A stretch of DNA of 64,000 nt from assembly GCA_013285405.1 (NCBI GenBank), contig CP053446.1, forward strand, positions 719,985 through 783,984, written 5' to 3'. Below the pieces are notes generated by a model. The model had not been told where the DNA came from and did not search any database. It was given only the letters and a program-made list of their open reading frames with translations. This stretch comes from Ignavibacteriota bacterium. GTDB lineage: Bacteria; Bacteroidota; Ignavibacteria; Ignavibacteriales; Ignavibacteriaceae. Position numbers and translations under genes: made by a program. Below are positions 1 to 64,000 of the stretch, piece after piece (position 1 is the first letter of the stretch; each line of letters begins with the position of its first letter).

Positions 1-534
1 AACCTGGCAGCCTGCACTTGCATAGTTTGTGGAATTAATTCCCATACACCAGCCGGAATGAATATTGTCATTCGGATTTTCATATTCAACCCTGTCATCA
101 TTATCAAAATCAATATCATCGCTTGTCCTTTGAATTGGATGAGAACTTACCTGACGAAATGCGTCGTGACCTGTTGGGCTTCCGGCTTTATGAACTCCTT
201 TTCTATAATCGGAATAATATCCTGTCATCAATTGATTTGCACCTTGTCCACTTTTAATAACTGATTTGCTTACATAATCACGATGCGGTACAGTACTTCC
301 CGGAAAGATCGCGACCTTCTCATCTTCCGGAAGCCACTGACCAAGTGTGCATCGTGGATTTAAATAATTAATATCAACAAGAACAAGTTGATGACTTTTT
401 TTGAAATTGTAATCTTCAACATCCACAGGTAAAGCACCACGCAAACCAAAGAAGATCATTTCTTTTTTTCTAACTTCAAACTGGTTGACCTCACAAATCC
501 TTCGAAGAATTTTATCGGTTAATTGAAATTCCAT
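1..534 (-). CDS. Partial protein with a YkuD-like SAGCQ motif (possible L,D-transpeptidase-like), runs off left edge
   Basis: An open frame of 178 codons begins with ATG at 534 and continues through position 1, so the C-terminus lies outside the window. The protein starts MEFQLTDKILRRICEVNQ and has no signal peptide. Near the edge it reads NIHSGWCMGIN and then YASAGCQV. An IH-G segment followed by S-x-GC-Q resembles the catalytic histidine/cysteine arrangement of L,D-transpeptidase (YkuD) folds and of phage-associated relatives that carry SAGCQV, with the cysteine as nucleophile. This is a motif resemblance only, because the rest of the domain is missing. It is the last visible gene of a minus-strand cluster and starts 27 bp after the stop of the metallophosphoesterase gene. 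A GGAGGTAATTAAAT-like ribosome site precedes the ATG. Presence of the gene is fairly sure; function is tentative. Confidence 0.6.
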   Translation of the reverse strand, partial: MEFQLTDKILRRICEVNQFEVRKKEMIFFGLRGALPVDVEDYNFKKSHQLVLVDINYLNPRCTLGQWLPEDEKVAIFPGSTVPHRDYVSKSVIKSGQGANQLMTGYYSDYRKGVHKAGSPTGHDAFRQVSSHPIQRTSDDIDFDNDDRVEYENPNDNIHSGWCMGINSTNYASAGCQV

Positions 535-561
535 ATTTAATTACCTCCATTATGATTTTTT

Positions 562-1488
562 TTATCGCTTGTAACAGCAAATAGCCAACTCTTCATTTGT
601 AATTACAACAAAATCGGAACGACCTGAAGTCCATGCACCTGAATCTATAAAAATATGTTTGCCATTATTCACATTAGTATTAATGTATGGATGATGAGTA
701 TGCCCGATGACAGTAATTTTTGCGTCTTTCATTTCAGAATTTTTTTTCATTCTTTCAGAATAATATTTCAAGCAGTGACCATAATCTTTTATGTAATCTT
801 TTTCGGATGGATAATCATAAACAGGATCTTTGCCTGATGGAACACCCCACGAATAAAATTCATCTTTCTGAATAACATTAGCAGCTACCAATAAGTTTGC
901 AAAAAAATCATTTATTTCCCTGATTGTCAAGAACACGAATTGACCTGCTTCCCAAAGTGCTGCATTCGGATTTGAAAAATCTTTCCAACTGTCAGGAGTA
1001 AATCCATGCTCAATATAAACTTTACCTTCAAGTGCAGCAAAACGGAAACCGGGAAAATGACGAAGTTCAAAATCATGATTGCCATAAAGGAAGTGAGTCC
1101 GCAATATGTTCATTGAGTTAACTATCTGATCATAACTTGAATGAGACATTCTGATCTCAACAGCAGTTGCATTTGGTCCGTGCAAACCGGGAAATCTTTG
1201 TTCATACAAATCACCAAGCTGATAAATTCTTAATGTCTGATCTTCAAGTTCCATTTCTTCTTTTAGAGTACTCAGATGATTTAAGAACTTGATCATTGCC
1301 TCAGCCCCATATTTAAAATTATCCAGATGGGAATTATAGATATACATATGCATATCAGGAATTATCACGAGCATATCACATTTACTCAGAACTGGCTGCC
1401 AGCTTTCCGGAATTGGGTATGGACTTCCATCATTAGAAATGATTTTTATTTTTTTGTTCCCTTTGATAAAATCTTTTTTAATCTTCAT
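562..1488 (-). CDS. Metallophosphoesterase (calcineurin-like)
   Basis: This 308-residue protein has the dinuclear-metal motifs of calcineurin-like phosphoesterases in order: DMH at residues 45-47, GDLYE at 92-96, GNHD at 136-139, a histidine in EHGFTPDSW near 161, and GHTHH at 262-266. It probably hydrolyses a phosphoester or phosphodiester, but the substrate cannot be read from the sequence. No signal peptide is present, so a cytoplasmic location is inferred. The start overlaps the end of the upstream lipoprotein gene by 11 bp, which indicates translational coupling in the five-gene minus-strand cluster with ceramidase and DUF2235 hydrolase. The family call is very secure and the biological role is unknown. 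Confidence 0.85.
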   Translation of the reverse strand: MKIKKDFIKGNKKIKIISNDGSPYPIPESWQPVLSKCDMLVIIPDMHMYIYNSHLDNFKYGAEAMIKFLNHLSTLKEEMELEDQTLRIYQLGDLYEQRFPGLHGPNATAVEIRMSHSSYDQIVNSMNILRTHFLYGNHDFELRHFPGFRFAALEGKVYIEHGFTPDSWKDFSNPNAALWEAGQFVFLTIREINDFFANLLVAANVIQKDEFYSWGVPSGKDPVYDYPSEKDYIKDYGHCLKYYSERMKKNSEMKDAKITVIGHTHHPYINTNVNNGKHIFIDSGAWTSGRSDFVVITNEELAICCYKR

Positions 1489-2188
1489 TGTTTACTTCTC
1501 TCCAGTTAAATGATGTAACGGGATCATTATTAAATTCTAAAAGTTCAATTGGATACAACTCATAATTTGTATCACCAAGCTTAAATGACTTCGCATTGCT
1601 GAGGATTTCTATATTATACCAGTATAATACTTCTCTCCATGGATGATCATTGTAGCGGATTTCAGCAAACAAACTTGTATCTGTTGGTATTTGAGGAAGC
1701 GAATCTCTCACCGTTAATACAGTTGACTTGTTCAGATAATTAATCACTGAACAATAAACTGAATCATTATAGAAAACGCAAAGGGTATCCCGTTGAGAAA
1801 TATCCATCGCATAAAAATTTGGTCTTTGATACCAAACATAAAGTTCACCACCGGATGTTTGATATTTATCCAGAAAAATTCCGATATTCGGATCGACATA
1901 ATTTCTGCTCCAACCTTCTTCTTCCATTAGTCTTTGCTTACTTCCGAGACTTGCAACCGGAATTTTTACTTCCATCATTCCTTCAGAATAATTTTTAAAT
2001 AACTGATTGACAACAAAGTAAGGCATACCTGATGTGAGTTTTCCATTCGACAAACTATCCTGAAGTGAAACTGAGTGTACAGTTTGATTGAACATTTCAA
2101 AATCCGGTTCCTGCAATGCCGGATAATGCGAACAACCAATTTGAATAAGCAGAAATATTGAAATAAAAAGTAAATGGAATTTCCTCAT
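1478..2188 (-). CDS. Hypothetical lipoprotein
   Basis: A 236-residue protein with a type II signal peptide: charged MRK, a hydrophobic core and the lipobox-like IQIGCSHYP, which puts the lipidated cysteine at residue 19. The mature part is a soluble domain rich in aromatic residues and beta-prone segments, with no motif I recognise. ATG 2188 is preceded by a GGAGAAACAAG ribosome site. It lies 36 bp downstream of the ceramidase gene and overlaps the metallophosphoesterase gene by 11 bp, so it is an internal member of the cluster. Its likely location is a membrane leaflet facing the periplasm or the cell surface. Function unknown. Confidence 0.75.
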   Translation of the reverse strand: MRKFHLLFISIFLLIQIGCSHYPALQEPDFEMFNQTVHSVSLQDSLSNGKLTSGMPYFVVNQLFKNYSEGMMEVKIPVASLGSKQRLMEEEGWSRNYVDPNIGIFLDKYQTSGGELYVWYQRPNFYAMDISQRDTLCVFYNDSVYCSVINYLNKSTVLTVRDSLPQIPTDTSLFAEIRYNDHPWREVLYWYNIEILSNAKSFKLGDTNYELYPIELLEFNNDPVTSFNWREVNNED

Positions 2189-2224
2189 CTTGTTTCTCCA
2201 GTAAAAAAATAATTAAATTAATTT

Positions 2225-4465
2225 TCAAACAATTTCAATTTCACTATTCGCTTTTATGTTTACTGAATCGCCACCTGAAACTGTTTTCCATTTTCCGGGA
2301 CCAGTAAACCTAACCTGAACTTTTCCCCAGCCCGAAGGAATTTTCCAGATAAAGTTTTCATCTTTCTTTAATATTTGTTTTGCATAAGCACTCCATTTGA
2401 GCCAATCGTTCGGATGATAAAACCACAATTCAACTTGTTTGCCAAATGAATTTTTAAATCTAATTTCATTAACTGTTGAAGTATCACCAATTTTGAATGT
2501 ACTTGAAATTCCTGTATAAGATTTGATCTTTCCTGCACCGTCACGAGAATCGCCGAAATGACAAATCCTGTATTCACCGGATTTAATATCTGCCGGGATA
2601 TTCCAGGTGATTGTAATTTTTGAATTAGCAATAAAATCTCTCTTCCACTCATAGATTGTGCAGACATCATTATCATTATAAATAGTTACCCAGTTCTCAC
2701 CGTCCTTTTTCTGAACTTCCAGAAATGTGGATTGAGTTCTTAAATTATTTTTTGGATGAGCACCCCAGAAAATAACTTTCACTGTTGATCCGGGTTTGTA
2801 AGATGAGTCAGCATCAGTCTGCGTACTTCCGAATGGAATCCACGGCATCGGTTGTGTATCTGTAACAACTCCTGTTTGAAGAGTTGTTTGTTCTGAAGAT
2901 AAATCTCTCGGAGTTGGTCCGCCCGAAATATTTTTTCCATTTTTTAATGCAGTTGCAAGTTTTCCAAATTCCTGCTGCAACGCCATCAAAGTATGAGGAC
3001 CAAAGTGAGTTGAAGCGCCTTCATATTGCTGAGTATCATACTCTTCTTTAGTTGTAACATAACCGGAATAAGTATTTGCATAAGTAGCTAAAACAACATT
3101 ATCAATTCCGGAATTTTTCAGTATTTCAAGAACTGATTTTCGTAATCTTCTTCCGGACATTGTTGTTAATTCAAAAGAAGTTCCGAGCAAAACTAAATTT
3201 CCAATGCGAAGTATTTGTAAAGGTAAAACTTCAGGAGATAATGGATAGGGTTCAGCCAAACCTTGCGCAAAAACTATTGGTTTCGGAAAATGTCCTTTTT
3301 TCATTTCATCTTCTAAAATTCCCGGTACTTTGAAACCTGTAAGTAAACCTGATAAAAGATTTATTGCTTCGAGAATAATATTTTTTTGTCCGGTTGGATA
3401 ATCACCTGTGGTTGTAGCCGCAATTCCTTCGACAATTCCGAATTCTGATTTGCTGTCTTCAGTGCTTCCTGCAAACATTGACGCACCAAGTGCAGCAGGA
3501 TAGGTTTTATTATTGGTTCCTTCAATTTGAACTTTTGAAAAATCTACGTGAGTATGTCTGTAATCTATTTCTCCGGTTATCTCTTTGTTTGCTGAATTGT
3601 AAAGTTCTTTTGCTTTGTCGAATTGTTTTTCGCCAAACTCTTTCATACGCGCAAAATCATGAACAAGATCCGGTACTCCATATTTTACATTTCCTGAAAC
3701 ATCGCCGCAATTTGAATTAGCAAATGCTGCAATGAAAGTTTCTTTATCGTGAATGTTTGTTCTTCTTTCTTTTTCAAAAAGATAAGAAGCGTAACCCTTG
3801 TTATCACCGGTAATAAGTTTGTTTTTATTTCCACGATTTGTTGGATGAATAGCAAACCAATTAATACAGCCAATTTCCCTTCCATTATTCTTAACAAATT
3901 TTAGCAGAAGCATTTCCTTATCTGTATTTGATATATCGTGATTTTCCTTCCATTCAAGATTGTTTTCAAAAGCGGTTCGTGAACGATTGTATCCACAATC
4001 TTCAACATCCCCGTTACTAAAGAATATTTTTCCCGGCGCTAAATTTTCATGAGCTTTTTTAATCGCCTGAACCATTCCATTTACAATACATTCAAAATTT
4101 TGTTTATCAAATCCAAGAATTGATAAATTAAAAAGTGCATAATGTGAATAACCACCCGGACCTGAATGCGTGTGCGTTCCGCTTAACAAAACATTTTCGA
4201 TTGTATAGAGATCATTTCCATAAATTGTCTTCAATCTTTTAACAACTTCCATTTTAACTGCTTGTGTGCAGGACCAGATATCAGCTGATAATATCACAAC
4301 ACGTTTGTTCGAGTTTTGATCACAAACAATGAATGCTCTTGCAAAAAGTCTGGAATGAATTCCTTCCGTTTTTTGTCCGATGCTTGCCATTCCCATCATT
4401 CCAAGTTCGGCTGCAGGACCGGTTACATCATAAATTCCTGTACCTAATAAAAAATCATTTGGCAT
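2225..4465 (-). CDS. Neutral/alkaline ceramidase family hydrolase
   Basis: This 746-residue protein matches the neutral ceramidase family, which cleaves the amide bond of ceramide to release sphingosine and a fatty acid. Visible signatures are GTHTHSGPGG at residues 96-105 (zinc-binding histidines), YNRSR near 159-163, AIHPTN at 205-210, and NCGDVSGN at 252-259, where Ser257 corresponds to the family's catalytic nucleophile. A beta-sandwich C-terminal domain (about 610-746) fits the usual two-domain architecture and length. Unusually, the protein starts MPNDFLLGTG directly in the catalytic domain, with no signal peptide, although characterised bacterial homologues are secreted. No upstream in-frame extension with a signal was seen. 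It sits 36 bp downstream of a DUF2235 lipase-like gene, which suggests joint action on lipids or lipid-like amides. Confidence 0.87.
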   Translation of the reverse strand: MPNDFLLGTGIYDVTGPAAELGMMGMASIGQKTEGIHSRLFARAFIVCDQNSNKRVVILSADIWSCTQAVKMEVVKRLKTIYGNDLYTIENVLLSGTHTHSGPGGYSHYALFNLSILGFDKQNFECIVNGMVQAIKKAHENLAPGKIFFSNGDVEDCGYNRSRTAFENNLEWKENHDISNTDKEMLLLKFVKNNGREIGCINWFAIHPTNRGNKNKLITGDNKGYASYLFEKERRTNIHDKETFIAAFANSNCGDVSGNVKYGVPDLVHDFARMKEFGEKQFDKAKELYNSANKEITGEIDYRHTHVDFSKVQIEGTNNKTYPAALGASMFAGSTEDSKSEFGIVEGIAATTTGDYPTGQKNIILEAINLLSGLLTGFKVPGILEDEMKKGHFPKPIVFAQGLAEPYPLSPEVLPLQILRIGNLVLLGTSFELTTMSGRRLRKSVLEILKNSGIDNVVLATYANTYSGYVTTKEEYDTQQYEGASTHFGPHTLMALQQEFGKLATALKNGKNISGGPTPRDLSSEQTTLQTGVVTDTQPMPWIPFGSTQTDADSSYKPGSTVKVIFWGAHPKNNLRTQSTFLEVQKKDGENWVTIYNDNDVCTIYEWKRDFIANSKITITWNIPADIKSGEYRICHFGDSRDGAGKIKSYTGISSTFKIGDTSTVNEIRFKNSFGKQVELWFYHPNDWLKWSAYAKQILKKDENFIWKIPSGWGKVQVRFTGPGKWKTVSGGDSVNIKANSEIEIV

Positions 4466-4501
4466 TATTCTCTCCCAAATTAAAAATTCAAATTATTTTT
4501 T

Positions 4502-5560
4502 TCAGATTATATGTTCAAGATTACGTTGACTGTCTGACCAGGGTTCAACTTCAGGTTCAAGATTGAAAATCCATGGATTATACGGTGGAATTTCTGTGTT
4601 CTCTTTATTTAACTTTCTCAGAATTGCACTTTGATGAATAACTGGTTTCTGATGAGTTTGTGGATTCCATGTTCTGGTTGCTTTTCTGAAAAGGAAACCG
4701 GGAAATCCTTTTCTTGAATCGTGCATAAATCCATTTGCATCAGGGTGAGTTTTAACTTTGTGCTTGGGATAAATTTTTAGTCCGTGCTGTTTTGCTTCTT
4801 CAATCATCCAGATTAATGGAATATCAGATAAATCCTGTTCTTTATAACCTCCGCCTACATCAGTATGCATTCCACTGAACCAAACTTGTTTCATTGTTTG
4901 GTAAGATTTTATTTCTTTATCCCAGATTTTCGGATGGAATGTTAAACGTTCATCATCAATTGCGAGAGCTTGTCGTGCGTGTTCAACACTTTCACTTAAT
5001 GTCAGGTTGTGATATTTATGTCTGAAGAAAGGAAACCAATCGACAAGCGTACTTAAACTTTTAATCGGCAAGCCAAGAGCATCAACAGTATCCCAGACAC
5101 CAAGAAATTTTATTTTTGTCCACTGGTTATGATGTTTTGCAACAAAATCGTCTGCTGTTTTTTTTCGTTCAACACTATCCTCAATTTTATAAATCTTGTA
5201 AGCTTTTTTAATTAATTCCGGTCTTGATTTAGGGAGAATCCCAAAAAGATGAATGAATGCAGACAAGCTTCGAACAGTTGTTGCACCGCGACTGAAACCA
5301 AAAAGAAAAATATTATCCTGAGCTTTATAGTTATCAAAAATAAATTGATAACATTCATAAATATTCTGGGAAATTCCCATTCCACTAATATTGCCGGTGA
5401 TTTTTCTAAAACCTGTTCCGAGTCCCCTATCGTAGAAAGTAATTTGATTATCTGTTCTGTCTTCCAGCAAATTGAACAGTTTGTAAACGTTGGTATTGTT
5501 CCCCTCTCCTCCTTCCTGACCTGTTCCGTCAGAAAGAACGATGATATTTTTGGGCATCAA
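4502..5560 (-). CDS. DUF2235 family alpha/beta hydrolase (Tle1-like phospholipase fold)
   Basis: This 352-residue protein has the DUF2235 signatures: LSDGTGQ at residues 9-15, the nucleophile elbow GFSRGA at 88-93 (Ser90), VWDTVDALG at 155-163 and WFSGMHTDVGGGY at 227-239 with the presumed catalytic histidine. The family includes type VI secretion phospholipase effectors (Tle1) and many uncharacterised hydrolases. No T6SS genes, PAAR domain or VgrG domain are nearby, so an effector role is not supported here. There is no signal peptide. Start ATG 5560 (a second ATG follows at once) is preceded by AAGGAGAGCTTG. This is the first gene of the minus-strand cluster leading into ceramidase, lipoprotein, metallophosphoesterase and the YkuD-like gene. 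Confidence 0.85.
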   Translation of the reverse strand: MMPKNIIVLSDGTGQEGGEGNNTNVYKLFNLLEDRTDNQITFYDRGLGTGFRKITGNISGMGISQNIYECYQFIFDNYKAQDNIFLFGFSRGATTVRSLSAFIHLFGILPKSRPELIKKAYKIYKIEDSVERKKTADDFVAKHHNQWTKIKFLGVWDTVDALGLPIKSLSTLVDWFPFFRHKYHNLTLSESVEHARQALAIDDERLTFHPKIWDKEIKSYQTMKQVWFSGMHTDVGGGYKEQDLSDIPLIWMIEEAKQHGLKIYPKHKVKTHPDANGFMHDSRKGFPGFLFRKATRTWNPQTHQKPVIHQSAILRKLNKENTEIPPYNPWIFNLEPEVEPWSDSQRNLEHII

Positions 5561-5655
5561 GCTCTCCTTAGTTTGTTATGTCAAAAATACAAAGACACTT
5601 TCGCTTTATGAATATAGGAAAAAATATGAAATAATCTTTGTCGGTTTCGATTATC

Positions 5656-6372
5656 TCAAAGTTGTTTAACGTCTTGAAAAGAGGTTAAGCAAACACCTGT
5701 TTTGTAATTATTATTGATGGATTTCATTATACGTTCTACACGAGCAGTAAAATCTGAAATCTTTTGTGCAGCAACATTCCATTCCGACACAGCATCCTTA
5801 TTTACCTTTTCGTGAACACCACTATTGTAGATAAATTGACGAGCCCATAAGCAAGCCCAGCAAAGCCAAGATACTAATCTTGAAAATTGAGTAGCATCCC
5901 GTAAAAAAAATTTGTGATTATCAGATTTAAGGTTATCAGATAATGACCAAGCCCATGATTGCAAAATTTTGAATTGTTCTACGTCTTTATTTAACATATT
6001 TAACACATTAACTTCATTAGAAAGTTTTGAAGATAGATGTGATATAAAGTATGGAATCGTATTTGACCTGTCAAAACCTAATAGTTCATTAAGTTCGTTT
6101 GAGAGTTCTTGAAGTTCTGAGCGCTTATTCATAGCAAATTTTCTTCTACTAAACCAGATGATTGTATTAGGAATAATATTTTTTGCGAGAAGTACTAAAA
6201 TGATTAGTAAGGAAACTGCAAGATAAATCACTATTGTCCAATAAGCCCAAGTAGGCACTGCTGTTGCAGATGTCCAAAAACTTATTACGGTTATTAGAAA
6301 AAAACCTAAAGGCAACAAAACTTTTGTAATAATGTTAATAATTCCTCCTCGAGAATCTTTAAAATTATCCAT
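5656..6372 (-). CDS. Hypothetical protein with two N-terminal TM segments and a helical domain
   Basis: A 238-residue protein with two hydrophobic segments at about residues 11-33 and 42-64, then a predicted all-helical soluble part rich in Leu, Asn and Ser, with tryptophans at 'SWLCWACLWARQF'. I recognise no family. The two-TM plus helical layout recalls membrane-anchored effector or sensor subunits in defence loci, but this is analogy only. It lies downstream of the restriction enzyme group on the same strand, 78 bp after the lipoprotein gene. The ATG is preceded by GAGGAGAAAACAGTT, a good ribosome site. Coding status is well supported by length and ribosome site; function unknown. Confidence 0.65.
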   Translation of the reverse strand: MDNFKDSRGGIINIITKVLLPLGFFLITVISFWTSATAVPTWAYWTIVIYLAVSLLIILVLLAKNIIPNTIIWFSRRKFAMNKRSELQELSNELNELLGFDRSNTIPYFISHLSSKLSNEVNVLNMLNKDVEQFKILQSWAWSLSDNLKSDNHKFFLRDATQFSRLVSWLCWACLWARQFIYNSGVHEKVNKDAVSEWNVAAQKISDFTARVERIMKSINNNYKTGVCLTSFQDVKQL

Positions 6373-6450
6373 AACTGTTTTCTCCTCGTTTGAAACTGTT
6401 TCTTTTATAATCGTTAATAATTTGTTGTCGGGTTTGAAAGAGTGAAATAT

Positions 6451-6789
6451 TTAATACTTCATTTGAGTTACGAGCTCATTATTAATAAAAAGTTGGAGAT
6501 TATATTCTTCTCCACCCCAAAAATCAGTTTCCTTATTTACAAGTAATCTAAGAGGATAATTTTTATAGGTTGTTTTTTCGTCAATACGATCATTAAACAT
6601 ATCCGGTGTTTCTTCAAACACAATTTCATCATCAATATAAACTTCAAATTGACCCGAAACACTCCCTCTTTCAATTCTAATATTCCAGAGATCTTTTGAA
6701 TCTACAGGGCGATAAGTTAGTTCTTGAGAGGTTGAACACGCAACTAAAAATATTACACTAATAAGTACAGCAGAATAAAAATAATTCAT
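6451..6789 (-). CDS. Small hypothetical lipoprotein
   Basis: A 112-residue protein with a lipoprotein signal, MNYFYSAVLISVIFLVACS, with the lipidated cysteine at about residue 18. The mature part is short and beta-rich (GQFEVYIDDEIVFEE, YNLQLFINNELV), suggesting a compact sandwich. No named domain is recognised. A CTGGAGAATTTAA ribosome site precedes ATG 6789. It lies between the restriction-enzyme-linked membrane protein (96 bp upstream) and the two-TM protein, all on the minus strand, but the gaps leave room for separate promoters. Confidence 0.65.
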   Translation of the reverse strand: MNYFYSAVLISVIFLVACSTSQELTYRPVDSKDLWNIRIERGSVSGQFEVYIDDEIVFEETPDMFNDRIDEKTTYKNYPLRLLVNKETDFWGGEEYNLQLFINNELVTQMKY

Positions 6790-6885
6790 TTAAATTCTCC
6801 AGTTTCGTTTATGTAGTTTATCAATTGGATTATCTTACTTTACCTTCAACAATCTTTAATTTATTTACATTTTGCTTTTTATACA

Positions 6886-7509
6886 TTAAATCAATACTTG
6901 CATTAAAGTACCACAGATCATCAGTACAACACTTAATACTCTTAAATCATAGTTCCCGATTGTTATATCTGAAATAATTGAATTTATAATATCTTCTTTA
7001 TTATCAATTTTTTTATCCAATTGATTAATAGAATTGCTTACTTCAGACAACTTGCTATCTAACTTACCTTCAAGTTTTATTAGCTCATCTTCCATTTTCT
7101 CTTTTTGTCTAATTAGAAAGTTTACCTTTTCTTCAAGCGACCAACCAATTGGAACTGATTGTTTTGCATAAATCTTTCCCGCAGTTTCAACAGAAATTGC
7201 GCTACTGACATAAACACGAAGAGTTTTCGGAATTAATTTTGGAAATTTTTTAATCACATTTAAAGGAGTGCGGGGATTATGCTTGGAAAACCTTTTTGCG
7301 TCAATTATCAGATTCCAAATGATTATTGCTAGACCTGAAACTAATAGTTCTGCTGATATCTTTTGAGTCTCCCATTTTATAATTTGAAGAAAGTATAATA
7401 AAGTTATTACAATTACTATAATAGAAAGGTTATGAAATCTCGCTTCCTTAACGACCCATTTAAGTAATTTGCCTGGATAGCCAACTATTAGTTTAATTCT
7501 CGCTTTCAA
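6886..7509 (-). CDS. Membrane protein with coiled coil, translationally coupled to the type IIG restriction enzyme
   Basis: A 207-residue protein with hydrophobic segments at about 29-45 and 54-70, a long charged coiled coil at about 125-178 (EEKVNFLIRQKEKMEDEL onward, heptads of Leu/Ile) and a C-terminal hydrophobic segment at 189-206. Its ATG overlaps the stop region of the restriction-methylase gene by 4 bp (ATGA-type overlap), so the two are almost certainly co-translated. I do not recognise a family. Membrane-anchored coiled-coil proteins are not standard partners of type IIG enzymes, which makes this pairing noteworthy. It could be an accessory defence component or an unrelated passenger. 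Confidence 0.65.
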   Translation of the reverse strand: MKARIKLIVGYPGKLLKWVVKEARFHNLSIIVIVITLLYFLQIIKWETQKISAELLVSGLAIIIWNLIIDAKRFSKHNPRTPLNVIKKFPKLIPKTLRVYVSSAISVETAGKIYAKQSVPIGWSLEEKVNFLIRQKEKMEDELIKLEGKLDSKLSEVSNSINQLDKKIDNKEDIINSIISDITIGNYDLRVLSVVLMICGTLMQVLI

Positions 7510-10500
7510 CTCCCCTCCACAATTTTTATTTCCTCTTCCGTTAATCCGTAAAGCTGATAGACAAGCTCGTCTATCTGCTTATCGAGTGTTTCGCATTTAC
7601 GCTGAAGGTAGGTTTTGTCGCTTTCTGTTTTTGCTTGCTGGAGTTGCTTTTTTGTGGTGAGCATTTGATCGGATAAATTTAAAATAATTTTCATTTGGTC
7701 TTCTGTAAAATCCTGAATGGGTACAATTGGTATTTTACTAAGAAATTGCCTATTTGCAGATCTCCAATCGCCTCGGAAAGGTGCACTAATAAAAGAGAAA
7801 TACCAACTGAGTAGTTTACTATTGAGTAAGACCAATAGAATTCTCAAATCAAAATGCATGAATTGAGGTTTAAATACTAATCCTCCGACATCTACATTAT
7901 CTAAAAAGTATTTTCCTTTTGAGTCAAAAACAACTTGTATCCTTTGAACTAATCTGGGAATGCATAGCTTAACTCTATTCTGAATTCCTAAATTTTGATT
8001 TCTACCAAATCTATACCACTGTGAATCATTAAACTTACCTCTTTCTCTATTTTCTAAAACCCTTTTATTTCTCTGTAGATATTCTGCAGCCTTAGGGAAT
8101 TGCTGCTTCAACAAATTAAAATCATATAATGATGCAACCTCATTGCTTACTTGATATGGGAATAATAAGTATTGCCTATCGTTAGGCGCACTATATCTTT
8201 TTACATCTGTTCCACTCAACAAAGGATATAATAGGCTTTTTTCAATTTCTATTTCCTCGTTGAGTTCTTTAGAGAATAAAATAATACTCTCTGAAAACTC
8301 TTTGATTTTATTTAAAATAAATACACTATCAGCACTTGTTTGTAATCCAACGAAAATATCTGCAAGTACGCCTAACTCCTGTTTATCTGCTTTAATTTTT
8401 TCAAACACCTTCAAATTTTCCCCAACAACGAAATTCCAATTCTCTGGATATTCTTTAATGTTCTTTATCTGGTATTTTTTTGTTGCTGATTCATTTTCAA
8501 ACTCATCCAAATTAATAATCTTCAAATATGACATTGAAGATCTTGATGAACCCGAAAGTGTAAGAATACATGTATATGTTGTCGCGCCCTTAAAAACTTG
8601 ATTCGCACCAAAATTTATAATCTCTACTAATCTTTTATCTCGATTAATAATTTCCCTAATTGGTCTGCCATATTCTGAATTGAAAAATTTATTTGGTAAA
8701 ATCATTCCAACGAACCCATTTTCACTTATGAGGGTCAATCCTCTTTCAATAAAAGTAACATAAATATCATAACTTCCTTTAAAAGCACTTTGATATTTTT
8801 CAGCCAAATATTTGACAGTTTCAGGAGAGAATTCCGTTAATACTTGAATCCTTACATAAGGCGGATTGCCAACTATACAATCGAAACCTCCGTTACGCAT
8901 TACTTCAGGAAAGACAGTTTCAAAATCCATTGGTTTGAGTTTGAGTTCATCTAACCCTCCCTCGGTCCCTCCCAAAGGGAGGGAAGTTTGCTGCGTGAGT
9001 ATATCGGTTCCGATAAGCGAGTTACCACAGACAATGTTCTTGTTCAAATCCGGCAGTAGCTGTTCTTTAAACATTACCCAGCTATCGTTTGCAGTTGCGG
9101 TGGTTTCATCTTCAAGCAGCTTTAAGTAAAGGGAAAGCTGTGTTACTTCAACCGCCTGCTGGTCAATATCAACGCCGTAAACGTTGTTCAAAAGTATTTT
9201 TGTTTTCTGCTTCAGTGAAAGTCGGTAAGTTCCTTCAACCAGAATACAGCCGTCCCTCTTTGCCTGTTCGGGATTATTTATATACCACAGTTTGTGATAA
9301 TCGAGCAATCGCTCAAACACAGTAATAAGAAAAGAACCGCTTCCGCAGGCAATATCTGCAAAACGCATCTTCGCAATTTCTTTTGGGGTTTTCCCATCAA
9401 TGAGTTTTCCGACTGTGTTATCAACAATGTAATTAACAATATACTGCGGCGTGTAATAAACTCCGCCTGCTTTTCTTACTTCGGGTTTTTCTTCTATCGT
9501 TACTCTTTTATCGGTTGCATTAACAACCTTACCGAGAAACCTTTCATAGATAGAACCAAGTATGTGAATAGGAATTGCATCAAAGTTATATGGAGTATTT
9601 TCGTGAGAGAGTTCTTCACAAATTGCAGAGAAAGTTTTATCGTCAGGCTCAATAATATTTCTGCTGTCAATTTTGCTTTTCTTAAAAACCACACCGTTAT
9701 ACTTTGCATCGAGAGTGCGCGAAGCAGTAATAAAATCTTCCCACGCTTTTCTGCGTCTGCCAAACTCGCTTACATAGTGGTTTGGTTCGATCAGTTTATC
9801 TTCAAGGAATTTAATAAATACCAGACGGTCAATAGTTCTTTGTGTTGCTTCAGTAAGTTCTTCACTTGAAAGATGTGTGTTATTTTTCTTAAAAGATTTT
9901 GCAAGATCGTTTCTTATTTCATCAAGCTCTTCAAGAAAAGAATCATCAATTGTCTGGGTAACAGCTTTTAATCCTTTAGCTTTTTTGCCGCGTGGTTTCG
10001 GAAGTTCATCAGAATACTTTTCAATTGAGTTGTTTGCAACTGCTTCGCGGGAGAACAACCAATAAATTTCTGAAAACTTTTCTTCGTTTGCATAATCTGT
10101 GTAATGAAATTTTTTCAGTTTATAGTTTAATGCATCGTCAATATTTGGTCTGAACCTGCAATCGATGATATGAAATTCTTCGAAGTCTGTTAGTACAGCA
10201 AGAGGTGTTGATGCATTCCATCCATAACGAGCAGTCTGGAAATAAAAATCTTTATTCTCTAAACCGTGAGATGGTTTTTTAGCTTCAACAAAAAATTTAA
10301 CCGTTCGGAAATTCGGTGAAATGGAGAAAGAATAGTCAGCACGTTTCTGTGCTTTTGCAATCTGAACTGGTTTTTCAACTCTTACTTCCTGTTCGTATGG
10401 ATTCTTCTGAATATCGTGTCTTACATCCCAACCAAGAGCTATAAAAAATTTATTAATAAAATCAATTCTGACATCAGCTTCAGAATAAGGAGGGTTGAGG

Positions 10501-10586
10501 TAATGATTTTCGTTGTCTTTAAAGTCATAGACTAGTTGAATAACCGATTTGAGCGCGTTTTCGAAGGTCATTGATTGAAATACCAA
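7506..10586 (-). CDS. Type IIG restriction-modification enzyme (nuclease + N6-adenine methyltransferase + specificity domain)
   Basis: A single 1026-residue chain combining restriction and modification. The N-terminal PD-(D/E)xK-like nuclease shows RADYSF (Asp84) and VEAKKP (Glu101, Lys103). The gamma-class methyltransferase has YYTP at 377-380, motif I DIACGSGSF at 411-419, GVDID at 471-475 and motif IV NPPY at 574-577. The C-terminal 400 residues look like the TaqI/Eco57I-type target-recognition domain. Length is normal for the family. It would methylate adenine and cleave foreign DNA in the cytoplasm. Residues 535-544 (SLPLGGTEGG) are encoded by a perfect DNA palindrome and look like an in-frame insertion just before NPPY. 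The downstream membrane protein overlaps by 4 bp. Target sequence cannot be predicted. Confidence 0.88.
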   Translation of the reverse strand: MVFQSMTFENALKSVIQLVYDFKDNENHYLNPPYSEADVRIDFINKFFIALGWDVRHDIQKNPYEQEVRVEKPVQIAKAQKRADYSFSISPNFRTVKFFVEAKKPSHGLENKDFYFQTARYGWNASTPLAVLTDFEEFHIIDCRFRPNIDDALNYKLKKFHYTDYANEEKFSEIYWLFSREAVANNSIEKYSDELPKPRGKKAKGLKAVTQTIDDSFLEELDEIRNDLAKSFKKNNTHLSSEELTEATQRTIDRLVFIKFLEDKLIEPNHYVSEFGRRRKAWEDFITASRTLDAKYNGVVFKKSKIDSRNIIEPDDKTFSAICEELSHENTPYNFDAIPIHILGSIYERFLGKVVNATDKRVTIEEKPEVRKAGGVYYTPQYIVNYIVDNTVGKLIDGKTPKEIAKMRFADIACGSGSFLITVFERLLDYHKLWYINNPEQAKRDGCILVEGTYRLSLKQKTKILLNNVYGVDIDQQAVEVTQLSLYLKLLEDETTATANDSWVMFKEQLLPDLNKNIVCGNSLIGTDILTQQTSLPLGGTEGGLDELKLKPMDFETVFPEVMRNGGFDCIVGNPPYVRIQVLTEFSPETVKYLAEKYQSAFKGSYDIYVTFIERGLTLISENGFVGMILPNKFFNSEYGRPIREIINRDKRLVEIINFGANQVFKGATTYTCILTLSGSSRSSMSYLKIINLDEFENESATKKYQIKNIKEYPENWNFVVGENLKVFEKIKADKQELGVLADIFVGLQTSADSVFILNKIKEFSESIILFSKELNEEIEIEKSLLYPLLSGTDVKRYSAPNDRQYLLFPYQVSNEVASLYDFNLLKQQFPKAAEYLQRNKRVLENRERGKFNDSQWYRFGRNQNLGIQNRVKLCIPRLVQRIQVVFDSKGKYFLDNVDVGGLVFKPQFMHFDLRILLVLLNSKLLSWYFSFISAPFRGDWRSANRQFLSKIPIVPIQDFTEDQMKIILNLSDQMLTTKKQLQQAKTESDKTYLQRKCETLDKQIDELVYQLYGLTEEEIKIVEGS
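8957..8984. repeat. Palindromic element inside the restriction-enzyme gene
   Basis: TCCCTCCC at 8966-8973 and GGGAGGGA at 8977-8984 form a perfect 8-bp inverted repeat with a 3-nt AAA loop. A second CCCTCC lies at 8955-8960. On the minus strand it encodes SLPLGGTEGG, a glycine-rich stretch that breaks the otherwise ordinary composition of the methyltransferase. G+C content is far above the surrounding sequence. Confidence 0.7.
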
Positions 10587-10956
10587 AATGTTTTTCCAAA
10601 AATAGAAAAATAATTAGAATGTTATTTGAAGCTCCGAAAAAAGATTCAATTTGCTTTTCTGAATAATTCTTGCATTTTATTAGCAGGTAATTTTTCTCTA
10701 CTCTGAGAGAGCAAGATTTACAGAGTATAGTTGCTGATTAAATTACAGAGATAACACACCAGACTACTCTTCCAAAGCAGACTATAAGTCGAATTTTTAT
10801 TTGTATTGGTCTTTTAGTCTTTACACTGATTTTACAACATCATGACAATTTATTGACAATCAGCTGTTCTTGACATTGTAGTTTTTCTTAAGAATTTATA
10901 ACTCAAAGTAATTTGAGCTAAGAATAATTATTCACCACAAAATATGGAGGTTCAAA
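10587..10956. other. Divergent intergenic region between the restriction enzyme and 5'-nucleotidase genes
   Basis: 370 bp without a coding frame. The left part should hold the promoter of the minus-strand restriction gene; no clear site is visible. The right part holds the three-unit 11-bp-spaced TnACAA array (10831-10859) and a further TTGACAT at 10870, then the GGAGG ribosome site of the nucleotidase gene. The rest is AT-rich and without repeats. Confidence 0.6.
10831..10859 (+). promoter_or_regulatory. Pho-box-like triple direct repeat upstream of the 5'-nucleotidase
   Basis: Three 7-bp units, TTTACAA (10831), ATGACAA (10842) and TTGACAA (10853), start exactly 11 bp apart with 4-bp spacers. 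Read on the other strand they are TTGTCAA/TTGTCAT, close to the known enterobacterial Pho-box half-site CTGTCAT with the same 7+4+7 geometry. The array ends 97 bp before the ATG of a phosphomonoesterase gene. Binding by a PhoB/OmpR-family regulator is inferred. Confidence 0.6.
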
Positions 10957-12870
10957 ATGTTCAAGTCTTTTTTTTACTGCTTTTTTTTAATAACAATCTT
11001 TTCAACAATTATACTCGCTCAAATGGACACAATAACAATTCTTCACGTCAACGATTCACATTCAACTCTTGAGGCAATCGGACCAAGAGATGCAAATCTT
11101 GAAGGAACTCAAGGTGGGATTAGTCGTGCAGCAACTGTAATTGGTATGACTAAAATGACTGAACAAAATGTTCTTACACTTCACGGCGGTGATGTTTTCA
11201 TCGGAGATTTTTTCTTCAACAAATTTCTTGGTGTTGCAGAGTTTCAGTTAATGGCTTCACTTGGCTTTGATGCAATGGCTGTTGGCAATCACGAGTTTGA
11301 TTTGACGCCTGCATATCTTGATACTGCTTTAAGAAATTCATTTCCACCAGGATATGGATTTCCATTAATCTCATCAAACGTGAATTTGGATGATCCGACA
11401 GTTCAGCCTTTAAAAGACTATATCTTTCCATTTATTACAAAACAAGTTGGTAATGTGAAAGTCGGAATGTTCAGTCTGTTAACTCCTGAAACAAATCTTT
11501 TCTCCCAGCCTGATTCAGCAAAAGTTAGTGATGATATTGCAGGAACTGCGCTTGTAATGATTGATACTTTGAACTCGCTTGGCTGTGATTTAATAATTTG
11601 TCTTTCACATCTTGGAATTTTTTATGATCAGGATTTGGCAGCCAACATTCCCGGAATAAATATTATTATCAGTGCTCACGACCATTTAAGAACTGATCAG
11701 CCTGTTGAAATTACAGATCCACTTGGTGGAACAACCTACATAGTTCAGGCTGATGCATTTTATAAATGTATTGGCAAAATGAAAATAGCCGTTTCTCAAT
11801 CCGGAATGGAATTGATTGATTACTCATTGATTAATCTTGATGAAACAATTCCTGAAGAGCCTACTGTTAAAGCAACTATTGATGGACTGATTGCTGAAAT
11901 TGAAAATACCTGGGGGCCTGTTTATTCCCAACAAATCGGAACAGCAACTGATTTCTTTGAAGAGGTTGCCACTAATCTTGGAGAGAATGGACCACACGAT
12001 ACTCCAATCGGAAATTTTGTTACAGATGCATATCGCTGGAAAACAGGAACTGAAATAGGAATTACTGTTGGCGGTTCAACCGCACAGCCAATTTATCAGG
12101 GACCGCTTGTTGGTGCTGATGCATTCAGAGTTGTTGGCTATGGTTTTAATGAAGTTAATGGACTCGGATTCAGAATTGTAAAATTTAAACTCACAGGCGC
12201 TGATCTGATTGCAGGATTAGAACTTGGTCTTTCAATGGCTGAATTCAACGATGAATTACTTCCACAGGTTTCGGGAATGAAATACTACTATAACCTTGCC
12301 AGACCATCTTTTTCTAGAATTGAATACGTTGAAGTCGGCGGGATTCCAATTGATCTTCAGCAGGAATATTATATAACCTCAAATGAATTTTTATTAATGG
12401 CATTGACACAAATGATTCCAACAATAAACATTATTGATTCTTCACTTTATGTTAATGATTCTGAGTTCCAGGTTCTTACTGAATATATTATTTCACAACA
12501 GACAATCTCTCCTATCACCAGAGGAAATATTGTAGCTGATATAAAAGAGATTGATGAAGGTGAAACACCAGGTCAATTCAGACTTGAACAGAACTATCCC
12601 AACCCATTCAATCCTTCAACTGTAATCGGTTATCAGTTACCGGTAAGCGGTTTTGTATCACTAATAGTTTACGATGTGCTTGGTAATGAAGTTGTCACAT
12701 TAGTGAATGAATACAAACCCGCAGGAAGTTATGAAGTAGAGTTCAGTGGTCATTCTGACGAAGGTCAGAACCTGCCTGCCGGTAGGCAAGGTCTTTCAAG
12801 TGGTGTTTACTTTTATCAACTGAAAGCAGAAAACTTTATTGAGACAAAAAAAATGTTGATGCTTAAGTGA
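10957..12870 (+). CDS. Secreted 5'-nucleotidase/UshA-like metallophosphatase with T9SS sorting domain
   Basis: A 637-residue protein with a signal peptide ending near LAQMDT (about residue 22). The metallophosphatase domain shows LHVNDSH at 29-35, HGGDV at 76-80, GNHEFD at 110-115 and SAHDH, followed by the typical 5'-nucleotidase C-terminal domain (about 320-530). It should release phosphate from nucleotides or related esters outside the cell. Residues from about 588 form a T9SS type A sorting domain (LEQNYPNPFNPS to ETKKMLMLK), so the protein is exported across the outer membrane and probably attached or released there. Within that domain DNA palindromes add HSDEGQNLPAGRQG before the SGVYFYQL strand. 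The ribosome site is ATGGAGGTT. The upstream Pho-box-like array fits induction on phosphate limitation. Confidence 0.88.
   Translation: MFKSFFYCFFLITIFSTIILAQMDTITILHVNDSHSTLEAIGPRDANLEGTQGGISRAATVIGMTKMTEQNVLTLHGGDVFIGDFFFNKFLGVAEFQLMASLGFDAMAVGNHEFDLTPAYLDTALRNSFPPGYGFPLISSNVNLDDPTVQPLKDYIFPFITKQVGNVKVGMFSLLTPETNLFSQPDSAKVSDDIAGTALVMIDTLNSLGCDLIICLSHLGIFYDQDLAANIPGINIIISAHDHLRTDQPVEITDPLGGTTYIVQADAFYKCIGKMKIAVSQSGMELIDYSLINLDETIPEEPTVKATIDGLIAEIENTWGPVYSQQIGTATDFFEEVATNLGENGPHDTPIGNFVTDAYRWKTGTEIGITVGGSTAQPIYQGPLVGADAFRVVGYGFNEVNGLGFRIVKFKLTGADLIAGLELGLSMAEFNDELLPQVSGMKYYYNLARPSFSRIEYVEVGGIPIDLQQEYYITSNEFLLMALTQMIPTINIIDSSLYVNDSEFQVLTEYIISQQTISPITRGNIVADIKEIDEGETPGQFRLEQNYPNPFNPSTVIGYQLPVSGFVSLIVYDVLGNEVVTLVNEYKPAGSYEVEFSGHSDEGQNLPAGRQGLSSGVYFYQLKAENFIETKKMLMLK
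12753..12791. repeat. Two adjacent palindromes inserted in the T9SS domain of the 5'-nucleotidase
   Basis: TTCTGAC (12753-12759), loop GAAG, GTCAGAA (12764-12770) is a perfect 7-bp hairpin. It is followed directly by CCTGCCTGCCGGTAGGCAAGG (12771-12791), whose core TGCCT...AGGCA is palindromic. Together they encode SDEGQNLPAGRQG, which is absent from the homologous sorting domains of the neighbouring genes. A diverged related hairpin (TGCCTGTTGGCA) lies just past the stop codon near 12885-12896. Confidence 0.7.
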
Positions 12871-12949
12871 CTAGTCGCTTAACATGCCTGTTGGCAGATA
12901 GGGCAGAAATCCCGCATCGCGTGGAGCTTACTCAAATAGTAAATCAACA

Positions 12950-12976
12950 AAGCCTCTCACAAGGGGGAGGCTTTTA
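12950..12976 (+). terminator. Rho-independent terminator after the 5'-nucleotidase
   Basis: AGCCTC (12951-12956) pairs with GAGGCT (12967-12972), extended by G-U and C-G pairs, and is followed by a short T run. It lies 80 bp after the nucleotidase stop codon and separates this gene from the downstream barrel gene. Confidence 0.7.
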
Positions 12977-13059
12977 ATTCTTTGTTTAATACTCAGAATT
13001 GTGAACTTAAAAAATAACTGTAAATTAAAATAATAAATTATTTAAGACTTCTAATTGCG

Positions 13060-14193
13060 ATGAATAACAATTATAAGCCAGCAGAATTTATTTTGCTGCT
13101 GATCATAAGTTTTAGTTCACAATCCTCAGCACAAACTGATACTACTGAACGAGCAGGTATTGAATTGTTCCCAATAATCAGCTACGATACCGATGCTGGA
13201 TTTGGTTACGGTGCAAAAGCATTTTTCTACAATCAATTTAATACTCAGGAAAGTTTTGACATTATTCTTTTCAACAGTACTAAAGGTGAACAATGGTACA
13301 AATTCGTTTTCTCAACTCCTGATTTTGAAAACCGGCAAGGAACTAAATTCCCGTTTGCACTAGATATTACCCTCGAATACGATAAATGGAAAAATTACAG
13401 GTTGTACTATTATGGTTGGGATAATCAATCATCGGACTTTTTGAATCCGGCTGTTGAATTTAATGATCTGGCAGCAAGTGAATATTTAGAGTCAAAAATA
13501 ATTTTAAACCATGCATTTCAATCCGATCTGACAGGTCTTCTGGCTTTTAAATTTAGTTCATTAAATATTTATGATATTAGGAGAGATGAGAATCTAACTA
13601 CTCCGGATAAAGTTGACAATAAACTTCTGGACGATCCGTCTGTTAAGTTTATCTCTATTAATATTAATGGCAAATGGGATACACGAAATAGCTTCATCAA
13701 TCCTTCAACTGGTCTCGTTCTCGAAATCGAACTTGAATACGCTCCTGATATACTTGATGACAACAGTTCTTTTTTCAGACAAGCATTTGTAGTTCGGTAC
13801 TTCACAGAAATATTTTTTGAGAATTTGATACTTGCCAGCAGAGCAATGGAACAAATTTCAATCCCTGAAGCCGGCTCATCAGAATTTTTAGCAATACCTG
13901 TTGGAGGCGGCAATACTCTACGCGGTGTCCCAATGGATAAATTCAGATTTAAATCTCTATTACTTTTTAATAATGAATTAAGATACAAGATCTGGTGGCG
14001 TTTCGGTGCAATTGCCGGACTGGATATCGGTTATGGTTCGAATAAAGATTTGTATCCTGAGAACACAATTAAGTGGATAGTTAATCCTGTTGCAGGTCTC
14101 AGATTCTTTATGGATAATTTTATTGTAAGAGCAGATGTTGGTTATTATAATGGCGATATCGGCTTTTACCTGAACTTCGGACATATTTATTAA
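13060..14193 (+). CDS. Outer-membrane beta-barrel protein, Omp85/BamA surface-antigen type
   Basis: A 377-residue protein with an N-terminal signal sequence (cleavage near SSAQTD, about residue 25). The rest consists of alternating amphipathic strands and ends in an aromatic residue (FYLNFGHIY), typical of outer-membrane barrels. GGGNTLRGVPMDKF at about 286-299 corresponds to the loop-6 RGY-type motif of Omp85 family barrels, followed by the strand NNELRYKIWW. No POTRA domains are present, so this is a short 'surface antigen' type barrel rather than BamA itself. It may help export or anchor surface proteins. No strong ribosome site is seen before ATG 13060. It stands alone between a terminator and a regulatory region. 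Confidence 0.75.
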   Translation: MNNNYKPAEFILLLIISFSSQSSAQTDTTERAGIELFPIISYDTDAGFGYGAKAFFYNQFNTQESFDIILFNSTKGEQWYKFVFSTPDFENRQGTKFPFALDITLEYDKWKNYRLYYYGWDNQSSDFLNPAVEFNDLAASEYLESKIILNHAFQSDLTGLLAFKFSSLNIYDIRRDENLTTPDKVDNKLLDDPSVKFISININGKWDTRNSFINPSTGLVLEIELEYAPDILDDNSSFFRQAFVVRYFTEIFFENLILASRAMEQISIPEAGSSEFLAIPVGGGNTLRGVPMDKFRFKSLLLFNNELRYKIWWRFGAIAGLDIGYGSNKDLYPENTIKWIVNPVAGLRFFMDNFIVRADVGYYNGDIGFYLNFGHIY

Positions 14194-14496
14194 TTTTTTG
14201 CAAACTGTTACTCACCTCTTGACAAATGCTTTTAAATGGACTATTTTATCCGATATACATCTATTCTCTAAGGAAAGGTTTTGATTGAACAAATCTTTAC
14301 CTGCTCTCCTCTCAATGTTCTGCTCTCCTTAGACCTGGATGCAGTTCTTAATGATGAGTTCTGTGTTTATGTCAACCAATTGATTTTTTTGTTGGAGGCT
14401 GGTTACGATTGAATTAATTGCCGTTCACGGTTTTTTACAAATGACTGACAATTTTATGACAATTTGTAACGGTCAATAGTATATAATTGAACCAAA
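14194..14496. other. Intergenic regulatory region ahead of the lipoprotein/phospholipase/lipase genes
   Basis: 303 bp with no plausible gene. It contains TTGACA near 14220 with a T-rich -10-like region, a distant inverted repeat (TCTAAGGA at 14267, TCCTTAGA at 14326), and the Pho-box-like array at 14434-14462. A TATAAT-like hexamer follows the array just before the ATG at 14497. Confidence 0.5.
14434..14462 (+). promoter_or_regulatory. Pho-box-like triple direct repeat
   Basis: TTTACAA (14434), CTGACAA (14445) and ATGACAA (14456) are spaced exactly 11 bp start to start with 4-bp spacers. A TATATAAT element lies about 18 bp downstream and the ATG of the lipoprotein gene is 34 bp after the array. 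It is the clearest of the five copies because of the good -10-like element. Confidence 0.6.
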
Positions 14497-14919
14497 ATGA
14501 AATCAGTTATGAAAAAAATTATTGAAATCACTCTTATCATTTCAATGGTGAACCTGCTCGGCTGTTATTATCAAGAGCAGATGACACCAGTCGCTTATGA
14601 TTTTGATGAACATTCAGATATCCAGGTATCGACATCCGATACTACTTACAAATTAATGGGTGATGATTATCATTTTGCTAATGATACTCTGTTTGCTACT
14701 CTATCGACAAAAATTGACCGACAAACAACGCTTAAAACTAATATTAAAATTCCAGAAGAGAATATCAAAAGTAATGAGATTGAAAGAACCGATACCGGTA
14801 TGACCATACTTCTTACAACGGGAATTTTGATTGGTGTACTTGGACATGCATTTGTTTTAGGCTTTGACATGCAATTAGATATAAAAGGTCCAGGTGAATC
14901 AAGTGGTAACTCTTTGTAA
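14497..14919 (+). CDS. Small lipoprotein of the DTG/GLI paralogue family (copy 1)
   Basis: A 140-residue protein with a lipoprotein signal ending in VNLLGCYYQ (lipidated Cys near residue 23). Next come YHFANDTLF-like beta segments and, at about 97-125, ERTDTGMTILLTTGILIGV, a DTG motif leading into a hydrophobic glycine-rich segment that may be a membrane span. The same plan (GCYY, YxF...NDTL, I..IE...DTG..., hydrophobic tail) occurs in the genes at 22946 and 24071 and in diverged form at 32839. Function unknown. It is the first gene behind the 14434 regulatory array and precedes the phospholipase-C-like gene by 45 bp. Confidence 0.7.
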   Translation: MKSVMKKIIEITLIISMVNLLGCYYQEQMTPVAYDFDEHSDIQVSTSDTTYKLMGDDYHFANDTLFATLSTKIDRQTTLKTNIKIPEENIKSNEIERTDTGMTILLTTGILIGVLGHAFVLGFDMQLDIKGPGESSGNSL

Positions 14920-14964
14920 CAAAATTACAATGCTACATCTATTAGAAGAGATGCAGGTGATAAA

Positions 14965-16476
14965 ATGAAAATCAGTATAATAATTTCATTCTACATATTG
15001 TTGACAACCGTCCTTGCTTTTCCGCACACTCAGCAAGTCCATCAGTACATAGTTACTGAAGCTTATCAGCTTTTAGTTAATCAATGGGGCAGCATCATTC
15101 CTGAAATGAATAATCACATCGGCGGAATTGGCCCGGAGTTTTATGGTGATTATGCCTGGCAAAGACCTTTTATCAGTACAGGTGCCTGGCGTGAAGATCA
15201 GGAAGATCCAATATTTAATTATGATTTCTTTTTTGTTCAGGGAGTAAACATTGCATTAGTAAGTATAACTCACTTCTGGGATGCTGACGATGGTGATCTT
15301 AATAAAAATCTTTTTCCAATTGTATTGCCATTTCCACCCTACCCTTCCGTTAATATTGGTCCATACGAAAATGCTTATGATAAATTATTGAGATATTCAA
15401 ATGGTGACTGGGTCTTATGGTTTCCTGATTCTATATGGTGTGTTAATAAGATGAATGGACATCAGCTTGTTATTATTCCAGACGTGGTCACGCCTCCGGC
15501 AAGATTCGGAATACCTTTAAAATATTTTTCAATAACCGAATTCTACAAATACCGTGAAATGAATTTGCTATCAGATCAGAATGGAGAATTTTTTGTGTTT
15601 GATCTTACCACACTTCAGTTCATTAATCCTGAAGAAGCACCAGAAATCATCGTGACAAATAACATCAGAGATAGAATTGCTTGGGAAGTTCTTGGAAGAA
15701 TGTGTCATCTTTTAGCAGATCAAAGTGTTCCTGCACATACGCACAGAGATGAACATGGTCTCCTTGCAGATAGCTATGAAAACTGGATGGGTGGATCAAG
15801 CCAGCCTTACTTACAATGGAATTATACTAATGCAGGAAATTTTATAAACCCATATACAACTGATAATGATCCACTACATTATCTGATTTATACAATGCAG
15901 CAGCAATCTGATCATTTCGGTAGCAATGGCCCTGATGAAATTGGAAACGGAAACAATAATTTATTTGGAAACTCCAAACCACAGGAATTAGTTTTTCTTA
16001 ATTCCTTAAACATTTCAAACTATGGTGAACCAACTTCCTGGAACGGACCCTGGAGTAATACAAATTTGGAGAACATTCGGGATAAAACTTTCCCTTATGC
16101 TATTCGTGCAACTGCAGGATTACTTTTTTGGTTTGCGAATGAGGTTGATCTTATTACAAACATTGAAGAAGCACAAGTAATTTTCCCAATTGATTTGATT
16201 CTTCATCAAAACTACCCCAACCCGTTTAATCCGAATACGGTGATCAGTTATCAGTTACCAGTAAGCAGTGATGTAACTTTAAAAATTTATGACGTACTTG
16301 GTAATGAAGTTGCCACGCTTGTTGATGACTACAAACTTGCAGGAAGTTATGAAGTTGAATTCAATGCTTCAACCTTACCGAGCGGAGTTTATTTCTATCA
16401 GTTAAGAACCAGAGGTCCTGAAATAAATTCAGGACAAGGAATAGTTGAAACTAAGAAGATGATTCTACTTAAATAA
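14965..16476 (+). CDS. Secreted zinc-dependent phospholipase C/S1-P1-like protein with T9SS sorting domain
   Basis: A 503-residue protein with a signal peptide (MKISIIISFYILLTTVLA). The mature N-terminus FPHTQQVHQYIVTEA, then GAWREDQED (73-81), THFWDADDGD (102-111) and GRMCHLLADQSVPAHTHRDE (244-263) supply the histidines and aspartates that bind the three-zinc cluster in zinc-dependent phospholipase C and S1/P1 nuclease folds. Hydrolysis of phospholipid or nucleic-acid phosphodiesters is therefore likely, though substrate is not decided. A T9SS type A domain starts near LHQNYPNPFNPN (about 412). Its last loop holds RTRGPEINSGQGI, encoded by a palindrome. It shares the upstream leader AGGTGATAAAATGAAAA with the gene at 21975. 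The LCAT-like lipase gene follows 38 bp later. Confidence 0.75.
   Translation: MKISIIISFYILLTTVLAFPHTQQVHQYIVTEAYQLLVNQWGSIIPEMNNHIGGIGPEFYGDYAWQRPFISTGAWREDQEDPIFNYDFFFVQGVNIALVSITHFWDADDGDLNKNLFPIVLPFPPYPSVNIGPYENAYDKLLRYSNGDWVLWFPDSIWCVNKMNGHQLVIIPDVVTPPARFGIPLKYFSITEFYKYREMNLLSDQNGEFFVFDLTTLQFINPEEAPEIIVTNNIRDRIAWEVLGRMCHLLADQSVPAHTHRDEHGLLADSYENWMGGSSQPYLQWNYTNAGNFINPYTTDNDPLHYLIYTMQQQSDHFGSNGPDEIGNGNNNLFGNSKPQELVFLNSLNISNYGEPTSWNGPWSNTNLENIRDKTFPYAIRATAGLLFWFANEVDLITNIEEAQVIFPIDLILHQNYPNPFNPNTVISYQLPVSSDVTLKIYDVLGNEVATLVDDYKLAGSYEVEFNASTLPSGVYFYQLRTRGPEINSGQGIVETKKMILLK
16415..16435. repeat. Palindrome inserted in the last loop of a T9SS domain
   Basis: GTCCTGAA (16415-16422) and TTCAGGAC (16428-16435) form a perfect 8-bp inverted repeat around ATAAA. 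It encodes GPEINSGQ between the conserved GVYFYQL and ETKKM blocks of the sorting domain, where paralogues have only a few residues. Confidence 0.7.
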
Positions 16477-16514
16477 TAATCGAACATACTCTTAAAAAGT
16501 GGAGGCAATATTTA

Positions 16515-18140
16515 ATGAATAAAAATTACATTTCTATATTTTTTATTTTGTTTATTAGTTTATTCAGCAATCCTCAGTCGTTCGAATCGAGCTCCCGACA
16601 AACTTTGATCTCAACTCCAGTTATTTATGTTCCCGGTATTATGGGCTCAGCGCTTTATGATGATATTAATTATGACAATAAACTTATTGCAGATGAAAAA
16701 GCATGGTTCGGTCCTCAATTTTTTACACATAGTTTATGGCTTAAGTCAAATGGAATTGATCCTGATGGTAACTATAATATTAAAGTTGCCCCGTTACGGA
16801 ATGACACTGCAAATACGTTAAGAGATGAATTGTTGAATGTACCTATGGATTTATTCAAAGGTTTTTTTGACAATATGGAAGCGAACGGATATTTGTTGGA
16901 TGATTACGATGATATCCATAATGAAGGAGAAAATTTATTTTGTTTTACTTACGACTGGAGAAAAAATAATTTAACAAATGCCGAACTATTATCTTTCTTC
17001 ATCGACAGTGTAAGGAACTGGACAGGAGCAAACCAGGTTAATCTTGTTGGTCATAGTATGGGAGGAATTGTTTCCAAAACCTGTATTAAGAACTTCGACA
17101 AATCAAGAATTAAAAATATGGTCTTTATTGCAACACCTCATTTAGGCGCTCCGGAAATGTTGACTGTAATGCTCAAGGGAAAACTTTTTGAATGGCTCAA
17201 TTTTGTTAATGAAATAGAATGGCTTGCTGCAAGATCGTTAGCCAGAAATTTACCTTCATGTTATCAGCTTATTCCTTCTTCCGGTTACTTTGACCTCAGC
17301 TTAAATAATGGCTTCTCCTCAAATATTAATATTTATTCAGAATGTTTTCAGATACCAAATGGAAATTTTGTTGATTACTCCGGATTGCTCAGCTATCTAT
17401 TATCATATCAGTCTTGTATAATAGAAGATTTGAACGATGGTCTTCTCAATAATTCTGAAGTATTCAAGCAATCAATAGATACATTAGATTTTGGGCAGGT
17501 TGAAGTAATTAACATTGTTGGTCATAACCAGTGGACAATAGGTAAAAACCGTGTGATTGATGGAGGTCCGCCATTATATTGCAAAACAATTGAATACTCC
17601 CGTAATCTGAATGGTGATTTTACAGTTCCGGTCAGAAGTGCTGAACTCATTAATGGACAAATATTTGAACACACTTACTATGTACCAAATATTCCCCATC
17701 ACGAAATGCCCGGATCGCTGGAAACTCTTGAAATTCTTCAGGGAATATTTGCTAATCCACCAAACTACAACTTCCCGCAATATTCTGAACCACCAGTAAG
17801 CTATAAAGATATTATTGTTAATGTTGAGAACGATCCTGATTTTCATAAATCATTTTATCTCTCTCAAAACTACCCAAACCCATTTAACCCAAGCACAAAA
17901 ATCAGTTGGCAGTCGCCAGTAGGCAGTTGGCAAACAATAAAAATTTACGACGTGCTTGGTAACGAAGTTGCAACATTAGTGAATGAATACAAACCTGCAG
18001 GAAGTTATGAAGTTGAATTCAATGCTTCACCGTTACCGAGTGGAGTTTATTTCTATCAATTGCTTGTCTCGGCTGGGCGAAGCCCAGACGTAAAAACTGA
18101 AAATTATATCGAGACGAAAAAGATGGTATTACTTAAATAA
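16515..18140 (+). CDS. Secreted LCAT-like lipase/acyltransferase with T9SS sorting domain
   Basis: A 541-residue protein with a signal peptide (MNKNYISIFFILFISLFS). The alpha/beta-hydrolase domain begins VIYVPGIMGSAL at about 36-47 (lid/oxyanion region of the lecithin:cholesterol acyltransferase family), has FTYDWRKN at 144-151, the nucleophile elbow GHSMGG at 179-184 (Ser181) and FIATPHLGAPE near 203-213. It should hydrolyse or transfer acyl chains of phospholipids or other lipids at the cell surface. The T9SS domain starts LSQNYPNPFNPSTK near 454. A palindromic insertion encodes LVSAGRSPDVKT in its last loop. The gene follows the phospholipase-C-like gene by 38 bp with a GTGGAGG ribosome site, so the two are likely co-expressed. 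Confidence 0.82.
   Translation: MNKNYISIFFILFISLFSNPQSFESSSRQTLISTPVIYVPGIMGSALYDDINYDNKLIADEKAWFGPQFFTHSLWLKSNGIDPDGNYNIKVAPLRNDTANTLRDELLNVPMDLFKGFFDNMEANGYLLDDYDDIHNEGENLFCFTYDWRKNNLTNAELLSFFIDSVRNWTGANQVNLVGHSMGGIVSKTCIKNFDKSRIKNMVFIATPHLGAPEMLTVMLKGKLFEWLNFVNEIEWLAARSLARNLPSCYQLIPSSGYFDLSLNNGFSSNINIYSECFQIPNGNFVDYSGLLSYLLSYQSCIIEDLNDGLLNNSEVFKQSIDTLDFGQVEVINIVGHNQWTIGKNRVIDGGPPLYCKTIEYSRNLNGDFTVPVRSAELINGQIFEHTYYVPNIPHHEMPGSLETLEILQGIFANPPNYNFPQYSEPPVSYKDIIVNVENDPDFHKSFYLSQNYPNPFNPSTKISWQSPVGSWQTIKIYDVLGNEVATLVNEYKPAGSYEVEFNASPLPSGVYFYQLLVSAGRSPDVKTENYIETKKMVLLK
18066..18089. repeat. Palindrome inserted in the last loop of the lipase T9SS domain
   Basis: CTGGGC (18073-18078), loop GAA, GCCCAG (18082-18087) forms a perfect 6-bp hairpin within GTCTCGG...AC, which adds two outer pairs across a bulge. 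It encodes VSAGRSPD between GVYFYQL and ETKKM. It has locally high G+C in an AT-rich gene. Confidence 0.65.
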
Positions 18141-18174
18141 TATTTTATTAAAAATTTATTTAGCGAGGTGTAAA

Positions 18175-21100
18175 ATGAAATATATAATATATACCCTAAT
18201 GTTAGTTTTGATGTTGATTTGTTCAATAGTCTATCCGCAAAAACCGGAGATGCTCAACAAACCAACTTCAACTGTTGGTGATCCGATACGGGCTTATCTG
18301 AACTTGAATAATATTTCTACAATTTTTAAGAATGATGGTATTTCGGATATAGATTATTACGAATCCAACTCTGGGTTTACATTCCCGAAAGGTACAGGTA
18401 AGACTGCGGTTTTTATGTCAGGTTTATTATGGGGTGCTAATCTAAATAGATCGGGAGAAGTTGATCCACATGTCGGAGGTTCAGTGTATAGAACAGGATT
18501 ACAAGGTGGTAAAATATTATCACCTGGTATACCAGAAGATTTTAATCTTCCGCACGTGAGAATTTATAGAGTACGACCTGATGTTTATCCTGGTGGGCCT
18601 TGGGTAGATTTATCTGTTGAAGCATACGATGAAAATAAAACTGAATTTGAAATCAGAACTCAGTATGAAGTGGATTGGGTTGAGTGGAGAGCTCAAGATG
18701 GTGCCCCTTTTAAAGATGTTGATGAAGATGGAAATTATAATCCAAATGTGGATGTACCAGGAATATCAGGTGCAGCACAAACAATCTGGTTTGTCGCCAA
18801 TGATCTTGATGCTGCAAGAACAACTTTTATGTACGGTACAATGCCTATGGGAATTGAGTACCAGGCAACATACTGGGAATATCACAATGGGAGTTTTCTC
18901 GATAATTTATTTTTTAGAAAATACAAGCTGATTAATAAAAGTGATGTTGCATTTTCTGATATGTATATATCAATGTGGTCTGACCCTGATATTGGCAATT
19001 CAGGTGATGATTTCGTTGGCTGTGATACAACGCTGAATATAATCTATGCTTACAATGGATATGAATATGATCCCGTTTACGATGATTATCCGCCGCCTGC
19101 AATTGGTTTTGATTTGTTGAAAGGTCCAACTATTCAAGGAAATCAAATTCTTCCCATGACGGCTGCATATTATTTCACACAGAATCATCCCGAATTAACT
19201 GATCCAGTTCAAGGTTCTTATCCTGAAGGAGCTGTACGTTTTTATAATTTCATGCAAGGACTAATCGGATTAACCGGAGAACCATTTATTAATCCAACTA
19301 CCGGGCTTCCAACTAGTTATACATTGTCTGGTAACCCATTGACGGGAGAAGGTTGGATTGACGGGGATCCTTATGGACCCGGAGATAGAAGAGTTGGATT
19401 AGCTTCTGGTCCCTTTACGATGGCAGTTGGTGATACACAAGAAATAGTAATTGCAGAAATTGCTGCAATTGGTTTTAACAGACTTCAAGCTTATAGAATT
19501 TTAAAATATTATGACGCATTAACACAGGAAGCATTTGATAACGGTCTTCAGAACATCGCAAATATGCCACCCAGAACAGAAGTGCCCGAGGCAGTGGTTA
19601 CCGGCACCAGCTGGAAAATAAAATTGAACTGGGGATTAGATACTGCTTCAGTTCAATCAATAGAAAATTTTAATCAGAACGGATATGAGTTCCAGGGTTA
19701 CAATGTTTATCAATTAGCAAGTCCTCTACCAATCAAAGAAAATGCAGTGAGAATTGCAACTTTTGATAAAGTTGATGGAGTAACTGAAATAGAAGGCATA
19801 GTGATGGATCCTGAAACTGGGTTGCCCGTAAACGGTATTCAACAATTTGGATCTGATTCAGGAATTGAAAGATCATTACTAACAAATTATGACTACGTTG
19901 AGAATACACATATGAGAGTTGGTAAAAAGTATTATTTCGCTGTTACTGCATATACATATAATTTTGATCCGCTTGCCGTTCCAAATAATTCAGAAAGTTT
20001 ATTAGAAGTAATTGAAGCTGTATTTTATGATAGCCTAGGAGGAGCTAGTTATGGTGATTCAATTCTGGTAACACATTCACAAGGAAGTGGTGATGGGAAG
20101 GTGTATGTGGTGGTAGATGATCCAACACAACTTACAGGTGATGACTATGAAGTCTTCTTCAATCAACAGCAGTATTATCGCAACGAATTTGGTGAGTGGG
20201 TACCAGGATTCCCAGGACGACCAAGTGGTCCGGATACTTTAACAGGTTCATCAATTAGTATGGCTGCCACATACGGTCCTGTTGCTGGTAGTCTGGAAAT
20301 CAGTTGTTTATTAGATCTTGTAAGTCCTGATAATAATTGGGCTGATGGTATCACTTTAACTTTCCCAGTGGGAACTACGATAATTGAAGCTATTCCATTT
20401 AATGCAAACAATGGATATATAGTTCCTGAGATAGTTGGCAATACTTTAAATCTTGGAATCGTAAATGGTCCGCCAACAGGTAACGGTGCATTTACAGGAG
20501 GTGAAGAGTGGAAGGTATCTATAATGCCATATCAATTACCTCTAACGGTTGAATGGATAATTTATGATGATGGCTATTCGGGAGGAACTGTTAATGCTGT
20601 TGGTTATACTGAAATCACTTCGGTTGGATATGCAACAAAAATTGAAGATCATTGGAATGTTCTTAATCTTACAACTCAGGATACAGTGCTGGAAGATCAA
20701 ACTGTGATAATGGGTTACGATCTTTACACAGGAGAATATGTTGGTGATCCAGTTGCTGAAGGTTTTAAAATCTCAGTCGATGTTAATTACGAAAAACCAA
20801 AAACGATGGGTAGTGTTTTAGTTAATGGAACTGAACTTTCTTATTCTGAAGGTAATTTTTGGTGGACAGGAGATAATTTTACTGTTTGTGATTTTACCAT
20901 GTTCGGTTATGAGGATGGTTATGCTGCAACTTCATTACCGGTCTATGGCGGAGCTGGTGGGACAACAAATATAAATGTACTCCAGCAAGATTTAGAATTC
21001 CGTTGGACGGGTATCCTAATTGATACAATTGCGAACGGTGTCAATATAACTATTACTTCATCAGGAGGTTCAATTGCAACTTTATTTGGAGCCAGCACAT

Positions 21101-21771
21101 ATGATCTTACATATCATCCAATGAATCCAAATTATGGTTTTTCAGATGAGCCATTTACAGTCCGTGTTCCTTTTGAAGTGTGGAATGTGGATCAAAATCA
21201 GCAGGTCAATCTTGTATTCTGGGATAGGTCTGGTAATCCAACTATTAGTGGCGGTGCAGTTTGGAATCAAACAAACAGAGTTTATACATGGGTAGTAAAC
21301 ACTTCATATAGTCCTGATCTAATTGACGTAACTTCACAAATGGTTGCAGATAATGCAACATGGAATGTCGTTTATTATTTATCCACCTTTTCTCTGAATG
21401 ATTTAGTTTATATAACCTATAATAATCCAACCCAATTTGGCATTGATCTGTTTAATTTCACCACACCTGAACCTGTAGTATCAGTTAATGACGAAACTAT
21501 TCCAACAAGGTTTCAGGTTTTTCAGAACTATCCAAATCCTTTTAATCCCTTAACCGTTATCAGATTTACTCTGCCCCATCAGAGTTTAGTTAAATTGAAT
21601 ATTTACAATATACTTGGTGAACGAGTTGCACAATTGGTAAACACGGAACTTAACGCTGGCATACACGAGGTTGTATTTAATGGTCATAATCTTGCAAGCG
21701 GAGTTTATTTCTATTCATTAGATGTTCAGAATAAATTCTTTGAAGTAAAGAAAATGATTTTGATAAAATAG
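18175..21771 (+). CDS. Large secreted T9SS protein, function unknown
   Basis: A 1198-residue protein with a signal peptide (core LMLVLMLICSIVYPQ). A long N-terminal region starting KPEMLNKPTSTVGDPI is of a type I associate with Ignavibacteria exported proteins. Middle segments such as WKIKLNWGLDT...YEFQGYNVYQLASP look like fibronectin type III or other beta-sandwich repeats. The C-terminus is a T9SS type A sorting domain (FQNYPNPFNPLTV to VKKMILIK), without palindromic insertion. No enzyme motif is visible, so a structural or adhesive surface role is inferred. It follows the lipase gene by 34 bp with a GCGAGGTGT ribosome site and is probably the last gene of that transcription unit. Confidence 0.75.
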   Translation: MKYIIYTLMLVLMLICSIVYPQKPEMLNKPTSTVGDPIRAYLNLNNISTIFKNDGISDIDYYESNSGFTFPKGTGKTAVFMSGLLWGANLNRSGEVDPHVGGSVYRTGLQGGKILSPGIPEDFNLPHVRIYRVRPDVYPGGPWVDLSVEAYDENKTEFEIRTQYEVDWVEWRAQDGAPFKDVDEDGNYNPNVDVPGISGAAQTIWFVANDLDAARTTFMYGTMPMGIEYQATYWEYHNGSFLDNLFFRKYKLINKSDVAFSDMYISMWSDPDIGNSGDDFVGCDTTLNIIYAYNGYEYDPVYDDYPPPAIGFDLLKGPTIQGNQILPMTAAYYFTQNHPELTDPVQGSYPEGAVRFYNFMQGLIGLTGEPFINPTTGLPTSYTLSGNPLTGEGWIDGDPYGPGDRRVGLASGPFTMAVGDTQEIVIAEIAAIGFNRLQAYRILKYYDALTQEAFDNGLQNIANMPPRTEVPEAVVTGTSWKIKLNWGLDTASVQSIENFNQNGYEFQGYNVYQLASPLPIKENAVRIATFDKVDGVTEIEGIVMDPETGLPVNGIQQFGSDSGIERSLLTNYDYVENTHMRVGKKYYFAVTAYTYNFDPLAVPNNSESLLEVIEAVFYDSLGGASYGDSILVTHSQGSGDGKVYVVVDDPTQLTGDDYEVFFNQQQYYRNEFGEWVPGFPGRPSGPDTLTGSSISMAATYGPVAGSLEISCLLDLVSPDNNWADGITLTFPVGTTIIEAIPFNANNGYIVPEIVGNTLNLGIVNGPPTGNGAFTGGEEWKVSIMPYQLPLTVEWIIYDDGYSGGTVNAVGYTEITSVGYATKIEDHWNVLNLTTQDTVLEDQTVIMGYDLYTGEYVGDPVAEGFKISVDVNYEKPKTMGSVLVNGTELSYSEGNFWWTGDNFTVCDFTMFGYEDGYAATSLPVYGGAGGTTNINVLQQDLEFRWTGILIDTIANGVNITITSSGGSIATLFGASTYDLTYHPMNPNYGFSDEPFTVRVPFEVWNVDQNQQVNLVFWDRSGNPTISGGAVWNQTNRVYTWVVNTSYSPDLIDVTSQMVADNATWNVVYYLSTFSLNDLVYITYNNPTQFGIDLFNFTTPEPVVSVNDETIPTRFQVFQNYPNPFNPLTVIRFTLPHQSLVKLNIYNILGERVAQLVNTELNAGIHEVVFNGHNLASGVYFYSLDVQNKFFEVKKMILIK

Positions 21772-21838
21772 TGCCAAATGTCCTCTCAAGTAATTAAAAT
21801 TAACCAAAAGACAGAGAACTAACAGCACTATAGTAAAT

Positions 21839-21867
21839 AAGACATTTTTTTGACAAAACCATGACAA
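21839..21867 (+). promoter_or_regulatory. Pho-box-like triple direct repeat upstream of the small-lipoprotein operon
   Basis: AAGACAT (21839), TTGACAA (21850) and ATGACAA (21861) are 11 bp apart with 4-bp spacers. The first unit is the weakest. The array ends 107 bp before ATG 21975. No convincing -10 is seen at fixed distance. Confidence 0.5.
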
Positions 21868-21974
21868 ACTAAGGTTGTCAATTAATTACAATTGCAATGA
21901 GTTCAGAATTGATTTATGAAAACTATCAGAACTCTAATTGAAAATAAATTTAACAATCAGTTTCAGGTGATAAA

Positions 21975-22376
21975 ATGAAAAGAATACTAATAACTCTGTC
22001 TTTATTAATGTCATTACTCCTCATTTCCTGCGATCAGAATGAAGCAATCGTAGATTCCGACACGGATACTGTAATCCAGAACTTATCATTCGTTGTCGAT
22101 ACAACTTTTCTAGATTCAGCAAATGATAGACTCGTTGCCAAAGGTACTGTTAAAAATCATGGGAACTCAAAAGTTACATCGCCATGGTATGTAGAGTGTC
22201 AGTTTTATACAAATTCATCAAAAACGACTAAACTCGGTGGTAACTATACACAAATTGGAGTTCCGTTAGCGAAGAGCGAATCAACCTTTTGGACAATTAC
22301 ATATTCATCTTCAAACGTGAATGTAAATGATTATCCAAATTTTGCTGTTGGTAACATAAGAGGAATTTATAAATAA
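21975..22376 (+). CDS. Small lipoprotein with FxLYD-like beta-sandwich
   Basis: A 133-residue protein with a lipobox at LLLISCDQN (Cys near residue 19). The mature domain reads LVAKGTVKNHGNSKVTSPWY, then a short strand pair ending in YPNFAVGNIRGIYK. The 'G-x-V-x-N-x-G' strand followed by an aromatic strand resembles FxLYD/DUF3426-type sandwich domains found in bacterial lipoproteins. The ribosome site is CAGGTGATAAA. It is the first gene behind the 21839 regulatory array. Function unknown; possibly a binding module on the periplasmic or outer face. Confidence 0.65.
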   Translation: MKRILITLSLLMSLLLISCDQNEAIVDSDTDTVIQNLSFVVDTTFLDSANDRLVAKGTVKNHGNSKVTSPWYVECQFYTNSSKTTKLGGNYTQIGVPLAKSESTFWTITYSSSNVNVNDYPNFAVGNIRGIYK

Positions 22377-22419
22377 CTATCCTTGATTTTAATAAAGAAT
22401 ATTTATAGGAGAATTTCAG

Positions 22420-22929
22420 TTGATAGAATTATTTAAAAAATCTTTACTAGTTTCAAGCGTGGTTATTCTGACGCAAATCAATTTGATTGCTCAAAGCACA
22501 ACATCTTCTATAAAACAAAACCAGCTCTATCTTGAGTTGGGTGGTAATGGTATGATTTACTCAATCAACTATGAACGATCACTCTCTGAAAATTTTACTC
22601 TTCGCGGCGGTTTTGGTATTACACCCGGATTAATTTTTGCAGAAGGAACTTTTATACATATCCCCGTGACTGCCAGTTATCTAATCGGCGGTGTGTCTTC
22701 GAAATTCGAAACCGGGCTTGGTGTAACATACTTTGCAGGAACTGACATCGAAGTTTTTGGTTTACCTTCGGATGATCAATCTTTGATTTTTTTAACAGGT
22801 ATAGTTGGATATAGATATATAAGCCCTGGTGGATTTGTATTTCGGATTGCATTTACTCCCTTCTACAATAGTCAAGCTGAACCGAATTTTATACCAAGCG
22901 GCGGTTTGAGCTTTGGTTTTATGTTTTAA
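22420..22929 (+). CDS. Outer-membrane beta-barrel protein (TTG start)
   Basis: A 169-residue protein. The start is TTG at 22420, chosen because AGGAG lies 8 bp upstream and it gives a complete signal peptide (MIELFKKSLLVSSVVILTQ, cleavage after LIAQ). The mature part (QLYLELGGNGMIYSINYERS, FTLRGGFGITPG, and so on to GGLSFGFMF) has eight or so amphipathic strands and a terminal Phe, as in small eight-stranded barrels. It lies 43 bp after the FxLYD-like lipoprotein gene and overlaps or abuts the next lipoprotein gene, so an operon is likely. No enzymatic motif. Confidence 0.7.
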   Translation: MIELFKKSLLVSSVVILTQINLIAQSTTSSIKQNQLYLELGGNGMIYSINYERSLSENFTLRGGFGITPGLIFAEGTFIHIPVTASYLIGGVSSKFETGLGVTYFAGTDIEVFGLPSDDQSLIFLTGIVGYRYISPGGFVFRIAFTPFYNSQAEPNFIPSGGLSFGFMF

Positions 22930-22945
22930 TCTCAGTGAGATAGTA

Positions 22946-23368
22946 ATGTTTGGAAGAAAAATGATTAACATAATGAACATATCAATATTGATAGTCTCAT
23001 TATTGAACTTCGTTGGATGTTATTCATCAGAAAAAATTCTAAAAGAAGATATTATTAATGGAATTTCAAAACCAGATCCAAAGGAAGAAATTTTTATAAC
23101 AACTATGGACTCAATCAAATATCACTTCAACGCATATAATTATCAATTGCTGAATGACACAATTTATGGTCAGGGCAAATCGAGTAAAAATGGAATTGAA
23201 TCTCCCTTCGATGGTAAAATTTCTGTTGATCATATTTTGATAATTGAACAAAATCAGGCTGACACGGGAACTACCACAGGTTTGATATTAGGTATAATGG
23301 CGGTAGGTGTAGTGGCAGCAGGATTACTAATACTTGCACTTATGTCGGATGTATTTAATCCTGATTAA
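22946..23368 (+). CDS. Small lipoprotein of the DTG/GLI paralogue family (copy 2)
   Basis: About 140 residues from ATG 22946 (alternative ATG 22961; the frame is open further upstream to 22913 but that would overlap the barrel gene). The signal ends in LLNFVGCYSS with the lipidated Cys near residue 26. The mature part has YHFNAYNYQLLNDTIYGQG, a beta segment, then LIIEQNQADTGTTTGLILGI and a hydrophobic tail. It aligns by eye with the genes at 14497 and 24071. Only 5 bp separate its stop codon from the next ATG. Function unknown. Confidence 0.68.
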   Translation: MFGRKMINIMNISILIVSLLNFVGCYSSEKILKEDIINGISKPDPKEEIFITTMDSIKYHFNAYNYQLLNDTIYGQGKSSKNGIESPFDGKISVDHILIIEQNQADTGTTTGLILGIMAVGVVAAGLLILALMSDVFNPD

Positions 23369-23373
23369 CTAAA

Positions 23374-23994
23374 ATGAACGTTTTAATAAATATTACCGTT
23401 GTATTTATAATGTCCCTCCTGAATGGATTCTGCTATTGTTGGTCAGGTATTGAAATGAAGACTAGTACGAAAAACAATATTCAAATAGTTTTTCATTCTT
23501 TAAATGAAGATGCGGGAGAAAAGCTATTTCAATCTTTTAATTATCAAAAAATAATCTTGCTTTCAGGATTTCCTGAATTAAGTCTGGAATATTCAGTTGG
23601 TGTAAGTAAACAAAATCAGGATTTAATGCCTGAATTATTTGACTTTAATATTTTTAAGAAAAAATTTCCAATGAACCGGAATATACTTCGAATAGAACGG
23701 AAGGACCGGACTACATCGCAAGGAAGCCACAACTTTGTCCTCTTTGAAACTCTTGGAATTAATTCCGGGGTGTTCAGCAGGAAGAGACCAGATAATATAA
23801 AAACATCCGGATATGAATTCCGAATGAAAGGGTTCTTTATGATGCTGGATGATTGCTCGAATGATTCTGTAATAAATTTTATATCCGATCATATTGATAT
23901 CAGGTTTTTCAGATCTGAATTTTCAGCTAATAACTTTGCTAAAGTTGAATTAAAAGGAATCAATTTTGTTTTTAGTGGATTTAATCTTTATTAA
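23374..23994 (+). CDS. Hypothetical secreted protein
   Basis: A 206-residue protein with a hydrophobic N-terminus (MNVLINITVVFIMSLLNGFCYCW) that may be a signal peptide or anchor. The rest is a soluble domain with no recognised motif (IVFHSLNEDAGEKLFQSFNY, several Phe-rich strands). It starts 5 bp after the stop codon of the upstream lipoprotein gene, so it is translated from the same message. No clear Shine-Dalgarno site, consistent with coupling. Function unknown. Confidence 0.6.
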   Translation: MNVLINITVVFIMSLLNGFCYCWSGIEMKTSTKNNIQIVFHSLNEDAGEKLFQSFNYQKIILLSGFPELSLEYSVGVSKQNQDLMPELFDFNIFKKKFPMNRNILRIERKDRTTSQGSHNFVLFETLGINSGVFSRKRPDNIKTSGYEFRMKGFFMMLDDCSNDSVINFISDHIDIRFFRSEFSANNFAKVELKGINFVFSGFNLY

Positions 23995-24070
23995 AATATT
24001 GAAACAAACAAAACAAATTATCCGGTTTCAGTAATGATTTTTAATTAACATTAAATTAAAGGAGACAGAA

Positions 24071-24475
24071 ATGCTTAAAAAATATTTTGTAATGATTCTC
24101 ATCCTATCAACTCTCAATTTAACAAGCTGTTATTATTCAGCTGTGATGAGCAAAGAAGAACTGGATAAGGGTCAATATCAATTAGATTTCAAGGATGAAC
24201 TTTTCTGTACAACTAAGGACTATACCAGATATCATTTTTCTCCAGGAAATTTTTCAGTCTCTAATGATTCACTTTTTGGTAAAGGAGCAATTGAAAGTCT
24301 TACCCCAATTAGTCCGTTTCAAGGATCGATTCCGATAAGTGATATAATCAGCTTTGAACAGAAAAAGGTCGATACTGGGGCAACCATTGGTTTAATTGCA
24401 GGAGTTGTGGTTGTTGCTGCACTTGTATTCACCTTAATTATTGCCGCTGAAATCGAAGACGATCTTATTCAATAG
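24071..24475 (+). CDS. Small lipoprotein of the DTG/GLI paralogue family (copy 3)
   Basis: A 134-residue protein with the signal ending LNLTSCYYSAVMS (Cys near residue 20). The mature part contains DELFCTTKDYTRYHF, NDSLFGKGAIE, SPFQGSIPISDIISFEQ and KVDTGATIGLIAGVVVV, followed by a hydrophobic stretch and a charged C-terminal tail. It is the clearest representative of the family shared with 14497 and 22946. The ribosome site is AAAGGAGACAGAA. The barrel lipoprotein gene follows 11 bp later. Function unknown; envelope location is secure. Confidence 0.72.
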   Translation: MLKKYFVMILILSTLNLTSCYYSAVMSKEELDKGQYQLDFKDELFCTTKDYTRYHFSPGNFSVSNDSLFGKGAIESLTPISPFQGSIPISDIISFEQKKVDTGATIGLIAGVVVVAALVFTLIIAAEIEDDLIQ

Positions 24476-24486
24476 AAAGGAGTAAA

Positions 24487-25479
24487 ATGAAAATGAAAAA
24501 CATAATTATTTTTTTAAGTTTCCTGCCTATCTTAATTATTGTAATATCTGGCTGCACCACAATAGAAACGCTTTATCTACAGGATGTAGAAGTAACAGGT
24601 CCAATTAACCAATCTCCTATTCACATCACAGATAGTACTGAAACTCCAGCAGTTACACTATCAATGCGGTTCTCATACAATCCTGAAAAAGAAATCAAAG
24701 CTCAATCCGAAGGAACACCTTTGGTCAATTCTGAAGGATTTTATCAAGCGGATACAGTATATTATAACAATGGTACAATTTCTTACCAAAGAAGTATTGA
24801 AAACCGATTTCAATATAAAGGACAAAATCTGACCTGGAAATTTGCAACAGTAACTGCAGGACTTGATTTTGATTTTAAACTCTCAAGAAACTTTGCACTC
24901 TTTGCCGGAGTTAATTATGCCGGAGGAAATAATAAATCATTATGGGGAGGAACAGGAGGCATCGGATTATTTGGAGTAAAAAATGGGATGGCTTTCAGGT
25001 TTGATGTTGGATTCCACGTTCAGAGCATTTCATATGATGCACACACTATTGCTGAAGTTAGTACGACTGATTTTTGGGGTTCTACAGATGAATATGTTAT
25101 GTTCTATCATGATATTAGCGATGAAACCTATTTTGATCCATTTATAAATTTTACATTCAATACAGCAAAAAAAGATTGGATAATTAATTTATTTTTTAAC
25201 GGAGGGTACAGCGTTCAGTCTTTACTCGACTTTGAGCCACAAACAATTGACTATGATTGGTTCTTCTTTCCACCATTCGTATTTAACGAAACAATTACTC
25301 AAGATTTTCGAGGTGAAACAACAGCAAGTTTCGCACACTTTACACCAGGCGTTTACTTCATTTTGGGAGAACAGAGCCGATTACTTGTTGGCGCCAGATT
25401 TTTCTATGAAACTCAATTGAAAGATCCTTCACAGAATTTATTCATTCTGCCAATGATGCAGATAGATTTTACGTTCTGA
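24487..25479 (+). CDS. Outer-membrane barrel-like lipoprotein
   Basis: A 330-residue protein with a lipobox at VISGCTTIE (Cys near residue 23). From about residue 110 onward it shows repeated amphipathic strands (TAGLDFDFKLSRNFALFAGV, MAFRFDVGFHV, DWIINLFFNGGYSV, SRLLVGARFFYE) and ends in MMQIDFTF, as barrels do. A lipid-anchored outer-membrane barrel is inferred. It follows the copy-3 small lipoprotein gene by 11 bp with an AAAGGAGTAAA ribosome site, so the pair are co-translated. No enzymatic residues seen. Confidence 0.65.
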   Translation: MKMKNIIIFLSFLPILIIVISGCTTIETLYLQDVEVTGPINQSPIHITDSTETPAVTLSMRFSYNPEKEIKAQSEGTPLVNSEGFYQADTVYYNNGTISYQRSIENRFQYKGQNLTWKFATVTAGLDFDFKLSRNFALFAGVNYAGGNNKSLWGGTGGIGLFGVKNGMAFRFDVGFHVQSISYDAHTIAEVSTTDFWGSTDEYVMFYHDISDETYFDPFINFTFNTAKKDWIINLFFNGGYSVQSLLDFEPQTIDYDWFFFPPFVFNETITQDFRGETTASFAHFTPGVYFILGEQSRLLVGARFFYETQLKDPSQNLFILPMMQIDFTF

Positions 25480-25565
25480 TGATTAATATTATGCAAAGAA
25501 GGTTTACAATTAATTTGTTAAGTTTTCCTAAAACCAAATTCATACAATTTCCATAGGTAAAAAAG

Positions 25566-27176
25566 ATGAGACTTAAGGTTTTATTGATTTTAACATTAAT
25601 AATTGGAATTATCCTGATTTTAATTCACTCCAGCTGTAGTTCTACACAGTCAAATGTTAAACTTGGCCCGGATTTTAAATTTTCAGACAAACAAATAATT
25701 ACAACTTATGTAGTTCCTTCAGGTAATATTGAAAAAGATGAAACATATATTCGGGTTTTACATCTGGACTTTCAGGCACGTGGTTACAAAGTGATTGATG
25801 CAAATGAAATTCTAAAAATAAATTTTGAAAAAATTACTGCTACTAACCACAGACAAATCGCTGACTCGCTGCAATCTAAAAATTATTTGCCATCCTCAGA
25901 TATTTATATAATAGTATCTGCTGTGTGGGATAGTGCATTTGTACTAACATTCTACTCTGAAGACAGATATGTTTATTGGAAGAAATATCAATTTGCTGGA
26001 ATGAATGTTCCTACACTTAATTCCAGGGTATCGATTTATGACAGATCAATGAGAGATCCAATTAAATCATATACTGCTTCCGATACAACCTACTTACTTT
26101 CTGAAAACGATAACTCTGATTCGTATTATCGGGAATATCCCTGGATGGTAATTGCCAAGCAGCTATCTCGTGAATTAGAAGATATCCCGATCTGTTCGAT
26201 TGTTGATAATAAAAAAGCAACAAATCTATACAAAGTGTCTTTCTGGGTTGATAAATCTTACAGGGATGAATTTCCCGATACATGGATGGACCGACTAAAA
26301 TTGCGAACTCTTTATGCTAACGATATTTTACGTTCACAATTAGACATCGAATTATCTCAGCTAGAATTTGTCGAATGGAATTCAAATTTCGATAGAGATT
26401 TAAAAAACAGTCTAGAAAAACTTTATCAGTCAACTACTTCGAATCCCGGATCACTTCAGATTGGTATTACACTCGATCATGAATTAAAACGAAATTGGAC
26501 TGATAAATCTAAACTTGGAATTGCATACTTACTTAGCAATGATGCTGCAATTACTGCTCAGCCATCTTTCCCTTCTATCGGACAATACTGGAATCCGATA
26601 GAAGAATCAATCACTTTAGTTCATGAAATTGCTCACATACTTGGAGCAATTCATGTTCCGGATAATAATTCGATAATGTATCCAAACGCAGGTACGCTAT
26701 CTTATGAATTTGATGAAGTAAATAAAAAAATAATTGGTGCAACGAAAAAAAATTTCCTGAAGCAAAGTACAAAAGAACGATTGATCCCTTACTCTGAGGA
26801 ACTTCTAAAAGTTAAAGATTACCCTTCAGATAATTCAAATCCGATCATACAGGCAACATCAAGTGTTATTCAGCTGATTGATCAACGAAGCAAAATTATT
26901 TATGACAATCCTGATAAAACATTTTCCAATATGTTTAGGCTTATTCCCGATTCGGCATTAGTGTTTGCAGTGGTGGGATACTTAAAGTTTAAAGACAATA
27001 ACAATAAAAGTGCAATAAACTCATTTATACGATCAATTGAGATCAATCCTGATTTTGCTGAAGCTCATTACTATCTGAGCCTCGTATTTCGGAAAGATGG
27101 TAATGACGAACAAGCTGATTTATATAAAAATTTAGCTAAACCCTATTCAAAATTATGGATTATTGATAGATATTAA
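25566..27176 (+). CDS. Lipoprotein metzincin-type zinc metalloprotease with C-terminal TPR
   Basis: A 536-residue protein with a hydrophobic N-terminus and lipobox-like LIHSSCSST (Cys24). HEIAHILGAIH at 353-363 gives the full metzincin zinc motif HExxHxxGxxH, and SIMYP at 369-373 is the Met-turn, so a matrixin-like protease is likely. Residues from about 470 (SALVFAVVGYLKF...AINSFIRSIEINPDFAEAHYYLS) form TPR-like helices. The N-terminal 200 residues are unassigned. The protein is probably tethered in the envelope and cleaves peptides or surface proteins. The substrate is unknown. It is 86 bp downstream of the barrel lipoprotein gene and 11 bp upstream of the DUF4328 gene. Confidence 0.78.
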   Translation: MRLKVLLILTLIIGIILILIHSSCSSTQSNVKLGPDFKFSDKQIITTYVVPSGNIEKDETYIRVLHLDFQARGYKVIDANEILKINFEKITATNHRQIADSLQSKNYLPSSDIYIIVSAVWDSAFVLTFYSEDRYVYWKKYQFAGMNVPTLNSRVSIYDRSMRDPIKSYTASDTTYLLSENDNSDSYYREYPWMVIAKQLSRELEDIPICSIVDNKKATNLYKVSFWVDKSYRDEFPDTWMDRLKLRTLYANDILRSQLDIELSQLEFVEWNSNFDRDLKNSLEKLYQSTTSNPGSLQIGITLDHELKRNWTDKSKLGIAYLLSNDAAITAQPSFPSIGQYWNPIEESITLVHEIAHILGAIHVPDNNSIMYPNAGTLSYEFDEVNKKIIGATKKNFLKQSTKERLIPYSEELLKVKDYPSDNSNPIIQATSSVIQLIDQRSKIIYDNPDKTFSNMFRLIPDSALVFAVVGYLKFKDNNNKSAINSFIRSIEINPDFAEAHYYLSLVFRKDGNDEQADLYKNLAKPYSKLWIIDRY

Positions 27177-27187
27177 GAGGTCAGAAA

Positions 27188-28162
27188 ATGGAAACAGATA
27201 ATTCAATTAAATGCCCTAATTGTTTCAGTGTTGTAGCACCAGAAGATGAAAATTGTCCTTATTGCAAAGCTGAATTCTACAACTGTTCGAATTGTAATGC
27301 ATTGGTTCTTCAAACTGACACTGTCTGTAAAAATTGTAATTCCAACCTCAACCAGGAAGAAATTCATAAACCAGTAGAAACAGTGCTAAATATGAAACCA
27401 CAGTATGAATACAAATCACTTGATGGGCTAACTAAAGTATTAGTAATTCTGATGTCTTCAGTAATTTTTTTTTCAATCATAGTCATTTACACGAACACAA
27501 ATGATATTGCATATTTAAATGAGAACAATGGATATGAAGACACTCTTTATTATGAGGAAAATTACTTTTACAATCTGGCTATAATAATTTCTTCAATTGT
27601 TTTTATACCGATTTACTTAGCCACATCTGTTATTTTTTTAATCTGGATCAGACAAGCGTATAGAAATCTGCTTACTCTTCAACGAAAACCAAATGAATTT
27701 TCTTCTGGATGGGCAATTGGTTCCTATTTTGTTCCGTTTCTTAATTATGTACGACCATATACAATTATGAAAGAGATCTGGTTTAGAAGTCAGCCTGATT
27801 ATAATTTACCAGATGAAGATAATAATCAATTTTATAAACGACTTTCCTCAAATACTGTTTTGATTTTGTGGTGGACATTTTTTCTGATTGAGCGTCATCT
27901 CAGTTACTTTTCATTTAAATTATCCCTAACGGCTGATACTGTTCAAAAGTTATTGACAGCGTCCTGGTTTGATCTCATTGCAACGTCAATTGGAATTTTT
28001 GTTACTTTAATACTACTATATCTGATTACAACAATTAATGATTGGCAATCTGAAAAAATTAAGAGCAAACCTAAAGGGTATTGTCAGCATTGCGGCAATT
28101 TGGTTGAACTGGATGCTTTGCTTTGCACTCATTGCGGGAAAGAATTAATACAAAGTGTTTAA
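27188..28162 (+). CDS. DUF4328 membrane protein with zinc ribbons at both ends
   Basis: A 324-residue protein. The N-terminus has two CxxC pairs of a zinc ribbon (CPNCFSVV...CPYC) followed by another set (CSNCNAL...CKNC). The middle has four or so transmembrane segments with the DUF4328 signature (IWIRQAYRNLLTLQ...SSGWAIGSYFVPFLNYVRP). The C-terminus has another ribbon (CQHCGNLV...CTHCGKEL). The role of DUF4328 is unknown; zinc ribbons may regulate or mediate assembly. It starts 11 bp after the metzincin gene with an AGAGGTC ribosome site. Confidence 0.75.
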   Translation: METDNSIKCPNCFSVVAPEDENCPYCKAEFYNCSNCNALVLQTDTVCKNCNSNLNQEEIHKPVETVLNMKPQYEYKSLDGLTKVLVILMSSVIFFSIIVIYTNTNDIAYLNENNGYEDTLYYEENYFYNLAIIISSIVFIPIYLATSVIFLIWIRQAYRNLLTLQRKPNEFSSGWAIGSYFVPFLNYVRPYTIMKEIWFRSQPDYNLPDEDNNQFYKRLSSNTVLILWWTFFLIERHLSYFSFKLSLTADTVQKLLTASWFDLIATSIGIFVTLILLYLITTINDWQSEKIKSKPKGYCQHCGNLVELDALLCTHCGKELIQSV

Positions 28163-28243
28163 ATACTGTTTTGTTTGAACAATAACAATTTCTTCTTTAC
28201 TATTTGATAGTCGTAATTTAAAAGATTATGTAAGGAAAGGATT

Positions 28244-29974
28244 ATGAACTCAAATCAAAATAAACTTCAGTTATTTGAAGTTCCGCAAATAGAATCAATT
28301 CAGGATATGTTCCTAAAGTCCGCTGACAAATTTTCCAACAAGCTCGCAATGGAGGATTTAACAAATTATCCTATTAGCAAGGTTACTTATTCAAAATTAA
28401 ATGAATACATAATTAAGTTTGGCAGTTCATTGCAAAAATTGGGAATAAAACCAAGAGACCACATTGCAGTAATTGGAGAGAATCGCGTACAGTGGGCAAT
28501 TGCTTTTCTTGCCGGTATGATGTACGATTTTGTAATTGTTCCTGTTGATAAAGGGCTGACTCCCGGTGATATTCTGAATATTATTCACGAATCGGATGCA
28601 ACTGCTTTGATCTTTTCTGGTTCGCTCTCAGATTTTATCAAAGAGAAGAAGAATATTCTTGCAAAGGTTAAATTTTATATCAGTATGGATCTCGATAGAA
28701 AACAGGAAGATTTTTATTCAATGTTGGAATTGATAAAAAGTGAAAAATCTAACGGAACAAATCTTCCCAAAATTAATCCTGATGATGTGGCTGAAATAAT
28801 TTATACTTCGGGCTCACTTGGCAGAGCAAAAGGTGTAATGCTCACTCAAAGAAATATTTCATCAAATCTTGTAGCTATGAGACAAATGATTACTATCTAT
28901 CCTGAAGACAGGTTTCTTGGTGTACTTCCGATTCATCATACATATCAATGTACCTGCGGATTATTATGTCCATTGTATTCTGGTTCTTCTGTTCATTTTG
29001 CACGCTCACTTAAAACAATTCCTGAAGATATGGCAGCATCGAAACCAACGATTTTACTTGGTGCACCGCTGTTATATAATAAGATGTATAGCAAGATAAT
29101 AAAAAACATATCAGCTAAAAAAACAACTTCGATATTATTTAATGTGATGATGAACCTTTCTGATTTAACAAAACGTTTTGGCTGGAAAAATTCCAAGAAA
29201 GTTTTTTTCGGAAAAGTACACAGAACTCTTGGAGGATCTATGCGATTATTAATCGCAGGAGGAGCTGCACCTGATCCCAAAGTATCAAAGTTTTTCAGAG
29301 AACTTGGCTTCAATATTATTCAAGGCTATGGATTAACTGAAACTTCGCCTATTCTTGCTCTTAATAAAATCGAATATTTTAAAGATGATGCAGCCGGTTT
29401 ACCATTACCTGGTGTTGAAATTATAATAAATCAGCCGGATAAAAACGGAGTTGGAGAAATTATTGCAAGAGGTCCAAGTGTTATGCCCGGTTATTACAAT
29501 AACCCATCAGCTACAAAAGAAACATTTGATAATGGCTGGTTTAAAACCGGAGACCTCGGCTATTTTGATGAAGAAGGATTTCTTTTTGTTTGCGGTAGAA
29601 AGAAAAATGTAATCATAGCAAACAACGGTGAAAATGTTTATCCTGAAGAGATTGAAGACATATTAAACCGTAACCAGTTTGTGCTCGAATCTATGGTTTA
29701 CGGAGAAGAAGATGAAAAGCACAACGAAAGAATTGTTGCACTTATAGTTCCTGATACTTCTGCTTTTATTGAATACTCGAATAAAAATAATGTGCAGATA
29801 AATCCTGAATTAATTGATAATCTTATTTCACAGGCAGTAAAAGAAACAAACAAGCAGTTACCTGCGTTCAAGCAAATAAGAAATTTTTACATCCACGAGC
29901 ACGAACTGGAAAAAACAACCACACAAAAAGTGAAACGTTATGCAGTCAACGTTAAGGAAAGGACAATTGTTTAA
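28244..29974 (+). CDS. Long-chain fatty acid--CoA ligase/AMP-binding enzyme
   Basis: A 576-residue adenylate-forming enzyme. The P-loop-like A3 motif reads IIYTSGSLGRAKGVMLTQ at about 185-202 (Leu in place of the usual Thr after GS is a small deviation). GYGLTETSP near 362-370 is the A5 motif, and TGDLGYFDEEGFLFVCGRKK near 434-453 covers A7/A8. The C-terminal domain ends with TTQKVKRYAV, containing the A10 lysine. It activates fatty acids with ATP and CoA in the cytoplasm. The SDR gene follows 17 bp later, suggesting a lipid-metabolism pair. It may salvage fatty acids released by the lipases encoded upstream, which is inference. Confidence 0.87.
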   Translation: MNSNQNKLQLFEVPQIESIQDMFLKSADKFSNKLAMEDLTNYPISKVTYSKLNEYIIKFGSSLQKLGIKPRDHIAVIGENRVQWAIAFLAGMMYDFVIVPVDKGLTPGDILNIIHESDATALIFSGSLSDFIKEKKNILAKVKFYISMDLDRKQEDFYSMLELIKSEKSNGTNLPKINPDDVAEIIYTSGSLGRAKGVMLTQRNISSNLVAMRQMITIYPEDRFLGVLPIHHTYQCTCGLLCPLYSGSSVHFARSLKTIPEDMAASKPTILLGAPLLYNKMYSKIIKNISAKKTTSILFNVMMNLSDLTKRFGWKNSKKVFFGKVHRTLGGSMRLLIAGGAAPDPKVSKFFRELGFNIIQGYGLTETSPILALNKIEYFKDDAAGLPLPGVEIIINQPDKNGVGEIIARGPSVMPGYYNNPSATKETFDNGWFKTGDLGYFDEEGFLFVCGRKKNVIIANNGENVYPEEIEDILNRNQFVLESMVYGEEDEKHNERIVALIVPDTSAFIEYSNKNNVQINPELIDNLISQAVKETNKQLPAFKQIRNFYIHEHELEKTTTQKVKRYAVNVKERTIV

Positions 29975-29991
29975 TTAAATGGAAAAAGAAT

Positions 29992-30705
29992 ATGAGACTT
30001 AAAGATAAAGTAACTATTATAACTGGCAGCAGTCGGGGAATCGGAAAAGCTATTGCGTTAGGATTTGCAAATCAAGGTGCTCATATAGTTGTTGCTGCCA
30101 GAACAGAATCAGAAGTTACTTCAGTAGCGGAAAAAGTTAGAGATGTTGGCAGAGAAAGCATGGGTATTATTTGTGATATCTCAGATGAAACCCAGGTAAA
30201 AAATCTCGTTGATGCTACAATTAAAAAATTTAATCGGCTAGATGTGCTCATTAACAATGCTGGTATTGGATCTATGCGTCCTGTTTACGGAACTTCGCTT
30301 GAATCATTTGAAAAGGTTTTAAAAGTGAATCTCACAGGAACATTTCTCTGTACAAAACACGTCTGGCAGCCAATGAAAAATTCGGGTGGAGGCTCAATTA
30401 TAAATGTTTCTTCACTTGGCGGATTGGTTGGTTACCCAATGCTATCAGCTTACTGTGCCAGTAAATGGGGACAAATTGGTTTTACCAAAGCTTGTGCTGA
30501 AGAAGGAAAGAAAGACAATATTAGAGTTAATGCAATTGCACCAGGTAAAGCTGATACAGCGATTCGTGCAAATATTAAAGAAGATAAAACCAAAATGCTA
30601 ACTCCGGAAGATCAGGTGGATGCGTGTGTTTTCCTTGCTTCGGATGAATCAAGATACATAACCGGACAGGTAATTTCTTTGGAATGGTTTGGTGAAGAAA
30701 AGTAA
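29992..30705 (+). CDS. SDR family oxidoreductase (FabG-like)
   Basis: A 237-residue classical short-chain dehydrogenase. The cofactor motif GSSRGIGK is at 12-19, NNAGIG at about 87-92, the catalytic Ser in INVSSLGG at about 135-142, and YCASK at about 153-157 with Tyr and Lys. Length and motifs match 3-oxoacyl-ACP reductase-like enzymes, although a C-terminal GQVISLEWFGEE differs from the common FabG ending (V-DGG). It sits 17 bp after the acyl-CoA ligase gene and probably acts in the same lipid pathway. Substrate not determined. Confidence 0.85.
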   Translation: MRLKDKVTIITGSSRGIGKAIALGFANQGAHIVVAARTESEVTSVAEKVRDVGRESMGIICDISDETQVKNLVDATIKKFNRLDVLINNAGIGSMRPVYGTSLESFEKVLKVNLTGTFLCTKHVWQPMKNSGGGSIINVSSLGGLVGYPMLSAYCASKWGQIGFTKACAEEGKKDNIRVNAIAPGKADTAIRANIKEDKTKMLTPEDQVDACVFLASDESRYITGQVISLEWFGEEK

Positions 30706-31411
30706 ACACCTCAGATAAACCTTATAATATTTCAACAATCAAGTATGTCATTCCGTGCTTGACACGGAATCTATAATCAAATTCTGATTTGAAATTCCTG
30801 TTATCCACTACACTCGATCTGAATGACAATTCAGATAAAATTACCAAACAAAAATCAAAGTCCCGTACGGGATGACATATTGTTTTTAAAAATGATAATA
30901 AATATGAACTCGATAAATAAATTTTATATATCATCCTTACAGGATTTTATTTGTTCTTTTTGTTCTTACATTTCTATAAACATTAAATCCCTACGGGATT
31001 AAAAAACTAATTTTATATATTCTGTTTTGAAGAAATTGTCCCGTTAGGGACAAAATATTTATAGACAAAATTACCAAACAATAATTAAAGTCCCGTACGG
31101 GACGACATATTGTTTTTATAATAGAAAATAAATATGAACAAAATGTTATTACATCAAGCTTTGTTAAAGACGGGATGCAAAAACTATTAAAAAACGCAAA
31201 TGCGAAACACTCGATAAATAAATAGATGAATTGGTTTAACGGAAGGAGAAACATCACACGATAATAAAAATACAAACACAGTAGTGCGATATCATTCCTT
31301 TTTAAACACAAATCTTACGACCCTTTTACATTTAGCTGACAACCCCGCCTTCTTCATTAACTAAGTTTCAAGTGAATTCAATTTAATATTAACAATTATT
31401 TAGGAGGTACC
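30706..31411. repeat. Intergenic array of REP-like palindromes and a duplicated 56-bp unit
   Basis: 706 bp without a convincing gene. It holds ATTCCGTG/CACGGAAT (30750-30770), GTCCCGTACGGGAT (30860-30873), ATCCT/AGGAT (30933-30945), AATCCC/GGGATT (30986-31000), TTGTCCC/GGGACAA (31036-31053) and GTCCCGTACGGGAC (31090-31103). Positions 30833-30888 and 31063-31118 are direct repeats with four mismatches in 56 bp, by eye. After both copies the sequence AAATATGAAC recurs, and ACTCGATAAATAAA recurs at 30908 and 31209, the second copy being split by about 70 bp. No RAYT transposase gene is in the window. A regulatory array follows at 31314. Confidence 0.7.
31314..31342 (+). promoter_or_regulatory. 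Pho-box-like triple direct repeat upstream of the HEAT protein
   Basis: CTTACGA (31314), TTTACAT (31325) and CTGACAA (31336) keep the 11-bp step and 4-bp spacers. The first unit is degenerate. The array ends 69 bp before the GTG start at 31412. Confidence 0.48.
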
Positions 31412-31867
31412 GTGTATAAGTCAAAATTGATCGCAATTGTTATTTTAGTTTTGTTTTCACTTTTGATCTTTAAAGTTGAAACTATTGCCCAAACAGCTTG
31501 TGCAGGGACGAAAGATCTTAACGAGAACACTACTGCAAGTCTGATTCAGGGCTTGAACTCTGATAATGACGGTTTACAATCCAGTTGTGCTTACTGGCTT
31601 GGAGAATACAGAATAAATGAAGCTGTTATTCATTTACAGAAAGTGTTAAAGAATGACGAGTCTGAATCTGTAAGAATTAGCGCAGCATTAGCATTATTCA
31701 AGATCGGAACACCGAGCGCAATCTTCACAGTAAAACAAGCCGGAAGCTTTGATGTGAGTGAAAGAGTAAGAAGACTTTCTTCTATCTTCTATTCAGTTTA
31801 TCTGGATGAATTCAGAGATAATGAAAATCGAATTGAGGAAAAAGGATGGCTTGCAGGAAAAAACTAA
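31412..31867 (+). CDS. Secreted HEAT-repeat protein (GTG start)
   Basis: A 151-residue protein starting at GTG 31412, chosen for the strong TAGGAGGTACC ribosome site 5-6 bp upstream and the complete signal peptide (core LIAIVILVLFSLLIFKV, cleavage after IAQT). The mature part consists of HEAT-like helical pairs: LIQGLNSDNDGLQSSCAYWL, AVIHLQKVLKNDESESVRIS, and AIFTVKQAGSFDVSERVRRL. Such repeats mediate protein contacts. It is followed by a clear terminator and preceded by the 31314 array, so it is a single-gene unit. Partner unknown. Confidence 0.75.
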   Translation: MYKSKLIAIVILVLFSLLIFKVETIAQTACAGTKDLNENTTASLIQGLNSDNDGLQSSCAYWLGEYRINEAVIHLQKVLKNDESESVRISAALALFKIGTPSAIFTVKQAGSFDVSERVRRLSSIFYSVYLDEFRDNENRIEEKGWLAGKN

Positions 31868-31885
31868 ATTGCAATAAATCTATCT

Positions 31886-31916
31886 AAGCCTGCAATTGAA
31901 AAGTGCAGGCTTTTTT
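31886..31916 (+). terminator. Rho-independent terminator after the HEAT gene
   Basis: AAGCCTGCA (31886-31894) pairs perfectly with TGCAGGCTT (31904-31912) around a 9-nt loop, followed by a run of Ts. It lies 18 bp after the stop codon. Confidence 0.85.
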
Positions 31917-32065
31917 TATTTCTGAACGCTAAACTTTTACCACACGCTGTCAACTTTTATATACTTTCATCTTTTCCCCTGAAGATAAAATTACTGCAAA
32001 TGATTTAAATAAGCCTTTTCATTTACATCACTGAAATTTGGATGAACTTCGTATCAGTAAAATAT

Positions 32066-32094
32066 CAGACATGTATTTTACAATTCCATGACAT
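32066..32094 (+). promoter_or_regulatory. Pho-box-like triple direct repeat upstream of the barrel/lipoprotein operon
   Basis: CAGACAT (32066), TTTACAA (32077) and ATGACAT (32088) are spaced 11 bp with 4-bp spacers. TTTTAATTTACATTTTG downstream could hold the promoter's -10/-7 element. The array ends 49 bp before ATG 32144. Confidence 0.5.
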
Positions 32095-32143
32095 CTACGC
32101 CGCTGTTTTAATTTACATTTTGAGCAGATAAAAGGAACTTAAC

Positions 32144-32818
32144 ATGAAACTTAAAATTATTTTTATTACAATTTTCTTAGTCATAAACAGCTTCTCCCAA
32201 ATCAGGGAAGTTAAACCATTTTCATCCTTCAAACAGGGAGATTTTGAGGCTAATTTTTCAACAAATTTGGGCGCTGCATTCTCAAAAAACAATGTAACCA
32301 CTACCAACCAGTACTTTAATTATTATGATTCAACCTACACTACCAGCAAAAATAATTCTGAAAATTCCAGCAAAGATTATCTTATGCTACTTACTGCTTC
32401 CATCGGATATTATTTTGTTGATGGGTTAAGTTTTGAACCTGAGCTTGATATTAACTTAATTACAGACGATGAAATTTCAATTTCAATTTTAGCTAACCTT
32501 ACATACAATTTCAGTACTTCAAATAGCAAAACCTATCCTTATGTAAAAGTTGGTTATGGAATAAGCAACTACGTGACATATAATAATTATTTTGGTGGCT
32601 CAACGGATAATTCTCTTGATACACAGCTAATTAATACTGCTTTGGGTATTAAGCTGGCAAGTGCTTCTGGTTCTGTTATGAGGATAGAATTAAATTATAA
32701 ATATTACACTAACTCCAGTTCATATTCTTATGGTGATCAATATAACAAGACTACAATTGAATCAGAATCAGGAATAGATGCCCTTTCAATTGCAATTGGG
32801 TATTCAATATTATTTTAA
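32144..32818 (+). CDS. Outer-membrane beta-barrel protein
   Basis: A 224-residue protein with a signal peptide (MKLKIIFITIFLVINSFSQ). The mature protein alternates polar loops rich in Ser, Asn and Thr with strands such as GDFEANFSTNLGAAF, YLMLLTASIGYYFVDGLSFE, ISILANLTYNF and VMRIELNYKYYT, and ends in IAIGYSILF with a terminal Phe. This is the pattern of OprF/OmpX-like small barrels. It is the first gene behind the 32066 array and precedes a lipoprotein gene by 20 bp. Function unknown. Confidence 0.7.
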   Translation: MKLKIIFITIFLVINSFSQIREVKPFSSFKQGDFEANFSTNLGAAFSKNNVTTTNQYFNYYDSTYTTSKNNSENSSKDYLMLLTASIGYYFVDGLSFEPELDINLITDDEISISILANLTYNFSTSNSKTYPYVKVGYGISNYVTYNNYFGGSTDNSLDTQLINTALGIKLASASGSVMRIELNYKYYTNSSSYSYGDQYNKTTIESESGIDALSIAIGYSILF

Positions 32819-32838
32819 AATTCTTTTAGAGAAATAAA

Positions 32839-34428
32839 ATGAAAATATTTAAAAAATTAGTTTACCCGATATCTTACAAGACTATACTTATTCTGATTAG
32901 TATTGAATTAATTTTACAATCCGGATGTGGATCAAGGATAGAAAGAATTTCAAAACCTCCCGATCAATTTCCTGTCAAGCAAAGTACGCCTGATCTTCCG
33001 TTTATTAAACTTCATATGAAAAACGGTGATTTATATGTGCTTGAAAAATGGGAAGTAAATAACGATAGTGTCAGGGTTGATGGTACCGGCAAACTTTATG
33101 ATCTTAATCGTGCTACTATTTCATCCGGCAAGTTTAAAATCCCCTTAAATCAAATTGTGATTGCAGAAACAAATCAGATAAATCAATCAGCCAGCTCATT
33201 TGTTTTAGGAGCATTAACGGTCGTGACCGGAATTTTTACAATTGTGTGTCTTGCAAACCCAAAAGCTTGTTTTGGTTCTTGTCCGACTTTTTACGCATCG
33301 AATGGTAATGATTTCATTGTTCAATCAGAAGGTTTTTCGTCGAGTATATCTCCATCGCTTCAGGAAAAAGATATAGATGCTTTGTACAGGATAAAACTTC
33401 AATCAAAAAATTTTACTATTCAGTTGAAAAATGAGGCTTATGAAACACACATAATTCATTCAGCAAATTTATTAGCACTGCCAAAACCTGAAGGTGGTCG
33501 TGTGTTCTCTTCATCAGAGGGTGAATTTTATCAGGCAGTAAATATGAGAGAAGCCATTTCTGTAATTGCTATTGAAGGTGATATTTCTGAAAAGGTTTGC
33601 TCGTTCGACGGCGTAGAAAGATTCAGTCAAGCTGACTCCTTCAATCTAGCTGAAAAAGAAATTATAGAACTTACATTCAATCCTTCTGCATCAGATAGCT
33701 TAGGATTAATAATCGCATCACGACAAACTCTTTTAACTACGTTTCTTTTTTATCAATCATTGGCTTATATGGGAACAAAAGCCGGAGAATTCCTCGCAAA
33801 CATTGAACGAAACAGTAATCAGTTTAAACCGGTTCTAAAAAATTTGCAATCTACCCTTGGCAATATTGATGTCTTAATTCAAAATGAAAAAGACGAATGG
33901 ATTAAAGTTGGTGAAGTTGGTGAAACTGGTCCAATTGCAACAGATATAAAAGTTGTTCCTCTTAAAAATATTCTGAAACAATCTAATACAAATTCTGAAA
34001 CGAAGATTCAATTGAGAATGGCAAAAGGTTTATGGAGAATTGATTATTTAGCAATCGCTGATTTATTACAAAAAGTCACACCTGTTGTGATTTCACCATC
34101 AACATCTTCACCTCAATTTTCTGGCAATAGTGAAGTTGTTGAACTACTCTCAAATCCTGACTCAGCATTAATAACATTCCCCGGTGATCAATATTTACTC
34201 AATTACCAGCTACCAAATGATTATTACAATTACGAACTCTTTATTGAACCAAATGGATATTACCTTGAATGGATGCGGAACGAATGGTTAGCTGAGGAGA
34301 ATTCAAATAAAGTTTATGAGATGTTATTCAATCCAAAACAATATTACAAAGATCTTGCACCCGAATTCAAAAAAATTGAAGCGGAGATGGAAGAAACATT
34401 CTGGAGCAGTAAATATGTTTACCCATAA
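32839..34428 (+). CDS. Large lipoprotein containing a diverged DTG/GLI-family N-terminal region
   Basis: A 529-residue protein with lipobox LQSGCGSRI (Cys near residue 30). Residues about 50-150 read FIKLHMKNGDLYVLEKWEV, NDSVRVDGTGKLYD, FKIPLNQIVIAETNQI and a hydrophobic segment ending in CLANPKACFGSCPTFYA. This plan resembles the small DTG-family lipoproteins at 14497, 22946 and 24071. A CFGSCPTFY segment is of a kind I have seen in Bacteroidota lipoproteins. The remaining 370 residues are a soluble beta-rich domain without recognised motif. The downstream lipoprotein gene overlaps its end by 14 bp. Likely periplasmic or surface-exposed; function unknown. Confidence 0.68.
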   Translation: MKIFKKLVYPISYKTILILISIELILQSGCGSRIERISKPPDQFPVKQSTPDLPFIKLHMKNGDLYVLEKWEVNNDSVRVDGTGKLYDLNRATISSGKFKIPLNQIVIAETNQINQSASSFVLGALTVVTGIFTIVCLANPKACFGSCPTFYASNGNDFIVQSEGFSSSISPSLQEKDIDALYRIKLQSKNFTIQLKNEAYETHIIHSANLLALPKPEGGRVFSSSEGEFYQAVNMREAISVIAIEGDISEKVCSFDGVERFSQADSFNLAEKEIIELTFNPSASDSLGLIIASRQTLLTTFLFYQSLAYMGTKAGEFLANIERNSNQFKPVLKNLQSTLGNIDVLIQNEKDEWIKVGEVGETGPIATDIKVVPLKNILKQSNTNSETKIQLRMAKGLWRIDYLAIADLLQKVTPVVISPSTSSPQFSGNSEVVELLSNPDSALITFPGDQYLLNYQLPNDYYNYELFIEPNGYYLEWMRNEWLAEENSNKVYEMLFNPKQYYKDLAPEFKKIEAEMEETFWSSKYVYP

Positions 34429-34981
34429 AAAATTATTTTTCTTCTCATTAATATTTCCTGTTTTAATTTTCTCTGCTTGTGCCGGATCTTACGCACCCGA
34501 TAATTACCTGCCTGAAACAGAGAATATACCTCAAACAGTTTATGGTGCTTGGATAGTGGTCTTTACCGCCCCTGACACTTCTGATTCTGACGATAAATGG
34601 TTAATGTATGAAGGAGAGTTTATCGCAGTTGATGATAGTATAGTTTATGTAATGTATGACTCAATTTATCAGATATTAAAAAACAAAGTAACTGCAAGTT
34701 CTCTTGAACTTGATCGAAAAAATACAACAGAATATGGAGTTTGGGTGATGGGAGGATCTCTTTTGACTCTTTCAAATGGATATTATGCTTCTATAACATT
34801 ACCTTTATGGCTAATTGCAGGAATTCCTTCTGTTGTTGGTGAATCTGAAAGAGACAAGTATGATATGGATGAACCGGATGAAGCATACTGGGACAGTATA
34901 AAAGTCTTTGCAAGATTTCCACAGGGTTTAGATGGAATTGACTTAAACCAAATTAAACCGTACGAAATTATTAAAGAATAA
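34415..34981 (+). CDS. Hypothetical lipoprotein overlapping the upstream gene
   Basis: A 188-residue protein starting at ATG 34415. The frame is open upstream to 34316, but only this start gives a lipoprotein signal (MFTHKKLFFFSLIFPVLIFSACAG, Cys near residue 22) and it has CTGGAG at 10-12 bp upstream. It overlaps the stop of the preceding lipoprotein gene by 14 bp, indicating coupling. The mature part includes GEFIAVDDSIVYVMYDS and a hydrophobic stretch GVWVMGGSLLTLSNGYYASI, again a beta segment plus hydrophobic segment as in the neighbouring lipoproteins. No known domain. Confidence 0.68.
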   Translation: MFTHKKLFFFSLIFPVLIFSACAGSYAPDNYLPETENIPQTVYGAWIVVFTAPDTSDSDDKWLMYEGEFIAVDDSIVYVMYDSIYQILKNKVTASSLELDRKNTTEYGVWVMGGSLLTLSNGYYASITLPLWLIAGIPSVVGESERDKYDMDEPDEAYWDSIKVFARFPQGLDGIDLNQIKPYEIIKE

Positions 34982-35014
34982 TCGTGACTTAAATTTCAGA
35001 CAAATTGCCATTCA

Positions 35015-35695
35015 CTATTTCACAAATTTATACCCTGCACCGTGTATTGTTAAAAGGTGTTTTGGGTCTGAAGGTGTATCTTCAATTTTTTTCCTCAGAT
35101 TCAATATGAAATTATCAACCGTTCTTGTTGACGGATAATTTTCATAACCCCAGACTTCGTCGAGAAGTTTATTTCTATCAATCACTTCACCTTCTCTTTG
35201 AACAAAATATTTCATCACTTTAAATTCCAATGCAGATAGTTCGATTGAATGACTTCCCTTCTTTGCTTCCTGTCCTTTAAAATTAAGATGTACATCAGCA
35301 AATGTATATTCGTCAATATCTGTTTTAATTTCTTTCGGACGACGAAGAATCGCATTCACTCGGGCTACAAGTTCTCTTACACTAAACGGCTTTGTAACGT
35401 AATCATCAGCACCGATTTCCAATCCGATAATTTTATCTACTTCTTCTTTTTTGCCAGTGAGCATTAAAACAGGTGTGTTGATTCCTGCATTTCTTAAATC
35501 TCTGCAGATTTCTATTCCGTTTTTCTCCGGAAGCATTAAATCAAGAATTATCAAATCAAATGGGCTGTCTTTAGCTTTTTCATAACCCATTTGTCCGTTC
35601 ATTACTGTTGATACATCAAAGTGTTCTTCTTTCAAAGTTTCACTAATTCCGGTAAGAGTTGCGGGATCATCTTCAATGATTAATATTTTTTTCAT
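35015..35695 (-). CDS. OmpR/PhoB-family response regulator
   Basis: A 226-residue regulator. The receiver domain (1-120) has EDD at 8-10, the phosphoacceptor Asp52 in LIILDLMLP, and DDYVTKPFSVREL with the conserved Lys near 102. The winged-helix output domain (about 130-226) contains LSALEFKVMKYFVQREGEVI and RTVDNFILNLRKKIE, the recognition-helix region of the family. It is the last gene of a minus-strand operon, 51 bp after the receiver-cyclase gene, with a CAGGAGACGAT ribosome site. It could be the factor binding the 11-bp-spaced arrays in this window, since that spacing suits the OmpR/PhoB family, but nothing shows this directly. Confidence 0.88.
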   Translation of the reverse strand: MKKILIIEDDPATLTGISETLKEEHFDVSTVMNGQMGYEKAKDSPFDLIILDLMLPEKNGIEICRDLRNAGINTPVLMLTGKKEEVDKIIGLEIGADDYVTKPFSVRELVARVNAILRRPKEIKTDIDEYTFADVHLNFKGQEAKKGSHSIELSALEFKVMKYFVQREGEVIDRNKLLDEVWGYENYPSTRTVDNFILNLRKKIEDTPSDPKHLLTIHGAGYKFVK

Positions 35696-35746
35696 ATCGT
35701 CTCCTGAAAAATATTTTATGAATTAAGGTTAACATAAGATAAATAT

Positions 35747-36652
35747 TCACACTGTATAAATATTAAATTGACCTTTAATATGCTTGAGCCTGACAGTTTT
35801 GAGCTTTTTCAGTTCTACTTTAGTTTTGCCTCTGATAATCAGGTAAAAATTTTCTGAAATATAAATTGAACCTGGTTCCGCTAACTCCTGAAATCTAGCT
35901 GTAATATTAAGAGCATCACCTTTTAATTTGCCCTCATATTCAATTACATCCCCAACGTGCAAACCGGTCCTTATTTTAATCTTTTCAAATTTTGGTTTAG
36001 CACTATTATACTCTTCGAATCTTTCCCTGATATAAATACAACAATTCAGACAATCAATTGCACTCTCGAATGCAGCCAGAAAAGCATCTCCAATAATCTC
36101 AATGACTCTGCCTTTGTAATTGAGAATTGATTCGTTCATAATCTTGTTATGATCCTGCAAAAGACGTAATGCAAGTATTTCATCCTGGTTCATCTTTTTT
36201 GAATAATCTGTCATATCAGTAAACATTATAGCCAGTAAATGGCGTTGAAGTTTTTTATCGTCTGACACTGAAAAATTACTCTGAGTATTTTCTATTCTTC
36301 TCAAATTAGTTCTTATTCTTGCAAGAAGTTCTCTTGAGTCGAATGGTTTAGTAACATAATCATCTGCACCAATCTCAAGTCCAACTACTTTATCAATTTT
36401 TTCTGCTTTTGAAGTTAAAATAATTACCGGATTCTGAAAACCATTTTCCCGTAACATCCTGCAAACCTGAATGCCATCCATTGAAGGTAAATTAACATCG
36501 AGTATAATAATCTCCGGTTTCTCTCTTAATGCAAGTTCATATCCAAGTCTTCCATCATCAGATTTAATTACATCAAAATTTTCTCCTTTCAAAAACATGG
36601 CAAGACCGAGCGAAATTGCCGGATCATCTTCAATTACTAATATCTTCTTCAT
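35747..36652 (-). CDS. Receiver domain-class III adenylate/guanylate cyclase fusion
   Basis: A 301-residue protein. Residues 1-120 are a response-regulator receiver (EDD at 8-10, phosphoacceptor Asp52 in IIILDVNLP, TKPFDSREL near 101-109). Residues about 138-301 are a class III nucleotide cyclase catalytic domain: FTDMTD at 144-149 with metal-binding Asp146, IEIIGDAFLAAF with Asp189, RTGLHVGDV at 228-236 and GDALNITARFQEL at 245-257, where Asn249 and Arg253 match transition-state residues. It probably makes cAMP or cGMP in response to phosphorylation by the adjacent kinase, with which it overlaps by 23 bp. Substrate specificity is undetermined. Confidence 0.85.
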   Translation of the reverse strand: MKKILVIEDDPAISLGLAMFLKGENFDVIKSDDGRLGYELALREKPEIIILDVNLPSMDGIQVCRMLRENGFQNPVIILTSKAEKIDKVVGLEIGADDYVTKPFDSRELLARIRTNLRRIENTQSNFSVSDDKKLQRHLLAIMFTDMTDYSKKMNQDEILALRLLQDHNKIMNESILNYKGRVIEIIGDAFLAAFESAIDCLNCCIYIRERFEEYNSAKPKFEKIKIRTGLHVGDVIEYEGKLKGDALNITARFQELAEPGSIYISENFYLIIRGKTKVELKKLKTVRLKHIKGQFNIYTV

Positions 36653-39110
36653 TTTTCAATGTTGGGAATATAAGTGTAAATGTACTGCCTTTTCCAACTT
36701 CACTGATTAATTCAATTTTACCGTTGTGTGCTTCAACTATGTGCTTAACAATGGAAAGTCCGAGTCCGGTTCCTTCAGTAACCTGTGAAGTTTTATCTTT
36801 AATTCTGATATAAGGCTGAAAAATATTTTCCAGATCACTTTCCGGTATTCCTTTTCCCTCGTCTCTGACTTCGATAATTGTTTGGTTGTCTGAAAGAGAA
36901 GTTGTGATCAGTGTTCTGGTATTTTCCGGTGAATACTTGTTGGCATTTGTAATTAAATTCATGAGCATACTTTCGATTGCATCTTTATCGCCGGTTATAA
37001 AAATTTTTTGATCACACAGACACACTTCGATTTTCTGCTTTTTCATACCGAACATATATTCAACTTCAGAGACAGTTTTTTTTATAATTGAATTTATTTC
37101 CAGCTTACTCATCTGATAATTTTTCATTCCTTTTTCGATCATTGCGTTATCAAGAATATTATTAATCATCCGTTTAAGCCGCTGACTTTCACCATCAATA
37201 ATACTTAAATATTTCTTATCAGAAGCACCTGAGTCAACTGTTTTATCCTGCAAAAGATCAGTAAATATTTTAATACCCGAAAGCGGCTGCTTGAGTTCAT
37301 GAACCATTGTTGAGACGAATAAGGATTTCACTTCATTCAGTTCTTGTAATCTTTGTGCTTCAATATGCTCAAGAATTAATTCTTCCTGAAGTTTAATTCT
37401 CTCGATTGCAAGTGCGGCTGCTGTTGCGACAGTGTTTAGTAAGTCAACATCATCTTTGAAATATCTTGCGCCTGATTTCTTTGTGCCCAAAGCTATAAAT
37501 GCATGAATGATTCCACTTGGTGATTTAACCGGAAACACCAGCACAATTCCCCACCTTTTAAAAACTTTAACATCGGCTGATTCGATTTTTAGCCCGGGTT
37601 CAACTCTATCATCAACTGCTACAGGTTTTGACAAATCAGTCTTAAGATTTTCCGATTCAAACCTGATACTCCTGTTCTTTAAAATATCCCATCCTCTATT
37701 TGCGATCATTTTTATTTTGTTATCTGGCTGACTGAGAATAAAGAATCCGATATTATCAACCGGAATTAACGAATCAACCTGCGAAACAATTTTATCCGAA
37801 AGAGACTGAATATCTACTGATGATTTGATATCATCCAGAAATTTTCTTTGCTCTTCGCGAAAATCGTATTCAACCTTAAAGAATTTTTTATCAACAAATT
37901 TCTGAATGATATTTTTCAGGGGCTGAAGCAAAACAACAGTTGCGATTGCAGTTAAAACGGCAGGAACAGCAGGATTAAGATCAACAACAAATCGTGTGAT
38001 TATCCATGTAAGAATAATATATGTTATGACAATTGCTGAAAGAATTAATACATAAACCGAACTTCTTCTTATCAAGAGGTTGATATTCATTAAATGATAT
38101 TTAACTATGGCTATGCTGAATGTAATTGGAATAGCGGTTAAAAATATCAAAACCAAAGACTCCGGGATCAGGCTTTCGCCGGTTAAGAAGATCGGAATCA
38201 CCCAAAAAATTACAAAACTGAACGGACCAATAAAAAAGCCAAGCAGCAGCCACTGAAGTCTTTTTCTTTCTTCAATTTCATCAGTTGCTCTGTATGCATA
38301 AATACAAATTGATATTGCAATGATTATACAGGTTATCAGGAAAAGCCGGAAGAATGAATCAAAAAAAGTTACATAATATTTCAGGCTCTCAAAATTTTCA
38401 CCGATCGTTGCGTCAAGAAATAAGTAGGAAAGAATTATTGCATTAATTACTGCACTTAAATAAAAATACCATAAAATATATTTAATTCTTTTTACTTTTT
38501 TCTTCGGGAAAGATGAAGTGAAATGTATAAATAGAACCGGAGTTAAACTGTACGCGATCAACCACATAATTCTGTTAAACTGACCAAATCCGATTGGATT
38601 GATTCTGTAACAACCTGCTGTCAGCATTATAACCATTCCTAAGCCGATACATGCCCAATGAAACAAGTAAGCCGAATAATTATCCGGTGCTTTGATTCTT
38701 ACAAAAACACCAATCAGATAAAAAGTTATTCCAACAAGAACAATAATGATGAAATTAAAAAGATCATAATATTTTGTTAGCTGAACAGAGGCGTAAACAA
38801 TAGTTCCATTTCGCTTTAACTCCAGATTAATATTTTCACCAATTCTTTTACCATCAAGATAAAGTTCTACTTCTTCCCACTTTGTAAAATGGTGATCGTT
38901 AATACTTATAATTTCGTCTGCAGGATTTATATCAGGAATCTTCCGGGAATTTTCAGAAATAAATAAGATATCGTTTTTAAAAAAAGTCTTAACAGGTAAG
39001 TCTGCTTTAATAGAAATGAGGTATAAACCTCCGGTACAGATGAGCAAAATCAGGATATCTGCAATTAATAGTGAAACTTTTAAATGAGCTGATTGTTTCA
39101 CCCTGATCAT
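36630..39110 (-). CDS. Multi-pass sensor histidine kinase with PDZ-like and GAF-like regions
   Basis: An 826-residue kinase. After a first TM segment (about 11-31) comes an extracytoplasmic PDZ-like segment (residues ~50-115, DINPADEIISINDHHFTKWE). It is followed by six to eight TM helices to about 405, a GAF-like domain (about 425-570, ending near AAALAIERIKLQEE), the HisKA dimerisation helix with His604 in MVHELKQPLS, and the HATPase (N box NLITNANKYSP, DEGKGIP, GTGLGLSIV). It would sense an envelope or lipid-phase signal and phosphorylate the two receivers encoded downstream. The ribosome site is AAGGAAG. The ATPase-end frame overlaps the cyclase gene start by 23 bp. Confidence 0.87.
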   Translation of the reverse strand: MIRVKQSAHLKVSLLIADILILLICTGGLYLISIKADLPVKTFFKNDILFISENSRKIPDINPADEIISINDHHFTKWEEVELYLDGKRIGENINLELKRNGTIVYASVQLTKYYDLFNFIIIVLVGITFYLIGVFVRIKAPDNYSAYLFHWACIGLGMVIMLTAGCYRINPIGFGQFNRIMWLIAYSLTPVLFIHFTSSFPKKKVKRIKYILWYFYLSAVINAIILSYLFLDATIGENFESLKYYVTFFDSFFRLFLITCIIIAISICIYAYRATDEIEERKRLQWLLLGFFIGPFSFVIFWVIPIFLTGESLIPESLVLIFLTAIPITFSIAIVKYHLMNINLLIRRSSVYVLILSAIVITYIILTWIITRFVVDLNPAVPAVLTAIATVVLLQPLKNIIQKFVDKKFFKVEYDFREEQRKFLDDIKSSVDIQSLSDKIVSQVDSLIPVDNIGFFILSQPDNKIKMIANRGWDILKNRSIRFESENLKTDLSKPVAVDDRVEPGLKIESADVKVFKRWGIVLVFPVKSPSGIIHAFIALGTKKSGARYFKDDVDLLNTVATAAALAIERIKLQEELILEHIEAQRLQELNEVKSLFVSTMVHELKQPLSGIKIFTDLLQDKTVDSGASDKKYLSIIDGESQRLKRMINNILDNAMIEKGMKNYQMSKLEINSIIKKTVSEVEYMFGMKKQKIEVCLCDQKIFITGDKDAIESMLMNLITNANKYSPENTRTLITTSLSDNQTIIEVRDEGKGIPESDLENIFQPYIRIKDKTSQVTEGTGLGLSIVKHIVEAHNGKIELISEVGKGSTFTLIFPTLKNEEDISN

Positions 39111-39209
39111 CTTCCTTATAATAGTTATTGATAAGTAAGAACCGATTTAAGGAGGAATTAATTTATCACTAAAAGTATTATAAAAATTGCCTCCACATAA
39201 CAAAGATAA

Positions 39210-39932
39210 CTAAAGATTCCTGATATACTCAACACCTCCAAGCGAACTCATTTGCCCAAGAATCCAATTTTGTCTTCTTAAAATATAACCCGAAGGTCTC
39301 CTTACTGAAAAACGAACAGGATTTGGTATTGTAGCAGCAATTAAAGCAGCCTGACTTCGTGTCAACTTTGATGGGAGTTTTTTAAAATATATCTGGCTTG
39401 CTGCACCAACACCAAAAATCATGTCACCAGTTTCAATAATGTTAAGATAGACTTCAAGAATTCTTTCTTTACTCCACAAAAGTTCAATAAGAACTGCAAA
39501 GTATGCTTCCAGACCTTTTCTGATAAAACTTCTTCCCTCCCACAGAAATAAATTCTTCGCAACCTGCTGAGTAATTGTGCTGGCACCCCGAAGTCTTTTC
39601 CCACGATTACTTTGTTCAATTGCTTTTTCAATCTGTTCAAAATCAAATCCAAAATGGTTTGGAAAATTCTGATCTTCGGCAGCAATTACAGCAAGCGACA
39701 TTTGTTTTGATATTTCATCATAGCTGAACCACTGGTAAGCAATCATTTGTTTTTCTTTAAATGTAACTAAGGCTTCAACTTTTCTTTGAATCATTATAGA
39801 TGAAGTTATTGGGTTTAACCATTTTAGAAGCAGTACAATAAAGACTGTGAGGAAAATAAATCCGAGAAAAATTTTCAAAAGTAATTTTGGTAATTTTTTA
39901 ATGAACCGTTTGAAGTTGAATTTTTTAGCCAT
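39210..39932 (-). CDS. mtgA: Monofunctional peptidoglycan transglycosylase
   Basis: A 240-residue GT51-family enzyme that polymerises lipid II into glycan chains on the periplasmic face. One N-terminal TM segment lies at about 15-35. The family motifs are clear: AAEDQNFPNHFGFD (motif 1 with catalytic Glu), GASTITQQVAKNLFLW (motif 2), KERILEVYLNIIE (motif 4 region), and AALIAATIPNP (motif 5). There is no transpeptidase domain, hence the monofunctional assignment. It is 14 bp downstream of yidD, so both are one transcription unit. The ribosome site is AGGGTAA. Confidence 0.9.
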   Translation of the reverse strand: MAKKFNFKRFIKKLPKLLLKIFLGFIFLTVFIVLLLKWLNPITSSIMIQRKVEALVTFKEKQMIAYQWFSYDEISKQMSLAVIAAEDQNFPNHFGFDFEQIEKAIEQSNRGKRLRGASTITQQVAKNLFLWEGRSFIRKGLEAYFAVLIELLWSKERILEVYLNIIETGDMIFGVGAASQIYFKKLPSKLTRSQAALIAATIPNPVRFSVRRPSGYILRRQNWILGQMSSLGGVEYIRNL

Positions 39933-39946
39933 TTACCCTAAAATAA

Positions 39947-40195
39947 TTATGGTACCGGATCATAACCGCTTCCACCCCAGGGATGACATTTAATAATTCT
40001 TTTAAAGCCAAGCCAGCTTCCTTTAATTATTCCGTACTTCCTCAATGCTTCAATTGTATAATGAGAGCACGTTGGTGTAAATCTGCAAGATGGTGGAAAT
40101 AATGGTGATATAATTAATTGATAAATTTTAATAACAATTATTAATGGAATTGCCAGAAACTCAAAAATCTTTTTAAAAAAAATTTGCACTCTCAA
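39947..40195 (-). CDS. yidD: Membrane protein insertion efficiency factor YidD
   Basis: An 82-residue protein with the family's core [20 protein letters not shown] and a C-terminal [13 protein letters not shown], including the conserved cysteines and the HPW-GG-G-DPVP ending. It assists YidC-dependent insertion at the inner membrane. The start is TTG at 40195 or a GTG two codons later; neither has a strong ribosome site. The usual yidC, rnpA and rpmH neighbours are absent here. Instead it is paired with mtgA. Confidence 0.9.
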
Positions 40196-40241
40196 ATTCT
40201 TGTATAAAAAAAATTACGATTATAAAATTTATTTAAAACCT

Positions 40242-40260
40242 GCTAATTCAGTGAATTAGC
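40242..40260. promoter_or_regulatory. 19-bp palindrome between yidD and topA
   Basis: GCTAATTCA (40242-40250), one central base, TGAATTAGC (40252-40260): 9-bp perfect arms. It lies 91 bp before topA and 46 bp before the yidD start, in a divergent promoter region. Its shape fits an operator for a dimeric regulator; no T run follows, so a terminator is unlikely. Confidence 0.5.
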
Positions 40261-40351
40261 GCACAATAAAAAAATTATCTTTGAAATTCTCTTTAAATAT
40301 AACTTAATTTGCGCCGTCAAAATCGAGACTTAAAACAAAATAAAAGATAAT

Positions 40352-42694
40352 ATGTCAAAAAATGTTGTAATTGTTGAATCGCCTGCTAAAGCAAACACAA
40401 TTGAAAAATATCTTGGTGAAGATTTTCTTGTTACTTCCAGTTATGGTCATATCAGAGATCTGATAAAGAAAGATAAGGGGATTGATGTTGAAAATAACTA
40501 CACTCCGCATTATATCATACCTGAAGATAAAAAAGCAAGAGTAAAGGAATTAAAGAAATTATCTGATAAATCAGAAACTGTGTGGCTTGCAACTGACGAA
40601 GACCGTGAAGGTGAAGCGATAGCCTGGCATTTAAAAGAAGTATTAGAGTTGCCCGAGAAAAAAATCAGAAGAATTGTTTTCTCAGAAATTACCAAACCAG
40701 CAATCCTTGATGCGGTAAAGAATCCGCGTGGGATTGATTATAACCTTGTGAACTCACAGCAATCGAGAAGAATTCTTGACAGGTTAGTTGGTTTTGAACT
40801 TTCTCCTATCCTTTGGAGAAAAGTGAAACCAAAATTATCAGCGGGAAGGGTTCAATCAGTTGCTGTAAGATTGATTGTTGAACGTGAAAGAGAAATAGAT
40901 TCATTTAAATCAGAATCCAGATACAAAGTAACCGGCAATTTTCTTGTAACCGGGAAAGATGGCAAAAAATCTGAGTTCAAAGCTGAAGTACCCGATTATT
41001 TTGAATCATCCAAAGAAGCAAAAGATTTTTTGGAGAGTTGCAAAACTTCAGAATTTTTGGTTGAAAGTATTGAAAAGAAACCTGCAAAGAAATCTCCTTC
41101 TCCCCCATTTACAACTTCTACTCTTCAGCAGGAAGCAAGCAGAAAATTGCGTTTTTCAGTTTCACGAACAATGCTCGTTGCACAAAAGTTGTATGAAGCA
41201 GGCAAGATTACATATATGCGAACCGATTCAGTTAATCTTTCTGAAATTGCTCTCAATGCAGCAGAACAACAAATAAAAAATGAATACGGAAAAAATTATT
41301 CTCACCGCAGACAGTTTAAAACAAAATCTAAGACTGCTCAGGAAGCTCACGAAGCAATTCGTCCGACCGATTTCGGCAATGAAAGTATTTCAGGTTCCAG
41401 AGATGAAAAAGTATTATATGAATTAATTTGGAAAAGAGCTCTTGCATCACAAATGTCTGATGCTCAGCTTGAAAGAACTACTTTGAAAATCAATGTAAGC
41501 AAAGCTGATAAGTTATTTGTAGCAAAAGGCGAAGTAATAAAGTTTGATGGATTTCTTAAAGTTTATCTTGAGTCCATCGATGATGAAAACGGCGAGAACG
41601 GAGAAGATGGAATACTTCCGGATTTATCAGAAGGAGAAAAAATTTCATTCACCGAAATTACAGCCACACAAAGATTTACCAGACCGCCCTCCAGATTTAC
41701 GGAAGCAAGTCTTGTGAAAAAACTTGAAGAGCTTGGAATTGGAAGACCTTCAACGTATGCACCAACTATCAGTACGATTCAGAAGAGAGGTTATGTTCAT
41801 AAAGAAGAACGTGAAGGTACGGAACGTAAATATGAAGTTTTAACTCTTGATCAATCAAAAAAAATAAAGAGTGAAACACTAACCGAAATAACCGGAGCTG
41901 ACAAAGGAAAACTGTTCCCAAACGATGTTGCAATGCTTGTTAATGATTTTTTGCTTGAACATTTTCCACAGGTAATGGATTATAAATTTACCGCACGCAT
42001 CGAAGAGGAACTTGACGAGATAGCAAATGGTGAAATGGACTATCACGAAATGCTTGACGAATTTTATCCTCCTTTCAAGAAAAAAGTCGAGCATACGATT
42101 GAGACATCCGAAAGAGTATCGGGAGAGAGAATTCTCGGGAAAGATCCGGCAACAGGAAAGCAGGTTTCTGTAAGAATGGCAAGATTTGGTCCTGTGGCAG
42201 TCTTAAGTAATCCAAAAGATGAAAATGATAAACCACATTATGCTGGATTAAGGAAAACTCAGAAACTTGAAAACCTGACTCTCGAAGAAGCACTCCATTT
42301 GTTTAAACTTCCGAGACTTGTTGGCAAGTATAATGATCAGGAAGTAATTGCGGCAATCGGAAGGTTTGGACCTTATGTCAGGTTCGATGGAAAATTTTAT
42401 TCCATTAAAGCTCAATATGATCCCCACGATATAGAAATTGATGAAGCGATTGAAGTAATTGAGGCTAAGAAAAAAGCTGATGCAGAAAAGACAATAAAAA
42501 TTTTCGAAGAGAATCCAGAGTTTCAGATACTAAAAGGCAGATGGGGACCTTATTTAAAAGCCGGAAAAGAAAACGTGAAAATCCCAAAAGACCGGGAACC
42601 AGCTTCCTTAACTTATGATGAATGTGTAAAGCTGGCTGAAGAAGCAAAGTTAAAACCAAAACGAAAAGGAAGATTCAGCAAAAGTAAAACCTGA
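40352..42694 (+). CDS. topA: DNA topoisomerase I (type IA)
   Basis: A 780-residue enzyme that relaxes negative supercoils. The N-terminal Toprim domain starts NVVIVESPAKANTIEKYL and has the DEDREGEA metal-binding motif (about 78-85). The active-site tyrosine lies in KITYMRTDSVNLS (about 286-298). TLQQEASRKLRFS and FTEASLVKKLEELGIGRPST are family hallmarks. The C-terminus consists of repeated RFGPVAVL/RFGPYVRF/RWGPYLKA modules in place of CxxC zinc fingers, which is common in Bacteroidota. Its ATG follows a divergent promoter region with a 19-bp palindrome. Confidence 0.95.
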   Translation: MSKNVVIVESPAKANTIEKYLGEDFLVTSSYGHIRDLIKKDKGIDVENNYTPHYIIPEDKKARVKELKKLSDKSETVWLATDEDREGEAIAWHLKEVLELPEKKIRRIVFSEITKPAILDAVKNPRGIDYNLVNSQQSRRILDRLVGFELSPILWRKVKPKLSAGRVQSVAVRLIVEREREIDSFKSESRYKVTGNFLVTGKDGKKSEFKAEVPDYFESSKEAKDFLESCKTSEFLVESIEKKPAKKSPSPPFTTSTLQQEASRKLRFSVSRTMLVAQKLYEAGKITYMRTDSVNLSEIALNAAEQQIKNEYGKNYSHRRQFKTKSKTAQEAHEAIRPTDFGNESISGSRDEKVLYELIWKRALASQMSDAQLERTTLKINVSKADKLFVAKGEVIKFDGFLKVYLESIDDENGENGEDGILPDLSEGEKISFTEITATQRFTRPPSRFTEASLVKKLEELGIGRPSTYAPTISTIQKRGYVHKEEREGTERKYEVLTLDQSKKIKSETLTEITGADKGKLFPNDVAMLVNDFLLEHFPQVMDYKFTARIEEELDEIANGEMDYHEMLDEFYPPFKKKVEHTIETSERVSGERILGKDPATGKQVSVRMARFGPVAVLSNPKDENDKPHYAGLRKTQKLENLTLEEALHLFKLPRLVGKYNDQEVIAAIGRFGPYVRFDGKFYSIKAQYDPHDIEIDEAIEVIEAKKKADAEKTIKIFEENPEFQILKGRWGPYLKAGKENVKIPKDREPASLTYDECVKLAEEAKLKPKRKGRFSKSKT

Positions 42695-42766
42695 TCTGAT
42701 GTTAATAAATAATTATCTTAATTGATTATTTTGCTTTTATAAATTTCAAAATTAGTGATTTGTAAT

Positions 42767-43582
42767 ATGATGGCATTTATAGAGTGGAGTGTTAGTCCTG
42801 AGATTTTTCACCTGGGTCCAATATCGGTAAGATGGTATGGATTTTTATTTGCTATGGCTTTCGTGGCAGGTTATGTGATTATGTCCTGGATTTTTAAAAA
42901 AGAAGGAAGACCGGGAACAGATCTCGAACAACTTTCTGTTTATATGATATTCGGAACTGTTATTGGTGCAAGGTTAGGTCATTGTCTCTTTTATAATCCC
43001 GAATATTACCTCACACATCCAATAGAAATTTTTAAGGTTTGGGAAGGCGGTTTGGCAAGTCACGGTGCAGCAATTGGGATACTCATTTCATTATATCTTT
43101 TTTCAAATAAGAAAAAAAATTATCCGCTGTTATGGGTACTTGATCGAATAGTAATCGTAACTGCATTAGGTGGTTCCTTTATCAGATTAGGTAATCTGTT
43201 TAATTCTGAAATTATCGGCAAACCAACTGATGTTTCGTGGGCATTTATTTTTAGTTCTGTTGATGAACTCCCAAGGCACCCCACACAACTTTATGAATCT
43301 TTAGCTTACCTGATAATTTTTATTATGCTCTTCTTAATTTATTACAAAGGAATTGAAAAAAACCGGAGAGGTTTGCTATTCGGATTATTTCTTGTTCTGG
43401 TATTTACTTTCAGGTTTTTTATTGAATTCCTGAAAGAAAATCAAACCGGCTTTGAAGCAAGAATGACATTTAATATGGGGCAGATATTAAGCATCCCTTT
43501 TGTATTAATAGGATTATTTTTTATTCTAAAATCTTTTAAAGTTGAAAAAGCAAATGGATCTCATAGCAAAGATAAAAAATAA
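42767..43582 (+). CDS. lgt: Prolipoprotein diacylglyceryl transferase
   Basis: A 271-residue integral membrane enzyme that attaches diacylglycerol to lipobox cysteines, needed for the many lipoproteins encoded here. Family motifs are IRWYGFLFAMAF with the N-terminal YGxxxA region, GARLGHCLFYNP, WEGGLASHGAAIGI (with the essential HG), FIRLGNLFNSEIIG and HPTQLYESL. Seven TM helices are expected. ATG 42767 (or 42770) is preferred over the in-frame GTG at 42755; no start has a strong ribosome site. The last 29 bp overlap the nucleotide-sugar dehydrogenase gene from its ATG. Confidence 0.93.
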   Translation: MMAFIEWSVSPEIFHLGPISVRWYGFLFAMAFVAGYVIMSWIFKKEGRPGTDLEQLSVYMIFGTVIGARLGHCLFYNPEYYLTHPIEIFKVWEGGLASHGAAIGILISLYLFSNKKKNYPLLWVLDRIVIVTALGGSFIRLGNLFNSEIIGKPTDVSWAFIFSSVDELPRHPTQLYESLAYLIIFIMLFLIYYKGIEKNRRGLLFGLFLVLVFTFRFFIEFLKENQTGFEARMTFNMGQILSIPFVLIGLFFILKSFKVEKANGSHSKDKK

Positions 43583-44699
43583 GTCAGTGGCTGTTGGAAT
43601 TATTGGAATGGGCTACGTCGGTTTACCGCTCGGTCTGGCATTCGCTGATAAAAAAGTTAATGTTCTTGGTTTTGATCTTGACAACAAAAAAATCAATATG
43701 CTGAATAAAGGAAAAGGTTATCTGAAGCATATCAGCAATAACAAAATAAAGAAAGCAGTGCATTCAGGTTATCTTAGAGCAACCTCAGATTTTACAAGAC
43801 TTAAAGAAGTTGATGCTATAATTATTTGTGTTCCTACTCCTCTTACTGAGCACAGAGAACCAGATATGTCTTTTGTGAAAAACACATCTGAGACAATTTC
43901 AAAATATTTGCGTAAAGGACAACTTGTTGTTCTTGAATCAACTACTTATCCAGGAACAACACGGGAAGTTTTGTTACCACTATTTGGAAACGCAAACGGA
44001 AAGAATAAGTTTAAAGCAGGTAAAGATTTTTATCTGGCTTTCAGTCCAGAAAGAGAAGATCCAAATAATCCGGAATATACCACATCTCAAATTCCAAAGG
44101 TAGTTGGAGGTCTTACTCCTCAATGTTTAAAAGTTGCAAAAGCTCTTTACGATCTCGTTATTATTAAAACTGTTCCTGTTTCTTCACCTGATGCTGCTGA
44201 AGCAACAAAATTATTAGAGAACATCTACAGGTCTGTTAATATAGCTCTGGTTAATGAACTTAAAATGGTATTCGATAAAATGAAAATTGATATCTGGGAA
44301 GTGATAGCTGCAGCTTCAACAAAACCATTTGGTTTCAAACCGTTTTATCCGGGGCCTGGATTAGGTGGGCATTGCATTCCTATTGATCCTTTTTATTTAA
44401 CCTGGAAGGCTCGAGAGTTTGAGATCAATACGAAATTTATTGAGCTTGCCGGTGAAATTAATACGCAACAACCCTATTATGTTGTTGCAAAGTCTGCTGA
44501 AGCACTAAACAAATTCAAAAAAGCTCTGAATAATGCAAAGATATTAATTCTTGGAGCTGCGTATAAAAAAGATATAGATGATATGAGAGAATCCCCGTCT
44601 CTGAAATTAATTGAACTGTTTCAGGAAAAAGGTGCTATTGTTGATTACTATGATCCGCTTGTACCCGTTTTACCTAAAACGAGGAAGTTACAATCTTGA
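43554..44699 (+). CDS. UDP-N-acetylglucosamine/UDP-glucose 6-dehydrogenase family, frameshifted near the C-terminus
   Basis: The frame gives 381 residues from ATG 43554 (TTG 43542 is the alternative). It has the NAD-binding GMGYVGLPLGLAFAD at about 18-32, ESTTYPGTTREVL, FSPEREDPNN, KLLENIYRSVNIAL and the catalytic cysteine (Cys274) in GGHCIPIDPFYLTW. These identify a nucleotide-sugar dehydrogenase of the WbpA/UDP-GlcNAc-6-dehydrogenase type, which makes uronic acids for surface polysaccharide. The frame ends early after LPKTRKLQS. Dropping one T at 44688-44689 restores KTRKYNLELKSI and runs to 44877, giving 440 residues, the normal family length. Either a real inactivating mutation or a base-calling error. 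It overlaps lgt by 29 bp. Confidence 0.85.
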   Translation: MDLIAKIKNKSVAVGIIGMGYVGLPLGLAFADKKVNVLGFDLDNKKINMLNKGKGYLKHISNNKIKKAVHSGYLRATSDFTRLKEVDAIIICVPTPLTEHREPDMSFVKNTSETISKYLRKGQLVVLESTTYPGTTREVLLPLFGNANGKNKFKAGKDFYLAFSPEREDPNNPEYTTSQIPKVVGGLTPQCLKVAKALYDLVIIKTVPVSSPDAAEATKLLENIYRSVNIALVNELKMVFDKMKIDIWEVIAAASTKPFGFKPFYPGPGLGGHCIPIDPFYLTWKAREFEINTKFIELAGEINTQQPYYVVAKSAEALNKFKKALNNAKILILGAAYKKDIDDMRESPSLKLIELFQEKGAIVDYYDPLVPVLPKTRKLQS

Positions 44700-44877
44700 A
44701 TTGAAATCAATCAAACTCACAAAAGAAAAAATCATGAAGTATGATTTAGTGGTACTAAGTACTGATCATTCAATATTTGATTATAAATTTATCGCTTCAA
44801 ATGCTAAACTGATTTTAGATTCACGTAATGCATTCGAAACGAGAAGAATAAAATCTACTAAGATTATTAAAACTTAA
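44690..44877 (+). pseudogene. Detached C-terminal part of the nucleotide-sugar dehydrogenase
   Basis: In the +1 frame relative to the upstream dehydrogenase the sequence reads YNLELKSIKLTKEKIMKYDL then VVLSTDHSIFDY, IASNAKLILDSRNAF. This matches the expected C-terminal UDP-binding domain (the KYDLVV-STDHS and DSRNAF motifs are conserved in the family). No start codon with a ribosome site is present for independent translation, so this is best read as the tail of the broken gene. Confidence 0.75.
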
Positions 44878-44897
44878 GTAAATTCTGATGCGAACGA

Positions 44898-46004
44898 CTA
44901 TTTCTTAAACATCGATTCGATAGCATCGATTACCGTATCAACTGAAATCTTTTCCATACAAGAAATATCTTCAGTACAATATTTTCTATAATAACATTTA
45001 CATTCCTCGGAGGAACAGAGTTTAATCCCCTTTCCATAAAGTTCAATTTCATGTATTGAAGTTGGACCGAAAAGTGCGATGATTTTTTTCTCAAGTGCTG
45101 TTGCAATATGAAGAGCAAGTGTATCAGCAGTTATTACCAAATCACATAAATCAACAATTGCAGCAAACTCTAGCAACGAGTTGTCAAGTCCGGTATTAAT
45201 AACGTAGTCAAATTTTTTCTCCAGTTTATGAAAAGTTTCAACTTCCTCAGGTCCGCCAAGTAGTAATAAATTAAACTCATTATTTCCAAGTCTTGTAATT
45301 AATTCCTCCCATCGTTCAAGAGGCCAACCTTTACTTGGCCATTTGGTACCAATACCTACATTTAATCCGATTACAGGTTTTTTAGAATTTATTTTTGTTA
45401 AAAATTTCTTTCTTAAAATTTTTTCTTTTTCAGTATCAGATACTTGGATCATTGGTATTTCTACAGGTAACGCCAACTCTAAAATTTCATACATCAACTG
45501 TTGATTTGATTTTTTATTCGCTTTTTTATATTGATCGAAAGCGCTCATTTCAAGCCAAACCTTTGATGCTGTTGATGTTGGTTCAACATATCCCATTCTA
45601 TTTAAAACAAATCCTATTTTTTCTTTTGCATCTGTGAAAGCCGCAATTGCGGAACTAATTTTTGAGGTATCAAGATTGATGACCATATCATAACTTTCTG
45701 CTTTAATTCTCAACAATGCATCGTCTTCAATTGTAATTACCTCATCAACAAGAAAATTATTTTTAAATAATTCTTTTGCATTCTGTCTTGTACACCATTC
45801 AATATAACTATCGGGAAACTTTTTCTTAAGTGGTTTCAATATAGAAGTTGTTCTAAGAACATCACCAATGGCATCGAGTTTAATGATGAGAATTTTAAAT
45901 GAGATTGGTATGTAATGATTACAATCATCACAAATTATACCTTCATTTTTATTATAGGAACAAGGTCTGTCTCCTTTAAAATGGGCGCAATCAATTTTGA
46001 GCAT
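44898..46004 (-). CDS. Glycosyltransferase family 9 (heptosyltransferase-like)
   Basis: A 368-residue protein with a cysteine/histidine-rich N-terminal extension (CAHFKGDRPCSYN...CDDCNHY) that could bind a metal. The GT9 signature begins ILIIKLDAIGDVLRTTSILKP at about 33-53. The C-terminal nucleotide-binding half has GLNVGIGTKWPSKGWPLERW, LLLGGPEE and TADTLALHIATALEKKIIALFGPT. GT9 enzymes add heptose or related sugars to LPS core or similar glycans at the cytoplasmic face. It converges on the dehydrogenase gene with a 20-bp gap. A role in surface glycan synthesis is consistent with that neighbour. Confidence 0.83.
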   Translation of the reverse strand: MLKIDCAHFKGDRPCSYNKNEGIICDDCNHYIPISFKILIIKLDAIGDVLRTTSILKPLKKKFPDSYIEWCTRQNAKELFKNNFLVDEVITIEDDALLRIKAESYDMVINLDTSKISSAIAAFTDAKEKIGFVLNRMGYVEPTSTASKVWLEMSAFDQYKKANKKSNQQLMYEILELALPVEIPMIQVSDTEKEKILRKKFLTKINSKKPVIGLNVGIGTKWPSKGWPLERWEELITRLGNNEFNLLLLGGPEEVETFHKLEKKFDYVINTGLDNSLLEFAAIVDLCDLVITADTLALHIATALEKKIIALFGPTSIHEIELYGKGIKLCSSEECKCYYRKYCTEDISCMEKISVDTVIDAIESMFKK

Positions 46005-46320
46005 ATTTAATATCCTTTATGGAAAGCTGGTTTGTACAAAATTATCAATAGCGGCTATTTTACCAACATTTTGATAGTTAAAATGTAATCAAGAAGTAAT
46101 AAAAACTCTTTTCGTTGCATTAATAATACCAATCTGAATTGAACTATAAAAACCAAACAAAACTGCAAAAGCAGCTACTATTACTTTTCATAAAAAATTG
46201 CACTTATGTTTATTTCCATGTAATTTATGAAGTGATAATTCACTGTGCTGTTGTATTAAATAACTATTTGCAGCTATTCTGATTTATAGCTGCCAACAAA
46301 AACAAATTATTGGAGGATCT
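46005..46320. other. Divergent intergenic region with two short inverted repeats
   Basis: 316 bp without a gene. AATAG-CGG-CTATT lies at 46047-46059. GCAGCTAT (46270-46277) and ATAGCTGC (46286-46293) form an 8-bp perfect inverted repeat with an 8-nt loop, 27 bp before the ATG of the small membrane protein and upstream of its GGAGG site. Possible operator or mRNA hairpin. The rest is AT-rich promoter-like sequence. Confidence 0.45.
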
Positions 46321-46593
46321 ATGCAACTTCGAAAAAGGGCATTCGGGTTAGCTGTAGGATTGTTCTGGGGGTTATTAATTTTACTGGGAACTTGGTTTCT
46401 TTTATTGAGAGGTTCACCAGGTGAAGTTTTTTCAAAAGCAAGTTCATTTTATATCGGATATTCCTATAGCTTTGGCGGTGCGATTATCGGTTTTATATAT
46501 GGTTTTGTAACCGGATTTATTGCAGGGATATTCATCGCCTGGTTATATGAAGTTTTTTGCAAAATGCTTTATAAAACTGATTCTTCAAAATAA
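46321..46593 (+). CDS. Small two-TM membrane protein
   Basis: A 90-residue protein starting MQLRKRAFGLAVGLFWGLLI, with a first hydrophobic segment at about 8-28 and a second glycine-rich one at about 48-78 (GGAIIGFIYGFVTGFIAGIF). It ends in a short charged tail. Similar proteins in this group are often named 'bacteriophage holin' or 'membrane-associated', but nothing phage-like surrounds it, so I keep it as a membrane protein of unknown role. The ribosome site is TTGGAGGATCT. A strong terminator follows 18 bp after the stop. Confidence 0.7.
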   Translation: MQLRKRAFGLAVGLFWGLLILLGTWFLLLRGSPGEVFSKASSFYIGYSYSFGGAIIGFIYGFVTGFIAGIFIAWLYEVFCKMLYKTDSSK

Positions 46594-46610
46594 AAATCAT
46601 TCTCATATTA

Positions 46611-46645
46611 TCCCCACCAATCAGGTTGGTGGGGAAATTTATTTT
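46611..46645 (+). terminator. Rho-independent terminator after the small membrane protein
   Basis: TCCCCACCAA (46611-46620) and TTGGTGGGGA (46626-46635) form a perfect 10-bp stem with a 5-nt TCAGG loop, followed by a T-rich stretch. It may also serve the convergent minus-strand gene ending at 46690. Confidence 0.88.
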
Positions 46646-46689
46646 TAAGTCATTCTGGTTAAAAGATGGCGATTTTATTTTTCAATTTT

Positions 46690-49185
46690 TTAACGAATTA
46701 AGATCATCTTCTTTGTTTCAACAAAAGCAGTTCCTGAATTTTCGGATGGATCACTAGCTGTTATCCTATATACATATACACCACTTGTCAAACTATTTGC
46801 ATTAAATTCTATTTCATAAACTCCAGACCCTTGCTTTGTGTTCAGTAAGGTTAATATTTCTGTGCCAAGTATGTCATATATTTTGATCACAACTCTACTT
46901 TCGATCGGTAGCTGATATCTGATTTTCGTAGTTGGATTAAACGGATTCGGATAATTCTGGTGCAAAACAAATTTATCAGGAGTGATATCAACTTCGATTT
47001 CATTCGAGTATTCATAACTTCCATTCATATCTAATTGTTTTAATCTGTATTTAAGTTTACTTACTCCCGCAATATTTTTATCTGTAAAGGAATACGAGTT
47101 TGGCAGACTGCTGTTACCTTGACCACTAACAAATCCGACGGTAATCCAATTTTCTGCATCAACATATCTTTCTATTTCGAAACCATAGTTGTTTATTTCT
47201 GTTCCTGTTATCCATTCAAGATACACTTCATTATTACTCGCATTTGCCGTAAATGATATAAGTTCAACAGGAATGATGTCATTTTGGTATTTAAACATTG
47301 TACCGTTCATTCCTCCAATCCAACCGGTAGTTTCATTTGTAAAGCAAAGTGATGTCAAATCATTTTCGGTTACATCATCATACAAAATCCAACTATTACC
47401 AAAATCTGTTGTGTTAAGTATTGTTCCATTATCACCACATATCCAAATAGTGTTTGAATTAGTGAAAGTTACAGCTTGAAGATCGTTCAGAGAACCACAA
47501 TTTAGAGTTACCCAAGATTCGCCTGCATCTGTAGATACTAAAACAGTACCATTATTTCCAACACACATACCCAAAATCGAGTCATAAAATTTAATATAGT
47601 TCAAATCATTGGTGGTTCCACTTGTTTTACTAACCCAGGTTTCACCTGCATCTGTAGATTTTAAAATACTGCCAGCTTTACCGATTGCCCAACCCGTATT
47701 GATATCGTTAAAGTAAACACTTGAACTACTGACTGAACTTTTTTGGATCCAGGTTATCCCGCCATCAGTTGATTTAAAAATTCCAGTGTTATATTCATCA
47801 TTGGTTGTCCATCCAATATTCTGATCAATAAAAAATACGGAAGAATACAAACCTACACCTGCAATCCAATTCTCGCCACCATCAGTAGTTCTGTAAAAAC
47901 CTGTCATTCCATCACCGACAGTCCATCCCATGTTTTCATTAACGAAATAAACTGATTTTGTTGCACCATCTGAACCTTGAAAAAATTGTTGTGTTTTCCA
48001 GATTTTGCCTCCGTTAGTTGTTTTAAGTATTACATCACCAGCCGATGGAAGCCAACGATTCCTTTTTCCTACTGCCCAGATAATGTTTTCATTTAGACAA
48101 AAGATAGAGTAAATATCGTCTCCGTTATAATTTGATGATTTGTCGCCGCTTAAGATTTGTAACCAGGAATTGCCATCATCTTCGGTTATAAAAATTGCGC
48201 CGGTAAAACCGACAGCCCATCCCTGTCCATGGTCATTCCCGCTTACTGAAACTAAACCATTTTCTTCCCATCCACTATACCTCCGAAACCAAGTAGAACC
48301 ACCATCTGATGTAGTATATATTTGTCTATCCCAGCCATAGCCATTTCCTCCTACAGCATAACCTATGTTCTTATTTTTGAAATAGATTGAATTAATTCCT
48401 CCGGTTATATAAATATTAGTTTGTTCAATAAATCTTTTTTCGTTTTTCTTAAAACTTGGTGTTATAATTAATTGAATCCAGGTATCACCGCCATCAGTTG
48501 TCTTAAAAATTATATTTTGATTTGTATAACCGCCACCAATAAAACCGGTATCAGCATTTAAAAATTTAACGGCAAGTAATGACGAGTAATCATAATAAAA
48601 ACTACTATGCTTATTACTCCAGCTTGAACCACCATTAGTAGTTTTCAGTATTGCATATGATCCGCACTCTCCTCCGACAGCATATCCTGCTGATGCATCA
48701 ACAAAATTTACATCATACAAATCACTATTGGTGTTCGAAGATTGATATCTCCAGGTTGAACCACCATCAATAGTTTTTAATATTGTTCCTTCAAACCCTA
48801 CAACATAACCTATTTCATTATCAATAAATTGAATTTTTGTTAAGTGATTTGTTGTTCCACTTGTCTGGTTAAACCATGTTTGTCCACCGTCAGTTGTTTT
48901 AAGAATAGTTCCTGACTCACCACATATCCATCCAGTGCTTTGATTAACAAAATAAATTGATTTTAGAATTAGTGATGTGCCACTATTTTGTTGAACCCAC
49001 TCAATTCCAGCATTCGTAGTTTTTTTTATAAATCCTTCTGAGCCAATTATCCATCCTAAATTGTTATCTACAAAAAAAGTTGACCACAGATCATTACCAT
49101 CCGGAACAGGGTTTTGATTTGTCCATTGTGCATATTGAATCTGAGTTACGAGTAGAAAAAAAATCAAAATTCGTAATAGGGACAT
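46690..49185 (-). CDS. Secreted YCF48-type beta-propeller protein with T9SS sorting domain
   Basis: 831 residues from ATG 49185. The frame is open to 49269, but this ATG gives a clean signal peptide (MSLLRILIFFLLVTQIQYAQ) and has AGGAAAA upstream. About a dozen YCF48/BNR-like blades follow, each with G-W-x-x-G-x-x-G-x-I-x-K-T-T-D-x-G-x-x-W (for instance GWICGESGTILKTTDGG). Next is a fibronectin-like region (VEWLITGTEINNYGFEIER type) and a T9SS domain (LHQNYPNPFNPTTK to ETKKMILIR) with an enlarged last loop (TASDPSENSGTAF). The product is exported to the surface, with a role in binding or structure inferred. The N-terminal 90 residues closely match those of the gene at 56322. Confidence 0.82.
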   Translation of the reverse strand: MSLLRILIFFLLVTQIQYAQWTNQNPVPDGNDLWSTFFVDNNLGWIIGSEGFIKKTTNAGIEWVQQNSGTSLILKSIYFVNQSTGWICGESGTILKTTDGGQTWFNQTSGTTNHLTKIQFIDNEIGYVVGFEGTILKTIDGGSTWRYQSSNTNSDLYDVNFVDASAGYAVGGECGSYAILKTTNGGSSWSNKHSSFYYDYSSLLAVKFLNADTGFIGGGYTNQNIIFKTTDGGDTWIQLIITPSFKKNEKRFIEQTNIYITGGINSIYFKNKNIGYAVGGNGYGWDRQIYTTSDGGSTWFRRYSGWEENGLVSVSGNDHGQGWAVGFTGAIFITEDDGNSWLQILSGDKSSNYNGDDIYSIFCLNENIIWAVGKRNRWLPSAGDVILKTTNGGKIWKTQQFFQGSDGATKSVYFVNENMGWTVGDGMTGFYRTTDGGENWIAGVGLYSSVFFIDQNIGWTTNDEYNTGIFKSTDGGITWIQKSSVSSSSVYFNDINTGWAIGKAGSILKSTDAGETWVSKTSGTTNDLNYIKFYDSILGMCVGNNGTVLVSTDAGESWVTLNCGSLNDLQAVTFTNSNTIWICGDNGTILNTTDFGNSWILYDDVTENDLTSLCFTNETTGWIGGMNGTMFKYQNDIIPVELISFTANASNNEVYLEWITGTEINNYGFEIERYVDAENWITVGFVSGQGNSSLPNSYSFTDKNIAGVSKLKYRLKQLDMNGSYEYSNEIEVDITPDKFVLHQNYPNPFNPTTKIRYQLPIESRVVIKIYDILGTEILTLLNTKQGSGVYEIEFNANSLTSGVYVYRITASDPSENSGTAFVETKKMILIR

Positions 49186-49566
49186 TGCAGAAATTTTCCT
49201 TAATGATTGACAGTAAATTAAATGCATCATAAGATTCACTCTCATTCCCATAGTAAAAACATCAAACAAAATATGAGCAATATCTTATAGTATTTAACTA
49301 TGGATGTTGGATGTTGTAGCAGGTTTATCCAATCATCATTCCACTAATAAATGTAGTTAATTAACAATTTATTGACTATAAAGTTATCAATTGAAGAAAG
49401 TGTATCAATTTTAGGCGAGACTATCGAATATCGAAATATCCAGAATTAAATGGCACCACAAATAGTAAACAACAATAACAACAACTATATATTATAAATT
49501 ATGAAATGTAGGAATCAAAATGAGCAAGAAATGATCAAGAATAAGTTTTGAGCGAGAATTCAAAAA
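49186..49566. other. Intergenic region upstream of the YCF48 gene
   Basis: 381 bp, AT-rich, no plausible gene. It should hold the promoter of the minus-strand YCF48 gene. A weak two-unit TTAACAA/TTGACTA pair at 49361-49378 is in the wrong orientation for that gene. No terminator is seen for the SDR gene ending at 49567 on the same strand. Confidence 0.4.
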
Positions 49567-50424
49567 TCAGAATTGCAAAGATTCAGTACCTGTTAATTTC
49601 AAACTTAATTGCCAAAGTTTCATCGCAGTTTCTTTACTATATGAAGCAGATGAAGAATTGATTTCTTTTTTTTCAAAGAAATACTTTCCAGAGATTCTAC
49701 CAACTTCATCAGATGAAGCCAAATACACAACAGTTTCAGATGCTTTCTGCGGTGAAATTAATTTTAGATTAAGAATATAAGAGAGGTAATGCTTCATCCA
49801 TGGAATGAGTCCGTTATTTCTGCTAAAGTTTGTTGCCACACCTCCCGGATCAACAGCATTTACTGTTATTTTACTACTTTGTAATCTACTTGCTAACTCG
49901 TATGTAAAATACAAATTTGCTAATTTTGATCGTCCGTATGCTAATCTCCTATCATAGTGCTCTGGTGCAACTATATCATAAAGTTCTTCCGTTCCATTTG
50001 CATGTGCTGCTGATGAAATATTGATTACTCTACCTTGTGAGGATTTCTTTAACATTTCAATTAAAGAAAGTGTTAATAAAAAATGTCCGAGATGGTTAGT
50101 GGCAAAAGTTAATTCTATTCCCTCATCGTTTTTAAAATAATTGTCGAACCTTGCGCCAGCGTTGTTAATTAAAACATCAATGTGATTAAAATCAGATTTT
50201 ATCTTTTCTGAAACATTTCTCACTTGCTTCATAGAAGAGATATCAGCTTTGTAAAATTTCACTTGAGTATTATTTTTTTCCTTGATTTGATTGCAAATCT
50301 TTTCTCCTTTTTTCTCATTTCGCGAAAGAAGAATTAATGAAGCACCAGTATCCGCAAGTTTTAATGCTGCTGCTTTCCCAATTCCTGAGGTAGCTCCTGT
50401 TATTAAACAGATTTTGTCTTGCAT
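49567..50424 (-). CDS. SDR family oxidoreductase, retinol-dehydrogenase-like
   Basis: A 285-residue short-chain dehydrogenase. GATSGIGK at 9-16 binds NAD(P), NNAGA is near 88-92, NISSAAHANGTEE holds the catalytic Ser near 140, and YGRSKLAN at about 169-176 gives Tyr and Lys. The ATNHLGHFLLT segment and the SSAAH...Y-x-R-x-x-Y-G-R-S-K-L arrangement are those of retinol dehydrogenase/WWOX-like SDRs. It acts on a carbonyl or alcohol in the cytoplasm; substrate unknown. It follows the small membrane protein gene by 18 bp on the same strand. Confidence 0.83.
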   Translation of the reverse strand: MQDKICLITGATSGIGKAAALKLADTGASLILLSRNEKKGEKICNQIKEKNNTQVKFYKADISSMKQVRNVSEKIKSDFNHIDVLINNAGARFDNYFKNDEGIELTFATNHLGHFLLTLSLIEMLKKSSQGRVINISSAAHANGTEELYDIVAPEHYDRRLAYGRSKLANLYFTYELASRLQSSKITVNAVDPGGVATNFSRNNGLIPWMKHYLSYILNLKLISPQKASETVVYLASSDEVGRISGKYFFEKKEINSSSASYSKETAMKLWQLSLKLTGTESLQF

Positions 50425-50442
50425 GATTTATGATCCCGCTAA

Positions 50443-50913
50443 TTAATAATCAGTATTTCTTTTTAACATTTTTGAAAAATCAATGAAGAAGATTAACCAG
50501 AATATTATTCCTAAAATGTGAAGTAACTCTTCAATTATTTCATCGTAGTCGAAGTCAATTATTTTACCATCTGACAAGAGATCGACGGTATTTGCCAAAC
50601 CAAATAAAATATAAGAGATGATAATCAATAAGTATTTATTGTGTGACAATAGTTTCATATAGAATAAAAAATAGGTACCAACCACAATAAAGTAAAATAA
50701 ATATGTAATCAAATTTGAAATGTTGAATTCAGACCTGAGTAAGTGATGTGGTCTAATTTCAATAATAAACGCTAAAAAGATTGTAATTATCAAAGAAGAT
50801 ATAAGAAAATTCTTTGATTTTTTTTCGATTTTATTGCCTCTTAACTTCAACATCATATAAATAATAAAGAAACAGGTTATAATAAGTAGCGTTATTTTAA
50901 TATACACTAGCAT
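50443..50913 (-). CDS. Hypothetical multi-pass membrane protein
   Basis: A 156-residue protein with about five hydrophobic segments (starting VYIKITLLIITCFFIIYMML; NFLISSLIITIFLAFIIEI; LITYLFYFIVVGTYFLFYM; YLLIIISYILFGLANTV; LLHILGIIFWLIFFIDFS) and short polar loops, including the acidic loop IDFDYDEIIEE. I recognise no family. It is 18 bp upstream of the SDR gene, so the two may be co-transcribed. Possibly a small sensor or transporter domain, but there is no evidence for either. Confidence 0.6.
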   Translation of the reverse strand: MLVYIKITLLIITCFFIIYMMLKLRGNKIEKKSKNFLISSLIITIFLAFIIEIRPHHLLRSEFNISNLITYLFYFIVVGTYFLFYMKLLSHNKYLLIIISYILFGLANTVDLLSDGKIIDFDYDEIIEELLHILGIIFWLIFFIDFSKMLKRNTDY

Positions 50914-51163
50914 CTGACAACTATTTGCTTAAGGAATTAACGGATATTAAATGATGCTGATTTACAGGTATAAAATTTTAAGTGATTGTACTTTGTATTA
51001 TTTTTCAGGTGGTTTGAAATCAAACAGAAATATTTCAAGAAACTTCAACTCAAACAATTTTAATTTTAACAAAACAATAAGAGTGGAATAAAAACTCCCT
51101 GACAATATTCTGAATGAATATCACAATTACAAGACGATTAATAATTACAATGTTGAAAAAAAA

Positions 51164-52501
51164 ATGAAGAAAATATTAAGGTTAATTGGAAGTTTAATAC
51201 TGTTATTGGTGATAGTTATCATTGGTTTTATTATCATTACCAAGCCTTCGACTCCACATAAAGTAACAGTTAGTTCGCAATCAATTATTTATAGAGTGCT
51301 TAATGGAAGTCCATCCGAAAATTTGACGAAAGTCATTGAATTAATGGGTGGTATAGATAAGTTAATTGGCGAGAATGATATCGTTGTGATAAAACCCAAC
51401 GTTCAATGGTGGAATCACGGGGCAACAAATCTCTCCGCGTTGAAAACTTTTGTTGACCTGATAATGAATCGTCCCTCAGGTTTTTGGGGTGAAGTTGTTA
51501 TCGCTGAAAACTGTCACCATGGAAATGAGCCTTGGGAAGATGAAACCACAGGATGGAAGAAGAATTTTGAAAGAAATTCTGACATCAAGGGAATAAATAA
51601 TTTTAATGACCTTACTAATCATTTGAAAAAAAATTATGGTGATCGTTATACAACTTCTCATTGGATTGATGTTGCTTATGGAACGAAGCGAGTTTTCAGT
51701 CCTGAAGATGGAACAGGTTATGTTTATTGCGATGGGACAGGTGGTGTGCCGTTAATTTATATGGATAATGGTGAAACCGGAGATAATTTTCGTGAAGTCA
51801 TAATGACATATCCGATTTTTAAAACTGATAAAGGAACTATAATTGATCTTAAGAATGGTATCTGGAAGGATAGTTCATATACAGAACAACCACTTCGCTT
51901 TATAAATTTCGCAACTATAAATCACCATAGCCACTATGTTGGAGCTACTGGTGCAGTAAAAAATTATTTCGGAGTAGTTGACATTAGTGGTGGCGGCTGG
52001 GGTAAACTTGCTGAAAAGTATAATAATTTTCATTCCTTTGCATACAATGAATGGGATTTTGGACCAGTTGCCGGAACAATGGGTTCTGAAGTTGCTATGT
52101 TTTTGAACACCGTCCGCAAAGCCGATTTTAACATTATTGCCGCTGAGTGGGTTGGTTTAGCTTCACGAACCGAACCTCCGGTTGCACATACAAGAACTGT
52201 TTTAGTATCAACTGATCCGGTAGCGTTGGATTATCATGCAACAAAATATTTACTTTATTCAAACTCAAATATTCCTATTCACAATCCTGATGATGAGAAT
52301 AGTCCTCTTCGACATTATCTTATCAAATGTGCAGAAAATAATGGAGGTATTTTTGATGAGACACAAGTTGAAGTAAAATCCTTTGATCTTAAAACTAACT
52401 CATTCCAGACTGATGATAATTTAGCGGTAATAGGTGAGACAACCTGGGGCAGTCATTTAAAGACTCTCTATAAATACTTGAAATTCAGATTAGATTTTTG
52501 A
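51164..52501 (+). CDS. DUF362 domain protein, membrane-anchored
   Basis: A 445-residue protein with one N-terminal TM segment (about 5-28) and no sorting domain. The DUF362 core begins near LIGENDIVVIKPNVQWWN with later INHHSHYVGATGAVKNYFG and AVALDYHATKYLLY-type segments. The biochemical role of this domain is poorly defined; some members are fused to ferredoxin domains, but no CxxCxxC clusters occur here. It faces the periplasm or outside by the TM topology. A second, T9SS-exported DUF362 protein is at 59982, so the family is duplicated in the window. ATG 51164 has no strong ribosome site. Confidence 0.78.
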   Translation: MKKILRLIGSLILLLVIVIIGFIIITKPSTPHKVTVSSQSIIYRVLNGSPSENLTKVIELMGGIDKLIGENDIVVIKPNVQWWNHGATNLSALKTFVDLIMNRPSGFWGEVVIAENCHHGNEPWEDETTGWKKNFERNSDIKGINNFNDLTNHLKKNYGDRYTTSHWIDVAYGTKRVFSPEDGTGYVYCDGTGGVPLIYMDNGETGDNFREVIMTYPIFKTDKGTIIDLKNGIWKDSSYTEQPLRFINFATINHHSHYVGATGAVKNYFGVVDISGGGWGKLAEKYNNFHSFAYNEWDFGPVAGTMGSEVAMFLNTVRKADFNIIAAEWVGLASRTEPPVAHTRTVLVSTDPVALDYHATKYLLYSNSNIPIHNPDDENSPLRHYLIKCAENNGGIFDETQVEVKSFDLKTNSFQTDDNLAVIGETTWGSHLKTLYKYLKFRLDF

Positions 52502-52821
52502 TTTATCAGCGATTTTTATAATTGAATCTTGTATAATATTGTCTAACAATACATAGAATTAATAAAAGATCTTGTAAGAATAGTAAATAAAATCTATGTT
52601 TTAATCTGGAATTCTGTTTAATATTTGTATCTGAAATTCTTCATTCACTTGAAGTTCAATAAAATAACTTTCAAGTGCTGACAGAAGAATGTTACTCAAA
52701 TTTTTGCTGTGCAATCTCAAAGATATTATCAACTAAACCTGAAGGATTAACTTTTAGTTACTTCTGATAGTATCTTATTCTAGAACAATAATAAAAAAAA
52801 TGACTAGTGTGAGGATAAACT
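52502..52821. other. Intergenic region before the beta-helix gene
   Basis: 320 bp with no gene. TATTGT (52537-52542), CTA, ACAATA (52546-52551) is a small hairpin 36 bp after the DUF362 stop, without a T run. The rest is AT-rich with no repeats I can support. Confidence 0.4.
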
Positions 52822-55452
52822 ATGCTGCACTCTCTCAAAGGCATTTATCTTATTTTTTTCATGATCGTTTTGCCATTTTACCTTTGTGCATCAAATTATT
52901 ATGTAGATAAAAATGCGTTGGGTCAAAACAACGGAACATCCTGGGTTAACGCCTGGAAAAGCTTTTCTGCAATCAATTGGAACTTAATACAGCCAGGCGA
53001 TATAGTTTATATTTCAGGTGGAACCGATTCTACTGTGTATTACGAACAACTAAATATTCAAACTTATGGTTCACTAAATAATTATGTAAATGTCCGAAAC
53101 AGTAATGATCAGGGACATAGCGGGAAAGTGATTATTGATGGTAATTTTGTAAGGGATTTTGGTATATATATCGAACAAGGGTGCGGAAGTCTAAATCGAG
53201 ATTGGATTTATGTGAAGGGATTTGAAGTTCGTAGAACAGCATCACATGGTATTTATCTGCATTGTAATGTTAATCATATCGTTATTGATAGTTGCAGAAT
53301 AACTGAAACATTAGGCAGAAGCATAATGATTATAGGCAATGATGATTACTATCTGACTGAAGGTGGTATATGTGCAGAAAATATTGAAATCAAAAATTGT
53401 CGGGCAGAATCACATCCGGATGAAAGCATTTCAGAAGATGATGTTTTCTATATTCAAATGGTGGCAGGCATAAATATTCATCATAATTATATTCATCAGC
53501 AAAACCGCCAAACAGGAAGAATCCCGCCAGATCATATGCACATAGATTGTATCCAAATGCATGTTACAAGAGATGTAAAAATATGGAATAATATAGCGAT
53601 AATAGACTCAGGGGTATATGGGCATGCTATGATATTAGGAATACAATCAAGACCAGGAGAGATTGATACAAATATAATCTATAATAATTATATATATGGA
53701 GGTGGACACCTTCAGCCAGGCGGTAATCCTAATGTTCCCGAACTTTATCTCAGGTGGTATGGTTATGTTAATAGTGTTTATCCACCCACTTTTGTTTTTC
53801 ATAATACGATCGTAACAGCAAATGGTGGATCATATCCGATATATCACGAAAGACCAGCACAGGTCAAGAATAATATTATAGTCCAATTCGGTACGAATGG
53901 ACAAAATCCTGCTAACTATGGTGGTGTAGGCAGACCAACGTGGCAAGGTGGTTACAATTCCTCGTGGTATAATGATGCAGATAGTTCTGGCAATAATTTA
54001 ATTTGGCGGGATTATAGTGGTATTGTATTTAGTGGAAATAGATTTAGAGGAAGTGGTGGTTATCCTATTGGAACGCCCTCTGGATGGTTAGGATGGCTAA
54101 ACACATATGGTGGAACTGGTGTGAATGCGTACCCTGAATTTGTTAATAATGTTAGACAAAGAAATGGCTATGTTCTAAATACAAATTCTCCAGCTAGAAA
54201 TTTGGGCGAAAATTTGCAATCTTTTATTGTGAGCAAAGGATTACCTTGGTCTGATATTAATGGTAATCCAAGAGATTCATCACCTGATATTGGTGCTTAT
54301 CAATATTCAAGCGGAAGTGATACAACATTCTTTTTGTCGGTTCAAGTAATCAATAATTTCAATTTAGTATCTGTACCAGGAATAAATCCTGAAGGTATGG
54401 GAGTAAACACCTGGTGGGCATACAGAGATCAAACTGCAAATGTTTATAAATTTGCAAACGGATACCTACCAGTGACAATCACAACACCAGGAACAGGATA
54501 CTGGATGAAGCACTCAGGTAACAGAAATTATAACACTGGTGATGAATGGCCTGCAACTGGAATCCAAACAGTGGCTAACACTCCGATTAACGGCACATCA
54601 GGATGGAACATGATCGGTGGATATGACTTCAGTGTATCCACATCCAATCTAACAACCAATCCCGCAGGATTAATATCCGGACCAGTTTATAAATTTTCTA
54701 CTAACTACCGGCCAGCAACAACAATAAATCCCGGATATGGTTACTGGATCAAACTATCGGGTGCAGGCCAAATTATCTTACCACAAACATTGGAGAAGGG
54801 AGAGGAACCGAGAGAATGGTTCCCCGAGGATTGGGGCAAAATAATATTTACAGATGCAGCAGGTATCTGCTATACATTGTTTGCAGTTAAAGGAAAAGTC
54901 GATTTAAATCAATACGAATTACCACCCGCACCTTTAGAAGGAATGTTTGACATAAGGTTCTCAAGCGGAAGGATAGCTGAGGATCTTGAAAATGGTGAAC
55001 ATATAATAGAGATGACAGGAATTATTTATCCTATAAACGTAAAAGTTGAAAATATGAATATCACATTGCAGGATGAAAATGGGAAACAAATGACAGCGAC
55101 TTTGAATAATGGAGAAGAGACAAAAATTAATGATAAATCTATTAACAAATTGAAAATAGTTTTCGGTCAGATAATCACGCCGGAGAATTATTCACTTGAG
55201 CAGAACTTTCCGAACCCATTTAATCCCAGCACCACTATAAAGTTTTCATTACCGGAAGCAACTCATGTAATATTAAGTATTTATAATGTGCTTGGTGAAA
55301 AAGTAACTGAATTAGTGAATGAAAAGTTGGAGGAGGGCAGATATAGTTATACCTGGAATGTACCACAAAGTGGATTAGCAACTGGATTGTATATCTATGA
55401 ACTAAAAACAGATAAATTTATTTCTGCAAAGAAGATGTTGTTGGTTAAATGA
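52822..55452 (+). CDS. Secreted right-handed beta-helix protein with T9SS sorting domain
   Basis: An 876-residue protein with a signal peptide (core IYLIFFMIVLPFYLCAS). Residues about 24-500 form a parallel beta-helix of the pectate-lyase/DUF1565 type: YYVDKNALGQNNGTSW at the start, then repeated N-x-I/V strands (VKGFEVRRTASHGIYL, ENIEIKNCRAESH, IWNNIAIIDSGVYGH, IIYNNYIYGGGH). DINGNPRDSSPDIGAYQY closes it. Next are FNLVSVPGIN/WNMIGGYDF repeats and a WGKIIFTDAAG...QYELPPAP module shared with the gene at 56322, then the T9SS domain (LEQNFPNPFNPSTT to AKKMLLVK). It probably binds or cleaves polysaccharide outside the cell; catalytic residues were not identified. Confidence 0.82.
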   Translation: MLHSLKGIYLIFFMIVLPFYLCASNYYVDKNALGQNNGTSWVNAWKSFSAINWNLIQPGDIVYISGGTDSTVYYEQLNIQTYGSLNNYVNVRNSNDQGHSGKVIIDGNFVRDFGIYIEQGCGSLNRDWIYVKGFEVRRTASHGIYLHCNVNHIVIDSCRITETLGRSIMIIGNDDYYLTEGGICAENIEIKNCRAESHPDESISEDDVFYIQMVAGINIHHNYIHQQNRQTGRIPPDHMHIDCIQMHVTRDVKIWNNIAIIDSGVYGHAMILGIQSRPGEIDTNIIYNNYIYGGGHLQPGGNPNVPELYLRWYGYVNSVYPPTFVFHNTIVTANGGSYPIYHERPAQVKNNIIVQFGTNGQNPANYGGVGRPTWQGGYNSSWYNDADSSGNNLIWRDYSGIVFSGNRFRGSGGYPIGTPSGWLGWLNTYGGTGVNAYPEFVNNVRQRNGYVLNTNSPARNLGENLQSFIVSKGLPWSDINGNPRDSSPDIGAYQYSSGSDTTFFLSVQVINNFNLVSVPGINPEGMGVNTWWAYRDQTANVYKFANGYLPVTITTPGTGYWMKHSGNRNYNTGDEWPATGIQTVANTPINGTSGWNMIGGYDFSVSTSNLTTNPAGLISGPVYKFSTNYRPATTINPGYGYWIKLSGAGQIILPQTLEKGEEPREWFPEDWGKIIFTDAAGICYTLFAVKGKVDLNQYELPPAPLEGMFDIRFSSGRIAEDLENGEHIIEMTGIIYPINVKVENMNITLQDENGKQMTATLNNGEETKINDKSINKLKIVFGQIITPENYSLEQNFPNPFNPSTTIKFSLPEATHVILSIYNVLGEKVTELVNEKLEEGRYSYTWNVPQSGLATGLYIYELKTDKFISAKKMLLVK

Positions 55453-55526
55453 TGTCCAATAATATTTTCACTCTAAGTTAAATAAATGATATCCCTCCTA
55501 TCTACTAGCTAGTTTAACTGGGATTT

Positions 55527-56051
55527 TTAGTTGTTGTTTCCAGACAATTTTTTGGAGTGAGATAGTTCAGCTATTAAATAAACATAAGTGCTAAGTACCA
55601 TAATAATTATTACCTGAATGTATATCGGTGTTGCAATAAAACTACCTTCAATTAACGATAATTTAATAAACAAATATTTGATAAGATAGTACATTATCTT
55701 ACTTAGTAAAATACTCACTGACATACATAAAAATTTATTTCCATAAACCTTGGTTAATTTGAAATACAAGACTACGTTTAACAGCAGGTCGGCTATTAGA
55801 ATAAATGTTTTAGGAACTGATGGATGGTTTGAAAGAATTAATGAAAATAATGGCAATAACAAGCCAAGCAGATAAGCACCTTTTTTTGAACTATGGATAA
55901 TTGATACTACAACAATTATCCTCATAGGTTCGAACAGGTAAAGTGGAATATTTATTATGCTTGAAATATTCGGCAGAAAATAAATTATTAGTAGTCCGCA
56001 AATAATAAAAGTCAAACCTTTCAAGTTCTGATAACTCCAATACAACAACAT
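55527..56051 (-). CDS. Hypothetical multi-pass membrane protein (possible ECF-S-like fold)
   Basis: A 174-residue protein with five to six hydrophobic helices (LTFIICGLLIIYFLP; LYLFEPMRIIVVVSI; LLGLLLPLFSLILSNHPSVP; TFILIADLLLNVVLYFKL; and two C-terminal ones). The PLFSLILSNHPSVPKTFILI segment followed by ADLLLNV resembles substrate-binding (S) subunits of ECF transporters, but no EcfA/EcfT genes are near and the match is by eye only. It is transcribed opposite to both neighbours. An AAGGATA site lies upstream of the ATG. Confidence 0.55.
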   Translation of the reverse strand: MLLYWSYQNLKGLTFIICGLLIIYFLPNISSIINIPLYLFEPMRIIVVVSIIHSSKKGAYLLGLLLPLFSLILSNHPSVPKTFILIADLLLNVVLYFKLTKVYGNKFLCMSVSILLSKIMYYLIKYLFIKLSLIEGSFIATPIYIQVIIIMVLSTYVYLIAELSHSKKLSGNNN

Positions 56052-56321
56052 TTATAAAAAATATCCTTGATACAATTTACATTTTTATAGGCATATAGCA
56101 TGGTAAAAAAAATTTATTCGACAAGTAACGAAAACTTTTTAATTTTTTATTTAGAGATAATTTTTTCCGAAGCACACGATGCTATTTGCAAAATATATCT
56201 TCTTTTTTTGATTTTTATTTATTATTTGCGCATTTTTGATGTGTCTTTTGATATCCTACCATCTGAGAACCCTATGATACAATTGATTTGAATAATAATC
56301 TTTCAATAAAAGAAACTTTTT

Positions 56322-59300
56322 ATGAATTTTTTATTACAAAATATCCTATTCGTTTTGTTGGTTACACAATTTGCTTACCCGCAATGGACTAACCAAAACC
56401 TTGTCCCGGATAGGAACGATCTTTGGTCAACTTTTTTTATTAATGATAGTACTGGCTGGATGGTTGGCTCAAGTGGATTTATTAAAAAGACTACAACTGC
56501 TGGTAATGAATGGTTTCAGCAAAACAGCGGTACGAATTTAATTTTAAAAGCAATTCAATTTGTTAACCAAAATACAGGATGGATTTGTGGTGAGTTCGGA
56601 CTAATATTAAAATCAACAGACGGCGGTACGACATGGGATTCTCTTCAAAGCGGAACAACACAACATTTATCTGATATTTATTTTTATGATACCGACACGG
56701 GTTATGTTGTTGGATTTAACGGAACAATATTAAAAACCACGAATGGTGGATCGGTGTGGACGAATTTAAACTCCGAAACAAGTAACGATTTATTATCATT
56801 GGATTTTGTTGATGCTTTTATTGGATACGCTGCCGGAGAGGTAAATGATACAAGTTCAGTGATTAAAACAACGGATGGTGGCTCAAGTTGGATTGATAAG
56901 TCAAGTGGTTTTCCAAGAACGAATGGCAATTGTATTACTCTCGACTTTATTGATGCCAATGTTGGTTTCATTGGTGGTGGTGGTGGTAGTACTTTTTTCT
57001 ATAAAACCACAAATGGAGGAGATACGTGGGCTATGTCTGGATCATTATTCCAAACGAGACAAACAAAGATGGATAGTACGGAACAACTGAGTATTTATCC
57101 ATATGGTGGAATAACTTCAGTTTACTTCAAAGATTCGAGTAACGGTTGGTTTGTTGATTGGAGTAGTGGTGTTGATAATATTATTCGAACCACTACTGAT
57201 GGTGGGATAACTTGGAATACTGAATATATTGCTTGGGGTATATATGCTAACGCATTATTATCTATTTTTCTTACACAACATGGAAATGGACAGGCGGTTG
57301 GCGTTTACGGCATTATTTGTCTGAAGAAAGAAAGTACTTCTGATTGGTCTCAAATTCTCAGTGGAATGATGGATGACATTCATTCGATTTATTTTATTGA
57401 TGAAAATATTGGTTGGGCAGTAGGAAGTCGTTACGGAAATCCCGACAAGGCCATAATCTTAAAGACAACTAACAGCGGAAAAATATGGAAAACTCAAATG
57501 GAGACCAGTGCCTATGGTATGAATTATGTTCATTTTATTAATGAATTGTTTGGGTGGGCTGTAGATTCAGATTTTGGCGAAGTCTATTTAACTACAGACG
57601 GTGGAGATAACTGGAATCGTAATAGTAGTCTTAGCTGTTGTGCCACCTCTGTTTTTTTTGTTAACCAGAATACTGGTTGGTTAACTGCTAAAGGCAGCAG
57701 CTATGAAGGAATTTATAAATCAATAGACGGTGGTGTTACGTGGACACAAAAAAGTTCAATCAACAGTTCGAGTATATACTTTTCAGATATAAATAATGGT
57801 TGGGCTGTTGGTGTTGGCGGCAGCATATTAAAGTCAACGGATAGTGGTGAATCGTGGGTTAGTAAAACAAGCGGAACAACGAATAATTTGAACTGCGTAA
57901 ATTTTTACAACTCAAATGTAGGAATGTGTGTAGGCAATGCAGGAACGGTCTTATTATCTTCTGATGGTGGTGAATCCTGGGTTTCACAAAATGTCAATAC
58001 CACAGAAAAATTAGCATCTGTTCAATTCACAAATTCTTCAACAATCTGGATTGCTGGTGATAATGGAACAATTCTTAATACAACTGACCTGGGAAATAAT
58101 TGGACTTCTTTTACCGGAGTTACTGGAAAAGATTTAACTTCACTTAGTTTTGTAAACGAGTACACAGGATGGTTTGCGGGAATGGATGGAACAATGTTTA
58201 AATATTCAATTGAACCTCCTCCCCCACCAACTCCTCCCGTCTGGACCAATCAAATTACTATAAAGGATGCAAGCGGAACTGAATTGAATCAAGTTTTAAC
58301 GTTCGGTCAACACATAGATGCGACAGATAGTATAGATGCATCGCTCGGTGAGTATGAACTGCCGCCGGCACCACCGCCAAGTATTTTTGATACAAGATTC
58401 AACTTGCCAACTAATCCACTGGTTAGTTCGCTCATTGATTATAGAGATAGTGCGGAGACAAATATTACCTGGAATTTGACATTTCAACCTAGCTCAGCAG
58501 GCTATCCGATGACATTTAGCTGGGATAGCACTGCTTTCCCTGAAGGAACTTTTTATCTGAAAGATAGAATTAATGGTTCGTTTGTAAATGTTAATATGAA
58601 AAACCAGAGCAGCTATACTCTTACAAATCAAGCTATAAATTCTCTAAGTATTAGCTACAGAGGTTTATGCAGTATTATGTCAGTAAACGATGAGTGGAAT
58701 ATTATTTCGGTGCCGCTGCTTGCAGATGATATGACATTAAGTAATTTATTTCCATCAGCTACTTCTCCAGCCTATAGTTATAATGCCGGGTATATTTCTC
58801 ACGATACTTTAGAAACAGGAAAAGGTTATTGGTTGAAATTTGGAGCGAGCCAACAATTACAAATTTGTGGATTAACACAAGGCGATACAGTATCAGTTCA
58901 TGAAGGCTGGAACCTGTTCGGTATATATGAGAAAGACATACCACTAAGTCAGATAACTACCACACCGCCAGGGATAGTAGCAACGTATTTTTTTGAATAT
59001 AATGATGGATATTATATAGCCGATACGTTACTATCAGGAAAAGGATTCTGGGTAAGAGTAACAGATGATGGAGTTATAAATCTGAATGGAGGGCTGCTGA
59101 AAAATGAAGAAGAAGAAAAACTACTCTTAGCAGATATAAATCCGAATTGGGGAAAAATTATTATTACTGATAATGAAGGAAAGAGTACAATACTTTATGC
59201 AACGGATAAAGAAACAGATTTTAGTCTATATGAATTACCTCCGCCGCCGCCTGCAAGTGTATTCGATGTAAGATACAGCAGTGAAACATTAGCAGAAAAT

Positions 59301-59765
59301 ATTAGCAGCGAAAAAATAATTCAGATAACCTCTGAGAATTATCCTATTACAATCAGGGCTGAAGGAATCAACATAATAATCAGAGATAGAATAAAAGGAG
59401 AATTATTAAACGAAGAGCTAACAAGTGGTGAAGAAATTATGTTAACAAACTATAAAATTAGTTCAATAGAAGTTTCAGGAAAATTGACAAGAGAATTACC
59501 CATCAGCTACGAACTGTACCAGAACTTTCCGAATCCGTTCAATTCGAATACGGTTATAAAGTTCTCAATACCAGAGGAGGCGTACGTAACACTGAATGTT
59601 TATAATGTGCTCGGTGAAAAAGTTATTCAATTAGTAGATGATAAATTAGATGCAGGTAAATACAGCTACAACTGGGATGCAAATGATGCTGCGTCAGGTA
59701 TTTACATCTGTGAATTAAGAGCAGATAAATTTGTTACTTTTAAAAAAATGGTTCTGCTGCGATAA
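56322..59765 (+). CDS. Secreted YCF48-type beta-propeller protein with T9SS sorting domain (second copy)
   Basis: An 1147-residue paralogue of the protein encoded at 46690-49185. The signal peptide (MNFLLQNILFVLLVTQFAYP) leads into QWTNQNLVPDRNDLWSTFF and about a dozen YCF48 blades (for example GWAVGVGGSILKSTDSGESW). After residue 640 come proline-rich linkers (EPPPPPTPPVW), two ELPPAPPPSIFDTRF / ELPPPPPASVFDVRY modules around a 'WNIISVPLLADD ... GKGYWLKFG' repeat, and a T9SS domain (LYQNFPNPFNSNTV to FKKMVLLR). The tail modules match the beta-helix protein at 52822, so the C-terminal half is shared by otherwise different proteins. Exported to the surface; ligand unknown. Confidence 0.85.
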   Translation: MNFLLQNILFVLLVTQFAYPQWTNQNLVPDRNDLWSTFFINDSTGWMVGSSGFIKKTTTAGNEWFQQNSGTNLILKAIQFVNQNTGWICGEFGLILKSTDGGTTWDSLQSGTTQHLSDIYFYDTDTGYVVGFNGTILKTTNGGSVWTNLNSETSNDLLSLDFVDAFIGYAAGEVNDTSSVIKTTDGGSSWIDKSSGFPRTNGNCITLDFIDANVGFIGGGGGSTFFYKTTNGGDTWAMSGSLFQTRQTKMDSTEQLSIYPYGGITSVYFKDSSNGWFVDWSSGVDNIIRTTTDGGITWNTEYIAWGIYANALLSIFLTQHGNGQAVGVYGIICLKKESTSDWSQILSGMMDDIHSIYFIDENIGWAVGSRYGNPDKAIILKTTNSGKIWKTQMETSAYGMNYVHFINELFGWAVDSDFGEVYLTTDGGDNWNRNSSLSCCATSVFFVNQNTGWLTAKGSSYEGIYKSIDGGVTWTQKSSINSSSIYFSDINNGWAVGVGGSILKSTDSGESWVSKTSGTTNNLNCVNFYNSNVGMCVGNAGTVLLSSDGGESWVSQNVNTTEKLASVQFTNSSTIWIAGDNGTILNTTDLGNNWTSFTGVTGKDLTSLSFVNEYTGWFAGMDGTMFKYSIEPPPPPTPPVWTNQITIKDASGTELNQVLTFGQHIDATDSIDASLGEYELPPAPPPSIFDTRFNLPTNPLVSSLIDYRDSAETNITWNLTFQPSSAGYPMTFSWDSTAFPEGTFYLKDRINGSFVNVNMKNQSSYTLTNQAINSLSISYRGLCSIMSVNDEWNIISVPLLADDMTLSNLFPSATSPAYSYNAGYISHDTLETGKGYWLKFGASQQLQICGLTQGDTVSVHEGWNLFGIYEKDIPLSQITTTPPGIVATYFFEYNDGYYIADTLLSGKGFWVRVTDDGVINLNGGLLKNEEEEKLLLADINPNWGKIIITDNEGKSTILYATDKETDFSLYELPPPPPASVFDVRYSSETLAENISSEKIIQITSENYPITIRAEGINIIIRDRIKGELLNEELTSGEEIMLTNYKISSIEVSGKLTRELPISYELYQNFPNPFNSNTVIKFSIPEEAYVTLNVYNVLGEKVIQLVDDKLDAGKYSYNWDANDAASGIYICELRADKFVTFKKMVLLR

Positions 59766-59981
59766 AATTGTAACAGATAATTGTTAACTTAGAAAAAGAA
59801 TATCAAAATCGAATTCCTTCAAATTTGGAACTTATTAAAGGCAATTTTGAAATTAGATAGGAATTCATTTATTTTTTAACAGAAAGAATTCCTTCATTTG
59901 ATCTTCTTACATTTTACTTCTGTGTGAATTATTCTGGCTGCAACTGATATGAAGAAAGATCAGTAGTAATGAAAATTAAAC

Positions 59982-61583
59982 GTGGTCAATTTAAAACACA
60001 TAACTGAAAATAGATTCTTAAGAAAATATCATGATTTTTCAATCGGGGTATTGATAATTATGATGTCAGTTTCAACAATTACTATTTCACCCCAGTATCA
60101 AAAAGAAAATTTCACTATCACCGAAGCATTACCTACCTGGCAAGTAAATAATCCTGTATCAAAAGTTTTTGTAATGGATCAGATTCCTCCTACTGCCGGT
60201 TCATTAGCTGCTGGCGATTCCACGGTACCGAATGAATATCTTGTTGATCCTGCAATTGACACTCTGTTGCTGATGCTGAAGACACAAGGTATTCACCTAT
60301 ATAAAACAGCGACACATCCTTCAGGAATAGTTAGTTCAAATGATATAGTGATAATCAAAGCAAGTTTTCAATGGGATTTCAGAAATACTACAAGCACTGA
60401 CAGAATTAAAGGTTTAATCTGGCAAATCCTTCAACATCCGGATGGATTCACAGGTGAAATTCTTATTGGAGATAATACACAATGGGCTCCTATTGGAGAA
60501 GATGATAATAATTCTGAAGATACGAATCAAGATATTCTTGATGTCATTAATACATTTCATTCCAAAGGATATCCTGTTTATTTATTTCGATGGGCAGATA
60601 TGATGTATAATGTTGTAACTGAATATTCAGATGGTGACTATCTCGATGGATATCCCTACGATCCTAATTCAAAGATCAGTTATCCAAAATTCAAATCACC
60701 TTCAGGTAATTATTATATATCATTGAAGTATGGGATCTGGGATACAAATACTCAAACTTACAATCACGATCGTCTTAGCATAATTGATTTCCCGGTTCTG
60801 AAGGCTCACGGATGGACTGGCGCTACACTTGCAATAAAAAACTGGGTAGGAGTACTTACAGTTGCGTATCAGAACGAACGGTATGGAGGCGGTGATCCTA
60901 TGCACTTTGACTATTTTTTCAGCCCGTTTGCTCTGGTCGCTAAAGTAATGCAAGTAACATTTCCAAAGCTTACAATAATTGATGCAGCGTGGACTAACCC
61001 TGAACGTAATTACGGAAATATAGCAATACAATTAAATATGCTACTTGGTTCTACCGATCCATTTGCTGCATCGTGGTATGCTGCTAAATACATGTTAACA
61101 CCAGTTGCATATTATCCTCAAATTACAAATCCAGATCTATATGTTGGCTACAATTCTTATGGTAAATTTTTATTAAATAATATAAACTGCATGCACGATT
61201 CCGGGTTTGTGGTAACTAAGGATTCTGCAGAAATATCAGTCTATGATAGAACAGTTCTATCTGTAACTTCAAGTAATATCCAGACTGATCCGTATGAACC
61301 TTCCTTATTCAAACTCTATCAAAATTTTCCAAATCCTTTTAACTCACAAACTCGAATTACTTTTGACATTTATAATTCAGCAATTATACAACTACACATT
61401 TATGATACAAACGGTAACCTGGTGAAATCGCTTATAAAAGGAGAAACCAGAGATGAAGGAAGCTACCAACTACATTGGGATGGAACAAATGATCAGGGTA
61501 TAGAACTTAGTTCAGGTGTTTACTTTTATAAACTGAAAGTGGGAAGTTTTAACGAAACAAGATCTATGATATTTCAAAAATAG
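59982..61583 (+). CDS. DUF362 domain protein with T9SS sorting domain
   Basis: 533 residues from GTG 59982. The hydrophobic segment FSIGVLIIMMSVSTITIS (about 20-37) serves as signal. The DUF362 region includes IVIIKASFQWDFRN, GEILIGDNTQWAP, FPVLKAHGWTGATLAIKNWVG and STDPFAASWYAAKYML, paralleling the protein at 51164. The C-terminus is LYQNFPNPFNSQTRITFDIY ending in ETRSMIFQK, a T9SS type A domain. Export of a DUF362 protein through T9SS is unusual in my knowledge. No strong ribosome site precedes GTG; ATG 60060 or 60063 would remove most of the signal. Confidence 0.78.
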   Translation: MVNLKHITENRFLRKYHDFSIGVLIIMMSVSTITISPQYQKENFTITEALPTWQVNNPVSKVFVMDQIPPTAGSLAAGDSTVPNEYLVDPAIDTLLLMLKTQGIHLYKTATHPSGIVSSNDIVIIKASFQWDFRNTTSTDRIKGLIWQILQHPDGFTGEILIGDNTQWAPIGEDDNNSEDTNQDILDVINTFHSKGYPVYLFRWADMMYNVVTEYSDGDYLDGYPYDPNSKISYPKFKSPSGNYYISLKYGIWDTNTQTYNHDRLSIIDFPVLKAHGWTGATLAIKNWVGVLTVAYQNERYGGGDPMHFDYFFSPFALVAKVMQVTFPKLTIIDAAWTNPERNYGNIAIQLNMLLGSTDPFAASWYAAKYMLTPVAYYPQITNPDLYVGYNSYGKFLLNNINCMHDSGFVVTKDSAEISVYDRTVLSVTSSNIQTDPYEPSLFKLYQNFPNPFNSQTRITFDIYNSAIIQLHIYDTNGNLVKSLIKGETRDEGSYQLHWDGTNDQGIELSSGVYFYKLKVGSFNETRSMIFQK

Positions 61584-61941
61584 AATTGATAATAAATGAT
61601 TATGTTATAAAAATGTTATTGCCAACAGAATTGAAAGCCGTAATTTGTTTATGTAACGGATTGTGATTGAAATGAATAAGTATTTTGTTCATATGTTCAA
61701 ATTTGATACGAAATAATTTTGTTCTGTACTAAAATAATACTCATTCTCAATATCATAAATTTTAAGATTGAATTTTGAAAATTTTACCAAATTTAATTGG
61801 TATAATCATTGAAAAATTTTTTATTAAATTTCACTTCGATTGCTCTTACTATGTCATCTTTGTGATTTTAAATATTATTAAAAGAGTCTGATTGAGCTCT
61901 TTAAATCTGAATATTTGTTTAGTTTATTTTATAGGACTATT
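61584..61941. other. Intergenic region before the last YCF48 gene
   Basis: 358 bp, very AT-rich, no gene and no strong repeat or terminator seen. AGGA at 61932-61935 is the ribosome site for the TTG start at 61942. Confidence 0.4.
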
Positions 61942-64000
61942 TTGAAAAAGTTTACATTATTTATATTTATTCTTTCTGTTCAGTACTTATACCCTCAATG
62001 GGAGTTGCAAAATCCTTACCCTACGGGAAATATCCTAAATAGTGTGCATCTTATCTCTGAAAATGTTGGATGGGCTGTTGGTCAGGCTGGTACAATTCTG
62101 AAAACAGCAGACGGTGGTGTAAGTTGGACATTAAAATCAAGCGGGACAAAATCCGAACTCACGGATGTATGTTTCATCAATTCAAATAATGGATGGATCA
62201 TTGGTAATGGTGTAATCCTGAGAACTACCGACGGCGGAGTAGTCTGGAATCTTCAAGAAATTCAATATTCTCTGCTAAGTGTATGCTTTACTGATTCCAT
62301 TCATGGAACTGCCGTTGGTTATAACGGAATAATTCTCAGAACTACTGATGGTGGAACTAACTGGACTGCACAAACAAGTGGAACCACTAATGAGTTAATA
62401 GGAGTTTTCTTTTCAGATGACTCTACGGGAACTGCCGTTGGCAAGTCGGGAACTATCCGCAGAACTACTAATGGTGGCGCTAATTGGTCGGCACAAGCAA
62501 GCGGAACCACACAAATATTAACAAGTGTTTTCTTCACAAGTAAAAACACAGGTACAGCCGTTGGTTTAGAATCAACAATTCTTCGAACCACTAATGGTGG
62601 TACAACCTGGTTACAACAAAATACATCAATTATTACAGGTTTAGAGGACGTTTATTTTACGGACGCGGATAGCGGTGTAACTGTAGGTTGGGGTGGAGTT
62701 ATATTACGAACCATAGACGGGGGTACAAGCTGGACTGAACCAGAACATTTAACAAAAACTTTACTTAGCGTCCACTTTACTAATCCAAATGTAGGTGTTG
62801 CGGTCGGAGTTTATGGATCTATTATGAAAACAACTGACGGCGGTAAAACCTGGAATGCATTTTCAAGCGGTTCCCAGGTAAATCTTTTCTGTACCTTCTT
62901 TACTAATAAAGATAGTGGATTTGCTGTTGGTAACGCCGGAAGAATTCTTCAGACTACAAACGGCGGGACAAGTTGGGATGTGAAAATATTTCCAATGGGA
63001 AGAGAATATGGATTTAAGGGTGTTCATTTTCCAAAGGGAAATAAATTTAAAGGACTAGCTGTTGGTGAAACCGGGGTTGTTTGCAGAACAACTAATGCCG
63101 GAGTTACCTGGGATACTTCAACAGTCGGGACAAATCATTTGAAAAGCGTTTTCATGACTGATACTACTAACGCGATAGCTGTTGGTGACATGGGGACTGT
63201 TATCAGAACTACCAACGGTGGAATAAGCTGGAATACAATTTCGAGCGGAACTTCAAATAATTTGACAAGTGTCTTCTTCACAAATGCAGATACAGGGTTT
63301 ATTGTTGGTGATGCCGGAATAATCCTCAAAACTACTGACGCAGGGATAAGCTGGGATTCTATAACCAGCGGAACAGATAAGTACTTAAATTGTGTTTACT
63401 TTTCTGATGCAAATAACGGAACTATTGTTGGCAATAATGGGACAATTCTCAAAACTACTAACGGCGGAACAAACTGGACTCCACAAACAAGTGAAATAAC
63501 ACTACATTTGATGGGTGTTTTCTTTACTGATGCTAATAACGGAACTATTGTCGGAGAAAGCGGCTCAATTTTCAGAACTACTGATAATGGCACAACCTGG
63601 ACATTAGAAGAAACTAATACACCTAATCCATTATTTGGTGTATTTTTTACAAATACGAATAATGGAACTGTTGTTGGACAAGGTGGTGTAATTTTGAGAA
63701 CCTCAGGTTCTCCGGATTTTGTAATTGCAAATTTAAAAGTATATTTGGAAGGACCCTATAACGAAAACGCTATGACAACAATACTTAATACATATAATCT
63801 GATCCCTCTTACTTCTGATTCTGCATATTCAACTGCTGTCTATAATTATACTGCAAGTGTTGTTGGAAGTATTCCAAATTCTGATATTGTTGATTGGGTG
63901 CTTGTTGAATTAAGAACCGGAACAACCTCCGATTCTATAGTTGGTAAACGTGCAGCTTTTATTAAAAGCGATGGAACAATTGTAGATATTAATGGTTCGA
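61942..64000 (+). CDS. Secreted YCF48-type repeat protein, partial at right edge (TTG start)
   Basis: The frame is open from TTG 61942 to the window end (686 codons) with no stop. TTG is chosen because AGGA lies 6 bp upstream and it gives the signal peptide MKKFTLFIFILSVQYLYPQW. About 14 YCF48 blades of 42-45 residues follow (GTAVGYNGIILRTTDGGTNW, GTIVGNNGTILKTTNGGTNW and so on). Near the edge a domain begins with IANLKVYLEGPYNENAMTT and continues to DIVDWVLVELRTGTTSDSIV and RAAFIKSDGTIVDI, a module I associate with T9SS-exported proteins. A sorting domain is expected beyond the window. It is more regular than the two other YCF48 genes here, and its minus strand shows long antisense frames because of the repeats. 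Confidence 0.82.
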   Translation, partial: MKKFTLFIFILSVQYLYPQWELQNPYPTGNILNSVHLISENVGWAVGQAGTILKTADGGVSWTLKSSGTKSELTDVCFINSNNGWIIGNGVILRTTDGGVVWNLQEIQYSLLSVCFTDSIHGTAVGYNGIILRTTDGGTNWTAQTSGTTNELIGVFFSDDSTGTAVGKSGTIRRTTNGGANWSAQASGTTQILTSVFFTSKNTGTAVGLESTILRTTNGGTTWLQQNTSIITGLEDVYFTDADSGVTVGWGGVILRTIDGGTSWTEPEHLTKTLLSVHFTNPNVGVAVGVYGSIMKTTDGGKTWNAFSSGSQVNLFCTFFTNKDSGFAVGNAGRILQTTNGGTSWDVKIFPMGREYGFKGVHFPKGNKFKGLAVGETGVVCRTTNAGVTWDTSTVGTNHLKSVFMTDTTNAIAVGDMGTVIRTTNGGISWNTISSGTSNNLTSVFFTNADTGFIVGDAGIILKTTDAGISWDSITSGTDKYLNCVYFSDANNGTIVGNNGTILKTTNGGTNWTPQTSEITLHLMGVFFTDANNGTIVGESGSIFRTTDNGTTWTLEETNTPNPLFGVFFTNTNNGTVVGQGGVILRTSGSPDFVIANLKVYLEGPYNENAMTTILNTYNLIPLTSDSAYSTAVYNYTASVVGSIPNSDIVDWVLVELRTGTTSDSIVGKRAAFIKSDGTIVDINGS

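What the first reader, a model, noticed from the sequence alone, without database searches (positions are those of the whole stretch)
10831..10859. A five-site Pho-box-like regulon: three TnACAA units at exact 11-bp steps
Five plus-strand promoters (10831, 14434, 21839, 31314, 32066) each carry three 7-bp units at exactly 11-bp steps, consensus TTTACAA-n4-yTGACAA-like, at 34-107 bp before the start codon. On the reverse strand this is TTGTCA-n5-TTGTCA, the same geometry as the known CTGTCAT-n4-CTGTCAT Pho box. The first unit is upstream of a 5'-nucleotidase, the second of a phospholipase-C-like and a lipase gene. PhoB-type control has not, to my knowledge, been described with this motif in Ignavibacteria, and it would place several unknown envelope genes in a phosphate-starvation response.
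Basis: partly seen in the sequence, partly recalled or inferred. Interest (0 to 1): 0.82.

Follow-up and report, generated by a model that had tools for sequence, protein, structure and literature searches.

The report
Promoter repeats of an orphan envelope regulon
The five repeat arrays are real bacterial on-switches that line up to the base with the promoter, but they most likely answer to the two-component regulator encoded beside them rather than to the phosphate regulator PhoB, and they turn on secreted nucleotidases, outer-membrane proteins and, in relatives, membrane-lipid genes.

Summary
All five arrays exist, at exact 11-bp steps, plus strand only, 34-107 bp before a start codon; the first has four units. 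Genome-wide, a search including a downstream -7 box gives nine sites with at most 1 mismatch, none with 2, then chance level. Five of the nine lie within 25 kb of one OmpR-family response regulator (35015-35695, minus). In 60 aligned sites from this genome and relatives a Bacteroidota -7 box (TAnnTTTG) sits at one fixed distance, 19 nt after the third unit (49/60; at most 5/60 at any other offset): class-II activator layout. Across 159 genomes arrays occur in 24 (control 0) and co-occur with the neighbouring PDZ-7TM histidine kinase (p = 2e-6); in six species an array heads the kinase operon itself. PhoB is a different gene (281222), and the pst operon has a different array (TTAAC). No TKACA array precedes pst genes (0/83 versus 5/26). 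So: not PhoB. Yet targets (secreted 5'-nucleotidase; in relatives BtaA-like, DAG-kinase and SPT-like lipid genes) leave a PhoB-independent phosphorus-sparing or envelope response open.

The parts
10820..10859 (+). Array 1: four units TTTACAC/TTTACAA/ATGACAA/TTGACAA at 11-bp steps
   Evidence: fourth unit at 10820 found here
10879..10886 (+). -7 box TAGTTTTT, 19 nt after array 1
10957..12870 (+). Secreted 5'-nucleotidase-type metallophosphoesterase with T9SS C-terminal tail; most conserved target of the arrays
13060..14193 (+). Omp85-family outer-membrane protein, second gene after array 1
14434..14462 (+). Array 2: TTTACAA/CTGACAA/ATGACAA
14482..14489 (+). -7 box TATAATTG, 19 nt after array 2
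14497..21771 (+). Genes after array 2: 140-aa lipoprotein-like, 503-aa T9SS-tail protein (phospholipase-like by eye only), LCAT/lipase with T9SS tail, 1198-aa T9SS-tail protein
21839..21867 (+). Array 3: AAGACAT/TTGACAA/ATGACAA
21887..21894 (+). -7 box TACAATTG, 19 nt after array 3
21975..30705 (+). Genes after array 3: 133-aa lipoprotein-like (conserved first gene in relatives), small envelope proteins, matrixin/TPR protein, acyl-CoA ligase, SDR
31314..31342 (+). Array 4: CTTACGA/TTTACAT/CTGACAA
31362..31369 (+). -7 box TAAGTTTC, 19 nt after array 4
31412..31867 (+). Exported HEAT-repeat protein after array 4
32066..32094 (+). Array 5: CAGACAT/TTTACAA/ATGACAT
32114..32121 (+). -7 box TACATTTT, 19 nt after array 5
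32144..34981 (+). 224-aa exported (barrel-like) protein plus 529-aa and 221-aa proteins; same gene order after an array in relatives
35015..35695 (-). OmpR/PhoB-family response regulator, proposed binder of the arrays; 157 bits to the Bacteroidota PhoB model with cut-off 270, so not PhoB
35747..36652 (-). Receiver + guanylate-cyclase-type catalytic domain
36630..39110 (-). Sensor histidine kinase: TM helix, periplasmic PDZ-like domain, about 7 TM helices, GAF, HisKA, HATPase

Best explanation
The arrays are the binding sites of the OmpR-family response regulator encoded at 35015-35695, partner of the PDZ-7TM histidine kinase at 36630-39110. When the kinase senses its signal (unknown), the phosphorylated regulator binds three head-to-tail half-sites (TTACA, TKACA, TGACA, 11 bp apart) on the coding strand. 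The third half-site overlaps the -33 region, which lacks a good TTTG element, and holds RNA polymerase on a TAnnTTTG -7 box 19 nt further on: class-II activation. It switches on nine promoters in this genome (five in the window) for secreted 5'-nucleotidase, T9SS-exported hydrolases, outer-membrane proteins and lipoproteins; in relatives also its own operon and membrane-lipid genes. Shown: arrays, fixed -7 spacing, conservation, physical linkage and co-occurrence with the two-component system, distinct Pho-type array at pst. Inferred: binding, phosphorylation, activation direction. Physiological role, less certain (about 0.35): a phosphorus-sparing or envelope-lipid remodelling response independent of PhoB. 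The confidence given is for the regulator and promoter mechanism.
For: Nine sites at 0-1 mismatch of array plus -7, none at 2, chance at 3. -7 box at one offset in 49/60 sites against at most 5/60 elsewhere; A at that column in 59/60, not used to train the matrix. Five of nine own sites within 25 kb of this regulator, p about 4e-8. 59 relatives: regulator orthologue and arrays overlap in 17 of 21 (Fisher 2e-8). Class level: arrays in 24/159 genomes, control 0/159; kinase in 50/159; 18 overlap, p = 2e-6, ten genomes with array 1-6 kb from the kinase. 18 of 22 loci around kinase homologues fetched by the kinase alone carry arrays, 0 in 1 Mb shuffled (about 7 of the 22 overlap the training genomes). 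Arrays head the kinase-containing operon in six species: G002, G004, G017, G030, G046, isolate IGN3. PhoB candidate identified elsewhere; predicted box at pst is TTAAC. Recognition helix of this regulator (RTVDNFILNLR) differs from PhoB's (RTIDVHIRKIR).
Against: No binding or expression data. Another regulator of the genome (1964903) has a similar recognition helix (NFIVKLR); its relatives also appear in many genomes without arrays, but this was not tested formally. Three relatives (G023, G027, G034) have the regulator but no exact array; four (G003, G014 incomplete; G021, G037 weak hits) have arrays without it, and 32 of 50 class-level genomes with the kinase show no array at the threshold used. 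In this genome no array stands before the kinase operon itself.
Confidence: 0.83

Rival explanations
1. One reading: the arrays are Pho boxes bound by PhoB and the genes belong to the classical Pho regulon.
For: Same 11-bp direct-repeat geometry as Pho boxes (review PMC4415409); first target is a 5'-nucleotidase; regulator families are related.
Against: Genome's PhoB candidate is at 281222 beside a PhoR-like kinase; pst operon has a different array, TTAAC x4, and -7 spacing of 10 nt after TTAAC instead of 20 nt after TGACA; 0/83 TKACA sites before pst genes against 5/26 TTAAC sites, p = 6e-4; arrays track the window's own two-component system instead.
Confidence: 0.04
2. PhoB-independent phosphorus-sparing regulon: same regulator as in the best explanation, but the signal is phosphate or phospholipid limitation; it adds secreted nucleotidases and replaces phospholipids by phosphorus-free lipids. 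(A reading of the role, compatible with the best explanation of the mechanism.)
For: 5'-nucleotidase is the target in about 17 species; in G030, G009 and isolate IGN3 an array drives DAG kinase then a DUF3419+PEMT fusion, the domain annotated on betaine-lipid synthases (PMC10685587); SPT-like, UbiA, SDR, DAG-kinase operons in about five species. Betaine lipids accumulate in phosphorus-starved bacteria (PMC4796936).
Against: No pst or alkaline phosphatase among targets; BtaA-like gene seen in only three species and no NCBIfam match confirms it; SPT/UbiA cluster could serve another lipid; the window has no BtaA.
Confidence: 0.35
3. Envelope-stress regulon: the DegS-like PDZ domain of the kinase senses misfolded or mis-sorted outer-membrane or T9SS protein C-termini and induces outer-membrane and secreted proteins. 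(A reading of the role, compatible with the best explanation of the mechanism.)
For: Predicted PDZ resembles DegS/AlgW/HtrA PDZ (E about 5e-3 to 2e-2); targets rich in exported proteins (63/83 first genes signal-like by a crude test), OMPs, M48 protease.
Against: PDZ match is below Pfam's cut-off (25.1 against 27) and Foldseek E-values are weak; lipid-synthesis targets are not explained; no chaperones such as Skp, SurA or DegP noticed among targets.
Confidence: 0.3
4. Chance AT-rich repeats or a mobile repeat element without regulatory role.
For: AT-rich genome; degenerate first units at three sites.
Against: Controls near 0, fixed -7 distance, conservation before orthologous genes in many genera.
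Confidence: 0.01

Closest known systems
PhoB / Pho box (E. coli) and PhoP box (B. subtilis), OmpR/PhoB family
   Same: Direct repeats, 7+4 = 11-bp units; head-to-tail binding; array taking the place of the upstream promoter element; OmpR-family winged-helix regulator.
   Different: Unit is TKACA(A/T), not TTAACA (this genome's own predicted Pho box); three units with fixed identity at the variable base (T, G/T, G); regulator and targets are not PhoB/pst; spacing to -7 differs.
Bacteroidota sigma-ABfr promoter (TTTG at -33, TAnnTTTG at -7)
   Same: -7 box TAnnTTTG (PMC7366714) is present at fixed distance; purine-rich column where the start site would lie.
   Different: -33 TTTG is replaced by the third repeat unit.
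ComP-type PDZ + multi-TM histidine kinases (from memory)
   Same: N-terminal TM, extracytoplasmic PDZ-like domain, multi-TM bundle, kinase.
   Different: Has a GAF domain, HisKA-type core, OmpR-family and guanylate-cyclase-type response regulators; no peptide gene noticed nearby. Not tested as a family member.
BtaA/BtaB betaine-lipid synthesis
   Same: DUF3419 domain fused to a phospholipid-methyltransferase domain, next to DAG kinase, under an array in relatives.
   Different: Not found in this window; no NCBIfam match; activity untested.

Membership tests
PhoB regulon (Pho boxes) | Sites precede pst and other phosphate genes | tested here: not met
   0/83 TKACA sites before Pst genes; own four non-window sites precede M48 protease, DUF3857/transglutaminase protein, lipoprotein and a GMC-oxidoreductase-like operon
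PhoB regulon (Pho boxes) | pst promoter carries the same motif | tested here: not met
   pst carries TTAAC x4, conserved in relatives
PhoB regulon (Pho boxes) | Direct repeats of about 11 bp | tested here: met
PhoB regulon (Pho boxes) | Linked or co-occurring regulator is PhoB | tested here: not met
   Co-occurs with the 35015-35695 regulator, 157 bits to the Bacteroidota PhoB model, cut-off 270; PhoB candidate scores 234 and lies at 281222
PhoB regulon (Pho boxes) | Induced by phosphate starvation | not testable with these tools
   needs RNA-seq
OmpR/PhoB-family class-II activated promoter | Tandem half-sites overlapping the upstream promoter element at fixed distance from the core box | tested here: met
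   49/60 sites with -7 box at one offset
OmpR/PhoB-family class-II activated promoter | Regulator with receiver and Trans_reg_C domains genetically linked | tested here: met
OmpR/PhoB-family class-II activated promoter | Phosphorylated regulator binds the sites and activates | not testable with these tools
   no binding data
Bacteroidota sigma-ABfr promoter | -7 TAnnTTTG | tested here: met
   columns +47..+54 of the alignment
Bacteroidota sigma-ABfr promoter | -33 TTTG | tested here: not met
   position occupied by the third repeat (ACAA)

The most novel reading that the evidence does not exclude
Ignavibacteriota run two parallel, base-distinguishable tandem-repeat regulons: PhoB on TTAAC arrays for phosphate uptake, and a PDZ-7TM-kinase system on TKACA arrays that senses membrane or envelope phosphorus/lipid status and induces nucleotide scavenging plus replacement of phospholipids by betaine- and sphingolipid-like lipids.
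Probability: 0.3. Interest if true: 0.72.

Novelty: new variant of a known kind. Interest (0 to 1): 0.56.

Why it matters
It gives, from sequence alone, a base-resolution promoter code for a regulon shared across a largely uncultured phylum, with a named candidate regulator, sensor and targets. It shows that '11-bp TGTCA-like repeats' do not imply PhoB, and it supplies the likely true Pho box of these bacteria (TTAAC arrays) as an internal control. If the lipid targets are confirmed, it would make phosphorus-free membrane remodelling in Ignavibacteria directly testable.

Tried and rejected
PhoB as regulator: rejected (TTAAC box at pst, no pst targets, arrays track another regulator). Sites with 2 mismatches to the three-unit pattern without the -7 box: at control level, rejected as noise; so were 2-unit TKACAA hits inside genes (113411, 627419, 898257, 3457370, and the 3462974 hit inside an ORF). 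Phospholipase-C identity of the 14965-16476 protein: no Pfam, NCBIfam or PDB support beyond the T9SS tail. GPCR matches of the 7TM model: generic helix bundles, TM about 0.35, not used. Literature searches for this motif or promoter type in Ignavibacteria returned nothing relevant; only open-access papers were searchable.

Full report
Observation. The first has a fourth unit at 10820. Distances to the start codons are 97, 34, 107, 69 and 49 bp. There are no such arrays on the minus strand of the window.

More than chance. Across the complete 3.86-Mb genome the exact three-unit pattern has 7 hits and 0 in the reversed control. Adding the -7 box found later, there are nine sites with 0-1 mismatches, none with 2, and then control-level noise at 3. 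Five of the nine are in the window, at genome positions 730816-752103; the others are at 353821, 919648, 1335539 and 2109047. In 59 relatives, exact arrays give about 57 hits against 1 in the control; at class level 24 of 159 genomes have array plus -7 box, with 0 of 159 in the control.

Architecture. Sixty non-redundant sites from this genome and relatives were aligned on the array only. The consensus is yTTTACAAttccaTGACAAttccnTGACAA. Downstream, outside the columns used to find the sites, a TAnnTTTG-like box begins at position +47 in 49 of 60 sites, while no other offset exceeds 5 of 60; the A of the box is present in 59 of 60. A purine-rich column follows at +59/+60, where transcription would start. 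TAnnTTTG is the known -7 element of Bacteroidota promoters, with TTTG near -33 (PMC7366714). Here the third unit (TGACAA) occupies the -33 position. This is the layout of a class-II activator promoter (inference from layout; no expression data).

Which regulator. The genome has four full-length OmpR-family regulators, at 281222, 755002 (the window gene 35015-35695), 1964903 and 2117643. The window gene sits 3 kb from array 5, with a receiver-guanylate cyclase gene and a histidine kinase. Its orthologues (240 bits or more) and exact arrays coincide in 17 of 21 array-bearing genomes among 59 relatives (Fisher 2e-8), often on the same contig. At class level, the kinase (profile of its N-terminal half) and arrays overlap in 18 of 24 genomes, p = 2e-6, and in ten genomes the nearest array is 1.1-6.0 kb from the kinase. 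These tests do not correct for shared ancestry, but the genomes span many genera and families. Of 22 loci fetched from public genomes by the kinase alone, 18 carry arrays, with none in 1 Mb of shuffled sequence; about seven of the 22 belong to genomes used in the matrix, the rest are new. In six species (G002, G004, G017, G030, G046 and isolate IGN3) an array heads the operon that contains the kinase, which is what positive autoregulation would look like.

Not PhoB. The 281222 regulator scores 234 bits on the Bacteroidota PhoB model against 157 for the window regulator (cut-off 270), and its neighbour is a PhoR/PnpS-like kinase. Neither passes the curated cut-off, so 'PhoB' is the best candidate, not a certainty. 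The pst operon (pstS, OprP-like porin, pstC, pstA, pstB, phoU, named from order, the PstB match and sequence) has a different array: TTAACATACAT TTAACCCTTCC TTAACAATTCC TTAAC, the only such array in the genome. In relatives TTAAC arrays have a -7 box 10 nt after the last TTAAC and precede PstS, the porin or a TonB-type outer-membrane protein. Pst-operon genes follow 5 of 26 TTAAC sites and 0 of 83 TKACA sites (p = 6e-4); three weak PstB matches among TKACA targets are MacB/FtsX-associated ABC ATPases. The recognition helices differ: RTVDNFILNLR against RTIDVHIRKIR.

What it controls. The most conserved target is the secreted 5'-nucleotidase-type metallophosphoesterase, found after arrays in about 17 species. 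Others are the 224-aa exported protein, Omp85-family proteins, small lipoproteins and T9SS-tail proteins. In relatives, arrays also precede operons with SPT/BioF-like oxoamine synthase, UbiA, DAG kinase, AIR-synthase-like kinase, SDR and radical-SAM genes, and, in three species, DAG kinase followed by a DUF3419-PEMT fusion. DUF3419 is the domain annotated on betaine-lipid synthase (PMC10685587), and betaine lipids replace phospholipids in phosphorus-starved bacteria (PMC4796936). In this genome the window operon contains an acyl-CoA ligase and SDR whose close relatives sit in the lipid cluster of G002.

The sensor. The kinase has one TM helix, a PDZ-like extracytoplasmic domain and about seven further TM helices before GAF and kinase domains. 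The AlphaFold model (mean pLDDT 78) matches DegS/HtrA/AlgW PDZ domains weakly (E about 5e-3 to 2e-2), which would fit sensing of protein C-termini. The signal is unknown.

Status. Shown: arrays, fixed promoter geometry, nine-site regulon, conservation, linkage to the two-component system, separate Pho-type array at pst. Inferred: DNA binding by the window regulator, activation, signal. The organism belongs to the Ignavibacteriota: the closest public kinase homologues are Ignavibacteriota/Ignavibacteriaceae MAGs.

Noticed in passing
L071:14813-14990 (genome 3405867-3405904), and L197-L224: Pst promoter with TTAAC x4 at 11-bp steps; same TTAAC x3 arrays with -7 box 10 nt later in 23 of 59 relatives before pstS, OprP-like porin or TonB-type proteins: candidate Pho box of Ignavibacteriales, distinct from the array in the finding.
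   Followed up: partly
window 35747-36652 (-): Receiver domain fused to a guanylate/adenylate-cyclase-type catalytic domain between kinase and DNA-binding regulator: the system may also make a cyclic nucleotide.
   Followed up: no
L157:5278-7161, L140/L141, L175: DUF3419 + PEMT fusion downstream of DAG kinase: possible single-protein betaine-lipid synthase in Ignavibacteria under array control.
   Followed up: partly
L149:1762-8456, L150, L151, L186, L193: Conserved SDR-UbiA-DAG kinase-AIRS-like-SPT/BioF-radical SAM cluster under arrays; product unknown.
   Followed up: partly
L139:17991-18338 and 18434-19876: 5'-nucleotidase gene of relative G030 appears split into two ORFs (possible frameshift in the MAG).
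   Followed up: no
L075:4698-7589 (-), site at 919673; L074:7715-9784 (-), site at 353846: Two of the four regulon sites outside the window precede a DUF3857/transglutaminase/TPR exported protein and an M48 peptidase.
   Followed up: no
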